A stretch of DNA of 64,000 nt from Ostrinia nubilalis (lineage: Eukaryota; Arthropoda; Insecta; Lepidoptera; Crambidae): the NCBI RefSeq assembly GCF_963855985.1, contig NC_087118.1:10622501-10686500 (forward strand), in the 5' to 3' direction. The notes beneath the pieces are model-generated. The model did no database searches. It worked only from the letters and a program-made list of their open reading frames with translations, and had not been told where the DNA came from. This document shows, piece by piece, positions 1 through 64,000 of the stretch (the stretch's first letter is position 1; the number at the start of each line of letters is the position of its first letter). The position numbers and the translations under genes are program-made.

Positions 1-202
1 ATGTAGGTATAATTCAAATAGCAAGATGCTGCGTGACCCACATAGCTACTTTATGTACCAACTAAGACGACACCTATGTATGATAAAGGTAAAACAGGCT
101 GGCATATTAGATGGTGCCAGGGAATGCCAGACAAGTTGGTAACAAATATTAAGATTTAAGGTACAATTCCAAGACGGGCCTCAGACCGCAAACTGCAACC
201 GC
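1..202. other. Unannotated AT-rich flank
   Basis: No gene, RNA or repeat boundary is supported here. The only structure is a short direct repeat, 'CCGCAAACTGCAA', around positions 187-211, just left of the palindrome arm that holds the first transposon. Confidence 0.5.
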
Positions 203-230
203 AAACTGCAAAACTCTATGAAATCGGCAG
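203..230 (+). repeat. Left arm of an outer palindrome around the pogo-like element
   Basis: The 28 bases at 203-230 are the reverse complement of 1566-1593 with one mismatch. Both arms lie outside the TA duplications of the element at 256-1561. The arms therefore belong to an older palindromic repeat into whose loop the pogo-like element jumped, or to an outer layer of the same element's ends. Confidence 0.75.
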
Positions 231-255
231 CGCGGCATTGCAGCTGCGGCGTGTA

Positions 256-1561
256 GGGGAGACCGAGGGCATTTGAAACAATTTTGACAATTTGTTTCAT
301 ACACAAAACGCTGTAGGCAGTATTCATATGATATTAGTACCAATCGATAGGTAATTCTATACACTTGAGAATAATTAACATAGAGAAATTGTAAACGATA
401 AATATTGCGGTGAAAAATCGACTTCTCCGTAACAAGTCAATTTGTTTCAACTCCCCTCACACCGAGGTAAGATGAAACAGGGGTCGAGGAGAGTTAAAAC
501 ATATATTTTTAAGAAGTATTGAGGGATATTTTAATGAAAGTGAAGATATCATATAAAGGTTTTTATTGAAATAAAACTTTTCAAGTAAGAAAACAACTTT
601 TTTATCAACATTTTTTACTGATATAATTTTCAGTTAAGTAGGTAACAACAAGCTTACGAATAATCAACTCCTAAAGTAGTTTAAAGTACCTATCACAACG
701 ACCTATGTGTAACTTTAATCGAAATAACAATAAACAAAATGTTTTATATTCCTTTATGATAATATAATTATATTCTAAGTCTTTAACATAAAATATCAGT
801 CGTTTCTTAACTATTACAATCAGTCTTGATTAATCCGTATTTCTTTGAATATTTAAGTTACAATACAACTATCTCACAAATTACTAAAATCAAAATAATT
901 ATGGAAATAAAAATATCAGTCTGACAAGCAGTTGTGGCAAACATAAGAAAATTCCTCACCAGTGCAAGATTCATGAGCCCAGTTTTTGCACTCCAGACAT
1001 TGCACCCACTTTTCTTTGGCTCTGCTATTAGAATATGGCTCAAAACAACAAAGACATAAAGTTTCCTCTTCTTCTTCACTGTCTTCATTTTTTCTTTGTT
1101 TCTTTATAACCAAATTTGCCCAAATTAAACCAACAAAAAAAAATATTGAAAACTAGGAGAGTTGAAACACCCTGTTTCAAATCTCCTCAGTAAGAAAAAA
1201 CCTCCCATTTTTTATTAAATCTATGATCAAGAAGCAACTACACAGAAACCAATGATACTAAATATATATAACAAATCTTTAGTTAATGAGCTTTCGAAAC
1301 ATTAACTTAAACCAAAATACAAAACATATAACAAAATAAAGGCATCGAAAAAATTCATTGAAAACTTACTTTTCACGATTTTTGTCACATGGCACACTAA
1401 ACTCCACAACCGCGGGACTTACACGATGGACACGAACTGACATGGCCGCGGGAGGCGGGAAGTAGGTGTAAAGGGACGTTGCCAGCTCGCTAACGGTTTT
1501 GAGTACAGAGAAATCTGTACTGTTTCAAATCACCTTTGTTTCAAATGCCCTCGGTCTCCCC
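256..1561 (-). mobile_element. Pogo-like (Tc1/mariner superfamily) non-autonomous DNA transposon
   Basis: Perfect 25-bp terminal inverted repeats occupy 256-280 and 1537-1561, beginning GGGGAGACCGAGGGCATTTG. They are flanked by TA at 254-255 and 1562-1563, the duplication expected of Tc1/mariner/pogo elements. Subterminal copies of 'GTTTCAA' next to 'CTCCTC' occur at about 440-500 and 1155-1190 and may be transposase sites. At 1,306 bp the element is too short for a full transposase; only a C-terminal PHD-finger remnant remains at 916-1113 on the minus strand. It is a deletion derivative. Superfamily placement rests on the TA duplication plus the PHD tail, which I recall from insect pogo/DDE_1 transposases. 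Confidence 0.85.
916..1113 (-). pseudogene. PHD-finger C-terminal remnant of a pogo-like transposase
   Basis: This 65-codon frame starts with a basic and then acidic run (KKQRKNEDSEEEEE) and continues into a zinc-finger pattern: C-x-x-C at residues 20-23, C-x-x-C with an adjacent W at about 39-42, then W-A-H-E-S-C, and C-x-x-C at the C-terminus. The Cys4-His-Cys3 spacing fits a PHD finger. Such fingers sit at the C-terminus of some insect pogo/DDE_1 transposases (family knowledge), and the frame lies inside an element with matching ends. No DDE catalytic part is present, so it cannot transpose. A stray host-gene exon is an alternative, but the terminal repeats on both sides argue against it. 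Confidence 0.7.
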
Positions 1562-1565
1562 TATA

Positions 1566-1593
1566 CTGCAGATTTCATAGAGTTTTGCAGTTT
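1566..1593 (-). repeat. Right arm of the outer palindrome
   Basis: Reverse complement of 203-230 with one mismatch; see that entry. It begins three bases outside the right TA duplication of the pogo-like element. Confidence 0.75.
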
Positions 1594-1611
1594 GGAATAC
1601 TTGTACCCTTA

Positions 1612-1735
1612 GACTCCGCCTTTATCCGAAACTATCCGTAACTTTTGAATCAGTTTCGGTTACGGTTATGGATATTTTTTTATTTCGGATATCCGATAGT
1701 TTCGGTTATGGTTACGGATATCCATAACATCCCTG
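1612..1735 (+). repeat. Degenerate repeat of TATCCGTAAC-like words
   Basis: About 120 bases are made of overlapping variants of 'TATCCGAAAC', 'TATCCGTAAC', 'TTTCGGTTACGG' and 'GGATATCC' in both orientations. The block reads as a simple-sequence-like patch with internal dyads. No monomer length is regular enough to call a satellite. Confidence 0.55.
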
Positions 1736-2857
1736 CTTGGTAAGATGGCCCTCTCCGTCCCGCTCATACCTTTTAAAATGGCTTCTCCACCTCACTTAAG
1801 CCAGAAACTTGAATTTTGGGCACATTAGAATAATAATTTTTAACCAAGGTAGATAAAGTTAAAAACGGGATTATTTCCAAAAAAACAAAAATTGTCGACA
1901 ATTACAGCAAGAATTTACCAAGTGTTATACCATTTTGGAATCCTTACTAAATGCACCAAATTATGACGTCACTTGCCACACTCGCGTAGTACAATTTTTT
2001 TTCAGTATCTACAGTCAGTTTAAACTAGGCAAAATATTTATTTTGATTTTTTTTTTTGTGAATAATGTATTTTTTTCATCCAAGCTGGAGCAGCTGGTTT
2101 TGTTATTTTGATAACAATTTAGAGAAGCATTATTCAGGGTTACATAACAAAAAAAAAATTTGGAAAAAGTGAAGATTTGTGGCAACACGAGTGTCAACGC
2201 ACAAAACTCCGCCCCCCACTGAAGGGCGCCCGAGCATCGTTCGGCGTATTCATACATTCGCCGTTCTCCTCTCACTCGCCGTCAGACACCGCGCCGCACG
2301 CACGTACCGCGCTCCTAATTAAGGCGATTACATGGCCGAACGACCTTGAGCATTAGAGCAAGACAACGCGCCTCCCGCCGTGCGCCCGCGCTTCTGCCCG
2401 ATACCAAAGTGCGCTCAAAATACAGATGCGAAGCGTTGCCAATTCTAACATAACTGCCTACGGGAATGTTGACTGGATTTTAATTTACGCAGATCGAAAA
2501 AAATTGCGATGCTTATTTTGTGTTTCAAAACAGAATTTTAAAAAAGAAAATAAATCATATACAGAATAATAATAATTATCGTCAGCATATTTTCAATCTG
2601 AAACAAAATTTAAATAAATTATTATATTTCAATTAAACATCATTATACTTCAATTAGTACCATAACTATGAAAAATAAACAGTTATTTCCTCCTGTAAAG
2701 TTTGCAAAAAGGGACATACCTAAGTAAGCAGTTTGAAAGTTAGGCTGACGATATTCGTGTGTCTAAGTGAGCTTCTAAACAGTTTTTAAGTATGTGTACG
2801 ATTACCTACCTAAATGTAAATGTCTAGATGTCTGTCTGTGCACGTATTCAAAATATT
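1736..2857. other. No gene; GC-rich patch at about 2185-2415
   Basis: Nothing coding is supported. Positions 2185-2415 are clearly richer in G+C and CpG than their surroundings ('CCGCGCCGCACGCACGTACC' lies inside). Similar GC patches occur at 4375-4500, 17100-17190, 29200-29420 and 38983-39120. They could be CpG-containing regulatory remnants or parts of uncharacterised repeats; the sequence alone does not decide. Confidence 0.4.
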
Positions 2858-2931
2858 AAAAGTGCTTTTTTAAAGCCTATTTACAGAAATAAATGAGTTT
2901 TAATGAGTTTTTAATGAGTTTTTTTTAATTG
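2858..2931 (+). mobile_element. 3'-end fragment of a CR1-like LINE
   Basis: This stretch matches the 3' tail of the LINE at about 23805-23870: 'AAGTGCTTTTTTAAAGCC', then 'TTTACAGAAATAAATGAG', then tandem 'TTTTAATGAG'. Only the terminal 70 or so bases are present, as expected of a severely 5'-truncated target-primed insertion. Confidence 0.75.
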
Positions 2932-4240
2932 GTCAAATATCGGTCAACATTGAATAAAATATTTTTGATCATCGAATACAATTTAAGACTACTTTCTCCG
3001 TTATTATTTTTTGGTAAAATCGAGGAATTTTTTTGATACGGGACTATTCCCACCTCTCGTTCCCACCACTGCAACTCCTGTGTAGCCAGGATCTACAGCT
3101 TGACCGCCACAAAAACCCAACCAATGAAGGTCAAGTTTGTCCCGGGGGAAAGTTAAACTGTCATTGGACCCGCAACGAAATTAATCAGAAGAACATAGGA
3201 GGAGTTCGAAATTAAGGTTCGACTTCCCTCCATTGCAAAGCGGATGACAGGTGACAAACAAAGATTTAAAAACTTTAAGAGCGTTGTAGCAAAAAGTTGG
3301 CGTTCGAATTTTAGGTTTTTATTGCTTGACGTCGCGTAGTGAGTGCGCAAACTGCATTTATCTGTACAATTTCAACGCTGCGTCGACTAAACGATCTTAA
3401 TCCGTAGTTGTATCGTACCTAAGACAGTACATCATACATAATAATAAAGAAATAATGTATAATTTACCTATTTGATTTTTTCTCAGATCAGACTTTTAGA
3501 AAAATCAAGTTACGTAAGTAATGTATTTTTTACACTAGTAAATCCCGCGACAAGTTTTTAATCTTTAAATTGAGTAAAGTAATATGTTGATGGGTTTGAA
3601 AGAATTTATGTTTTATTTTATTCTTTTTACAGCATCAAAAGCTTGTTTATGAAAAATATTTACTATTTAAATTTTACTTTTGACTTTTCAGTTTTTATGA
3701 TGCGGGATGGAAAAATTAAAATGTATTCTGATTTTGTGACGTTTCCGCACATAAATATGGATAGGTTAAATAAATAGAATGAAATGTATGAAAACGAGCG
3801 TGCCATTTTTTAAACGTTATCTATAATATCTGTGTCCATCAAAGAGCTCGTAACTAAACATCGTAAGCGCCATTCAAATTATTATCTAAAAGTTAATAAT
3901 AAATATTTAGTTTTTGTAAATCTAAACAAGTCAGGAAATCAAAGAGGTAAATACTGATTTCATTGTGATTTTATAGAATTTATTATTATAAACCACGGTC
4001 GTATAATGCTAAAAAATTAGAGGTAACTTTAAGATTTTTATCCATAGAACAAAATTTATCTAATCGTGTTTTTAAACAGTTATCCCATTAGGTACACATG
4101 CGTTCTGCAATACAAACCCATCAAAAACAATACTTGTCAAAAAACCAAGTCTCACTACTCAGTTGTTCTACGGTAAAAAGTTGTGAGATCCATGTAATAC
4201 CAAGTCCAGTCCAGGAAATCATTAACGTTTTACATAAATA
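2932..4240. other. AT-rich DNA without recognisable features
   Basis: No open frame has codon structure or recognisable motifs, and no terminal repeats were found. The short frames at 3033-3350 overlap on both strands and look random. Confidence 0.5.
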
Positions 4241-4698
4241 CACCACTAAATTTTTATCACCGAAAAAATTTTAACAGGTTATGTAGAAACGTGTGGAATA
4301 TTGAAAGCAAAAGAAAAAGAAATGGTTTTCATGAAGTTAATTTTTTTATTAAATTTTCGTTAGTCCGTATTTTACGCGTCACAGCTGGGTCACTCCGCTG
4401 CTCGCTAGAGTAGTAGTACACGCTCGCACGTTGCATCGATCTGTCTGTCTCGCTCACGCCTCGACCACGCTTTCAGTGTTATTATTACATACTTAGCTAA
4501 CTTAGACCATTTTTAGTTTTAATAAGTGTTACATTATCGTACTTACTTAGTGCTAGCGACGCGTGTTTCAATAAATTACCAATTTTAGGAGGATATTTTG
4601 AGTCACTTTATTTTACTCTTTTTTTTGCACAAATGGGATCAGTATCAATAACTCATTACCCAGAATTATTTTTTTTCGGTGATTAAAATTTAGTGGTG
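4241..4698. mobile_element. MITE with TA duplication
   Basis: Inverted ends of about 29 bp start 'CACCACTAAATTTTTATCAC' at 4241 and read in reverse complement up to 4698 with one or two mismatches. TA flanks both sides (4239-4240, 4699-4700). The 458-bp interior has no coding capacity and includes a GC-rich patch at about 4375-4500. A non-autonomous Tc1/mariner-type element is the simplest reading. Confidence 0.75.
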
Positions 4699-4949
4699 TA
4701 TATTGACTTGGCCATCGCATGAAAACACGTGTAAATTAAATTATTTAGTGCGAAATGAAACGAAATTTTGCATGCCTGTGTAGACATGCAAAATTTCAGC
4801 TCAATGGGAAAACGGGAAGTAAGTAAATTTTAAGTTGCAAGATTTTACAACTCCAGTTGTCAAAGAAAATACAAGCTTGTAGATAGCTTTACAAAGGAAA
4901 GACAGATTTATGAAGAAAATAAAAAGTACTGTCTACGATACATTTGTTA

Positions 4950-5069
4950 GGCCGTGTTGCACCGTCTTACTTTAACATTGACATCAAAATTTTGGATGTC
5001 AAAAATCTGTCTAACATAAAACACCGGTTATTGTCAGTTAGGGTCAAAGTTAGGTGGTGCATCTCAGCC
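4950..5069. mobile_element. PIF/Harbinger-type MITE
   Basis: A 120-bp element whose ends, GGCCGTGTTGCACC and (reverse strand) AGGCTGAGATGCACC, are imperfect inverted repeats of about 25 bp. TTA flanks both sides (4947-4949, 5070-5072), the duplication typical of PIF/Harbinger. Short elements with 'TGCACC' termini are, from memory, very abundant in Lepidoptera. Confidence 0.65.
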
Positions 5070-5227
5070 TTAGTGTATTTTAATTAAATTTAATACAAAT
5101 AAGGATGACGAAAATAATCGATAAGTGATCTCACTCGAATATTTCTTATAGTAGGTATACAAGATGTCGAACAAATCGTTACTTACTGAAAAAGTGCTTC
5201 ATGAGACCTAGCAAACGGCATCAATAA

Positions 5228-6526
5228 CACTGCACAACAGCATTTCTGATGATTGGGTTATGTTACATGATATTAGTCCAATTTTTAATGAGGATTTCAA
5301 ATCTGTGATTGAAATATCTGTATCAGCTCTGGTTAAAAAATATGACACTTGGGTCTTTTTGTAAAAAAACACTCTTTTTTTAGAGATGATCCTATTTTAT
5401 GAAGTTGTTAAGTTGAAAAAACTTTCTTTTATTTGACTTCCTTGCTGATGCTGAAGGCAGACAGCTCTTCTGAATGCTTCAACAGCAGTCAGCCATCATG
5501 TGTGCATTCCAGTGGCCCTGATAGCGTCCCTCTATCGTACGAAGGCCCTGGTGGATTTGCTCGCCATGTTCTTCACTTAGATCCTTAAGAGTTGTGATAA
5601 AATTGTTCAGATGATTGCGAAGAGAGTGTAATTCGATGTTTATATTACATCCAACCAAAAAAACATGTTTGTAAGTGAATCATACGTTGTTCGATGTGTA
5701 AGAATAGTAGGATTTTTCGGATTTTCTAAAAAAAAATTAAAATGCCAAAATAACTCATTCCATGTCTTTTCGGAAGACTTGAAGATCCTAAATCTCTAAA
5801 ACGATCGTTTAAACCATCTTGGCTACATGGTTTTGAAAAATTCGGGTCACATTCAAAGTCTCTACCACACTGACAGTTTCCGCCTCAAAATCCTCATGTG
5901 AAGTATCAACATGAGGTTCAGGTGACTTCTTAGGGTTGAAAAGACGTCTACATGCCAAACGTATGCAAGGAATTACTATTTAGTTCAATATTTTTTGGTT
6001 AATACCATTTTTGTTCAAAAATAAAAATAACAGTCGTCGCGATGGTTCAAGGGTTCCTTTCAGATCATAGCGGTTTCGTACCTAAATCTACACATATTAT
6101 TATTTGTTTATAAACGTAAAAACTCAACGCATCTTTTCCACGCCTTTTGCGGAATTCAAGGCTTATCTTTCATTTCCACTGGGTCCCCAAACAAATTTTT
6201 TTAAGCCAATTTTACGAACTTTGTCACATTTAAACGGATTATTTAAACATATCCTCTCCGCAAATGAAACAAAATTGATTTAGATAATTCACACAAACAC
6301 TTCTTAATGCTACCATATTAAATTATAGAAAGAAAACATAGTATTTTTTTAACTATCGGCGAATTAAGACTGAAATTTAGCAATTTTTGAGTGAAAGCTA
6401 TAACACGTAAACAAGAGCTGCTACGAAAAAATGGACGGCAGATTCAGAATCACCGACGTCAAATTAGTAAACATCATGTAATGAAAGTCAATCATCAGCC
6501 AAAAGTTGCAATTTTGTTGTGCAGTG
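5228..6526 (-). mobile_element. CACTG-terminus transposon, copy 1
   Basis: A 12-bp inverted terminus, CACTGCACAACA, occupies 5228-5239 and 6515-6526, with TAA on both sides (5225-5227, 6527-6529). The 1,299-bp body is a close inverted copy of 60620-61920, which has the same ends and a TTA duplication. CACTR ends with 3-bp duplications are typical of the CACTA/EnSpm group; a TTA/TAA duplication alone would also fit PIF/Harbinger. Assignment is open. It carries a decayed reading frame on the minus strand (about 5390-5665). Confidence 0.85.
5390..5665 (-). pseudogene. Decayed ORF of the CACTG element, copy 1
   Basis: On the minus strand this segment translates to the same conserved stretch as 61488-61745: GCNINIELHSLRNH, then a run ending SEEHGEQIHQ, then a segment with QGHWN. 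From memory, a widespread uncharacterised protein family of arthropod genomes carries a similar His/Glu-rich stretch (H-L followed by S-D/E-E-H-G-E and H-Q). Function is unknown to me. Frames are broken on both sides, so only the core is readable. Confidence 0.5.
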
Positions 6527-6529
6527 TAA

Positions 6530-8254
6530 TATGTTTAAGAACGAACTGAATCTATTCAAAAAACCTATATTTCCAGCTTTCATACATTTAATACAGTTAC
6601 AAACAAACACGAAATCAATGGTTTCTGAGAATTCTGAGTGCCTTAATGCCGTCCCCTTTATCTGTTTATTTAGTATTTATTAATTAGTATCCCTTGATGA
6701 TATTGTAGCAAGTTAAACCTAAAATCATGTTTTCCGTAAATAATTTAAATAAGAATGCAATTTACGAGTTTGTTGTTTGATTATTATATTACTCAATTAA
6801 AAATTTAAAAAATTAACACTTCTAATATGGTAGGTAGGTATGGCTGGCGGCATACATTTAGTATGAAATTCGGAAAAATTGAATTTTCGCATAGATCCAG
6901 TTTATTCTTTGACCTATTTATTGGTATTGTTTTAAAGAGCTCATGAAGCACTTACAGGAACAGTAAACAGTTTCTCGATATCTTGTATAATTAAAAATCA
7001 AGTGAAATCACTTATAGTTTCCACCCTGTACCTATACTTTTAAAAATAAACTCATTTTATACGTTCACTTGTATAAGTATCTACAATACAAATACCTAAC
7101 CAACTTAGTTGACGTTTTATAAAACTATTTGTCTAAGTGTCATCGAGCGACCGCTGGTGGATTTGCCATTTACCTGACCTACCCCTTTATTACTAAACGT
7201 TAAATATCAGATGAATAGTTACGCACCAATTTCTTTCATTCAGTCGTCAGTAATTGAACTTTCGGAAAAACATGACGAAGCGTTGTGTGACCATACAGAC
7301 GCTATTCAACTTTTATTAGTAAGGAAGAGTATATTTTATGTTGGTAGAAACAATAGCATAGACTAATGTTTTGACACCCTGTTAAAATTTTTATTAGTCA
7401 TTTATTTTTTCCTGACCAAACAGATACCATAATAATATCTTTTATCTATTCTACCCATATTCTGTAAGTAAAATAATAAAAAGTTTGAAAAGAAAGAAAT
7501 TACAAGTCCGATTTACCTAAACAAATAAATTAAAAATACTTGCGGATCAAAAGTACTCAATCATACTACAATTTACGAAAAAATCACGCGTGACGCATTT
7601 ACGTCAGTGGGCAGTCAACTGACATAGACCCGGCGTCTACGAGTGCCAAAGCACGACTGATTTATGCCATTTGATGCACCCGATTTTATAGTATTTTCAA
7701 ATTAATTTTTCATTTGAAGATTGAAGATAGATATTTTTTCTTTTTCACACAATAATAGTACTATGTTTCTTCTTAAGTATAAAGTAGTTTATGTTGCCAA
7801 ATGACTTTTAGATTATGAGATGTGACCTGTTTTCTTGCAGTAATTTTCTCGAATTTTGACTATCTTAGACATGATAAAAATGCATTTTAATGAATTAAAC
7901 ATCAAAATTTTCTCAATACACTTTCTTCTTCAGGGTATGCTTATTCTAATGAATACATTCTATCTTCTTACTTAGAAATAATTTTGTTGTAATATTAGTT
8001 CAAAGTTGTGCCTTCGCGAGTTACCTGGAAATCGGGCTTTCGAAATTCGCTGTTTTCGTAGGCAAAAATCCAATTTGAACGAGATTTTGTCAATAGACAT
8101 TCCGTAAAAATGTATGATAATTACGATGATATAAGTCAAAAGAAGCTATAACAATAAATTATATGACTAAAATCATTTCGAAATCTGCCAAATTCTCGAT
8201 TTCTGCATGAAAAATGTGACAACGCTCTTAAGAAAAGATTATGCACCACGGACA
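6530..8254. other. AT-rich DNA, nothing recognised
   Basis: About 1.7 kb without coding signal, terminal repeats or tandem repeats that I can support. The R1-type LINE's 3' end lies just to the right. Confidence 0.5.
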
Positions 8255-8279
8255 ATAAATTAAATTAAGGGGGCCTATC

Positions 8280-11200
8280 TTATGAGCAATTAGCAACTAC
8301 CTGCCAATAATATTTTTCACAAAATCGCTTAAAAGCACGGAAATTTTTCCTTGTCGCGACAAGATCGGTGTAATAAATTGCGGAAACAGATGTATGTTGT
8401 ATTGAATTAAGCATTATATCACGTTCATGTTTCCAAAGATCACATTCCCACAAGATATGATGGGCAGACTGCTCATGACTGACATCATCAGTGGAACACT
8501 CGCAAAAAGGAGACGGAACTAGTTTGAATTCGTGAAGTTTATGTTTAAAGTTGCCATGTCCCGTGAGGAACTGCGACGAGCAATGGTCGATTTCTAACCA
8601 TCGCCTAGTTAGACGTTCGCGTACATTCGGGAAGAATTTATATAAGTGACGTCCTTTGACTGACGTATCCCATCTTTTTTGCCATTCATTAAGTAAATCT
8701 TCTTCAACGACTTCTCGGGAATCAAATAATCGACTTATTTTAGAACGATCGCGGCTATTTAAGAAATCGGAGGTTATATTTTCCCTTGATACGAAGTACA
8801 TAGCCGCACGCTTCTGTACCTCTAAGTCGACCGGCAGTACACCAGCCAGGACTGGCAGAGCCTCCGTGCTCACAGTTCTGTAAGCTTTGCAAAGAAAAAT
8901 CAATGCAAGGCGTTGACTTTGGAGTAGTTTCCGTCGAGCGGCTCCTATAGTAGCTCTGTCAGCCCAAACTGGTGCACCATAGCAAATGGAGCTTAAATAA
9001 GTGGCCGAATATATTACTCGGAGGATTTTAAACGTTAGACCCCACGTCGAGGTTGAAATGTGACTTAAGGCATACAAGTTCTTTTTAGCTTTTTCACCGA
9101 TCTGTTTAATGTGCTCGACAAAACTAAAGTTTTTCTCTAAAATTAGTCCGAGATAGCAAACAGATTCCCGTTTTTTAACAGTTATTTCATTGAATTTAAT
9201 GCGAGGCAAAACCTTAAGATTACCCTTTAATAGAAGCTGATAAGTTTTGTGAGGGGCAAACTGCAAACGATTCCTGTCTCCTCATTGAGATATTAAATTC
9301 AAGCATGTATCCGCTAGATTTTTAAGCTTTGATCTAGTGTCAGCCTCTATTAAAAGGAGACCGTCATCAGCGTACCCGGTTAACGAACAGCCTTCGGGTA
9401 ATGGTAATGCTAGAAAATCATCGAAACCCAAATTCCAAAGGTAGGGCCCTAGGACCGATCCTTGGGGACAGCCGCGCGTGAGCACCTTTGATTCAGCATG
9501 ATGGCCGAGTTTTAATTTAGTTGTACCGTTACAAAAGTACGAGTGCAGTAGTGAATATATATTACTATAGCATCCACGAACTTTCAGTTTTAAGAGCAGG
9601 ATCGGCCACCAAGCATTGTCGAAGGCACCTGAAATATCGAGGAATATTCCTACAACGTACTTTGCCACCGAGGACGTCACTTTTTGTCTGACAGATATTA
9701 CTGCATCTGCAGTAGACTTCCCGGCGGTGAAGCCAAACTGCTGCTCGTGAAAAATTGGACCACCCGGTAGCAAACGCGGCACTACTAATCGCTCTAACAG
9801 TTTACCTAGTGAGAAAGGGAAGTAATGTAATAGGTCGGTACGATTTAGGATCTTCGGGCGGTTTGTCACCTCCCTTTGGTATAATTTTAATAAATCCGCG
9901 ACGCCATATACTCGGAAACACGCCCTCCGAGATACAACGAGTGAAAACATTAAGAATATCCGTTCCGGCTGTTTTACACGCTGCTTTAATCATTTTATTT
10001 GATATTTTATCTTCGCCCGATGCTTTGTTTAAGGGTAAACTATTTACTATATCGTAAAACTCATCAAGGCTAGGAATAGAAGACACAGGCGACTCAGGCA
10101 GCACCGCAATAGCATTTCTGACGTCCCGATGATAATCGTTATCGTCAGACACACTATCGTCGGGTATAAGCGCGTTAAGAAGAGCACCTGTTGTTTCCTC
10201 TACACCCACCGTATGAGTGTTGTTAATTTTTATGTTAGAAATATAAGCAATATCTAATTTACGGTTATCTTTGAATTCATGATATATCGGAGACCACGGA
10301 CCCTCCCTTTCTAATCTCTCGACTGTTTTCCGCAGTAACACGCCTTTGGCTTTAGTTACAGCAGCTCGATAATGGGACCTGGCAACCCTCAAAGAACATA
10401 AAGCATTTTCATATGCATCCCCAGTAATATTTGCCTTTCGAAGTGTGTTAAGCTTACGGCGAGCCCGGCGAAACTTCTTCCTAATTTCTACCAGCGATTC
10501 ATTTCACCAATCACATCTACGTACACCTCTAGTTGGAGCGCGACCAATCGCAACATCTGCACAATACGTAAAAGTATCGGACATAATTTCTGCACTATCA
10601 GTCGCGCTCAGGTCGGCACGAGTAAAATCTTTGGCATGAGACGCAAAAAGAGTACTGAAAAAAGCCCAGTCGGCCCCACGACATTTATATCTATAGTTGT
10701 TGTTGCACTCATGAACTGTGTCTTGTCGCGACATTGGTTTAAACTCGTACACTATCAAGCGATGATCACTACAAGACGCGTCGGGGAGGACACGCCACCT
10801 ATCCAACTGGACGTCTGCGCTAGAAAGCGTGACGTCAATATGAGACTCGCCCGTTGGGCTACTGTAGGTTGGTGGTGCATTAGGGGTGTTGTGAATAACT
10901 AAGTTCATTTCAGCTATGAAGTCTTCCACGGCTGAGCGACGCTCCACATCAGTCGAGCGGAGCTTGCCGTGCCAAAGTGGAGATGACGCGTTCGCGTCAA
11001 CTCCAATGATAACCCTACGCCCTGTTAGGGACTGTAATATAAAGCGTAGGTGGTGTAGATGAGGCCCAACCGGGTCAGAATATTGAAAGTAACAACTCAC
11101 GACAAATATGGAGAAGGATGGGGAGGATACTTCCGCAACAGCGCAATGCGACGAAGAAAGGTTGGCAATAGACGTTATTGTGAGTGTAGACGCGCGTGAC

Positions 11201-11382
11201 ACATAGATACCGGCGCGTGCACTGTTATTAATTTGAATAGTTTTGCAGCGCACGCCGACACACTGATATTGTTCTTGTACTAACACGAGATCTAAGTTGT
11301 ATTCTACAATAAGTCTGTCCAACTCTAACGTAGCAATTTTATCGTTATGGAGGTTTAATTGGCCTATGGAGACTTTAGCCAT
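8280..11382 (-). pseudogene. R1-type ORF2: endonuclease, reverse transcriptase, C-terminal zinc motif
   Basis: Reading from 11382 down: an APE-type endonuclease (start MAKVSIGQLNLHN; motifs GVDANASSPLWHG, SHIDVTL, CSDHRLIVYE) to about 10504; then the RT linker and fingers (SYRPITLLP near 9830); then the palm (FGFTAGKSTADAV, FLDISGAFDNAWWP, GCPQGSVLGP, catalytic GYADDGLLL near 9370); then the C-terminal domain with CECSTDDVSHEQSAHHILWEC. Stops TGA at 10504-10506 (after CDW) and at 9282-9284 (after NLISQ) both fall where related elements have Trp, and a 1-base shift lies near 9820. Without these the frame would be nearly complete. Its neighbour ORF1 overlaps the start by a few bases, as usual for R1. 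Confidence 0.85.
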
Positions 11383-14300
11383 AAACTGTATTTAATATTA
11401 GTTGTTCTAATTTTGCCTTATAACTCGGACAGTCGGGCGAACCGCTCAAATGGTCGTTTGGTTTTTTAAAACGTTTACATGCCGCGCAAACTGGCTTAAA
11501 GTCTTTGGCGGTATTTTTAATACAATCTTTCGTATCGTGGGCCTCGGCGCAATACCCACAACAGCTAGATTTTTCCGTGCAAAATTTCGCAACATGACCA
11601 TATTGCTGACATTTCATGCAACGAACTATTTCTACGTCATCGTTAAAGCGACAGGTAGCCCAATCAATAAAATTTTTTTCCTTTGTATTTATCAAATGTT
11701 TACGGATCTCGGGCTCGAGCTCTAAACCGATCCATTTTCTACCGTTGTTTAAAACACGACGACGAACTATTTTTGTTGACTTAATAAAATTTTCTTCAGA
11801 AATAGACATTTCATCCTTAATATTTTGCCTATACAAAGCTGACATAAATGCGGCGTCTTCTCATGTTGCGGGTACGTCTTTAACAAGAATTCTAGGTCGA
11901 CGTCCTTTCGGTTTTTCTAAACGTAAGCCCGCGGATTTAATACCGGCGACGGATTGTAACTTTTTAATTTGGTTTTCGTTCGTTACGCGAAGTACTACAC
12001 CCGCATTTGCCGTTTTCTTTAAACCTACAATTTGAAACCCGTCGTCCGTAGGATTGATCGCTTTCATCAACGCTTGTTTTGTCGCCGATGATGAGCCGAA
12101 CTCGGCCGAGCGCTCACTAGTGGGATACGCAACGACACAGGGAAGGGGCGTGCGTGTTTCCATTGCCGCAGCGGCCGGAGCGACTTTAGGCATTTTTAGC
12201 TTAAGGCTTTCTGCGTAGGTGGGCTTTGAGACATTGCCAATAACATTATTTCCGTACCGCGCGGGAATAACTTGACATGCCATTTTTGCGTACTTTTCAG
12301 GGGAGCGATTTTAAAGTTTAGAGATCTCTGGTAAATCGGAATTAATGATAATTGATATTTTTATGATTGAAATAAGCTAATTCGATCCGTATCTTTCGAT
12401 TGGCATAAGAATTGGATTAAATTATCTTCTTAATCTATTAAAAAAAAGACTTGTCAAGTTGTGTACCGACGACTTGTCAAGTTATTCACCAAAGAAAAAC
12501 AAATATTTAAGGTGTAAAAATTGGATTTAAGTTAATTATTTTGAATGAAGTTTAAGTAAAAAAACAAAACATAAAAATAGAACATATTTTTATAATTTTT
12601 GCAATGAAATAGTAACAAATTTATTAGAAAAATCAAATATAATCGCAGATTATGATTGCTTTTAATCAGATAATTGTACGTTAATTTAAATTAAAAAAAA
12701 AGAAAAATAAAAGAACAAAAGCCATGCTTTATAACAAGCACAATTTTAATTATTTTAAGCTTACCATTAAGCTTAAAATAATATCGAACACAAAGATTTT
12801 TTTAGTACTTAGGCCTTTTCCTGGACGCTAATACACGCTCCAAACGTAGCTTACCCTTTGTGATAGCCAATTTGCGTCCACATTATCACGACTATTTTTT
12901 AAATACAGACGTTGTAAATAATATTAAATAAAAAGCAAACTGAGCCTAGAGAGGAGACCATAATTATTGCAAATTGAGCCATACTATTGAAATTTCAAAA
13001 AATTAAATAAACTAAAATATATTATATGTTTGTTTATAATTATTAAGTGTGATACCTAAATATTTTGAATACCAATTACTTAGTAAGATTTTATCTATAT
13101 TTTTTTATTTCCATGTTGTTTTAATTATTAGTGATTTTGAATGCATTTTTTCTATATTATATTAATATTATAAAGATATTATAAAACTTCTAATGGTTTA
13201 GAGCAAGTTTAATACTATACTTATAAAGACTAGGTAAAGGGAGCATAATGACAACAATTTTTCGTTCAAAATGATTACGAAAAATTGTATAATATTTTTA
13301 TTCCTCAAATCTACCAACTCACTAAATGGACGAGTTCTGGCGTATCGACCCTACTTACTTTTACCTCATCATTATTCCTAATTAATGTCATTGAAGTCAA
13401 TAGACTATAAAAAATATCCGGAACTTAAAGTTGACCTAAAAGTTTATTATTAGATTTTTTACTTATATTCGGTTGTCAAACGAAATCTTAGTCTGTTATG
13501 AAAAAACATTAGTAGATAGTATCTACCTATTGAGTAAACTTATCCTTCTACTTTCAACTTGCTATTTAAACGTTAATTTAGTTTTAAACTATTGAAAATA
13601 GTAATAAAAGTAATAATTAACGCTTAAATATATTATACAAATATTTTCAGGGGTTGGTAAGTAGAAAATATTTAAAGACGCTCGAAATCCTGACAATGTT
13701 ATATTTTAACAACTGCTAATGACACATATAAAAATATGATTATACGAAGGTAATAGTTGGATAACTCCAAATATCCAAACTCTTGACAGCGTGCTTAACT
13801 AGACAACTGCACATATCATGGATATGTTTAGTACACAGACGGGATCATAACTTGATAACTGTTTTTGTCAAATTAAAAACGAAAATCCATAAATGTATTA
13901 GTCGAGATATTAATAAATACATGTTCTGACATACATTGATAAATCGAAATATAAATGTTTGTACGAATAATATTAATTGGATATATCGTTATGTCAAATA
14001 TTTATCGCCTAAATTGAAGATATTTACTTATGAACAAGAGCTGTATTTCAAGTTTTTTTTGGGTATTTCGAGTTGAGTTTTTTATAACAGTAGGGGATAA
14101 GGTAGAGGAAGCGTTTAAGCTAATAAAAAAAAAAGTGCAGGTCGAGATGTCAAGTTATTCCCGCGCGGTACGGATTTTGACTACAATTTTTATTGATTTT
14201 AGCCTCTAATAAGTCACGTTGCGCGATGGCCAATTTTGTCTCGGTTGATGATGATTTTAATGCCAGTAAAGATACGATTTCCGTGACTCGCTGTGTCATA

Positions 14301-14614
14301 TCCATAACTGTCGACCGATTTTTAACGTCAATTCGCGAACCGAGTGAATTAATGACGACATTTATTTTTGTAAGATACGACGCGGCTTCATTTACTAAGT
14401 CGTACTGTGTTTGATCCGGTGCCGTCGAATTATCGTCTAGACCGGGCGAATCCGATAGTTGTACGCGTTTACAAGACGATGGCAACACATTTGTTGGAGA
14501 TAATGCTTCGCTACGTGTCCTTTTTCCTACACTAGGCGGAGAACGTTGCGTTAAATTGCTACGGAGAAACACTTCGTTAGCGACGTCGACGGGTTGATCG
14601 TTGAACAGAGGCAT
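11375..14614 (-). pseudogene. R1-type ORF1 (gag-like), split by a DNA transposon
   Basis: The N-terminal part (14614 to 14178) starts MPLFNDQPVDVANE and ends in a helical, probably coiled-coil stretch. The C-terminal part (12247 to 11375) contains three CCHC-like knuckles (CMKCQQYGHVAKFC, CGYCAEAHDTKDC, CAACKRF...C), typical of R1 ORF1 RNA-binding proteins. Between them lies the element at 12252-14173; excision with one AAAT copy gives a continuous frame through N-C-S-Q-N-N-V-I-G. A TGA at 11861-11863 interrupts the frame after VKDVPAT. ORF1 would coat the LINE RNA in the cytoplasm (family knowledge). Confidence 0.8.
12252..14173. mobile_element. 1.9-kb DNA transposon with 27-bp ends and 4-bp duplication
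   Basis: Perfect 27-bp inverted ends start CCGTACCGCGCGGGAATAAC at 12252 and, on the other strand, at 14173. The duplication is ATTT on both sides (12248-12251, 14174-14177), confirmed by in-frame restoration of the R1 ORF1. The interior is AT-rich and non-coding. Inner copies of the terminal core 'TTGTCAAGTT' occur at about 12450 and 12475, like subterminal transposase sites. A 4-bp duplication occurs in Sola, Chapaev and Ginger types; TTAA-type piggyBac is excluded. I do not recognise the family. Confidence 0.85.
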
Positions 14615-14830
14615 GACGGACGAGTTTATACTTTATAGTCGGGCGCAATGGAAACGCGCACCGCTGACGCAGCGCGCTTACGGTCGACCCGCCACCTCGG
14701 TTGGCGCGGGCCGATTTTATCAAACACCCGCAACGAGAGAAAATAAAAAAAAAGATGTTTACTCACCGAATATTTAACCAGAAAACACAAACGAGGCGAT
14801 AAATAGACGGAATTTTTTTGATACAATACA

Positions 14831-17503
14831 TTACATTTGGCTATTATGATCCTGATATAATGAAATATATGATTTTAAATTTTTGCGTTCCATTTCAACT
14901 AAAATAGATAAACACGGATTGAGCGACATTTTTATATGAGTTACATACAGTCATGTCAAGTACGAATACGAATACTGTGTGTCGAGGTAACGCCACAGAA
15001 TACATAATAGTAGCAACAGAAATTGCACTCCTTTGTGTAGGATCAGATGCCGACATTTTAACGGTAATAATAATAATACAAAATATCTAACGCACATGGT
15101 GCATTCGAAATCGCACCTTACTACTACGCTCACAAGAGCGCAATTTTTTTGTGTTCAGAATTGATCTACCTCACAGCTCAAGCGCAGGGTTGTATAAGCA
15201 AAGTAAAATAAATAAAAACTTAATTTTAAGAAGCATTGTATTTACGATTGGTAAACTTTAATCTAGTGGTGTTTGTATAATCGTACCATCTCTAAAGGTA
15301 CCTATTAATAAACTTCAGTGTTACGATAATTCGAAATTGGACGAACAGTTTTAAAAGGTGTAGTGTCGGAAAATAGACACGGTGAAGTAAAGTTAATGTT
15401 TATATTAGCTAAAATAATTTTTTTGCTACAGTTTTTTGTCATAAGTATTTCAAAATTATTTAAAAAGTTTAGTTTTTTAAATTATTTAAATTACTACAAT
15501 TAATTATTATTCCTAAATATTACGATTTTCCATTAAAGAAGGATATCAGTGCTTTTGGAACAATAAACCTTGATTGTGACGATGATCGACCGAGCGTGGA
15601 TAGAAATACGCGTTTGCTCACAGGCGCGTGGCGGCCCTAACTGATTTGCAACTTGAAGTTGTCGCGCGCTGTAGGTAATTATCTCGGCCGGCATAGGCGA
15701 GTGACGGAGGCCTGGTAACGCCACTACAATGTAACATTATGACAAGATGAGGGTAGTTTAAAATATTTAAGCCCACCAGAACAGACATTTCCGCCAGCTG
15801 CCAGTCTGCTTGTGATCACGGCTGCATCATACATAGGCAGCCGAAAAATCAAGCCGCATACAAAAACAGACTTCTTTTTCTATGCGGTTATCACTTTTGA
15901 TTTGATTTTGAAATAAATCATATAAAAAAGCTATGAAAAACAGTATATCAGAACAGCAGATGGAGATGTTTGAAGAAACTTTCGATGGATAATTTTTTGT
16001 CTTATTTTCACATTTTCATCACTAAAGTTTGAATTTTTGTCGAAATCCAATATCTAATTACTACAAGTGATATTTAGTTATTATCGTTGGAAAGAAGAGA
16101 TAATTAGATGTTTTAATGATCTTAAAAACAATCCACTAACACACATTTCATTTTTTTAATCAATTTCTAAGTTAAGTTTTTTATCGTGTTTTATACTTTT
16201 GTTAAACTTTGGCTGCTCGTAATTAGCTATCCAATCATTATCTGGATATAAAATGTTTTTATTAGACTAAAGACATATTGGATATTCATATCAAATTAAA
16301 AAAATCGGTTGAAAACGCGAGAAAAAAGAAGCAGTTATAGGTCAAATTGCGAAAAAAAAAAAATCATAAAAATATAAATAAAAAAAAAGTAGCTCATTTA
16401 GGGTCAAATGGGCGAACTTTTATTCAAAACGAAATTTACCTTACATACGAAGTTTGTTTAATGTTCTACCAAACACCTGTATAATTTATATTAGTATCCG
16501 GGATCGAAATAAGTGGTATCAATTTACCTTCGCGACGCGACGAGATGATTGAGCTGGATGAATCGAAAATTCCTTGGGAAAAAATCCGATTTTTTGTGGG
16601 GACCAATGAGATAAAAAAAAACTCATACCAACCAAAACCAATATACCAAACGGGGTACCCTGTAGATTACCAATCGAAACGCAAAATGCACAAAAGTGAT
16701 GTGATGTTTCCAAGAAATTAATAAAATACGGTTTTGTTAATTACAGAATTTAAATAATCCTTTGTAGGTATTTTTTGTTGTCTTGTGATTTCCTATACCT
16801 AAGTGCGTTGTTTTATTATTATTACCTACTAATACATAAGAAAAAAATACCTATGTATTATCTATAAATAAATCTAGAATAAATAGATAATCAGACAAAT
16901 AAATCTAGAAAAAATAGATAATCAGCATCTTGTATACCTATGTATTTAAATTATCTTCAACATTTTATAATGCCTATACATATTTAAAATGACGTAGTAA
17001 GTACTCAAATCACTTTCATTCAGCCGCCGAACTACTATGAGTACCGAGTGTACCATCTGCGCTATAAATTCTTTATAGAAAAACAGAGAACAGAACATAG
17101 AAAAAAAAAGAAGCGGAGCGGGCCGAAATGCGACACAGCCTCCCCGTGCGAACGCTAGTGAAAGACTGAGCTCCCGCATTCGCGCGGCCCGCGTGTGGAA
17201 ATTACAGGGTATTTTGAATGTATGACACGTAATACATTATTTTTGAAAAAAAATGAACAACAATTTTTTAGATAATTAAATTTTATATCATTTGGTGAAA
17301 GAATCATTAAAATCGCTTCAGCCGTTTAGGAGTAGTAGGAAATTTCTTTGGTGAAATTAGAAGAAAGTTAAGATTTAACCGGAGCCACCGTTAAAACCAG
17401 GGGAGTACTGTTTTCAAAAATACTGTTTACTTATAGGCGTAAATAGTTAAAATATTAATTTAACATTTCAAAATAATTAGTGTTGCAATCTGTTGGAGGT
17501 TAT
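14831..17503. other. AT-rich DNA with short direct repeats and GC patches
   Basis: No gene is supported. A 30-bp unit containing 'AATAAATCTAGAA' and 'AATAGATAATCAG' is repeated twice in tandem at about 16866-16925. GC-rich patches lie at 15585-15720 and 17110-17190; the first shares 'GCTGTAGGTAATTATC' and a following 'GGCCTG' region with 39076-39120, suggesting a common dispersed repeat. Confidence 0.45.
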
Positions 17504-17551
17504 GTTTTTGTGGTTTTCAATCAATTAACATTGCTTGAAAACCACAAAAAC
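17504..17551 (+). repeat. Perfect 17-bp hairpin
   Basis: GTTTTTGTGGTTTTCAA at 17504-17520 is exactly reverse-complemented at 17535-17551, with a 14-base loop. It lies about 500 bases upstream of the LINE ORF1, in or near what may be its 5' untranslated region. It could be a small MITE remnant or an RNA structure. Confidence 0.7.
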
Positions 17552-18053
17552 TTCCTTTATGGGAAGTAAATTGCAATCAAACAGTACAACAAAACACTCC
17601 ACAAACCTCACGAAAGTGAGATTCTTCACAATTCATTACGATTCGGCTCTGTTGTGCCTCTCTTTACTTGACAATAAGTGGAAGTAAAGTTGAAGATAAC
17701 AACACCTTGGCCGCAGACAAACTTACTCAACACACTCAACAATATACCTTTTGACACCTCACACATCTTTTGTTTGTTTGATTGTGTAAATTGTTAATAG
17801 TAAAATGTAGTTTTAATCCTTGTTGAAAACTAAAAATATTACCCGCAGAAAAAAAAAGAGTAAAGTATTCAATATTGCTTATTTGAATAATAATAATTAT
17901 AAAAAGGATTTCATGAGAGTTAAATTATGTGGAATTAGATTAGAAATAAAGTTTAAAAATTCAAATAATAACTTATAACTCGTACCCCCTATTTTGCATA
18001 AATATCCGCTATACACTTCCTTTGGATAATTTCAGACAAAAACCACATTCAAC

Positions 18054-19556
18054 ATGCTCACACGCAGAGCAGCGGCACAAGCCATTGAGCTGAAACTTAA
18101 GCGGGCACTCGAGGAACTGAAACAGAGTCAAGAAAGCTGTAACCAACTCATTAGGGAAAGAGAGGAGAGCGAGGAGGAAATTACTCATACAATAAGAAAG
18201 AATACAGAACTAAAACAAGAATTGGCAGAACTGCATGTCCGTCTCCAGGAGGTAACCGAGCACCGTGATGAACTACTGCATACAATCAGTACCTTCGACC
18301 AGTGCAGCAATATCTTTGAGCAGACCTTGATGCGCAACAATGAGTTAGAAGCTGAACTGAGGGACGCCAATAAGACCATACTGCACTTCGAAGAGGAACG
18401 AAAGCAGCAGGAGTTCACACACACTCTGAACTTATACGAAGAGCTAATTGGGAGTCCTGGTGGACGTGCAGTGCTACCAGACTTAAATGTATCTTGCGAC
18501 ACTAAATCATTTGAGAACGTTAGTCGGCCATTTACTTTTTCTAGTAGAAATAAATTAAAAAAGTATGTTAAAATTAATAGGTTTATTTCTAAAACAAAAA
18601 AATTAATAAAAAGGCAAGAACAGTTTCACAAAAGTATTCTGTTAAGGAAAAAGAATCTAGATTTGGTTGACAGTCTAGAAATTTACCACAGTAAACTAGT
18701 AGAGAGTAGGTCCACTCATAACTTGGACGTTGAAAGGTTGCAGGCTGAAATCACAAACTTGCATGACTCGCTTGCATCCATAACAGCTAAATATAATTCA
18801 GCCAGGGAACAAATTAACGAACATATCCTGGCAGCAAACAATCTCTTAGATCTAGGCAATCCTACTACGGATTTTAAATCTCTGCCAAACATAACAATGC
18901 AAAGTCAGCAACAAACTGATGGCGGCTTGCGGCCTTCAATGTCTTCAAAAACGGGACTGTTGAATGTACATAAATCAAGCAATGTAGTGTTGTTCTCAGA
19001 TAGGCTAGGAGTTGGTTATGGCCCCTTATTAAATTAAAAATTAGATTGTAAAATAATAAATAACTGTATGCCAGACGCATCTTATTGTCAATTAATGAAT
19101 GGCATAAAAAATAGTAAACAATTACACAGTAATTCTATTTTAATTATAATGTTAGGAAACAGTCAGAATATAAATAGGAAAAATATTCTACATATTTTTT
19201 CCATGCTGGCCAGCCTTAATATTCATAAAATAATTATGTGTGCCCTGCCATACTGTAAAAATGGCTCCTCTGAAACTAATGAAAGTATTCACTTACTGAA
19301 TACTTTATTATTTAATTTGACTGTTCGTCATAGCGACAAATTTGTCTATTTTGACACTAATAAATTTATTAATAATAAGTTCATAATGACAGGCAGCTCT
19401 TTACACCTGCCTCAAAGCATAAAATTAAAACTTGCTACATTGTTAGCTTATAATATTAACTGTGTTATTAACACAAAACAAGTAAATTCCACTTTTGATA
19501 TTATTAGAAGAAATACTAATACTAATATTTCTGTGACGACCTCTGATTTAAACTGA
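18054..19556 (+). pseudogene. LINE ORF1: coiled coil plus SGNH-esterase-like domain, one internal stop
   Basis: The first 327 codons start MLTRRAAAQAIELKLKRALE and form long heptad-rich coiled coils (roughly residues 5-130 and 215-265), then reach VVLFSDRLGVGYGPLLN, which resembles SGNH block I with a modified GDS. TAA at 19035-19037 stops the frame. The same frame then continues for another 172 codons to 19556 with IIMLGNSQ, KIIMCALPY and a terminal SSLHLPQSIKLKLATLLA resembling the HL-x-x-x-G block of esterases. CR1-type ORF1 proteins commonly combine such an esterase with nucleic-acid-binding or coiled-coil parts (family knowledge). The stop therefore looks like a single nonsense mutation rather than two genes. 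Confidence 0.7.
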
Positions 19557-19710
19557 GAGGGACGACAACAGACAGGTCTATTAAAGGATTTAATATTGTT
19601 CATCAAAATTTACAAGGCCTGGCTGGCAAAGAATTAGAACTAGAATTGTTTTTAAAAAAATACGATGTTCATGTATTATGTTTAACCGAACATTGGCTTA
19701 AAATTATGAA

Positions 19711-22700
19711 TTGATGTTTCATATAGGAAATTATAAAGTTTGTAGTTCGTTCACCAGGGAGTCTGCTATTAGAGGGGGGTCACTCATATTATTAAATAAT
19801 CAATTTAAATACAAGGAAAGAAAAGACATTGTCTCACTCTCAGTCGAACGAACTATAGAACTTGCGTGTGCAGAGCTAGAGCAGTATATTATAATTGTAA
19901 GTGTGTACAAGCCCCCATCTGCAAATTACCAATTATTCGAATCCACTATGGAGGAGGTCTTAAAAAAGGTATTTAAATCAAATAAGAGAGTAGTTGTATG
20001 TGGAGATTTTAATATAGATTTATTAGATAATACTCAATATAAAATAAGATTCTTAAACCTTTTTAAATCTTTTAATTTATCACATCTTTTCAATGATCCT
20101 ACTAGAATCACTCCAACATCAGCTACTTGCTTAGATAACATTTTTTGTAACTGTGATATTCAAAGTAAATCAATAATTAATTGCCTTAGTTCAGATCATA
20201 GTGGACAATTGGCCACATTTGAACACCATCATGTCCCTAGTACAGTGGATGTTGTTTGTAGGCCAATAACAACTAACCGAATTGACAAATTTAAGAAAAA
20301 TATTTGTGATGGTATTGATAAACTTATATTAGATGACAATAATGTCGATCAAATTTATGAGGATCTATTCAGTGTTGTGAGTGAGGAATTCAAAACCACA
20401 TTTCCACAGAAAAAGATCCGAATAAATTCTGTTAAATGTAAATTTGATGACTGGGCTACAACTGGCATTCACAAGAGTAGAAATAAAATGTATGAATTAT
20501 ATAGTCTTAAAGCCGATACGCAAGATCTGAGTGTTATAGAATATGTTAAAAATTACTCAAAAATATTTAAAAAGGTTTGTTTGGCTGCTAAATCAAATCA
20601 TCTTCGAAACATGATTTTAAATTCTAATAATAAAGCTAAGGCTACGTGGAACATAATAAATAAACAAACATGTAAAAATAAATCGAAGGATAACACTTTT
20701 TCACTGAAAATCGGAAACGAAATTATAAATTCCGATACAGAAGTTGCAACCACATTTGAGACATTCTTCTCCAATATTGCGTCTGAAACAACTAAAGAAC
20801 TGAATTCATCACCAGTTCTTGCAGAGTCTCTTTTAAAATCTAATGTCACCGAGTGCCAGTGTCTGCTCCAGTTCAGGCATATAGATTGTAATACAATAAT
20901 TAAAACCTTTAGAGAATTAAATATGAAAAAAACTGAGGACCTTTGGGGAATCTCCGTCAGTATAATTGGAACAATTATTGACACCATAGCTCCTCACCTT
21001 GCATTCATTTTTAATACATGTATTGATCAAGGTTGCTTTCCTAGCTTAATGAAGTTAAGTAAAATAATTCCATTGTTCAAGGCTGGTGACAAATGTGACC
21101 CCTCTAATTTTCGACCGATTTCTATTCTACCAGTACTTAGCAAAATTTTCGAGAAAATTATTTTCCACCAACTTCTATCTCACTTCATTTTTAACAAATT
21201 ATTACACAATAAGCAATTTGGTTTTACGAAAGGTAGAAGTACTACTGACGCTGGGGTAGCACTATTGAAACACGTCTTTGATGCTTGGGAGAGTAAAAAG
21301 GACGCTGTTGGTATTTTCTGTGATCTTTCAAAAGCGTTTGATTGTGTAGACCACCAAACCTTACTAAACAAATTGCGACATTATGGTGTTTCGAATAAGT
21401 CACTTGATCTGCTGAACTCGTATCTCACAGGCAGAAAACAAAAAGTTTGTATTAACGGAACTGAGTCTTCTGGAGCACCTCTTACTATGGGTGTGCCGCA
21501 GGGATCAATATTGGGACCTTTGCTATTTCTTATTTACATTAATGACCTTCCTTACTTTGTAAAAGATCTGTGTGATATTGTGTTATTTGCTGATGACACA
21601 TCTCTCATTTTCAAAGTTGATAGAGGTAAAGTAAATTTTGACGATATTAATAACACACTCTCACAGGTTCTACATTGGTTCACTGTTAACAACTTATTGT
21701 TAAATGCAAACAAAACTAAGTGCATTAAATTTACCTTACCTAATGTGAGGCAGGTTTCCACGCAATTAATGGTGAAGAATGAACCATTAAATAGCATAAA
21801 TTCCACAACATTCCTGGGAATCACTTTAGATGCTAAACTTCAATGGGGTCCTCATATTGAAACTTTGTCAAAAAGGCTCAGTTCGGCTGCTTTTGCAGTG
21901 AGAAAGATAAGGCAATTAACTGACATTGAAACGGCAAGGCTAGTATATTTTAGCTATTTTCATAGTATAATGTGGGAAAGAGTCATTAATAAAAGGTTAC
22001 TTGAAATAACTAGCGTTACTGAAAACCAATGCGGATTCGTCGCCGGTAGATCCACAACTGATGCCATACACTCGGTCAGAATACTAATGGAAAAGTACAG
22101 AGACAACAAGACAGACTTGCACATGATATTCATCGACCTAGAGAAAGCTTTCGACCGGGTACCGAGAGAATTAATCTGGCACGCGCTAAGGGCTCAGAGT
22201 GTGCCCGAGCATTACATAATGATTGTCAAAGATATGTACCACCAAGTATCAACCAAAGTGCGAAGTCCAGCCGGAACAAGCAAAGAATTTGGCGTGAAGG
22301 TTGGGGTGCACCAAGGCTCCGCACTCAGTCCTCTGCTGTTTAATGTTGTTATGAATCATCTCACCTCAAATCTGCAACGAACGCCGCCATGGGACATCCT
22401 ATATGCGGACGACGTCGTAATGATCAGTGAAGATGTGAACAACCTACAGCAGATTTTAGAAAAGTGGAGGGAAGCTCTGGAAACATCTGGTCTGCGAATA
22501 AGCAGAGAGAAGACCGAGTACATGCACTGCAACTTTAGTGGCGTCAACAGCAAACACACCATCTGTCTGCAGAACACCCAGCTAAAAGAAGTGGACCATT
22601 TCAAATACCTAGGGTCAGTCATCAGTAAAGATGGGTCGATAGACACTGATGTCACCCATCGCATAAATACTGGGTGGATGAAATGGAGAGAACTATCCGG

Positions 22701-23163
22701 CGTGCTATGCGATACCCGAATGCCCGTGCGCATAAAGGGACGAGTATACAGAGCAGCCGTCAGACCAGCCATGACATACGGATCCGAATGCTGGCCGCTC
22801 AAAAAGCAGTACGAAAACCAATTGCACTGCGCTGAGATGAAGATGCTCAGATGGGCAGGTGGTGTAACTAGGCTGGACCATGTAAGAAACACACACATAA
22901 GAGGCACCTTTAAAGTGAGACCTATCCCAGCTAAATTGCAGGAGAGCCGTCTGCGGTGGTACGGACACGTCATGAGGCGACCACCCGACCATATGACCAG
23001 AAAAGTGCTAGACATCCAAACTAAGCCCCGCGGACGAGGAAGACCCCGAATTACATGGATGTCCGTAATCAATAACGACCTTAAAGAAGCCCAAGTTAAC
23101 AGTAAGACAGCCCAGGACCGAGCCGCCTGGAGACGCATGACGCGGAGGGCCGACCCCAAATAA
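19711..23163 (+). pseudogene. 1,150-codon fused frame with two reverse transcriptases
   Basis: One uninterrupted frame contains the CR1-type endonuclease (without its first 40 or so residues), the CR1-type reverse transcriptase (catalytic FADD at about residue 625) and, from about residue 754, the C-terminal two thirds of an RTE-type reverse transcriptase (catalytic YADD at about residue 895) with its C-terminal domain, ending RRADPK. The fusion is due to a nested insertion that happens to preserve frame. Whether it is ever translated is unknown; it lacks an obvious start codon in context, and nothing suggests a functional bifunctional enzyme. Confidence 0.8.
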
Positions 23164-23190
23164 AATGGGAATGGGCCAGGCAAAGTAGTA
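21973..23190 (+). mobile_element. 5'-truncated RTE-like LINE inserted in the CR1-type ORF2
   Basis: The insert begins WERVINKRLLEITSVTENQ and shows GFVAGRSTTDAIHSVR, FIDLEKAFDRVPRELIW, VHQGSALSPLLFN, ILYADDVVMIS and a C-terminal RLRWYGHVMRRP, all characteristic of RTE-type elements. It ends with a stop at 23161-23163 and about 27 untranslated bases. Flanking host bases (AGTATAATG on the left, AGTAGTAATG on the right) look like a short, diverged target duplication. It is higher in G+C than the surrounding LINE, consistent with a different source family. Confidence 0.85.
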
Positions 23191-23670
23191 ATGTCATACG
23201 GCATATTGTTGTGGGGCTCAGCCGCGGACATTGAAACTGTGTTTGTTCTGCAGAAGAGAGCAGTGCGGGCCATTTATAACCTTGGACCCCGATTTTCCTT
23301 GAAAGATTTTTTTAAGGAAATAAACATACTGACAGTAGCTTCACAGTTCATTTATGAAAACCTTTTATATGTCCGCAAAAATATAGAGCAATTCACGAAA
23401 AAGAGCGATTTGCATAACTTTAATACAAGAAACAAAAATAAACTTGCCGTTCCAAATTTCAGATTGCATAAGATTGGTAATTCATTTATGGGAAAATGTA
23501 TTAAATTCTTTAATAAATTACCACAAACTGTTGTAGAACTACCCATTCATTAATTCAAAGCACATATTAAAAGTACCTTAATGAAAAAGGGCTACTATAA
23601 AGTCGATGATTATTTAAAAGATAAAAATGTTTGGGATACGTTACTGCCTAGCTCGCATAAATATTTATAA

Positions 23671-24038
23671 CTTTGTACATTTTAAAGCATGTAAACCTTT
23701 GAAAAAGAGGCTGACAATAGTGACTGAGTTTCTTGCGCTGCTTCTTCTCAGCACTGGCCCATTTATTGTCCTGAAGCAGTGGTAGGGTTAATACTGGGAC
23801 GTGTAAAAGTGCTTTTTTTAAGCCTATTTACAGAAATAAATGAGTTTTAATGAGTTTTAATGAGTTTTTTGATTTTTTTCTGTCAAAACTAATAGTTGTA
23901 ACAAAAAAAACGAACAACAATTTTTTAGTTTAAGATATTGTACGTTTCACACATATTTTTTTTTCTTGTTTGGATCATCCATTTAGGAGGAGTAGGGATT
24001 CAAAGAGAGGTCTATTTTGCAGTTTTGCCTCACCTATC
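23671..24038 (+). other. LINE 3' untranslated region and flank
   Basis: 23671-23870 is the 3' UTR of the CR1-type LINE; a segment at 23708-23790 (TGACTGAGTTTCTTGCGCTG and following) is shared with the 3' UTR of the related LINE at about 33965-34035. 23871-24038 is a T-rich flank with no gene. Confidence 0.65.
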
Positions 24039-24297
24039 GCTATGGAAACCGCTGGGAAGGGGTATCTTTGTTCAACAATTAAGTAAAAACTAATTGACGT
24101 AGACTAATAAATTTACGTTCGTTTTGTAGAATAGCTCAAATACTAATAATACAATGCAAATAATACATACCTCAACAACCTGGTTTTTCTTGTGTTGGAA
24201 AATAACTGAAAAGTGAAAAAAGTCATGTTTTTTTCTAATTAAATCCATTCTTACTCCCTAAAAATGTATGAAACTTGTGTCCGTTTTCTACTTCTAC
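24039..24297 (+). mobile_element. Part of palindromic element B (centre to mid right arm)
   Basis: From CTATGGAAACCGCTGGGAAG onward this matches the right half of the complete B elements (for example 56920-57180), ending at CTTCTAC (24291-24297). The missing remainder of the same arm starts with CTTCTAC at 39121. The piece is thus split by everything between 24298 and 39120. Confidence 0.75.
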
Positions 24298-24673
24298 CAC
24301 AGAATAAGTAATAGTACAGGTACAGAAGGATTAATCCGCAAGACGATTTAAATAAATGCGAGTCTTGCTGCGACGCGATACAGTGGAATTCAGCTCGCAC
24401 AGCACTACGTACCTACAAGGAAAACCTTAGGAGAGGCCTTTGTCCAGCAGTGGACGTCATTTGGCTGAAACGAACGAACGCATTCTGAGCAGTAGTCATG
24501 GTAGGTTAGGTTCCTATACTATCCTAAGAATTATTGATTACCTACATGGCCAACATACCTTTCAGGATCTTTGGGAAGCGAAAAAAAAGAAAAATCCGGT
24601 AGATTTCTTTTCGAATTTAAACACCCGAACGCCGCTTATATTTCTTTCTCTTTATGTCCATTTTTAAATAATA
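24298..24673 (+). mobile_element. Left part of an insert in B, with an RTE/SINE-like 3' segment
   Basis: The segment lies between two copies of CTTCTAC (24291-24297 and 39121-39127) together with 38983-39120, as if about 520 bp had been inserted and later split by the LTR element. At 24431-24480 it contains GGAGAGGCCTTTGTCCAGCA and a (GAAC)n run, resembling the 3' end of lepidopteran RTE LINEs or their SINEs. Both inferences are tentative. Confidence 0.4.
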
Positions 24674-24678
24674 CTTCG

Positions 24679-24867
24679 TGTAGTGTTTGTATCTACGTAC
24701 TAGATAGATACAATACGCTGTCTCACGTACACAAGTGATAGGCAGTCACGTGACGTCGTTACGAGTGGGACGAGTCAGTCGTACGGCAGACGCCGGCGAG
24801 TACGGACGTGCCGCAGTGAGACGCTTGGTGTGACGGTGAGCCAGTGTGCACATTTAGGTACACTACA
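24679..24867 (+). repeat. 5' LTR
   Basis: 189 bp, TGTAGTGTTTGTATCTACGT at the start, CACTACA at the end, CG-rich compared with its surroundings. Reads identical to 38789-38977. Confidence 0.9.
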
Positions 24868-24869
24868 AG

Positions 24870-24882
24870 TGGCGACGAGGAT
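24870..24882 (+). promoter_or_regulatory. Primer-binding-site candidate
   Basis: TGGCGACGAGGAT begins two bases after the LTR. The initial TGG would pair with the CCA end of a tRNA primer. I cannot name the tRNA from memory with confidence. Confidence 0.5.
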
Positions 24883-25309
24883 AAATACTCATTTTTTGAA
24901 AAATAAGGAAAATAAAAGGTCAGTAAAATACATATTTTTGAAATAATAATTTGTAACAAACCTGCCATAATAATTAAAGTTCAGTAATGTGTCTGATTTC
25001 ATCGAGTTATGGATAAAATAACGATTATTCTGCTTTGGAAAAGGCATAATTATTTTGTTGTATGAGAATAGTCAAGTTAGCAGGCAAAAACCATTTTGGT
25101 TTTTATCATTATAAAATCAGATTTTATTAGAAATACTTATTCAGCTTGAAAAAAGCAATAAAGTGATTGGTGATAATAAGTAGTGATATCTATATACTTA
25201 TAATAAATCTGTAGAGAGGTCAATTCTGTACATGAAATATATTTTCAAAATAACTATCAGGGGGTGATTAGTGATCGATACTGATGCCAAAAATGCAATC
25301 AGTAAAATT

Positions 25310-25312
<3 letters not shown>

Positions 25313-25369
<57 letters not shown>
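25313..25369 (+). repeat. (GTCT)n microsatellite
   Basis: About 14 uninterrupted GTCT units inside the Helitron. Reading frames over it are artefacts of the repeat. Confidence 0.95.
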
Positions 25370-25370
<1 letters not shown>

Positions 25371-25544
25371 ATGTTCCTTATAGAAACAAAAACTACTCGA
25401 CGGATTTTAACGAAACTTGGTACAATTATTCTTCATACTCCTGGGCAGGTTATAAGATACTTAGGAATTCCCACGGGAACGGGCATTAGCGGGAAAATCC
25501 TTTTGTATGAAAAATCTAAACCGCTTAAGTTAGACGCTTGAAAT

Positions 25545-25925
25545 TTGGCAAGCAGGTACCTTAGTAAACTTAAAGCTTAGTTATAACAGGATATTGCAAA
25601 ATTCCTACAGGAACGGGAATTAGCGAGAAAAAAACATTTGTATGAAAAAATCTAAGCCACGTAAGATAGACGCTTGAAATTTGGCATGCAGGTACCTTAG
25701 TAAATTTAAAGCTTAGTTACAACAGGATATTGCAAAATTCTCACGGGAACGGGAGTTAGCGGGAAAAAACATTTGTATGAAAAAATATAAACCGCGTAAG
25801 TTTGGCATGCAGGTACCTTAGTAAACTTAAAGCTTAGTTACAACAGGATATTGCAAATTTCCCACGGGAACGGGAGTTAGCGGGAAAAAACATTTGTATG
25901 AAAAAATCTAAACCGCGTAAGATAG
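25545..25925 (+). repeat. Tandem repeat of ~120-139 bp inside the Helitron
   Basis: The word AGCTTAGTTACAACAGGATA (with small changes) recurs at about 25572, 25711 and 25831, each followed by a GGGAACGGGAGTTAGCGGGA-like word and CATTTGTATGAAAAAATCTA. The last spacing is shorter because a piece around GATAGACGCTTGAAA is missing. A more diverged first unit starts near 25440. Confidence 0.8.
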
Positions 25926-25977
25926 ATGAAGGGGGTAAAACGGGATCCACGCGTACGAAGTCGCGGGCGGCCGCTAG

Positions 25978-27437
25978 TTAGAAATAAATAAGTATTCAGC
26001 AGAAATCGGCCAAAACAAAATAAAATAAAAATAAATAAAAAGAAAAGTAATCAGACCTATGGTAAAGCGTATCTACGAATTTTAATGTTGTTTATAACAT
26101 AAACTACTTCCACCCACTCAGTTTGTCTAGATTTTTAACGTATAACTTAGTACTTTATGTATGAGAATAGACATACTCACATGAAGTTAAACGCTGTTAA
26201 TGTCGACGGCGTCCCAGCATTCGGTATTTATAAAAAGAAAGAATCGAATAACGTTCTGCGGCGGTATATTTGTAGTATTATATTGCACAATTAAAAGTGG
26301 ATCCAGCAATTGGTCAACGGGGTCCGGTACAGGTGGAAGAATTGGTGAAAAGGGAGTTTTTAGTATGGGGTCACCGGCATTGTGTTGAGAATATTTGATG
26401 GAACAACGCTAGCCGTAGAACACTTATAAGGACGAGTTGCCCGATGTCTAAGTGGTTCGTAGTTGGATTAGTCACCCGACAGTCTGGTGTGTATGACATG
26501 TACCACCTTAGGCAATTTGAGTCGTAAAATTGTATGTGTGTGAAAAAAAAAGTGTTTTCATTAAATTGGATAAAGCGGTATAATGTTTACTGTAAATGTT
26601 AAATGTAAATTATATTAGTTCAATTAATTATTCAATGTTCTTTAAATGTAATTCAATGGGAACACTATGAAAAAAAAAATAAAAAAAAGGAAAAGTATTA
26701 GTGGAGTGAAAATAAATGAAATAGTTTTAGTTGTCAGCGCTCTAAAATCTGATGAGTACTTAAAGAATAAAATGTTTACTTATCTTGCATATAATTTGTT
26801 TAATGTTGAATTGGGAATAAAAAGTGAAAATGAAAAATGAAATGTTTTATATTTTCATAAATGAAAATGGTTTACAACATATTTAATTTTATTTATTAAA
26901 CAATGCTTCAACAGCACTTAATTGTATATAGGCAGGAAGATACTACTTGATATTTTGGTACTTGTACATTCCTTTTAAGTTTGAAATATTTAAGAAAAGA
27001 TAATGTTTTACACATAATAATATTTTCTTAAATAAGCTTGAATTTGAATCCCGAAATCAGGCATAATTTTGAGATTCATTGATAAAGTTTCAAATATCCT
27101 TGAATAAATAAAATAAAAGTTATTTATTTCAAGCATGGGCCATAAAAGTATTAGTAACAAAGTTCTTAGAATCTACGTTAGTAAATTACAATACAACTAC
27201 AAGATTACACACAAGTAAAATATGATAGTTTTAAATCTTTGAAGTCCCTCACGGTTTCTGGTTTAAGAAGAACGTTATTTTCGTTAAGAATTACAATTCA
27301 TTTACTCATAAATATGCTAATTATCAATTAAATGATTTATACTAGAAATAAACTGATAAAACATTAGCTTTAAACATTGCTTAAGCGCTAGAATAATGAG
27401 CGTCAAGAGCACCTGCGGATTTACATTAAACGATTCA
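25978..27437. other. AT-rich LTR-element interior, no gene
   Basis: No coding signal. This may be original internal sequence of the LTR element, because no other repeat ends are visible. It contains AT-rich runs around 26570-26880. Confidence 0.4.
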
Positions 27438-27530
27438 ATAATTTATATCCTCTTATCATCATCATCAACAGACCTTTGAGGTCCGCTGCTGGTATAGACC
27501 AGCAGGTTTTGTCATAAGTCTTCACGCTTG
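27438..27530 (-). mobile_element. 3' end of an RTE/SINE-like repeat, minus strand
   Basis: On the minus strand the sequence reads CCAGCAGCGGACCTCAAAGG, then CTGTTGATGATGATGATAAG, the kind of (GAT)n-tailed end seen in lepidopteran RTE-derived repeats. Upstream extent is unclear. Confidence 0.45.
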
Positions 27531-27912
27531 GCAGGCGTTTTGGAGAACGTAGTTTGTGTTTGGGATTCCTAATAACAAGCGTGTATTGAGTATGCAACAT
27601 GACCGTGATAAGAAGATGCCTGAGGGCCCAGTATCATTCTTTGAAATTGTAAGTGAAGAATAGTTGGATTGGATGTTCTCAGTTCGTTGGGTTGGAGACT
27701 GTACCAGGATGCCGTAGCGTAGCTCGGTGGAAATAAGTGTTTGCCTGTGGTATCTGCGGATAGTGTGGTGCAATAGTACGGTACTCCTGGGTGGTTTAGT
27801 CGGATCTTGCTGAGTAGTAAGGTCTTAAGAGGGGAGACTGTACTAGAATATTGTGGCTGTATTCTGGTAGAGGGTGGTGTTTGCCCTGAGTAGCCAGTTG
27901 GAATTCGGTAGT

Positions 27913-28570
27913 GCGATATTTATTTATTTATTTAAACTTCGGTGCACAGACTAACGGTGCACTGTGGCGGACTTGGTGCCGGATGGCATTCTCTGCCAGT
28001 CGGCCGCGGGTCGTGTAGAGGGAGTGGGGCGATGCAAAAAAAAAATACAATTACATTTTTGATAATAAACCTACTTACATAAGATTACATTAAAATAAAT
28101 GACATAATACAAATAAATATAATAGACATACACATAAATACATAAACATAATAATATTATAAATGTACACATGACTCATGTCTGAGATAGCGAGAAAATG
28201 GAGAAAAAAGGTCATTCCTTGAAATGTTTGCGCAGAGCCCTTTTGAAAGTAAATTTGGAAGAAGGTTTGCGTAATTTGGTCGGAAGGCCGTTCCAGAGCC
28301 GTACAGCGGAGACTAGGAAAGAGTTGGACATGAAGCCGGTGCTATGATGAGGGGTGGCAAGCTGAAGAGTCTGACTAGAGCGAAGATTTCTATTGTGAGT
28401 GGAGTGGAGGTACTGAAATTTATCTTTTAAATAAGATGGAGAGTTAGGATTGAAGAGAATCGGATGAAGCTTACAAAGTGAACGAAGATATCTACGCTGT
28501 CTGATGGGAAGCCAACCAAGCTGCGAGCGAAAAGGGGAGATGTTCTGAGGTGAGATACTTCTGGGTGGTG
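27913..28570 (-). pseudogene. 5'-truncated LINE: C-terminal ORF2 fragment and tail
   Basis: The minus strand from about 28545 reads QLGWLPIRQRRYLRSLCKLH and continues with SAVRLWNGLPTKLRKP to RALRKHFKE and a stop at about 28217, the typical C-terminal end of LINE reverse-transcriptase ORFs ('LWN-LP' region). The 3' end is an (AAAT)n tail, seen as TTTATTTATTTA at 27918-27932 on the plus strand. The similar words TACTCCTGGGTGG (27781) and TACTTCTGGGTGG (28557) occur on both flanks and hint at a duplication or an older repeat. Confidence 0.7.
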
Positions 28571-28667
28571 CAGTCGGATCTTGCTGTGTTTAGCAAAGAT
28601 CATAAAGCCATTGACTGTTTGACTGGTTGACTTAGGTTCCCGAGCCTGTAGCCGTATTCACGTAACA

Positions 28668-28922
28668 AAACTTCAACGGCATGCAAGCGATTTGATCGCT
28701 GGCGTCACTTTTCGTATTCACGTGTTAATCGCCCGATTTTGTTTTGATTTCGTTTTTATGCGTATTCAATCGTAGTCTCTGCAGTATTCACCTATTACCT
28801 ATTTTGAAATTTGGTTCAAGTGATTAAACGTCAAATGACAAACCGCTGAGTTGGGATCCTATCGATTTAGAACTGTTTTCATTAGGACGTCGGACGATGT
28901 GTCAAAATACGTGAATTAGGCC
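28668..28922. mobile_element. Possible MITE with 'TATTCACGT' ends
   Basis: GCCGTATTCACGTAA at the left and TACGTGAATTAGGCC at the right are imperfect inverted repeats bounding about 255 bp, and TATTCACGT recurs once inside (about 28712). No clear target duplication was found, so the call is weak. Confidence 0.4.
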
Positions 28923-28929
28923 ACTGTTG

Positions 28930-29439
28930 TTTAATTGATATTTTAGAGAAAATTTTGGTAATTTTGCTCAATGATTTGTGGATCTCAGTGATCTTCAATT
29001 TTACAATTAATTGGAATTGTTATTAGTAGTTGATTGGAATCGTAATAAGTAGCTTAAAATAGGCTATGGTTACAAGTTAGTAACATAAGATATTTAGTTA
29101 GATGGGTTTTATTTGAAAGAGTAACTAGTAGTAGGTACTAAAAGTTTAGTTTTCTTGCTCTGAAAGCATATATATTTTATATTTCATGAAGAAAGATTGG
29201 CCGAGCGGATACTGGCTGTTCTTCTTAGTTTTTCAAAGGAACATACGAGGACGCATATCGCGCAGGATGGCCGTGTTGCAGACAGTCGTGAGCGCGTGCA
29301 CTAAACTGGAATACGGGCGCGGCACCTGGAGGCGAATCGGCACATCACCGTTGGAAGCGTTTCCGCAGAGCCATAATGATCATAGCAGGATGGATCGAAC
29401 TGACTTTCACTTCTGACGCCGCCAAGAGAAGAGATCACC
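28930..29439. other. Unexplained segment with a GC-rich part
   Basis: 29200-29420 is distinctly GC-rich and contains a 76-codon open frame (29186-29416) with no recognisable domain. It could be a decayed coding fragment captured by a transposon. It abuts satellite monomers at about 29446. Confidence 0.35.
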
Positions 29440-29445
29440 GCTTGA

Positions 29446-29463
29446 TGCTCATTAAATTGGATA
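29446..29463 (+). repeat. 26-bp satellite, leftmost monomer
   Basis: CATTAAATTGGATA directly left of element A1 matches the monomer of the array at 35242-35617, showing that A1 landed inside that array. Confidence 0.7.
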
Positions 29464-32214
29464 TACAGGGTGTTTCTTGTAAGGTGTCAAGCCGAAGGTA
29501 GGTGATAGGTGAGGACTGTACCTATCGATTTCACCCCCATGTATGTTCTACGATTTTTCGTAGTTTAGAAGTTATCGTTAATTTTGTGATTTTTTCAAAT
29601 TTTATGACCTAGTAGGCTTTAAATTTTTTTATCTTTTTTTTGGGTTGACTTTTCTCAGATTTCTTTTTTTTTACAGATTCCCTATTAATTGCAGATGTTT
29701 GAAAAAAATAATCACCTTCCTATCTTTGATGAAAGATGACAAAATTTTTGCTAGAAACATAAAAAATATGCTTTTAGCAGAACATTCTAAAATTTTCAAC
29801 TCAAAAGTTTAAAAAAAAAAGAAATTCCATTGGTCCAAAATAATTTTAAAAACTGCGCAGTTTTCTGAACTTTCATAATAATACAAAAAAATATGTACTT
29901 AATAGGCCATTATTTTCTGTAATCGCTCCACTAAAGTGGTAAGTCGGAAATTCCGTTACATGTTTTTGACTTTCTTAGGACTAACTAATGTTTGCAATCC
30001 CCTAAGTTTACGTTACGTAGAACACATTTAGAGACAATAACTGAACAGAATTTTTTTTTTTATCCACAACGAGGAAGCTCTTGCCCTTCATCTGACCTGA
30101 TGGAAACTGAATTGGATGATCAGCGATAATATTCAATAATTGCATAGAGAAGGGCATCTTCCCCGACCTCATGAAACATAGTAGACTAATGCCATTATTT
30201 AAGTCTGGTAGCAAAACCGACCCTGGCAATTATAGACCCATTTCTATCTTGCCCGCTCTAAGCAAGATTTTTGAAAAAATCATACAGGAGCAACTTATGA
30301 TTCACTTTGGCTCTAATAAACTATTTCATAGTGAACAATATGGTTTTACCAAGGGTCGTTCCACCACCGATGCCGGGGTTGCACTACTTAAACATATCTT
30401 CGAGGCTTGGGAGAATTCTCAAAATGCACTAGGGGTCTTCTGTGATCTCTCAAAAGCTTTTGACTGCGTAGAACATCAAACGCTAATTCGCAAACTGCAC
30501 TATTATGGGGTGAAGGACTCGGCTTTGGATTTAATACAATCCTATTTAAACTTTAGAGTTCAAAAAGTTGACATAAATGGTGTTTTGTCTTCTGGGTCAC
30601 CTGTGAAAATGGGAGTTCCGCAGGGGTCCATTCTGGGTCCATTCTTGTTTCTTATATACATTAATGATCTACCATATTTTGTTAAGGACTCTTGCGAAAT
30701 CGTGTTATTTGCTGATGACACATCTTTGATTTTTAATATTGATAGAAGTAAAAATAACTTTGACGATGTAAATAATGCACTAACAAGAGTTTTAAGTTGG
30801 TTCACTACAAATAATTTACAACTCAATGCAAAGAAAACAAAATGTATAAAATTCTCTTTGCCTAACGTAAAAACAGTTAATACCCAAATAGAACTTAATA
30901 ATAATGCAATCGATCTGGTAGACTCTACTGTATTTCTGGGAATTACCCTGGATTCAAAACTCCAGTGGGGCCCCCATATAGAAACTCTGGCGGGAAAGCT
31001 CAGCTCAGCGGCTTTTGCAATAAAAAGGATACGGTCATTAACCGATGTTTCAACAGCTCGCTTAGTCTACTTTAGCTACTTTCATAGCCTAATGTCATAT
31101 GGAATCATGCTATGGGGCAAAGCTGCAGATTTTGAAACAATATTTATTCTGCAAAAACGTGCGATAAGATACTTGTATAAAATGAAAGCAAGAGCGTCCC
31201 TTAGAGAATTGTTTAAAGAAATTGGCATTCTCACGGCCGCTTCACAATACATCTTAAACTGTATTCTATTTATTCAACAAAATATTAACGAATTCAAAAA
31301 GAAAAGTGATATTCACCAAATTAACACTAGAAATAAAAATAAATTGGCTATACCCGCTTTTAGACTTAACTAGCTGACCCGGCGAACTTTGTTCCGCCTT
31401 TAATGGCAATAAATAAGCAGACTTTTTTTTTATTTCGAACGGGATAAAAAGTATCCTATGTCCTTCTCCTGACTCTAAACTACCTCCCTGACAATTTTCA
31501 GCTAAATCGGTTCAGCCGTTCTTGAGTTATAAGTGGAGTAACTAACACGACTTTCTTTTATATACAGGGTGTTTCTTGTAAGGTGTCAAGCCGAAGGCAG
31601 GTGATAGGTGAGGACTAGACCTATCGATTTCACCCCCATGTATGTTCTACGATTTTTCATAGTTTAGAAGTTATCGTTAATTTTGTGATTTTTTCAAAAT
31701 TGTATGACCCAGTAGGCTTTAAATTTTTTTATCTTTTTTTTGGGTCGACTTTTCTCAGATTTCTTTTTTTTGACAGATTCCCTATTAATTGCAGATTTTT
31801 GAAAAAAATAATGAACTTCCTATCTGTGATGCAAGATACGAAACTTTTGCTAGAAACATAAAAAATATGCTTTTAGCGGAACATTCTAAAATTTTCAACT
31901 TAAAAGTTTAAAAAAAAAAAAGAAATTCCATAGGTCCAAAGTAATTTTAAAAACTGCGCAGTTTTCTGAACTTTCATAATAACACAAAAAAACATGTACT
32001 TAATAGGCCATTATTTTCTGTAATCGCTTCACTAAAGTGGTAAGTCGGAGATTCCGTTACATGTTTTTGACTTTCTTAGGACTAACTAATGTTTGCAATT
32101 CTCTATGTTTACGTTACGTAGAACACATTTAAAGACAATAACTGAACAGAACATTGTTTTATCCACAACGATGAATCTCTTGCCCTTCATCTGACCTGAT
32201 GGAAACTGATGGAT

Positions 32215-32310
32215 GATCAGCGAGCTTCACTCGGAATCTAAACCACAGAAGAATTGGCTGTCCTAAATAGGTGGCCTTACCACTAGACCACAGTGGTGGT
32301 TGTTACTTTA
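32215..32310 (-). other. tRNA-like segment in A2
   Basis: The minus strand reads TGGTCTAGTGGTAAGGCC, a good match to a tRNA A box, followed about 35 bases later by GGTTTAGATTCCGAGTG, a degenerate B box. The same segment is in A1 (about 34137-34220), A3 (47822-47905) and A4 (58446-58535), so it belongs to the family consensus. It may be a captured SINE head. Confidence 0.45.
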
Positions 32311-32359
32311 CGATTAAATTCGATATACCTACATATTAGTGTGAGAGAAAGGGAAAGAG

Positions 32360-32442
<83 letters not shown>
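32360..32442 (+). repeat. (TG)n(AG)n microsatellite in A2
   Basis: About 26 TG units followed by about 14 GA units. The same position in A1, A3 and A4 carries similar repeats of differing lengths. Confidence 0.95.
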
Positions 32443-32445
<3 letters not shown>

Positions 32446-32477
32446 ATGGGTGTAATGATTTAATTTAAAGTAAATAT

Positions 32478-32620
32478 TCAAAATGTCCGCCGTTGACCTG
32501 AATGCACATTCGACAACGACGCAAAAAACCTTCTTCTTCATTTTAATTTGGTTTTGCGCTTCAGTCAGCTTTGTCCGCAGTTCATCAATATTTTCATATT
32601 CCCTATGGTATTTTTTTGAT
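32478..32620 (-). pseudogene. Transposase C-terminal remnant in A2
   Basis: The minus strand reads REYENIDELRTKLTEAQNQI and then, in another frame, VLRRCRMCIQVNGGHFEYLL and a stop. A basic CI-x-V-x-GGHFEHLL end is what I recall from Tc3-like DDE_3 transposases with an N-terminal DUF4817 helix-turn-helix. Only about 50 residues survive. Confidence 0.6.
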
Positions 32621-34278
32621 TTTTTTTTGATACCAGATGAAGGGAAAGAGCTTCCTCGTTGTGGATAAAAAATGTTCTTTTCAGATATTGTCTCTAAATG
32701 TATTCTAAATAACGTAAACTTAAGGGATTGCAAACATTACTTAGTCCTAAGAAAGTCAAAAACATGTAACGGAATCTCCAACTTGCCACTTGAGTGGAGC
32801 GATTACAGAAAATAATGGCCTATTAAGTACATGTTTTTTTGTGTTATTATGAAAGTTCAGAAAACTGCGCAGTTTTTAAAATTACTTTGGACCTATGGAA
32901 TTTCTTTTTTTTTTTAAACTTTTAAGTTGAAAATTTTAGAATGTTCCGCTAAAAGCATATTTTTTATGTTTCTAGCAAAAATTTTGTATCTTGCATCAAA
33001 GATAGGAAGTTGATTATTTTTTTCAAAAATCTGCAATTAATAGGGAATCTGTCAAAAAAAAGAAATCTGAGAAAAGTCGACCCAAAAAAAAGATAAAAAA
33101 ATTTAAAGCCTACTAGGTCATACAATTTGAAAAAATCACAAAATTAACGATAACTTCTAAACTATGAAAAATCGTAAAACATACATGGGGGTGAAATCGA
33201 TAGGTCTAGTCCTCACCTATCACCTGCCTTCGGCTTGACACCTTACAAGAAACACCCTGTATATAGATAAAGTGTTTGCCACTTTTATGGGACAAGGTAT
33301 CCATTTTTATAACAAAGTCCCTGATAAATATAAAGAGCTACCGTATAATAAATTTAAAGGTATAGTTAAAGATCACATGCTTAAAAAAGCCTATTATACA
33401 ACTCGAGATTTTCTTAATGATAAGTCATCCTGGGAGTAGGATTATGGTCCTCTCATGCTCGCACTAAAAAGAATTAAAATGAAAAGTAATATTGTATAAA
33501 CTAATAATAATTTCTCAAATGTTATAGTGTCATGCTTCTCAATCTGGACTGTTACTTAGCGTTATTATTAGTTTTTTTTTAAAGAGATAACTTGGCATTG
33601 TCATTCTCACTAAAATGTCTCTGGGGTGGTGGCGTAGTGAGGCGGGTCGTTACATTCCCTCTAATATGGTCGAGTGAAGCGATGGCTGGTTCACTCGTCA
33701 TGTCTGTGAACAGGCGCTGCTTTCGGGGACTGGTCAATTTAAGTTATTCAAATTTATGTATGCGAGTCATTTCTACTAGTACCTTAATATGTAAGTCTAG
33801 ATATTAGCACGTCACTACCTTGTTTAATATACCACGCAATCTTGTATACCCATTCTTATGATACACCATACAAGAATGCTTGGTAAATTCAGTGAACTGC
33901 TCCTGAATCGAATGTACCTACTACTACTATTTCTATTTATTTATATTAACCGGCAGACAGTGGTGACTGAGTTTGTTGCGGCGCTTCTTCTCAGCACTTG
34001 CCAAATGTTGGTCTCGAAGCGCTGGTAGGGTAAAAAGATTATGAGACATGTAGAGGCTCCTTAAGAGCATATGACGATTTGTAAGAACTATTTATTAGTC
34101 TAAACAAATAAAGAAATTTTGACTTTGACTTTGAGCGAGCTTCACCCGGAATCCTAAACCACAGAGGAATTGGCTGTCCTAAATAGGTGGTCTTACCACT
34201 AGACCACAGTGGTGATTGTTACTTTACGATTAAATTTGATATACCTACCTATTAGAGTGTGAGAGAAAGGGAAAGAGT

Positions 34279-34310
34279 TTGTGCGTGTGTGCGTGTGTGC
34301 GTGTGTGCGT

Positions 34311-34397
<87 letters not shown>

Positions 34398-34419
34398 TGA
34401 GAGAGAGAGAGAGAGAGAG
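34279..34419 (+). repeat. (TG)n(AG)n microsatellite in A1
   Basis: Interrupted TGTGCG units, then about 38 TG units, then GA units. Apparent His/Thr-rich frames on the opposite strand are artefacts. Confidence 0.95.
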
Positions 34420-34439
34420 CAAAAAAGGGTGTAATGATT

Positions 34440-34600
34440 TAATTTAAAGTAAATGTTCAAAATGTCCGCCGTTGACCTGAATGTACATTCGACAACGACG
34501 CAAAAAATTCTTCGTAAATTTACAAAAGCATCTTCTTGCATTCTAATGTGATTTTGTGCTTCAGTCAACTTTGTCCCCAGTTCATCAATATTTTCATATT
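34440..34600 (-). pseudogene. Transposase C-terminal remnant in A1
   Basis: LTEAQNHIRMQEDAFVNLRR followed, after a frame change, by the CI-x-V-NGGHF end. It corresponds to the remnant in A2, slightly longer because the AFVNLRR part is retained. Confidence 0.6.
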
Positions 34601-35241
34601 CCCTGTTGTATACCAGATGAAGGGCAAGAGCTTCCTCGATGTGGATAAAAAAATGTTCTTTTCAGTCATTGTCTCTAAATGTGTTCTACATAACGTAAAC
34701 TTAGGGATTGCAAACATTAGTTAGTCCTAAGAAAGTCAAAAACATGTAACGGAATCTCCGACTTACCACTTTAGTGGAGCGATAACAGAAAATAATGGCC
34801 TATTAAGTACATGTTTTTTTGTGTTATTATGAAAGTTCAGAAAACTGCGCAGTTTTTAAAATTATTATGGACCTATGGAAGTTTATTTTTTTCTCAAACT
34901 TTTAAGTCGAAAATTTTAGAATGTTCTGCTAAAAGCATATTTTTTATGTTTCTAGCAAAAAATTTGTATTTTGCATCAAAGATAGGAAGGTGATTATTTT
35001 TTTCAAACATCTGCAATTAATAGGGAATCTGTCAAAAAAAAGAAATCTGAGAAAAGTCAACCCAAAAAAAAGATTAAAAAAATTAAAACCTACTAGGTCA
35101 TAAAATTTGAAAAAATCACTAAATTAACGATAACTTCTAAACTACGAAAAATCGTAGAACATACATGGGGGTAAAATCGATAGGTCTAGTCCTCACCTAT
35201 CACCTACCTTCGGCTTGACACCTTACAAGAAACACCCTGTA

Positions 35242-35617
35242 TACTGATATCCGTTAAATTGGATGTACCCGTGATATCCATTAAATTGGATGTACCCTGA
35301 TATCCATTAAATTGGATGTACCCTGATATCCATTCAATTGGATGTACACTGATATCCATTAAATTGGATGTACCCTGATATCCATTCAATTGGATGTACC
35401 TGTGATATCCATTAAATTGGATGTACCCTGATATCCATTCAATTGGATCAAATCAAATCAAATCAAATTTCTTTATTTGCGTAATTCCAGGTACATAAGT
35501 GGTCTTACATAGATTTGGTAGGTTTCACTGATATCCATTAAATTTGATGTACACCTGATATCAATTAAATTGGACGTACCCCCGATATCCATTCAATTGT
35601 ATGTACCCTGATATTCA
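35242..35617 (+). repeat. 26-bp satellite array, left block
   Basis: About 11 monomers of 24-28 bp with consensus TGATATCCATTAAATTGGAT plus GTACCC. A 79-bp LINE tail in reverse orientation interrupts it at 35448-35526. The array continues at 38210 beyond the piggyBac element. The monomer contains TTAA, the piggyBac target. Confidence 0.9.
35448..35526 (-). mobile_element. LINE 3'-tail fragment with (GATTT)n
   Basis: The minus strand ends AATAAAGAAATTTGATTTGA and further GATTT units. Only about 80 bases are present, a strongly 5'-truncated insertion into the satellite. Confidence 0.65.
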
Positions 35618-35949
35618 TTAACCCGCCGAGCGTAAGGTTGGAAAAAGTAACAAATAGCGCTAGGTGGGTGTAGCACACCCAGATCGTGATTGTGTGGTTA
35701 TTATACACTATTATTTTAAATATCTATTTTCTTTGATATTAAACTGTTATTTAGTTATATTTTGAACTTATTTAAGAAACAAATTACAATAAATAATTTA
35801 GCAATGTTATTTATTTAAGAAATCAAGAAAATTAACAATTAGAACTTACAATGGCACATGTTTATGATTTTTTGTCAAAAATATGAAAACAAAAACAATA
35901 AAGACTATTTTTTCTTTAAATAGACTCAACATAAGAACAAAATAACACT

Positions 35950-37596
35950 AAAAAAACCGGCCAAGTGCGAGTCGGACTCGCGCACCGAGGGTTCCGTACA
36001 AACCTGCAAGGTTTACAAAGTTCGTTCATTACGACAATCGAGTCATAACTATGGTATTTTTATTGCAAAATGAAATTCATAACATTACAATGGGGAAAGT
36101 AACTACTTAAAAGGAGAATGCCCAAAAGTGGTATCGCTCGAAATCTAATTGTACATTGAGGGTACCACACCGTAAATTCCTTTCTTCATTTGTAATGATT
36201 TGCGAAAGTAGTAAGAAATTGTAAAACCTCCGGAATAAAATCCGATTTTAATAAAAAGTATTGTAACAATGAGCTGCAATCAGCAACACCTATCACCGAG
36301 CAACGACACTACGTAGTTCGCACGGTTGTCAATAGATGGCGCTGTTCGTAGTTAGCTCGCGGTATCATTTGATTTTTTCCTGTCCTTAAGTAGTCAGGGC
36401 TAACCACAAATCCCTTTCCCCTTGCAAAATGGTATAAATAACATTGGTATGCACGCAAGATTATTTTGTGTTTATATCTGATCCTTATCAAATAACGCTA
36501 GCTTTGGCGTAGCTAGGGTTTTTTTTTAGGCAGGGTAACTATCTACAAATATAAAACAAGTACATATTCTAAGGTAAAACCTGTAGCTATGCCAATGGAC
36601 ACCATTCATTTCACTTAAACCAAAATTACGTCAAAGTCCGGAGTTTTATAAAAAAGAAATATGCGGTATGATTATTTTTTATTTATTTATTTTTCCTATA
36701 TTTGCATTATAGGTAGGTACCTACCTCAGCGTTTTGAATTTTTGCGTTGATTTAGAATTTCTCACAGTTTAGAGGCAATTAGATTTAAGAAGTGTTTGAT
36801 ATGAATTTCAACTTTAATATCTACGCGTTCATGTGAAAAAGGGTAGGTAGTAAGTTTATAATTATTAAAAAAATATTTTATGTCATGTAAGCAAAAATAA
36901 TATTTTAAATTTTATATAACTTCAAATTTATCATTTTCGCAATTTTTCCTTTATCTGTACTATATAACGTTGCTTCGTGCCGAATTTCAAGATTCTGAGT
37001 TCACAGGAAGTACCTTGTAGGTTTTGATTCCCTAGCGTGTGACGGAAATTCGTCTAAGGTGTCGGTATAAACTGCTGTATCTTTTGATCACGTTAACTTA
37101 GAAGTTTGATTTTTTTACTTCTTAAAGGGACAATAGATCTAGGTATTTGGTATAAATTTCAATTTGATACCTTTATTCGTTCGTGAGAAATAAGGTAGTA
37201 AGTTTCATTTTATTAAAATATTTTTATTATCTTATATAACTAAAAAAATGTAATTTTCGCAATTTTTCCTATATTTGCATTATATGACAATGCTTTATGC
37301 CAAATTTCAAGATTCTGAGTTTACGGGAAGTATCCTGTAGGTTTTGATTCCTTTGCGAGTGTCGAAAATTTGTTGAAAATATCGACATAATCGGCTGTAT
37401 CTTTTGATTGGCTTGGCTTAGAAGTTTGATATTTTCACAGCTTAAAGGGACAATAGACCTGAGTATTTCATGTGAATTTCAGCTTGATACGTTCACGCGT
37501 TCTTGAGATAAAGGGTCTTGACAGACGGACGGACGGACAACAAAGTGATCCTATAAGGGTTCCGTTTTTTCCTTTTGAGGTACGGAACCCTAAAAA
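35950..37596 (+). mobile_element. 'GGCCAAGTGCGAG' lepidopteran repeat inside piggyBac
   Basis: It begins AAAACCGGCCAAGTGCGAG and ends GAGGTACGGAACCCTAAAAA; GGGTTCCGTAC occurs near the left end (35990) and in reverse complement at the right end. Inside, a unit of about 310 bp carrying TTTCAAGATTCTGAGTT and GTAGGTTTTGATTCC is repeated (about 36950-37255 and 37258-37510) with a third diverged part before it. I recall this repeat as very common in Lepidoptera; its class is unclear to me. Confidence 0.7.
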
Positions 37597-37669
37597 TGGA
37601 TAATAAAACTAATAAAAAAATACTTAATTCGTTTTGAGATTTTGTGCAGTTTTTACGGACGAATTTTTG

Positions 37670-37915
37670 TTACTGTGAACCATTTTGTTCCATGTTTTCC
37701 CAACAAATAACTACCATTGCCTTCGCCATTATTCTCTATCAATCCTTCATGCTGCCCTTCGTCATACATCTCCTACTCCTGTGTCACTATCAAAATTTCT
37801 TTCGTTGACATCATCAATATTTTGGTCACTACCAGACTTGTCGGAAGAACTGACTTCAGTTTGTTTGAAAAGACCTGATAATCTATTTAATTATCTTCGT
37901 AAGACATTCTAGATC
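37670..37915 (-). pseudogene. piggyBac transposase N-terminal remnant
   Basis: The minus strand reads an acidic, Ser/Asp-rich stretch (SSSDKSGSDQNIDDVNERNF), then after a frame change a segment ending GSYLLGKHGTKW. An acidic N-terminus followed by a G-K-x-x-x-K-W motif is usual in piggyBac transposases. The catalytic DDD part is missing. Frames are broken, so the call depends on the surrounding terminal repeats. Confidence 0.5.
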
Positions 37916-38209
37916 TTTAGCCTGAAGAAAAACCAAAAAAATCGATAAAATAATAAAAATAAAATAAAATGTGTTTGATCAAATTCATTACAAGTAGCGT
38001 AAGGCGGGTGTCACGCACCCGCGGACAGCTTCAACCTCGTCCTCAGCATACCCCGGGCGGCGGTCGCCTGAAACAGTGGCAAGGGACGCTTCCGTATGTC
38101 CCTCCCCGCAGCTACTCAAGCGCACGAAGCATAACAACAATTCGTTATTAAAATATTAATCGATTTTTCAAGGTCTGGGTGTACCACACCCAACCTTACG
38201 CTCGCCGGG

Positions 38210-38525
38210 TTAAATTGGACGTACCCCTGATATCTATTTAATTAAATTTACTCTGATATTCATTAATTTGGATGTACCCTGATATCCATTAAATTGGACG
38301 TACCCTGATATCAATTAAATTGGACGTACCCTGATATCTGATATCCATTAAATTGGATGTACTATGATATCCATTAAATTGGATGTACCGTGATATCCAT
38401 TAAATTGGATGTACCCTGATATCCATTAAATTGTATGTACCATGATGTCCATTAAATTGGATGTACTCATGATATCCACTAAATTGGATGTAATTTTTTT
38501 TTCAGGCAACTGATATCCTTTAAAT
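38210..38525 (+). repeat. 26-bp satellite array, right block
   Basis: About 11 more monomers of the TGATATCCATTAAATTGGAT type, degrading towards 38525. It is the continuation of the block ending at 35617. Confidence 0.9.
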
Positions 38526-38778
38526 GGGATGTAACCCGGATCTGTTAGGTAGACTTGTTGTTTACTAAATTCAAATTAACTTATTTGCATTAATTGAACG
38601 TAACTGAAATTGGATGTTTATTAAAGTAATGTATAATAGATATAAAAAAAAAAAGAGAGTGAGACGTATGAGTACAATTCAGTCGGTGTTATCGCTGTAT
38701 AGCGATCTTTTCCATACTTCTATTACAATAATTAACCTTACATTTACTTGACAAAAACTTTCATTAAAATTTATTAAC

Positions 38779-38788
38779 AAAGAAGGGA
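38779..38788 (+). promoter_or_regulatory. Polypurine tract
   Basis: AAAGAAGGGA directly precedes the right LTR, the expected plus-strand primer site for an LTR retrotransposon. Confidence 0.7.
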
Positions 38789-38977
38789 TGTAGTGTTTGT
38801 ATCTACGTACTAGATAGATACAATACGCTGTCTCACGTACACAAGTGATAGGCAGTCACGTGACGTCGTTACGAGTGGGACGAGTCAGTCGTACGGCAGA
38901 CGCCGGCGAGTACGGACGTGCCGCAGTGAGACGCTTGGTGTGACGGTGAGCCAGTGTGCACATTTAGGTACACTACA
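38789..38977 (+). repeat. 3' LTR
   Basis: 189 bp identical by eye to 24679-24867; followed by the target duplication CTTCG. Confidence 0.9.
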
Positions 38978-38982
38978 CTTCG

Positions 38983-39120
38983 ATCATAGAATTAGGTACT
39001 ACAACGCACGCGAGCGTCCTGACGGGCGCGCGCGTGACACTCGACTGATATAATACCCGCCGGCGGGGCGCTTCGCTGTAGGTAATTATCGGATGTACCG
39101 CGCGGAGTGAGCCAGGCCTG
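38983..39120. other. GC-rich right part of the insert in B
   Basis: CG-rich segment with GCTGTAGGTAATTATC shared with about 15670. It continues the flank at 24298-24673 across the LTR insertion. Confidence 0.4.
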
Positions 39121-39363
39121 CTTCTACTAGTAGATAATTTTAATGGCTATCGCATGATATAAAATATTTGCTTATTAATGTTAAGTTACCCACGTTTTCA
39201 CTTGTTTTTGAAGGAAGAGGTGAAAACTAAAAATTAATTAATACTTAAATCCTCGTAAGTTTGCGAGAAATGGGTCAAGCCCCAAATTTGAAGTATTTTC
39301 ATCGATAAAATTGTCCATAGATTACGCCCTTAAAGTTTGATCACTACATGCCCGGACACATTG
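39121..39363 (+). mobile_element. Outer right arm of split element B
   Basis: Starts with CTTCTAC, the point where the piece at 24039-24297 stops, and runs to CCCGGACACATTG next to TA (39364-39365). The left half of this B copy is missing. Confidence 0.75.
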
Positions 39364-39365
39364 TA

Positions 39366-39649
39366 TACTTGAAGCTGCAAAACTAGTTAAACAAAACCCC
39401 TATCTTTTCAAAAAAGCCAAAGACGTTTTCCCACGTAATACTAGGAATTGCAATAGACTAGTCCTTGAGTTCATCCCAAAAAGTACTCGTATTCAAAAAA
39501 ACTGTTTCTGCATGTGTGTCCAAATCTATAATAAACTTCCTCAAGATATTAAAGAACTGTCCTTTAATCAGTTTAAGACCACATTGCAAAAGTGGCTTGT
39601 CGCGCGATTATTCTACTCTCTCCAAGAATTTTTAAGCTATAGGGAATAA
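39366..39649 (+). pseudogene. LINE ORF2 C-terminal fragment
   Basis: Reads LEAAKLVKQNPYLFKKAKDV, then FIPKSTRIQKNCF, IYNKLPQDIKELSFNQFKT and ends FLSYRE with a stop. The 'YNKLP-x-x-I' segment corresponds to the 'LWN-LP' C-terminal region of LINE proteins. No catalytic part is left. Confidence 0.65.
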
Positions 39650-39703
39650 TCAGCAAAGTAATACCGTAATAATTATATGTAATATAAATATTTCTTCGAT
39701 ATA

Positions 39704-40748
39704 CAGTGTGTCCGGGCATGTAGTGATCAAACTTTAAGGGCGTAATCTATGGACAATTCTATCGGTGAAAATACTTTAAATTTGGGGCTTGGCCCATTTC
39801 TCGCATATTTACAAGGATTTAAGTTTTTAATTTTAGGTTTTCACCTCTTCCTTCAAAAACAAGTGATAGCGTGGGTAGTTTAACATTAATAAGCAAAAAT
39901 TTTATATTATGCGATAGCCAATAAAATTATCTATTAGCAGAAGTAGAAAACAGATACAAGTTTCATACATTTTAAGGGTGTAAGAATGGATTTAATTAGA
40001 AATAAACACGATTTTTTTCACATCTTTTTCAGTTATTTCCCAACACAAGAAAAACCAGGTCGTTAAGGTATATTTTATTTGCATTTTATTATTAGTATTT
40101 GAGCTATTCTACAAAACGAATGTAAATTTATTAGTCTACATCTATTAGTTTCGACGTAATTGTTGAACAAAGATACCCCTTCCCAGCGGTTTCCATAGCG
40201 CACGCGACATGCGAAAATGCACTGCCTGAAAGAATTACACAACCTATTCCGATTACTATGGAAACCGCGGGGAATGGGTATCTCTGTTCAACAATTACGT
40301 CGAAACTAATAGACGTAGACTAATAAATTTACATTCGTTTTGTAGAATGGCTCAAATACTAATAATACAATGCAAATAAAACATACCTTAACGACCTGGT
40401 TTTTCTTGTGTTGGGAAATAACTGAAAAAGGTGAGAAAAAAATCATGTTTATTTCTAATTAAATCCATTCTTACTCCCTTAAAATGTATGAAACTTGTAT
40501 CTGTTTTCTACTTCTACTAAAAGATAATTTTACTGGCTATCGCATGATATAAAATATTTGCTTATTAATGTTAATTACCCACGCCATCACTTGTTTTGAA
40601 GGAAGAGGTAAAAACTTAAAATTAAAAACTTAAATCCTTGTAAATATGCGAGAAATGGGTCAAGTCCCAAATTTGAAGTATTTTCATCGATAAAATTTCC
40701 CATAGATTACGCCCTTAAAGTTTGATCACTACATGCCCGGACACACTG
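39704..40748. mobile_element. Palindromic element B2
   Basis: 1,045 bp, ends CAGTGTGTCCGGGCATGTAG and reverse complement, TA on both sides (39702-39703, 40749-40750). Almost the whole element is one inverted repeat of about 490-bp arms around a loop of about 60 bases starting CGCACGCGACATGCG. No coding capacity. Confidence 0.9.
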
Positions 40749-41231
40749 TATTTGCATGCTATTGTTGATGGCTGGATAGGTGATCATATTTTGTTATTTT
40801 CGACCTTCTGTACACCCTATTCAAAGACAAATAAATATTTCTATTTCTATTTCGAACCGTTACTTCAAAATCTGAAGAAGGCGCAGTCATCACCACGTCA
40901 CGTCATCATCGAGCAGCAAAATCGGGGACAACAGAGCGGAGGCTCATCAACGAAAGCTATCACAAGCAGCAAATCGAGGACAACAGAGCAGAGACTCATC
41001 CACGAAGGCTGTGACGCACGCAGACGAGGTCCAGGTTGCCTCGCTTCCCGCTTCCACGCAGTTTATCTGATTCTTCATCATCGCTTGCATCTTCTCTTTA
41101 CTGCACCTACGCTTAAGTATCTTTTTTCATTACATTTTACACAGATCGTTATAATTTTCTCATAACCGCTATAGTTTATTCATTGTCAGTTTCAACTACC
41201 CCACTTCATATTAAATTAATTTCTATTCACA

Positions 41232-43516
41232 ATGACGAAATTAGTTGAACTCAAAAGAAAGCGTCGTTCGTATAAAGCTAAGCTTACGCATTTTAAAACC
41301 TTTTTAGATAATTTAACAAATCAAACCGAACCAAGTCAAACCCAACTCAGTGATCTCGGCCTCAGACTTTCCACCGTGGAGTCTTGGTACGGAGAGTATG
41401 ACTCGTTACAAATAGAAATATAAAGTTCGATGGAAATTTCAGAAACCGAGTGCGAGAGAGAGTACGAGTACCGCGAGAAGTTTGAGGTTGAGTACTTCGC
41501 GATCGTCGGCCGCGCTCGAGAGTGGGTAGGCAGGTTCACCTCTGCGCAGCCTGCCAAGGACGACGCAGCCACATCCTCGGTGGCAGGTACTGTCCTTACA
41601 GCAGGTACGCCTTCTCTGAATTTGCCCGTTATACAACTACCTACTTTTTCTGGTGATTTTGAGGATTGGCTTAAATTCCACGACACTTTTATTTCATTGA
41701 CTCATACAAATGACAATATTCCTAGCATTAATAAATTTCACTATTTACAATCTTCATTAAAAGATAAAGCTGCAAGTGTCATAAATTCAGTAGATTTTTC
41801 TGCCAACAACTATGAAGTTGCCTGGCGCTTGTTATGTGAAAGATATCATAACAACAAAGTTTTAATCACCAACCACATACAAGCATTGTTTGACATCGAG
41901 CCCTTTACAAAGGAATCGTCAGTTTCATTACGAAATATGATTGACAGCATCAAAAAGAACTTAAGATCTTTAGAGTCTCTTAACGTGAACACGCATAACT
42001 GGGACTTGTTAATCATTCATTTGGTTTGTACTAAACTTGATAACGCGACTAGTAGAAAGTGGAAAGAACATACTCGTAGTTCTGACCAATTGCATGATCT
42101 GAACAAATTTATCACTTTCATTAAGAAACGTGCAGAGCTACTTGAAACTGTTAACTTAACGACAGTGAAACGTCGGCATAGCGAACCGGTGAACAATCGC
42201 TTACGCGCATTTGTATCGAATGCTAATACAACACAAGTTTCTCATGTGTGCCCATTGTGTAAACAAAGTCATGCCATTTATCAGTGTGCAAAATTCAAGT
42301 CATTCTCAATTAATTTGAGAATGAATAAAGTGAAACAACTTAAGCTTTGTGTTAATTGTTTGCGCTCGGGACATGAGGTTAATAAGTGTAGGTCCGGTCC
42401 GTGCAGGATATGTGCCAAATGGCACAACACAATGTTACACACTGATGTAACGTCAGCAGCGGAGCCGAGTCGACTCACTCTGCCCGACGCATCCTCCAAA
42501 CACGACAAAAACACAATGCTGAAAGCTCAGGAAGTCACAGATTCAGCCTCTGTCGATCACGACGACTCACAGTCATCATACGATGACGACACCTCCAATC
42601 ACAGTGAGGTCGTACTATCATCTACTCACAACAACTGCGTTCTCTTGTCCACTGTACTCGTTAATGTGATCGGTAGTGATGGCACTCGTCACACTGCCCG
42701 TGCCTTGTTAGACAATGGCAGTACGTCCAACTTTATAACAGAGAAATTGAGGCAACAGTTAAAAAATGTTATTTCAACCTCAACTGCAGTGGAGGGGTTA
42801 AGTCGTGAGTCTGTACGCATTACAAAGCGTTCTAATGTCACTATTTCCTCCCGCACAGAGAATTACACAACTAACGTTAATTGTTTCATTCTTCAACACA
42901 TAACTCAAATGTTACCTTCCATACATTTCAATATAGAATCATTAAACATTCCAAACAATATTAATTTAGCCGACCCAACCTTTAACACTAGAAAGGCCGC
43001 CGTCCCATTTTTGTCCCACTCGCGAGTTTGATCGTCTCTAACTTTTTTATTTTTCAACGAAAGTCCATGAAACTTTTTGACTTTTACTGATTTATTGAAT
43101 TTTATCATTTTTAATGTTTTTGATAATGTAAAATTAATAGAATTTTTTTTTAAATCGGTTTTACCTAGAAGCGCCACTGGGTCATTTTTGTCCCACCTTG
43201 GTATTTGCCACAATAATTCGACGAAGAGTCCTTGTTTCGAGGAGATACGAAAGTGGAGAGATGAGGAGAGTTTAGGTAACTCGTGACAATGCAGAAATGT
43301 AAATATATTGTACGAGTTTTTGCCTGTGACTTCACCTGTGAGAAATTAAGTTTATCATAGAAAGACCTAATTTCTTGACACTTATAGTTGCTTTCCGACC
43401 CAACCTTTAACTCGCCTTCCGAGATAGACATGTTACTTAGCGCCGACGTATTCTGGAATGTACTAGGTACTGAACGTATTGCATTGGGCAAAAACAAACC
43501 AATACTCAGTAACTAA
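41232..43516 (+). pseudogene. BEL/Pao gag-protease
   Basis: It starts MTKLVELKRKRRSYKAKL; a TAA at 41421-41423 interrupts it and the same frame continues. Gag (DUF1759-type: LPTFSGDFEDWLKFHDTF, LLCERYHNNKVL) spans roughly residues 70-300, followed by zinc knuckles (CPLCKQSHAIYQC, CVNCLRSGHEVNKC, CRICAKWHNTMLH) and an aspartic protease region with LLDNGSTSNFI near 42710. The frame is cut at 42986 by a 408-bp insert, continues from 43412 and is cut again at 43514 by LINE C. Gag would package the element RNA, and the protease would mature the polyprotein (family knowledge). Confidence 0.85.
42987..43394. mobile_element. 408-bp insert flanked by a 17-bp direct repeat
   Basis: CCGACCCAACCTTTAAC is present at 42970-42986 and again at 43395-43411, so a 408-bp sequence was inserted with a 17-bp duplication. 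The insert has two related words, CCATTTTTGTCCCACTCG (43006) and TCATTTTTGTCCCACC (43182), but no poly(A), no inverted ends and no coding signal. Long duplications point to target-primed insertion (LINE or SINE machinery). Family unknown. Confidence 0.8.
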
Positions 43517-43690
43517 GGCGCGAGTAAGCAACGTAAGCTTCAATTGGGTTTATTTAATGCTGGTTCTCTCGGTACACGTCACGATGAGTTCATAGTAGCT
43601 GTGGAAAAGCATCACGTCGACCTACTGGCAATAAACGAGACGTGGCTGCGTGAGGGGCAGGACGCGCGCGCACCGGCGGTGCCGGGATAC

Positions 43691-44314
43691 TAGAGATGGG
43701 TACTAGGTAAATTTGATACTAGGTGCACCTATTCCTAGTATTTATTAATACTCGATCCAAATACCTATTCCACCTAGTACGTAGTAATTTAGCATACTTG
43801 ACGCGACTAGTGCGGACTAATCCACGTAATATGACTTTAAAATACATTTTTTTTTAAAGAGACAACCGTAGTATGAATAATGCAATTTGAAATTGAATAA
43901 TAATTCCTCCCTTCATACTTCAACAGGCTTAGGATTGTCAACTTAAAAGTTGGCGTATTTAAAAGATATCAACTTCATAAAAATATTTACATATTTTTTC
44001 TTATTATTTACATGAATATGGTTTGACTACGTTTGTGTGCGTTTGCTTCGTCGCGCTCAAATTTGTTTGGTCAGACAGAGACAGAGTGAATTTATACGTT
44101 CGCACATAAGCTTAGCGAGAAATACTAGGTGCGCGTAATACACGACTACGGATTACGCAATAATAACCTCTATTACTTTGATGATAGGGTCGGAAATCGT
44201 GTAATTTATAAAATACTAGGTGGATCAAGTATTTAAAAAATTGGAATAGGTGCCGCCTAGTACTGTAAAATACCTAGTGTGTGGATCTGTTCTAGTAAAT
44301 ACGTCTCATCTCTA
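43691..44314. mobile_element. hAT-type MITE
   Basis: An exact 8-bp duplication, CGGGATAC, lies at 43683-43690 and 44315-44322. The ends TAGAGATG and CATCTCTA are inverted. The 624-bp interior is non-coding and repeats 'ACTAGGTG' words near both ends. The 8-bp duplication and TAGAGATG-like tip fit hAT. The endonuclease frame of LINE C reads straight through when it is removed. Confidence 0.85.
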
Positions 44315-45412
44315 CGGGATACAGACTGAGACACGTTCCGCGGCCGAGCTCCGTGCGCTCGCGCGGCGGTGGAGTAGGTTTTTACGTGCGCCTTGGACTG
44401 AGCGCGCGGGTTCTGCCCCACCCTCCTTCAGACAATGTCGAGCAAATGTGGTTAGGCCTAACTGTGAGTGGAAGGAAGATAGTTATAGGGACTGCGTATA
44501 GACCGCCGTGGCTGAATATTGACGTATTTCTTGATGCGGTGTCTTTGTCATTGGAAACGTTTACATGGTGTGACAATGTTATATTATTAGGTGACTTTAA
44601 TGTTAATATGCTCAGTGTACATGACAATAACTGTATTAAGTTAGGTAATTTTTTGACATGCAATAGATTGGTTCAATGCGTACATAACCCACACATTTTA
44701 CGTCACACAGCGAAACATTAATAGATTTAGTTTGTACGGATATGAAGGGATGTAATATCCTGATCGATCACATACAAGACTTGGGTAGTCACGCTTTTAT
44801 AGTGTGTGAGGTAAATATTAAGAAATTCAAACCAAAACCAATCAAATTGAGACGCCGAGCCATTGGGGATGTAGAAGGGGAGTTATTTAGAGAACATGTC
44901 GTAGGTTTAGATTGGAGACGTATATGTGAATTAAGTGATGTGAATGAAATGGTGAAGGAATTTAATTTTTGACATACATGCGCCATTGAGGACTGTAAAT
45001 ATTAAGTTTCATCAATATCCATGGCTCACATATAATATTAAAATGATGATGAAACGACGGGATGAAGCTTGGGCTAGGGCGCGTCAGTCTGGACGCGTCG
45101 AGCATAAGGAATATTATAAGGACCTTAAACGATGTGTGGATCGGGCCATTGACACGGAAAAACGGGTATATTTTAATCAATATATTAATGACAAAACTAA
45201 CGATCCTCGCATCGTATGGACGCATATAAAAAAACATGTGCGTTTAAAAACAATGCCTGACAACCCAGGCACTATTTGCAGTGATCCTAACGTAGTTAAT
45301 GGTCATTTTTTAAATGTTCCTGGAGACGACAGCGTGGACATCTCCCAATTAACTTTTTTTGAATATAATTGCTTAGTTTCCAATCAATTTAATATACAAC
45401 AGGTTAATGAAA

Positions 45413-45607
45413 GAAAGAAAGAAAGAAAGAAAGAAAAAATGTTTATTCAGTATCATCGACAATACACTTACAATACTTAACATTATTTAATGAGATTGAT
45501 ACTGAAAAGGTATCCACTCAGCATGGTGTCGTAGCATCTCAGTAGATAATGCCACGACGCTGGTCTTCCGTGCCAACGGAAGTGTTCTGAAGTGTTCAAC
45601 GGAAGTG
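45413..45607 (-). mobile_element. Reversed 3'-end copy of LINE C inside LINE C
   Basis: On the minus strand it carries AGACCAGCGTCGTGGCATT and CATGCTGAGTGG and ends AATAAACATTTTTTCTTTCT, matching the 3' UTR of LINE C at about 49555-49789. TAATGAAA is duplicated on both sides (45405-45412, 45608-45615) and the ORF2 frame resumes. It is a roughly 195-bp, 5'-truncated insertion in antisense orientation. Confidence 0.8.
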
Positions 45608-47446
45608 TAATGAAATCGAGGTTTTAAAAATATTGAAAAGTTTAAAATCAAATGCCGTAGGATTGGATGGTGTCTCTCTTGACATGATACTGATGACTTT
45701 GCCGCAATCCCTTGCAACAATAACGTCAATAGTAAATAGGTCGATCACCACAGGTGTTTTCCCTAAAGACTGGCAGAAAGCGCTAATTAAACCAATACCA
45801 AAGAAATTGTTGCCGAACTCTTTGTCTGATTTGCGCCCTGTCAGTATTCTACCATGCTTGTCTAAGGTTCTAGAGAGAGTTGTGGCAGATCAAAATGATA
45901 TCCTCCCTCAGAAACAATCCGGTTTCCGTAAGGCCCACAGTACCGCAACCGCCCTGCTTCAAGTGGCCGATGATGTGTTGGCTGCTCAGTATAATGGGGA
46001 GGGAACTTTGTTGGCTTTGTTGGACTTCTCGAGGGCTTTCGACTGCATTAGCGTCCCACTACTATTAGCAAAGTTGCATTATTATGGTTTCAGTCCATGT
46101 GCTGTGAGATGGTTTTATAGTTACTTTGAGCACATAACTCAATGTGTAGGGGTGTCAGATGATGCTGGTGCGACAAGAGTATCTGATCACTTGGCTGTTA
46201 ATCGAGGGGTTCCACAGGGTTCAATTCTGGGTCCACTTCTGTTCATTATTTATAGCGCGGACGTGGTTGATCATATACATAATTGTAAGTACCATATCTA
46301 CGCTGATGATATACAGCTGTATATTTCGAGTAAGCCGAAAGATGTTCACGAAGCAATTACGTACCTCAATGAGGATCTTGGACGGATAGCAAATTGGGCT
46401 AAGTGCAATTCCCTAGTACTAAACGGAAATAAGTCCAAATATATGGTGCTGGGTTCTAGGGATCAGATAAGAAAGACCATAAACAGGGGAATTAGTGTGT
46501 TGATTGAGGGGGAGCCAATAGAGAGGGTAACAGAAGCTAAAAACTTAGGACTTCTAATGGATGAAGAAATGCGCTTTGAAAAACACGTGAAAAATATAGT
46601 AGGAAACTGTTTTTATAGACTGAAAGTATTATACCAAATACGTAAATATCTTTCTATTGAAAATCGTTTGAAATTGTGTGACTCTCTTGTTCTATCTAAG
46701 TTCAACTATATGGACGTGGTCTATGGCCCCCGACTGCTGGCGCGTACCAAGAAAACTATCCAACGTGTGCAAAATGCATGCGCCCGTTTTTGTTTTTCAA
46801 TCCCGCCGAGAACACACGTTACGCCTTATACAGGGTGTTTCTTGTAAGGTGTCAAGCCGAAGGCAGGTGATAGGTGAGGACTAGACCTATCGATTTCACC
46901 CCCATGTATGTTCTACGATTTTTCGTAGTTTAGAAGTTATCGTTAATTTTGTGATTTTTTCAAATTTTATGACCTAGTGGCTTAATTTTTTTTTCTTTTT
47001 TTTTGGGTTGACTTTTCTCAGATTTCTTTTTTTTTGACAGAATCCTTATTAGCTGCAGATATTTGAAAAAAATAATTACCTTCCTATCTTTGATGCAAGA
47101 TACAAAATTTTTGCTAGAAACTTAAAAAATATGCTTTTAGCAGAACATTCTAAAATTTTCAACTGAAATGTATGAGAAAAAAAAAGAATTTCCATGGGTC
47201 CAAAATAATTTTAAAAACTGCGCAGTTTTCTAAACTTTCACAAAAAAACATGTACTTAATAGGCCATTATTTTCTGTAATCGCTCCACTAAAGTGGTAAG
47301 TCCGAGATTCCGTTACATGTTTTTGACTTTCTTAGGACTAAGTAATATTTGCAATCCCCTAAGTTTACGTTATGTAGAACACATTTAGAGACAATAACTG
47401 AAAAGATTTTTTTATCCACAACGTGAAAGCTCTTGCTCTTCATCTG

Positions 47447-47614
47447 GTATACAAAAGGGAATATGAAAATATTGATGAACTGCGGACAAAGCTGACTGAA
47501 GCACAAAACCATATTAGAATACAAGAAGCTTTTGTAAATTTACGAATAATTGTTTTGCGTCGTTGTCGAATGTGCATTCAGGTCAGCGGCGGACATTTTG
47601 AACATTTACTTTAA
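47447..47614 (+). pseudogene. Transposase C-terminal remnant in A3
   Basis: The best preserved copy in the window: KREYENIDELRTKLTEAQNH, then AFVNLR, then VLRRCRMCIQVSGGHFEHLL and a stop. It has no upstream catalytic DDE/D region. The C-terminal pattern is what I recall for Tc3-like transposases in arthropods, so it indicates the autonomous parent family. Confidence 0.65.
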
Positions 47615-47641
47615 ATTAAATCATTACACCCTTTTTTGCTC

Positions 47642-47680
47642 TCTCTCTCTCACAGACACACACACACACACGCACGCGCA

Positions 47681-47753
<73 letters not shown>
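47642..47753 (+). repeat. (CA)n microsatellite in A3
   Basis: CT units followed by CA/CG-interrupted and pure CA units. Confidence 0.95.
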
Positions 47754-50700
47754 AAACTCTTTCCCTTTCTCTTACACTCTAATAGGTAGGTATATCAAAT
47801 TTAATCGTAAAGTAACAATCGCCACTGTGGTCTAGTGGTAAGACTACCTATTTGGGACAGCCAATTCCTCTGTGGTTTAGGATTCCGGGTGAAGCTCGCC
47901 GATCATCCATCAGTTTCCAACTTTCCATCAGGTCAGATGAAGGGCAAGAGCTTCCTCGTTGTGGATAAAAAAATGTTCTGTTCAGTTATTGTCTCTAAAC
48001 GTGTTCTACGTAACGTAAACTTAGTGGATTGCAAACATTAGTTAGTCCTAAGAAAGTCAAAAACATGTAACGGAATCTCCGACTTACTACTTTAGTAGAG
48101 CGATTACAGAAAATAATGGCCTATTAAGTACATGTTTTTTTGTGTTATTATGAAAGTTCAGAAAACTGCGCAGTTTTTAAAATTATTTTGAACCTATGGA
48201 AGTTCTTTTTTTTTTTCAAACTTAAGTTGAAAATTTTAGAATGTTCTGCTAAAAGCATATTTTTTATTTTTCTAGCAAAAATTTTGTATCTTGCATCAAA
48301 GATAGGAAGGTGATTATTTTTTTTAAACATCTACAATTATTACTAGGGAATCTGTCAAAAAAAAAATCTGAGAAAAGTTAACCCAAAAAAAGATAAAAAA
48401 TTTTAAAGCCTACTAGGTCATAAAATTTTAAAATATCACAAAATTAACGATAACTTCTAAACTACGAAAAATCGTAGAACATACATGGGGGTAAAATCGA
48501 TAGGTCTAGTCCTTACCTATCACCTGCCTTCGGCTTGACACCTTACAAGAAACACCCTGTATAACTAATGCTAAAATATTAAAAATGAACTCACGCAGGG
48601 CGTTGCACTTTGCTACACTGCTTTTTGGTATGATGAAAAACAACACTCCGACTTATCTACTAGATAAATTAGTTTGGTCAAGGGAAATCCACTCGCACAA
48701 GACCCGTCGCTCCAGCAGCACTCTCGTTCTTCCGCCGCACCGAACCGTTGCCTTCCGGGGTAGCTTCAGGTTTGCCGCCTCCAAGTGTTGGAATGACTTG
48801 CCACCGCCATTACGTCGTCTGCAAACATTATACACTTTTAAAAAGAAATACCGTGAACACATGTTTAACAAACAAATACTGGAGTAGGTTACTTGTATCC
48901 TTACCTAAAGGTTCCAGACGATCAAGCACGGAAGTGGGCAAGACGATCGAGACTGCTGTAGCCTGACATCACCACTTGAAAATTGACATTTTTTTTTCTC
49001 TCCGGACATACTATTTGTAACACCATTATAACACCATATTAAATACTTATTTCATGATTATTATTTTATTTCTAATGACATCGTAACTATATATTTGACA
49101 CTAATTGAAATTGAATTATGTTTAGACGACCAATACTACTGGAATTTATTTGTTTTTTATTTTGTTTTTTGTTTGTGGGTACGCGTGTAGCGCTCGGAAC
49201 AATATTGTGGGATGAACTGAATTGTTTAATCGCGCGCAATCAATCATTCGATTGCACGAACCGGTTTTGCGAGCGTCGAGACACTCCGCAACGCGTAACA
49301 ATGTCACTCTTTACGAATATTACACATTAACACAATATTACTTTACTATTACTACACACTCACACACACCTATACAAACAGTTTTATATTTTTATTAGTA
49401 TTCTTTTCGTAGTCTTTCATCCTTACTGATTTCCCGCCTTTTGTATTTATCTGTGGACTAATATTACTATTTATGTATGTTTAGAAAATATTATGCAGCT
49501 TACTATTTTATTTATTTTACCAATGGTCCATGACCCTCACTCGGCATGGGGCACACTGAAAACCAGCGCCGTGGCCTTCGTCACCGTGGGCCACGGCATA
49601 TGCTGAGTGGGGTCCCGTTGCAGTGGGCATCTTATTGGTGGGTGGGTGGCACTGCTCAGTTTACTCTTGTTTTTTACTTTTTTTTTTTCTTGTTCCATTA
49701 TTATGTGCCACTGTCATGTCTATGTAATTGCCTGTATTTGTGTGATGTCCATTGTAAAAAATGTATCTTTCTTTCTTTCTTTCTTTCTTTAACTCTAAAT
49801 TCGGTTGGCTTGTATCGGGTGCAATACAGTCGCAACGCACTAATAATAACAATAAATACACACAATCATACAGTCCACTGTCACTTTATCAACGATTTTG
49901 AACTTCAAACGTCACTCGATAGATTTTTCGAATTAGAATCTGTACCCGCGCCCCGTAAAACAACTAAACAAGAAAATGATTGCGAACTACATTTTTTAAC
50001 AACAACAAAACGGCAAAAGGATGGTCGTTTTATTGTACAGATTCCTCTGAAACAGTCACCAGATGTATTAGGTGAGTCATACGACCAAGCACTTACTAGA
50101 TTTCAATCATTAGAGCGTAGATTTGCTAGAAACTCACTACTTAAAGAAAAATATTGCAACTTTATGCAGGAATACATTGATTTGGGTCACATGTCGCCAG
50201 ACACAATCATTAATGACGATAAACACAAGTACATATTACCTCACCACGGTGTTTTAAAGGAATCCAGTCTCACAACAAAGTTGAGAGTGGTATTCGATGC
50301 TTCAGCGAAAACTACGTCGGGCTTGTCATTTAATAACATTCAAAACATAGGCCCGACTGTACAAGATGATTTAATTACAATTTTAATTCGCTTTCGACAG
50401 CACAAATATATAGTTACTTCGGATTGTGAGAAAATGTATCGTTGTGTGCTAGTCGATGAGCAACAAAGATGCTTACAACGCCACAACGTTTAAACCCCAC
50501 TCAAGAACTAACTAAAAAACTATACAAACTTAACACTGTGACGTATGGCACTGCGTCAGCGCCGTACCTCGCCACCCGTTGCCTTGTACAGTTAGGTAGG
50601 GAATATTTAGATCCATTGGTACGCGAAACTATATTGCATGATTTTTATGTAGATGATTATATAAGCGGCCACGACTCTAAAACAACTCTTATTCACATTA

Positions 50701-51274
50701 TTAACGGAGTAATTAAGCAACTTAAAACTGGTCAATTTTATTTAAGAAAATGGCGCTCCAATCTTCCTGAAATTTTAAATCATATTGAATGTGAAAATAC
50801 CGACGATGGTTTACTCAAGCTAGTGAATGATGATGACGCAAAAACGTTAGGTTTACGATGGTCTTGGAAATCCGATACATTATTATTTTCAGTCAATAAT
50901 ATAGATTTATCGTCCATCACTCGACTTAGTAAACGATCAATTTTATCAACAATCGGTCAAGTTTTCGACCCGCTAGGTCTCATTAATCCCTGTATTTTAC
51001 AAGCAAAAATAGTACTACAAACACTTTGGGCTTCTAAGATCTCGTGGGATGACCCACTCAATCCTGAAATTGAAAAGGAGTGGTTATTATTTTTGAAATC
51101 ACTGCCACAACTCAACGAAATTGTTATACCACGTCGTATTGTTTGTAACTCACCTGTATGTATCGAAATACACGCCTTTAGCGACGCATCCCAACATGCC
51201 TACAGTGCATGTGTATACCTACGCACGGTGTCCGCAGACGATAGCATTACTGTACAACTCGTAATGGCTAAAAT

Positions 51275-51555
51275 AAAACCGACTCCAAAAAACCTACACT
51301 AAAACGTAGAAAAATAATTACTAATTACCTACTTATTTATTAGGACGAATTATTAATATTTATGTAGGTATACCATGATTGATACTTCTGGAGTCGGTGC
51401 CAAGATTATGAAACATGTAAAGTTTGCCTGCACCGACTCCAAAAGTATCAATCATGGTATACCTACATAAATATTAATAATTCGTCCTAATAAATAAGTA
51501 GGTAATTAGTAATTATTTTTCTACGTTTTAGTGTAGGTTTTTTGGAGTCGGTTTT
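51275..51555. repeat. 126-bp near-perfect hairpin
   Basis: 51275-51400 and 51430-51555 are reverse complements with a single mismatch by eye (C/T in ACTTCTGG versus ACTTTTGG) around a 29-base loop. Transcripts would form long double-stranded RNA. Confidence 0.9.
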
Positions 51556-51978
51556 ATTTTTTTTTATAAAATTTGACTTATTTCTTGCTTTTTAGTTAAC
51601 TAATTATTACCCTGATGTTACCACTGAAGGTAGGCAGTACACTGAGACCAAAAAAAATTGGTTCATAATCGGCGGAGATATTGCGTATAAAAAAGTTCAT
51701 CCCCAATTTTCCACCCTTGGGGGTGAAATATTTTCTTCAAATTCGCATGAAACCACCCTTTTGATAATACCTATTCAACAAAAAAATAATCGTTCAAATT
51801 GGTTTATAATCGGCGGAGATATTGCGTATAAAAAAGTTCATCCCCAATTTTCCACCCTTGGGGGTTGTTTTTTTTATTATTAAATTTAAATGGGACCACC
51901 CTTGAGGTATTACCTATACGCCGAAAAAAGATTTGTTCAAATCGGTTCATAATTGGCGGAGTTATCGCGTAACAAACA

Positions 51979-51981
51979 TAG

Positions 51982-52019
<38 letters not shown>
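51979..52019 (+). repeat. Poly(A) run
   Basis: About 41 consecutive A residues inside the foldback repeat. Confidence 0.95.
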
Positions 52020-52020
<1 letters not shown>

Positions 52021-53262
52021 ATACGGGTCGAATTGAGAACCTCCTCCTTTTTTGAAGTCGGTTGAAAAAGCAAGGTCGCTCCCCTAAAAAGTACTACGAT
52101 ACCTCGATTGGAGTTTTGTGGCGCATTATTAGCAGTTAGGCTTGCAGAAAAGGTCAAGTCTGCATTAAGACTTACAATAAATCGTTGTTTGTTTTGGTGC
52201 GACTCTGCAATCGTCCTAGGATGGATTCGAACCCCCAGGTCGACCCTAAAGACCTTCGTGTTAAATAGAATTAATGAAATTACAGATCACACTGACTCAG
52301 ATGCATGGAGATACGTACCTACCGATTTTACCCGGCTGACATCGGTTCTAGGGGGTGTAACGCCAAACAGTTACAGTGCTCATCACTGTGGTTCTCCGGC
52401 CCATCATATTTGTTGCTATCTGAGTCTCAATGGCCCACTCAGTTGAATTATACACCGACTGATTTACCGGAAACTAAGTTACAGTGTAAACTGGCCTCTG
52501 CGCAACTTAACTATTATGAAAATTACTCAGATTTTAATAGGTTACAGCGGGTCACAGCTTACCTATTGAGATTCATACATAATTGTCAAAAACCTAGTAA
52601 TAAATTCAGTGGTCACCTAAAAATGAATGAATTGAACCGTGCCACTTATGTATTGTGTAGATTTGTTCAGAAAGACAACTTTCCGGACGAATTAACTTCT
52701 TTATGTAATGAAAAGCCACTACACTTAAAATCAAAAATCTTAAACTTGAATCCATTCATATCTAATGAAAACATAATTCGTGTCGGTGGCAGATTGTCTA
52801 ACTCCAATTATGACTATAATACAAAACACCCAGTTATGCTTCACGCGTCACATCATATTACTAAATTAATATTTAAATATTATCATAAAATCCTAATGCA
52901 CCCAGGGCCCCAATTGTTATTGTCAATCATTAGGCATAGGTTTTGGGTAGTGGGAGGCCGTAACTTAGCTAGAAAAATAACACATGAATGCCACACATGT
53001 TGTAGATTCACAGGCAAGACTATTCAGCCTATAATGGCCAGCCTTCCAAATGAACGACTTTATAGTCAATTTCCTTTCTTTAATTTTATTTTATTTTATT
53101 TTATTTTATTCAGAACAATTACATAATATAGCTTATACTAGTATTAATGAATATTATTAATTTTACTAATTATGTAACCAATAACATTGTTCGCAAAGTA
53201 ATTTTCAAAAAAGGAAAACAAAAACCAAAGCAGTGACAATCTACTAGTGCTACGTATTAATA

Positions 53263-54666
53263 GGGACAATATTATTTGATCCTCTAAAAACTAATTGATC
53301 TTTTTTGTATGTGCACTTTTAAAAATAAATGATGTTTTTTATTATATTTTATCTTTATATTAATTATTGGGTCTATATTAGTTGATCTACGGATAAATTA
53401 TGAAAGATCTTCATTAAAGGTAACATAATATTTATGTTTAACATACTCTTTTAATATTTGGTAAACAAAAATAATATTTGATCCTCTTTTTTAGTTATTG
53501 ATCTTTAATTTTGTTAATTTGATGATTTTTATATCAAGTTTGCCTTTTAATATCGATCACCTAATAAATACATTTCGATCTATGTATAACTTAACTTTAA
53601 AATATATTTGATCTAACAAAAAATATTATTGGTTAATATTTTTAAATAAAAAATATCTTTTAATTTACGCGGTACTTTGTGGTTGAGTGACAATCGTCCA
53701 TCATTGGTTACTGAGTTGGCTTAGCGGCCAATAAGCAAGCAGAATGGTACATTGCCATGTTTGTTTAAATTACAAGCTTTGCTTAGTTTGGGACTAGAGG
53801 CGCTATGTAAAATAATTTCTTACTTCTGACATCCCTGAACCCGACATCATAATTTTTGCCTCTTTATTTTTTTCAAATCGCAAGGTTGATGATCTCTTAG
53901 TATACCGATCTCGACCGTGATCAGTGACCATAAAGTAATCTGTCAACGGGTCGATTAGACACGATAAAAGCACTAAACGATATTTGTTTACTTTTAGTGC
54001 GACATCGGGTCGTAAGGACCTGATAAGTTTTTTTTTCCAAATATTTACTGTGTTTGACGAAACAATTGCAAAACAATATTTATCTTTCGTTCTACTGAAA
54101 AGACCGAATATATCCATCCCACACCAACGCATCCAGCACCTAAGGTCAATTCGACCCGATAACGCAGTGTGAACGTGTTAAGTACGCTTTTTTAATAAAA
54201 AAAAATCTTTGAACATCAAGTGCCTTTAAATAGTTTCCATCCTTTGACTACAACTTAATAAAAATAAGTACCATAACATAATTATTTTGAAGATTATTTG
54301 ATATAGACAAAAAATAATTTATACAAATCGAATTATTTAAAAAAGTATCACAATATTGAATATTTGGTGCTCATTTCTTTTATTTTTGAGGACCAACAAG
54401 TAACGATCAGATATAATTTTTACATCTCAATTTTTTTTTGCGTAGTTCAAAGGAGGTTAAAATATCGATCGATTTCATTTATTTTATGTCTCAAAGAAAG
54501 AGGATCAATCATTAAAATAGATGACCAATTAGATTTTTTTATTTGCCGTTTTTGCTAATTTAAAAAGATCATTTAAATACATGCCGTATTAATAGGCATT
54601 TATTTTTAATAGTGCACATACAAAAAAGATCAATTAGTTTTTAGAAGATCAAATAATATTGTCCCG
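53263..54666. mobile_element. Element E with 68-bp ends and GATC-rich subterminal regions
   Basis: The outer 68 bases of each side (53263-53330, 54598-54665) are inverted repeats with about two mismatches, starting GGGACAATATTATTTGATC. Both sides are flanked by TATTAATA (53255-53262, 54667-54674), giving an 8-bp duplication, or a TTAA or TA duplication within a palindromic target. GATC occurs at least nine times in the left 360 bases and six times in the right 270 bases. There is no recognisable transposase; a 109-codon minus-strand frame (53803-54132) has no domain I know. Confidence 0.75.
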
Positions 54667-56366
54667 TATTAATATAACAAATATAAGACAATAGTGCCGA
54701 AACTGTTATGATACACAAAAGTGAAATAATTAAAATTAATTAAATTTTCACTTAATAAATTAAGAGTGCAAGAAGTTCTAAACAGATTTTGATGAAACTT
54801 TACAGTGTTATTATTTATACATCAGAATAACATATGGGCTACAATTCACAACGATTCGTGACACACTCAACCTCACGCGGGAAAAGCCGTGGGCAAAGTC
54901 CAATATTACATAATTTATGAATATAAAGACAGAAACTAAATTAATCCTGAATGCTCGTACTAATAAGTTTTAATTTTGAATGGATTGCATTTTTGAACTG
55001 CCCAAGAGATAGCGTGAATAAATCTATATGAGCAAAGTTTTTATTATACGAATGCATGATACGCCGTAGCGGTGCGCGTTGGCCCGCTATAGTCTTACAA
55101 ATTCCGGGTGCAAAGACACCATGTGTACGAGTGTTGCGGAGACGTAGGGAGCGACCGGGCAACTGGTAGAATATGTGGTCAGTTAACTGTGTACAATCAA
55201 ACAGACCGCCGAGGACTTTGTACAGAACAGTTTGATCTAACAATAATCTTCTAGATAGTAGTGGTAAAAGTGAGTACCTCTCAAGAAGGCTAGTATAAGA
55301 ACATTTAGCACGAGAACACTTATAATTAACTGAGCGAATAAACTTCTTTTGAACCATTTCAAGTTAATTATTATATTTCTGAAAATAGGGGTTCCAAACT
55401 ACTGAAGCGTATTCAAGTTGTGATCTGATAAGAGTCCTGTACAGAGTAATGTATGTTGATGCCTTTCTAAAATCCTTGCAAGTACGCATAACAAATCCAA
55501 ATAATTGATAAGCTTTATTTATGATAGAATTAATATGTGTGTCTAAGTGTAATTTTGAGTCAAGAATGATACCCAAGTCTTTGATGGTTTCAACCTTCTG
55601 TAGTTTCGTCCCAATAAGTTCATAATGAAAATTAATAACTTTAACTTTTTTTGTAAATGTAATCATTTTACATTTGGATATGCTCAGTTGTAGTTTATTA
55701 TCAACACAATAATTGGAAAAACGATCCAGATCCTCTTGAAACGCAATACAGTCATGTTCGTTCTCAATATTTCTAAATATTTTAAGGTCATCTCTGCATA
55801 TAAGAGAAATTTGGTGTTCCTGAAGCAGTTGCCTATATCATTTATGAACAGAATAAATAATAGCCTAAAATAGACCCCTGTGGCACTCCAGAAGTTACAA
55901 TTATTTCCTCTGCAGAAGTGTACCCATTCACCACTACCCTCTGTGACCGGTTAGAAACATAGGAGGAAAACCAGCGCCAAAGGTTTCCGCGTATTCCGTT
56001 ATACGCAATTTTTTTCAGCAATATAGCATGGTCCACCTTATCGAAGGCCTTGCAAAAATCCGTATAAACAGCATCCGTTTGTCGCCCCTGATCCATGTTC
56101 TCAAATAAAAAAGTCGTGTATAGTAGAAGGTTAGTGACTGTTGAGCGACCTCTAACGAAACCGTGCTGTTCAGACATTAAGACACGATGTAATCTGGGAT
56201 ATATAGCATTGTGGACTAACTTTTCCAAAACCTTCGAAAAGGTGGAAAGCAAAGAGATCGGCCGAAAGTTCTCAACATCATTCCTAGAACCACCTTTGTG
56301 CACAGGGATAACGTTGGCAGCCTTCCAGTACCCAGGAACAAACCCATCCCTCAAGCTTCTGTTATA

Positions 56367-57413
56367 CAGTGTGTCCGGGCATGTAGTGATCAAACTTTAA
56401 GGGCTTAATCTATGGACAATTTTATCGATGAAAATACTTCAAATTTGGGGCTTGACCCATTTCTCGCAAAATTACGAGGATTTAAGTTTTTAATTTTTAG
56501 TTTTCTCCTCTTCCTTCAAAAACAAGTGAAAATGTGGGTAACTTAACATTAATAAGCAAATATTTTATATCATGCGATAGCCAATAAAATTGTCTATTAG
56601 TAGAAGTAGAAAACGGACACAAGTTTCATACATTTTAAGGGAGTAAGAATGGATTTAATTAGAAAAAAATATAACTTTTTTCACTTCTTTTTCAGTTATT
56701 TTCCAACACAAGAAAAACCAGGTCGTTAAGGTATGTTTTATATGCATTGTATTATTAGTATTTGAGCTATTCTACAAAACGAATGTAAATTTATTAGTCT
56801 ACGTCTATTAGTTTCGACGTAATTGTTGAACAAATATACCCCTTCCCAGCGGTTTCCATAGTAATCTGAATAGGTTGTGTGATTCTTTCAGGCAGTGCAT
56901 TTTCGCATGTCGCGTGCGCTATGGAAACCGCTGGGAAGGGGTATCTTTGTTCAACAATTACGTCGAAACTAATAGACGTAGACTAATAAATTTACATTCG
57001 TTTTGTAGAATAGCTCAAATACTAATAATACAATGCAAATAAAACATACCTTAACGACCTGGTTTTTCTTGTGTTGGAAAATAACTGAAAAAGAAGTGAA
57101 AAAAGTCATGCTTTTTTCTAATTAAGTCCATTCTTACTCCCTTAAAATGTATGAAACTTGTGTCTGTTTTCTACTTCTACTAATAGATAAATTTATTGGC
57201 TATCGCATGATATAAAATATTTGCTTATTAATGTTAAGCTACCCATGCTTTCACTTGTTTTTGAAGGAAGAGGTGAAAACTAAAAATTAAAAACTTAAAT
57301 CCTTGTAATTTTTCGATAAATGGGTCAAGCCCCAAATTTGAAGTATTTTTATCGATAAAATTGTCCCTAGATTTCGCCCTTAAAGTTTGATCACTACATG
57401 CCCGGACACACTG
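56367..57413. mobile_element. Palindromic element B3
   Basis: 1,047 bp, CAGTGTGTCCGGGCATGTAG ends, TA at 56365-56366 and 57414-57415. The central loop (about 56862-56920) is in the opposite orientation to B2 and B4. Removal with one TA restores the LINE D frame (L-F-Y-L-Y-N-R-S-L). Confidence 0.9.
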
Positions 57414-58589
57414 TATAAATAAAATAATGGAATACTAATTGACTCAGCGACTCTTTTGATAAAAAAAGGTGGGATTTTATCCGGGCCAGGGCCCTTAGCA
57501 ACATCTAAAGTCTTCAATGCAACTTCTATGGAGAATTCAGAAATACATAAATCAAACATAATTTCACAATTTTCTGATAAAAATGACATTTCAGGTTGCT
57601 GTGATATGTCTGCGTTCCTACTTTCATACACAGAAGCAAAGAAATCAGTGAATAAGCTGCAGATAAGCTCTGGCCTAGACGCCTCACGATCACCATAACG
57701 TACAGTGTTGGGAATGCCATTACTTTTTTTACGACCGTTCACATATGACCAGAACACTTTCATATCTTTTTTGATTCCATTTTCTACAGTTTTTATACAG
57801 GGTGTTTCTTGTAAGGTGTCAAGCCGAAGGCAGGTGATAGGTGAGGACTAGACCTATCGATTTCACCCCCATGTATGTTCTACGATTTTTCATAGTTTAG
57901 AAGTTATCGTTAATTTTGTGATTTTTTCAAATTGTATGACCCAGTAGGCTTTAAATTTTTTTATCTTTTTTTTGGGTCGACTTTTCTCAGATTTCTTTTT
58001 TTGACAGATTCCCTATTAAATGCAGATTTTTGAAAAAAAATAATCAACTTCCTATCTTTGATGCAAGATACAAAATTTTTGCTAGAAACATAAAAAATAT
58101 GCTTTTAGCGGAACATTCTAAAATTTTCCACTTAAAGGTTTGAAAAAAAAAAGAACTTCCATAGGTCCAAAATAATTTTAAAAACTGCGCAGTTTTTGGA
58201 ACTTTCATAATAACACAAAAAAACATGTACTTAATAGGCCATTATTTTCTGTAATCGCTCCACTAAAGTGGTAAGTCGGAGATTCCGTTACATGTTTTTG
58301 ACTTTCTTAGGACTAACTAATGTTTGCAATTCTCTAAGTTTACGTTACGTAGAACACATTTAAAGACAATAACTGAACAGAACATTTTTTTATCCACAAC
58401 GAGGAATCTCTTGCCATTCATCTGACCTGATGGAAACTGATGGATGATCAGCGAGCTTCACTCGGAATCCTAAACCACAGATGAATTGGCTGTCCTAAAT
58501 AGGTGGCCTTACCACTAGACCACAGTGGTGGTTGTTACTTTACGATTAAATTCGATATACCTACATATTAGTGTGAGAGAAAGGGAAAG

Positions 58590-58827
<238 letters not shown>

Positions 58828-58864
58828 CAAAAATGGGTGTAATAATTTAATTTTTAAGTAAATG

Positions 58865-59010
58865 TTCAAAATGTCCGCCGTTGACCTGAATGCACATTCG
58901 ACAACGACGCAAAAAAATTCTTCGTAAAACCTTCTTCATTTTAATTTGGTTTTGTGCTTCAGTCAGCTTTGTCCGCAGTTCATCAATATTTTCATATTCC
59001 CTATTGTATA
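58865..59010 (-). pseudogene. Transposase C-terminal remnant in A4
   Basis: The minus strand reads ELRTKLTEAQNQI and, in other frames, RRCRMCIQVNGGHFEHLL. Equivalent to the remnants in A1-A3. Confidence 0.6.
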
Positions 59011-60619
59011 CCAGAAGAAGGGCAAGAGCTTCCTCGTTGTGGATAAAAAATGTTCTTTTCAGATATTGTCTCTAAATGTGTTCTACATAACGTAAACTTA
59101 AGGGATTGCAAATATTACTTAGTCCTAAGAAAGTCAAAAACATGTAACGGAATCTCCAACTTGCCACTTGAGTGGAGCGATTACAGAAAATAATGGCCTA
59201 TTAAGTACATGTTTTTTTGTGTTATTATGAAAGTTCAGAAAACTGCGCAGTTTTTAAAATTATTTTGGACCTATGGAAGTTCTTTTTTTTTTCAAACCTT
59301 TAAGTTGAAAATTTTAGAATGTTCCGCTAAAAGCATATTTTTTATGTTTCTAGCAAAAATTTTGTATCTTGCATCAAAGATAGGAAGTTGATCATTTTTT
59401 TCAAAAATCTGCAATTAATAGGGAATCTGTCAAAAAAAAAGAAATCTGAGAAAAGTCGACCCAAAAAAAAGATAAAAAAATTTAAAGCCTACTGGGTCAT
59501 ACAATTTGAAAAAATCACAAAATTAACGATAACTTCTAAACTATGAAAAATCGTAGAACATACATGGGGGTGAAATCGATAGGTCTAGTCCTCACCTATC
59601 ACCTGCCTTCGGCTTGACACCTTACAAGAAACACCCTGTATAAGTTTTAAAACATTCGGATGAGAACTTTTTAAATCTTTTACGGTATAATGAAAATTGT
59701 TCATAATCTGATATATTTTTATAGGTTTTCCATTTAACCCAGGCGCGTTGTTTAGATTTAAATATATGAATCAAAGGACGACTAAACCAGACAGGAAAGT
59801 CATTCGACTTGCTAGGACGCAGCGGAATGTGCTCCTTTATAATATTATATAAAATATCATAAAAAAGGTTTGTTGCTAGTTCCAATGAAAGCCCCTCAAA
59901 TCTCTTAGCCCAGTCAACATTACGGATGGCAGTATTAACATCATCATAATTACCTTCAATATAACGATACTTTAATATAGAAGCTCTAGGCATTGTGTCG
60001 TTTAACACATTCAGTAACAAGAGTGCGCAAAAAGGAGGATGATAAGGGTCAATCGGCACCAAAGGGTTTGTAGAAGGTTCACAGGTAGACGTGTGATCGT
60101 TAGTCAAAAATAGATCAAGAATTCGGTCCTTACTATTCAATATAAGATTATGTTGTTTACAATTAGTAATTGCTAAAAAGTTAAATAAAAGTGTAGTTGT
60201 AACATTACTTTAATCTTGCCGTCGAGTTGAGTAAAGGGTCGCTCCACTGTATATGTGGCAGGTTAAAGTCTCCAAAAATATAAACATACTTAACCTCTGG
60301 TAATAATATTTCCTTCTGTAATGAGTCTAAGATTCTATCATAGATTTGTACAGGTTGATTAGGCGGTATATATAAACCACAAACTATGGTGTAGTTATTC
60401 GTAGTTCTACAATAACACTTAAGAAGCACGTACTCAATACGTCCAGCGAACAAATCATTATTTTTATGGCTATTACCCAAACCGGAATTCAAATAACAAC
60501 GAGTGACATCCAACTCGCGACGCACTCCTATCAAAACACCACCGCCATCTGTCTTACCACAGGCTTCCCGATTCCTGTCACAACGATACACTGTGTAGCG
60601 ACTGTCCATAAGCTCATTA

Positions 60620-61920
60620 CACTGCACAACAAAATTGCAACTTTTGGCTGATGATTGACTTTCATTACATGATGTTTACTAATTTGACGTCGCTGATTCT
60701 GAATCTGCCGTCCATTTTTTCGTAGCAGCTCTTGTTTACGTGTTATAGCTTTCACTCAAAAATTGCTAAATTTCAGTCTTAATTCGCCGACAGTTCAAAA
60801 AATACTATGTTTTCTTTGTATAATTTAATATGGTAGCATTAAGAAGTGTTTGTGTGAATGATTTAAATCAATTTTGTTTTATTTTCGGACAGGATATGTT
60901 TAAAAAATCCGTTTAAATGTGACAAAGTTCGTAAAATTGGCTTACAAAAATTAGTTTGGGGACCCAGTGGAAATGAAAGATAAGCATTGAATTCCGCAAA
61001 AGGCATGGAAAAGATGCGTTGAGTTTTTACGTTTATAAACAAATAAGAATATGTGTAGATTTAGGTACGAAACCGCTATGATCTGAAAGGAACCATTGAA
61101 CCATCGCGACGACTGTTATTTTTATTTTTGAACAAAAATGGTATTAACCAAAAAATATTGAACTAAATGGTAATTCCTTGCATACGTTTGGCATGTAGAC
61201 GTCTTTTCAACCCTAAGAAGTCACCTGAATCTCATGTTGATACTTCACATGAGGATTTTGAGGCGAAAACTGTCAGTGTGGTAGAGACTTTGAATGTGAC
61301 CCGAAATTTTCAAAACCATGTAGCCAAGATGGTTTAAACGATCGTTTTAGAGATTTAGGATCTTCAAGTCTTCCGAAAAGACATGGAATGAGTTATTTTG
61401 GCATTTTAATATTTTTTTTGAAAAATCCAAAAAATCTTTCTATTCTTATACATCGAACAACGTTTGAGTCACTTACAAACATGTTTTTTTGGTTGGATGT
61501 AATATAAACATCGAATTACACTCTCTTCGCAATCACCTGAACAATTTTATCACAACTCTTAAGGATCTAAGTGAAGAACATGGCGAGCAAATCCACCAGG
61601 GCCTTCGTACGATAGAGGGACGCTGTCAGGGCCACTGGAATGCACACATGTTGGCTGACTGCTATTGAATCATTCAGAAGAGCTGTCTGCCTTCAGCATC
61701 AGCAAGGAAGTCAAATAAAAGAAAGTTTTTTCAACTTAACAACTTCATAAAATAGGATCATCTCTAAAAAAAAGAGTGTTTTTTTTACAAAAAGACAAGT
61801 GTCATATTTTTTTAACCAGAGCTGATACAGATATTTCAATCACAGATTTGAAATCGTCATTAAAAATTGGACTAATATCATGTAACATAACCCAATCATC
61901 AGAAATGCTGTTGTGCAGTG
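60620..61920 (+). mobile_element. CACTG-terminus transposon, copy 2
   Basis: CACTGCACAACA at 60620-60631 and its reverse complement at 61909-61920; TTA on both sides (60617-60619, 61921-61923). 1,301 bp, an inverted counterpart of 5228-6526. Joining LINE D across it with a single TTA gives an in-frame S-I-S-D-N-E-L-M-D-S, which proves the ends and the 3-bp duplication. Confidence 0.9.
61488..61745 (+). pseudogene. Decayed ORF of the CACTG element, copy 2
   Basis: Reads GCNINIELHSLRNHLNNFIT, then LKDLSEEHGEQIHQGLRTIE, then GRCQGHWNAHMLADCY and a stop, then KSCLPSASARKSNKRK in the same frame. An upstream frame carries LNDRFRDLGSSSLPKRHGM (about 61335-61395) and may be an earlier part of the same protein. 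The combination of H-S-L near an E-E-H-G-E block and a Q-G-x-W block recalls an uncharacterised, highly repeated arthropod protein family. I do not know its activity. Confidence 0.5.
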
Positions 61921-62340
61921 TTATCTGAGATACTCGGTATTAACCACGTTTCGGTCAGTACTATAATGTCAAAGCACTCCGCTAAAATATTATTGAATAA
62001 TGTGCTAACCTTAGTACGAAGTCCCCGGCAATTCTGATAGAAAACACTCAATTTATTACAATCCATTTTTATATTTTAAAATTTAGCATGAAATAAATAG
62101 AAGATAATAATATCGATCGATCGATATCGATAAAGTTTGATTTGCCGACCACAATGCAAATCCTCATAAAGTAATATTTCCCATATATTAAGTGCAGTCA
62201 CAGGTCGTCCCGAGATCACATTTACACCGTAATATATTATGATTAATCTACTTTTTATGAAATAATACTCACTTGTAGTTCCTAAAAGCTCATAATTGTT
62301 CCTCTGCAATATAGCATTACTTTTCATATACACACACATT

Positions 62341-62575
62341 TTAGTTTATGAAGTAAGCTAAGTAACCGAATTATTCCAATGCATATTTTAAAATAATTAC
62401 GATTTTTAAATATTGTGAGGGTATTGCTGCCGCCCACCATCTCTAAAAGGCAGTTAAATAAAATGTATAAATAAAATTTCCACTCCCAAACTATGGCCAC
62501 ATACCTAATATAACATCACGATAATCCACTTATATTCTATATGAATGAATACGAGAGTCACATTTAATTAATATA
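62341..62575. other. AT-rich flank between LINE D and B4
   Basis: No gene or repeat recognised. It does not show a continuation of the BEL/Pao integrase. Confidence 0.45.
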
Positions 62576-63622
62576 CAGTGTGTCCGGGCTTGTAGTGATC
62601 AAACTTTAATGGCGTAATCTATGGACAATTTTATCGATGAAAATACTTCAAATTTGGGGCCTGACCCATTTCTCGAAAAATTACATCGATTTAAGTTTTT
62701 AATTTTTAGTTTACACCTCTTCTTTAAAAAACAAGTGAAAGCGTGGGTAGCTTAACATTAATAGGCAAATATTTTATATCATGCGATAGCCAATAAAATT
62801 ATCTATTAGTAGAAGAAGAAAGCAGACACAAGTTTCATACATTTTATGGGAGTAAGAATGGATTTAATTAGAAAAATACATTACTTTTTTCACTTCTTTT
62901 TCAGTTATTTTCCAACACAAGAAAAACCAGGTCGTTAAGGTATGTTTTATTTGCATTGTATTTTTAGTATTTGAGCTATTCTACAAAACGAATGTAAATT
63001 TATTAGTCTACGTCTATTAGTTTCGACGTAATTGTTGAACAAAGATACCCCTTCCCAGCGGTTTCCATAGCGCACGCGACATGCGAAAATGCACTGCCTG
63101 AAAGAATCACACAACCTATTCCGATTACTATGGAAACCGCTGGGAAGGGGTATCTTTGTTCAACAATTACGTCACCACTAATAGACGTAGACTAATAAAT
63201 TTACATTCGTTTTGTAGAATAGCTCAAATACTAAAAATACAATGCAAATAAAACATACCTTAACGACCTGGTTTTTCTTGTGTTGGAAAATAACTGAAAA
63301 AGAAGTGAAAAAAGTAATGTATTTTTCTAATTAAATCCATTCTTACTCCCATAAAATGTATGAAACTTGTGTCTGCTTTCTTCTTCTACTAATAGATAAT
63401 TTTATTGGCTATCGCATGATATAAAATATTTGCCTATTAATGTTAAGCTACCCACGCTTTCACTTGTTTTTAAAAGAAGAGGTGTAAACTAAAAATTAAA
63501 AACTTAAATCGATGTAATTTTTCGAGAAATGGGTCAGGCCCCAAATTTGAAGTATTTTCATCGATAAAATTGTCCATAGATTACGCCCTTAAAGTTTGAT
63601 CACTACATGCCCGGACACACTG
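62576..63622. mobile_element. Palindromic element B4
   Basis: 1,047 bp, CAGTGTGTCCGGGCTTGTAG at the left, matching inverted end at the right, TA at 62574-62575 and 63623-63624. Arms of about 490 bp; loop in the same orientation as in B2. Confidence 0.9.
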
Positions 63623-63624
63623 TA

Positions 63625-63945
63625 TAATACAACCAATAGAAACAAAAATAAAAACAAAATCGTGTATCTAAATAATAGTTACAAGTCTCAGTACAAACCA
63701 GTGAGTCGCCGCAACACAAAACTCGTAGACATGTTACAGAGTAATGAAGGGAACAGAGCGCGCATGCATTGGTATGTTTATCAATGACGAATGACTTGCA
63801 AGTGATTACAATTAATAATAGAAATACAAGAACAGTGCACGCATATGGCGAATGTAAAATTAGATTTTTAACTAGTTATTTAATTTTTAGCGTTAAGAGT
63901 CGCATCTCAAACTAATTTGAAAATTATAAATAACTTGAAAAAATC
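63625..63945. other. No feature recognised
   Basis: About 320 bases with a short meaningless frame. Nothing supported. Confidence 0.4.
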
Positions 63946-63951
63946 GAACTG

Positions 63952-64000
63952 CCTAAGGCGGGAATTGAACCCACGACCTTCCGCTTGCCGGGCGACTGCT
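63952..64000 (-). other. tRNA-related sequence (SINE head or tRNA), cut by the window end
   Basis: The minus strand contains GGGTTCAATTCCCGCC, a good T-arm/B-box (GGTTCAATTCC), and CGC-CCGGCAA-GCG, which can fold as an anticodon stem-loop. The A-box half would lie beyond position 64000. A tRNA-derived SINE is more likely than a functional tRNA gene because the T arm is followed by CTTAGGCAG and no clean acceptor strand. Confidence 0.5.

Follow-up and report, generated by a model that had tools for sequence, protein, structure and literature searches.

Structure of the element and its coding capacity

The analysed window (64,000 nucleotides of Ostrinia nubilalis DNA) contains an LTR retrotransposon with direct LTRs, TG...CA tips, a target duplication, a primer-binding site (PBS) and a polypurine tract (PPT; Table 1). 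The LTRs, which a first-pass annotation had described as apparently identical, matched at 189/189 positions in a pairwise comparison, and the CTTCG duplication, primer site and polypurine tract that it had proposed were all placed at the element ends. A search of the window with the initial 39 bp of the LTR gave two sites, one in each LTR (≤3 mismatches; 0 in 100 shuffles). The PBS (TGGCGACGAGGAT) corresponds to the first 13 nt of the tRNA-Ser(GCT) primer as listed in PMC9072684 and was present at the same site in 10/10 other family copies compared; the PPT reads AAAGAAGGGA. Each LTR contains a candidate core promoter composed of an Inr (TCAGTC) and a DPE (GGACG) at +28 to +32, a pair that arose in 52 of 20,000 order-1 simulations; the predicted transcription start is LTR position 99. 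A protein search with an open frame of the LTR gave no match.

Table 1. Features of the element and of its nested insertions (window positions)
Feature	Position	Strand	Remark
Target site duplication, left	24674..24678		CTTCG
5' LTR	24679..24867	+	189 bp; same sequence as right LTR
Candidate core promoter	24775..24808	+	5' LTR; Inr and DPE
Native interior, block 1	24868..25188	+	aligns in other copies
PBS, tRNA-Ser(GCT)	24870..24882	+	2 nt past LTR
Helitron-like insert	25189..25977	+	copy-specific; TC...CTAG, between A and T
Native interior, block 2	25978..29465	+	aligns in other copies; internal deletion
Antisense non-LTR retrotransposon C-terminal fragments, native	27522..28589	-	in other copies too
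First monomer of native 26-bp satellite array	29442..29465	+	
Outer palindromic TA-target element with TA duplications	29464..35241		element 29466-35239; holds LINE and inner copy
LINE target duplication	30122-30126 and 34134-34138		AGCGA; flanks LINE
5'-truncated LINE	30127..34133	+	inside outer palindrome; RVT_1 7.5e-38
Inner palindromic element with TA duplications	31563..33261		element 31565-33259; inside LINE
Native 26-bp satellite, block 2	35242..35621	+	79-bp LINE tail at 35449-35527
TTAA-target (piggyBac-like) element	35618..38213		element 35622-38209; copy-specific; TTAA at both ends
Native 26-bp satellite, block 3	38210..38516	+	comparison of copies
Native 3' interior including PPT	38517..38788	+	comparison of copies
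PPT	38779..38788	+	within native 3' interior
3' LTR	38789..38977	+	189 bp
Candidate core promoter, second copy	38885-38918	+	right LTR; same motifs
Target site duplication, right	38978..38982		CTTCG

Searches of 41 open frames of the element against Pfam identified no gag or pol, which agrees with the earlier reading of the 13.9 kb interior; the sole match above the cut-off was the reverse transcriptase of the nested LINE. The scan took in 34 frames from a first list of 47 (each with 40 or more amino acids), 6 from a second list of 29 and the nested frame at 30120-31373; those outside the scan lay within the Helitron-like insert and the TTAA-target element or overlapped LINE frames. Among ten complete copies elsewhere in the genome (L011-L020), the longest open frame was 248 aa, and 10 frames from L011 and L017 gave nothing above the Pfam cut-off. 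The gene-less status was thus assigned by Pfam for the window copy, L011 and L017, and by frame length alone for the rest of L011-L020.

The family and its native interior

The window element is one member of a gene-less LTR family of approximately 20 copies with a native unit of approximately 6 kb, over which the common interior can be aligned among copies. A genome-wide LTR search yielded 71 candidates, 40 of which were scored; 16 of the scored LTRs, including the window pair, were identical over 189 bp. The 17 complete copies consist of L011-L020 (on 8 contigs), six copies on C31 and the window copy, and all are at least 5.6 kb long. Matching 5-bp target duplications, mostly different between copies, were found in 17/17 copies with both ends. 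LTR-pair substitutions numbered 0, 1, 0, 3, 1, 0, 0, 2, 0 and 0 in L011-L020, 1, 1, 2, 3, 1 and 1 in the six other C31 copies (with additional gaps in three), and 0 in the window copy. A strong conservation of the LTR relative to the interior, as seen between the window copy and L011 (LTR 0/356, interior 98/3312), was rejected, as the means over 136 pairs were only 1.1% and 1.9%.

The native interior was considerably larger than the two segments (24868-25188 and 38526-38788) to which it had initially been confined, as it takes in the satellite blocks as well as most of 24868-29465. A 26-bp satellite array is copied as part of the family, as are antisense LINE fragments and mostly also a 79-bp LINE tail: the array was present in the other copies examined, and the right junction of the tail (≤2 mismatches) in 13 of the 17 other copies covering that site. 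The stretch at 27.4-28.6 kb and the satellite were first read as later inserts, but both are native according to the other copies. Part of the antisense fragments (28215-28589) resembles a LINE at 48579-48863 (33%, E 1.6e-10). At 26357/26358 the window copy has a deletion of approximately 780 bp; other copies keep that stretch. The members examined carry no gag/pol, and their interior is conserved and was multiplied by retrotransposition, which fits the original assignment to a young LARD-type element.

Nested insertions and the age of the window copy

The Helitron-like insert shows the TC...CTAG ends, A/T insertion and lack of a target duplication typical of Helitrons. Of 18 other copies, 17 have its empty site (GATA/TTAG, ≤1 mismatch) and one does not cover the position; its filled junction was found in 0/18. 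The outer palindromic element has a TA duplication at its exact ends and contains no transposase; its assignment to the Tc1/mariner type therefore concerns the target. Its native empty site CATTAAATTGGATATATACTGATATCC is present in other copies, and its left junction occurred once genome-wide (≤3 mismatches). By its TTAA duplication and inverted ends, the third large insert, which houses a second element near 35954-37592, has a piggyBac-type target; transposase is absent here as well, so that this assignment also concerns the target and not the superfamily. Its filled junctions were found in 0/18 other copies, and the satellite runs through the site with a 4-bp overlap in the copies c9.87M, c7.48M and c9.25M. 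The order of nesting is shown, with the truncated LINE lying within the outer palindrome and the inner palindrome within the LINE.

The first-pass annotation had suggested that, if the identical LTRs reflect a young insertion, whole DNA transposons and the satellite were probably part of a master copy from which they were copied through RNA; young nesting and LTR gene conversion were its alternatives. This holds for the satellite, which other copies share, and the 79-bp LINE tail is a small nested piece that was truly copied. For the large inserts (the Helitron-like one, the outer palindrome along with the LINE and second palindrome nested in it, and the TTAA-target element), it is already contradicted in this assembly by the junctions described above, compared among 18 other copies or, for the left junction of the outer palindrome, genome-wide, and such cargo is highly improbable in spite of the identical LTRs. 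The annotation had regarded other copies with gag/pol and without the cargo as evidence against its proposal; both the cargo and gag/pol were absent from the other copies, so that only half of this evidence is at hand. In one further copy (c0.95M), the same TATATA is likewise occupied by a palindrome and the right junction is shared, as expected of copied cargo. However, this palindrome lacks the nested LINE, and its left flank is 8 bp different. The two palindromes differ at 92/1469 sites, with 1 site exclusive to that pair, and the surrounding elements at 94/3911; the sequences thus point to an independent insertion rather than a sister. A full-length template would also be awkward, as the plus strand of the interior contains 35 AATAAA motifs (21.4 ± 4.5 expected) and the fold of the inner palindrome by itself reaches -1050.8 kcal/mol, with 609 pairs joining its arms.

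Dating of the LTR pair against the palindrome arms, as originally proposed, was abandoned because left arms are closer to another copy's left arm (inL-c58L 16/612; inR-c58R 11/613 for the right arms) than to their own right arm (inL-inR 23/612). The absence of differences in 189 bp bounds the age only to approximately 0.8% per lineage, and the nested LINE frame is still unbroken; the initial premise that divergence makes the nested elements older than the LTR pair was thus not borne out. From 30 private changes among 3932 interior sites, 2.9 differences would be expected between the LTRs (P(0) = 0.06). If all 30 changes post-date insertion, this value would favor an older element with LTRs made identical by gene conversion, as would the large amount of nested DNA in C31 copies relative to their LTR differences. 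LTR differences are few across the family, however, copies without nested DNA included, and private rates of C31 copies are just mildly above those of others (means 0.47% versus 0.33%, p = 0.08), and we consider gene conversion improbable. A five-deep nest beneath difference-free LTRs puts a mild strain on a young age.

The window element is very probably a young, gene-less, non-autonomous LTR copy in which the large nested transposons landed after integration. The LTR promoter would give rise to an RNA of approximately 6 kb carrying the satellite array and LINE fragments, and its reverse transcription would be primed by tRNA-Ser at the PBS, with the capsid, reverse transcriptase and integrase presumably coming in trans from a gag-pol-bearing Ty3/gypsy relative. 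After integration, the Helitron, the palindromic TA-target element and the TTAA-target element would have landed successively, the LINE entering the outer palindrome and a second palindrome then entering the LINE.

C31, which is perhaps a W or W-like chromosome, holds 15 of the 40 scored LTRs (1.0 expected). Such an excess could arise if the C31 copies, the window one included, derived partly from segmental duplication of C31 instead of retrotransposition; this is extremely improbable given the distinct, perfect 5-bp duplications in 7/7 complete C31 copies and the different nested inserts among them. Copies on C31 are 6-47 kb long, the others 5.6-9.6 kb. Six of the seven complete C31 copies measure 14-47 kb versus 5.6-9.6 kb for 10 others (Mann–Whitney p = 0.005). 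As this comparison covers 40/71 LTR candidates, leaves out C32:2.28M and includes C43:14.5M and C41 in part, it could overlook long copies outside C31. The tests of length, LTRs and private rate exclude two copies with a single end each, c2.51M and c12.15M, the former of which has the highest private rate (23/2452).

A candidate helper and related systems

On C27 lies a Ty3/gypsy element whose gag-pol frame is open (RVT_1 1.7e-9) and which, judged by sequence, is the likely helper of the gene-less family. Its LTR tips (TGTAGTGTTTG...CACTACA) and PBS are as in the window element, its LTR matches that of the window at 72% over 94 bp (E 1.6e-6), and the Inr-DPE spacing is the same when the relaxed motif TCAKT is used. 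Its 34-bp tandem unit contains TCCATTAAATTGGA, as does the 26-bp satellite unit; in the C27 element the repeat lies in the 5' UTR, in the gene-less element close to the 3' end. Outside this repeat, no similarity was detectable between the interiors, the comparison covering the 5' half of the C27 element. Relatives of the latter carry 'K02A2.6-like' names. The shared repeat might serve as a cis-acting RNA packaging or dimerisation signal giving access to helper proteins, although this appears doubtful.

Barley LARDs (large retrotransposon derivatives) have LTRs of several kb, a strict criterion from which the 189-bp LTR departs. The long non-coding interior, LTRs, PBS, PPT and presumed trans-mobilisation are otherwise LARD-like (PMC4528315). 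TRIMs such as Wukong have LTRs of 100-250 bp, a PBS, a PPT and no genes, as here, but a total length of <540 bp (PMC4528315) in contrast to the unit of approximately 6 kb.

The closest known systems are satellite-bearing gene-less LTR families of Culex. The cqUNK elements of Culex quinquefasciatus are described as 38 families without coding sequence, with LTRs >98% alike, PBS, PPT, target duplication and tandem repeats between the LTRs, one being 14.6 kb long; several combine LTRs near 190 bp with a tRNA-Ser PBS (cqUNK_9, 193 bp; cqUNK_22, 182 bp; PMC3286476). The window element resembles them in all these structural traits. The cqUNK repeats are reportedly not family-specific (PMC3286476), whereas the same satellite occurs here across the copies examined; the authors report no master copy, whereas the same genome here contains a gag-pol relative sharing tips, PBS, promoter spacing and repeat core. 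The Culex rows for Mag (Ty3/gypsy) list LTRs of 119-304 bp, mostly 4-5 bp duplications, a PBS mainly for tRNA-Ser or tRNA-Leu, and three elements with tandem repeats in the 5' UTR (PMC3286476, PMC3391268). LTR size, duplication length and PBS type are similar here, and the 5' UTR repeats recall the C27 element, which is likened to Mag by PBS, LTR size and the names of its relatives; the window element differs by its lack of gag/pol and by a satellite near the 3' end. Oyster Helentrons, which carry satellite-like arrays (PMC7492417), also spread a tandem array but are rolling-circle and not LTR elements. A limited literature search gave nothing usable on lepidopteran LARDs or on the copying of nested cargo via RNA.

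Cargo and later nesting can thus be separated by comparing copies, not by LTR identity. A gene-less family and a plausible helper occur in one genome, unlike in the Culex case, which makes the family useful for testing helper dependence. With similar LTR ages but unlike lengths on C31 and elsewhere, it can also be used as a clock to measure how fast insertions accumulate on a repeat-rich chromosome.

Family copies and their common content

The window corresponds to C31:10622501-10686500 in an assembly of 495 Mb. For its gene-less element, the paired LTRs, duplicated target, primer site and polypurine tract were all confirmed as real, and a Pfam scan of the element's frames bore out the first-pass annotation that gag/pol is absent. 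Of 71 candidates from a genome-wide LTR query, 40 were scored, and 16 of the scored ones, including the window pair, were identical across the full 189 bases. The LTR-primer junction pattern occurred at 19 places at ≤1 mismatch (control matches: 0), one of which, on C27, belongs to a different, gag-pol-bearing element. Matching 5-bp duplications flanked all 17 complete copies, the window copy counted, and the ten copies off C31 were 5.6-9.6 kb long.

Alignment to other copies assigned slightly more than 5.1 kb of the window copy to native parts; approximately 780 bp present in other copies at 26357/26358 is missing. Copies on different contigs have the satellite and antisense LINE fragments at matching positions, and among the 17 other copies covering the site of the 79-bp LINE tail, 13 have that tail as well, indicating that all of these were copied through RNA. 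In L011, a copy off C31, an additional short-period tandem repeat (3626-4327, minus strand) reads as ATQAS repeats inside the LINE fragment; a subgroup of copies shares it (ref 3870-4189).

Coordinates of elements in the window and of family copies
Feature	Position or size	Remarks
Native parts, window copy	24679-25188, 25978-26357, 26359-29465, 35242-35621, 38210-38977	
Second palindromic family, full copies	39700-40751, 56363-57417, 62571-63626	
Second palindromic family, interrupted copy	24038-24297 and 39118-39367	
Nested palindromic element, two more copies	46827-48569 and 57794-59642	
BEL/Pao element in pieces	41424-53126	DUF1759 gag-like frame, Peptidase_A17, integrase zinc-binding
1153-codon single frame	19702-23163	two reverse transcriptase stretches
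c0.95M	C31:949030-979750	L024-L026 and L041; same palindromic element, same TATATA, another LTR copy
Other C31 copies with both ends (n=6)	5.9, 17.8, 24.7, 30.4, 32.5, 47.2 kb	
Copies off C31 (n=10)	C9, C12, C14, C15 (x2), C16, C23 (x2), C43, C32	

Probable later inserts and their timing

The proposal that the entire cargo was copied through RNA held for the satellite, LINE fragments and LINE tail and failed for the three large inserts, whose sites were, with one exception, empty or unfilled in the other copies covering them. Of 18 other copies, 17 have the Helitron site empty at ≤1 mismatch and the remaining one stops short of it; none of the 18 has a filled junction of the TTAA element. For the outer palindrome, the native site GGATATATACTGAT was seen at ≤3 mismatches in 16 copies; c12.15M has no coverage there, and in c0.95M it is occupied. 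The empty sites prove what is and is not copied with the family.

The main threat to later nesting was the c0.95M palindrome, which shares the right junction with the outer palindrome and differs by 8 bp at the left. Inheritance together with the window palindrome is not favoured: the two differ by 6.3% (92/1469) inside LTR elements only 2.4% apart, shared sites (8 versus 1) place the c0.95M palindrome closer to a different copy in the window, and it lacks the LINE. Judged by these sequences, separate insertion of each palindrome into the same TATATA fits best. Other ends of this element also lie in TA-rich sites, and the repeated TATATA insertion suggests a strong target preference.

The palindrome entered the satellite of the LTR element, and a LINE then entered the palindrome (AGCGA duplication), itself receiving first a short repeat and then the second palindrome. 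Named best relatives of this LINE include proteins of Pararge, Parnassius, Euphydryas and Mythimna; by its repeats the window is thus lepidopteran. With zero differences between the LTRs over 189 bp, the age is at most 0.8% substitutions per lineage (95% confidence). The 30 private changes in 3932 interior positions of this copy set an upper bound of 0.76%; at that age 2.9 LTR differences would be expected (P(0)=0.06). The LINE frame is unbroken (417 codons before the inner palindrome, 57 after), likely only if the LINE is young (e.g. P 0.07-0.21 at 1%, assumed indel rates). Insertion of the large inserts after the LTR element is therefore tight in timing yet possible; gene conversion between the LTRs would ease it.

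Neighbouring elements in the window

A second palindromic family (~1.05 kb) has TACAGTGTGTCCGGGC ends. One copy is interrupted, with CTACTTCTA/CTGCTTCTA at the break, by a further unit (24298-24683 plus 38983-39117) within which the LTR element sits. Between the inner palindrome and the one at 57.8 kb, left arm matches left and right matches right; hence the arms diverged before these copies split. The 1153-codon frame is apparently a LINE inserted in frame into another LINE.

Chromosomal distribution and a candidate helper

Fifteen of the 40 scored LTRs lie on C31 (expected 1.0) and four on C32 (expected 0.4). Complete copies were longer on C31 than elsewhere (7 versus 10 copies, p=0.005; regrouping the C32 copy alongside C31 gives p=0.004), an effect that is not uniform because c6.88M, also on C31, is 5.9 kb without a large insert. 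The two groups were similar in LTR differences (means 1.3 versus 0.7) and in private rates (0.47% versus 0.33%), with p=0.08 for each. A W chromosome, for which C31 is a candidate, would explain this pattern.

At C27:6603700, a 171-bp unit TGTAGTGTTTG...CACTACA is followed by the primer site of the gene-less family. The frame beyond it stays open for at least 599 codons and matches a reverse transcriptase (RVT_1, 1.7e-9); its relatives are named K02A2.6-like. The left LTR unit of this C27 element matches the window LTR at 72% over 94 bp with equal Inr-DPE spacing; its Inr fits the relaxed motif but not the strict one used for the window (TCAKTY). A 34-bp tandem repeat separates the primer site from the frame, and its unit contains TCCATTAAATTGGA, which is also found in the 26-bp satellite unit of the gene-less elements. 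From these sequence features, the C27 element is likely the helper of the family.

The Culex cqUNK group (PMC3286476) is of the same kind: gene-less and young, with intact PBS and PPT and internal tandem repeats. To that picture the present family adds a likely helper, a common repeat core and the empty-site proof of what was copied and what was not.
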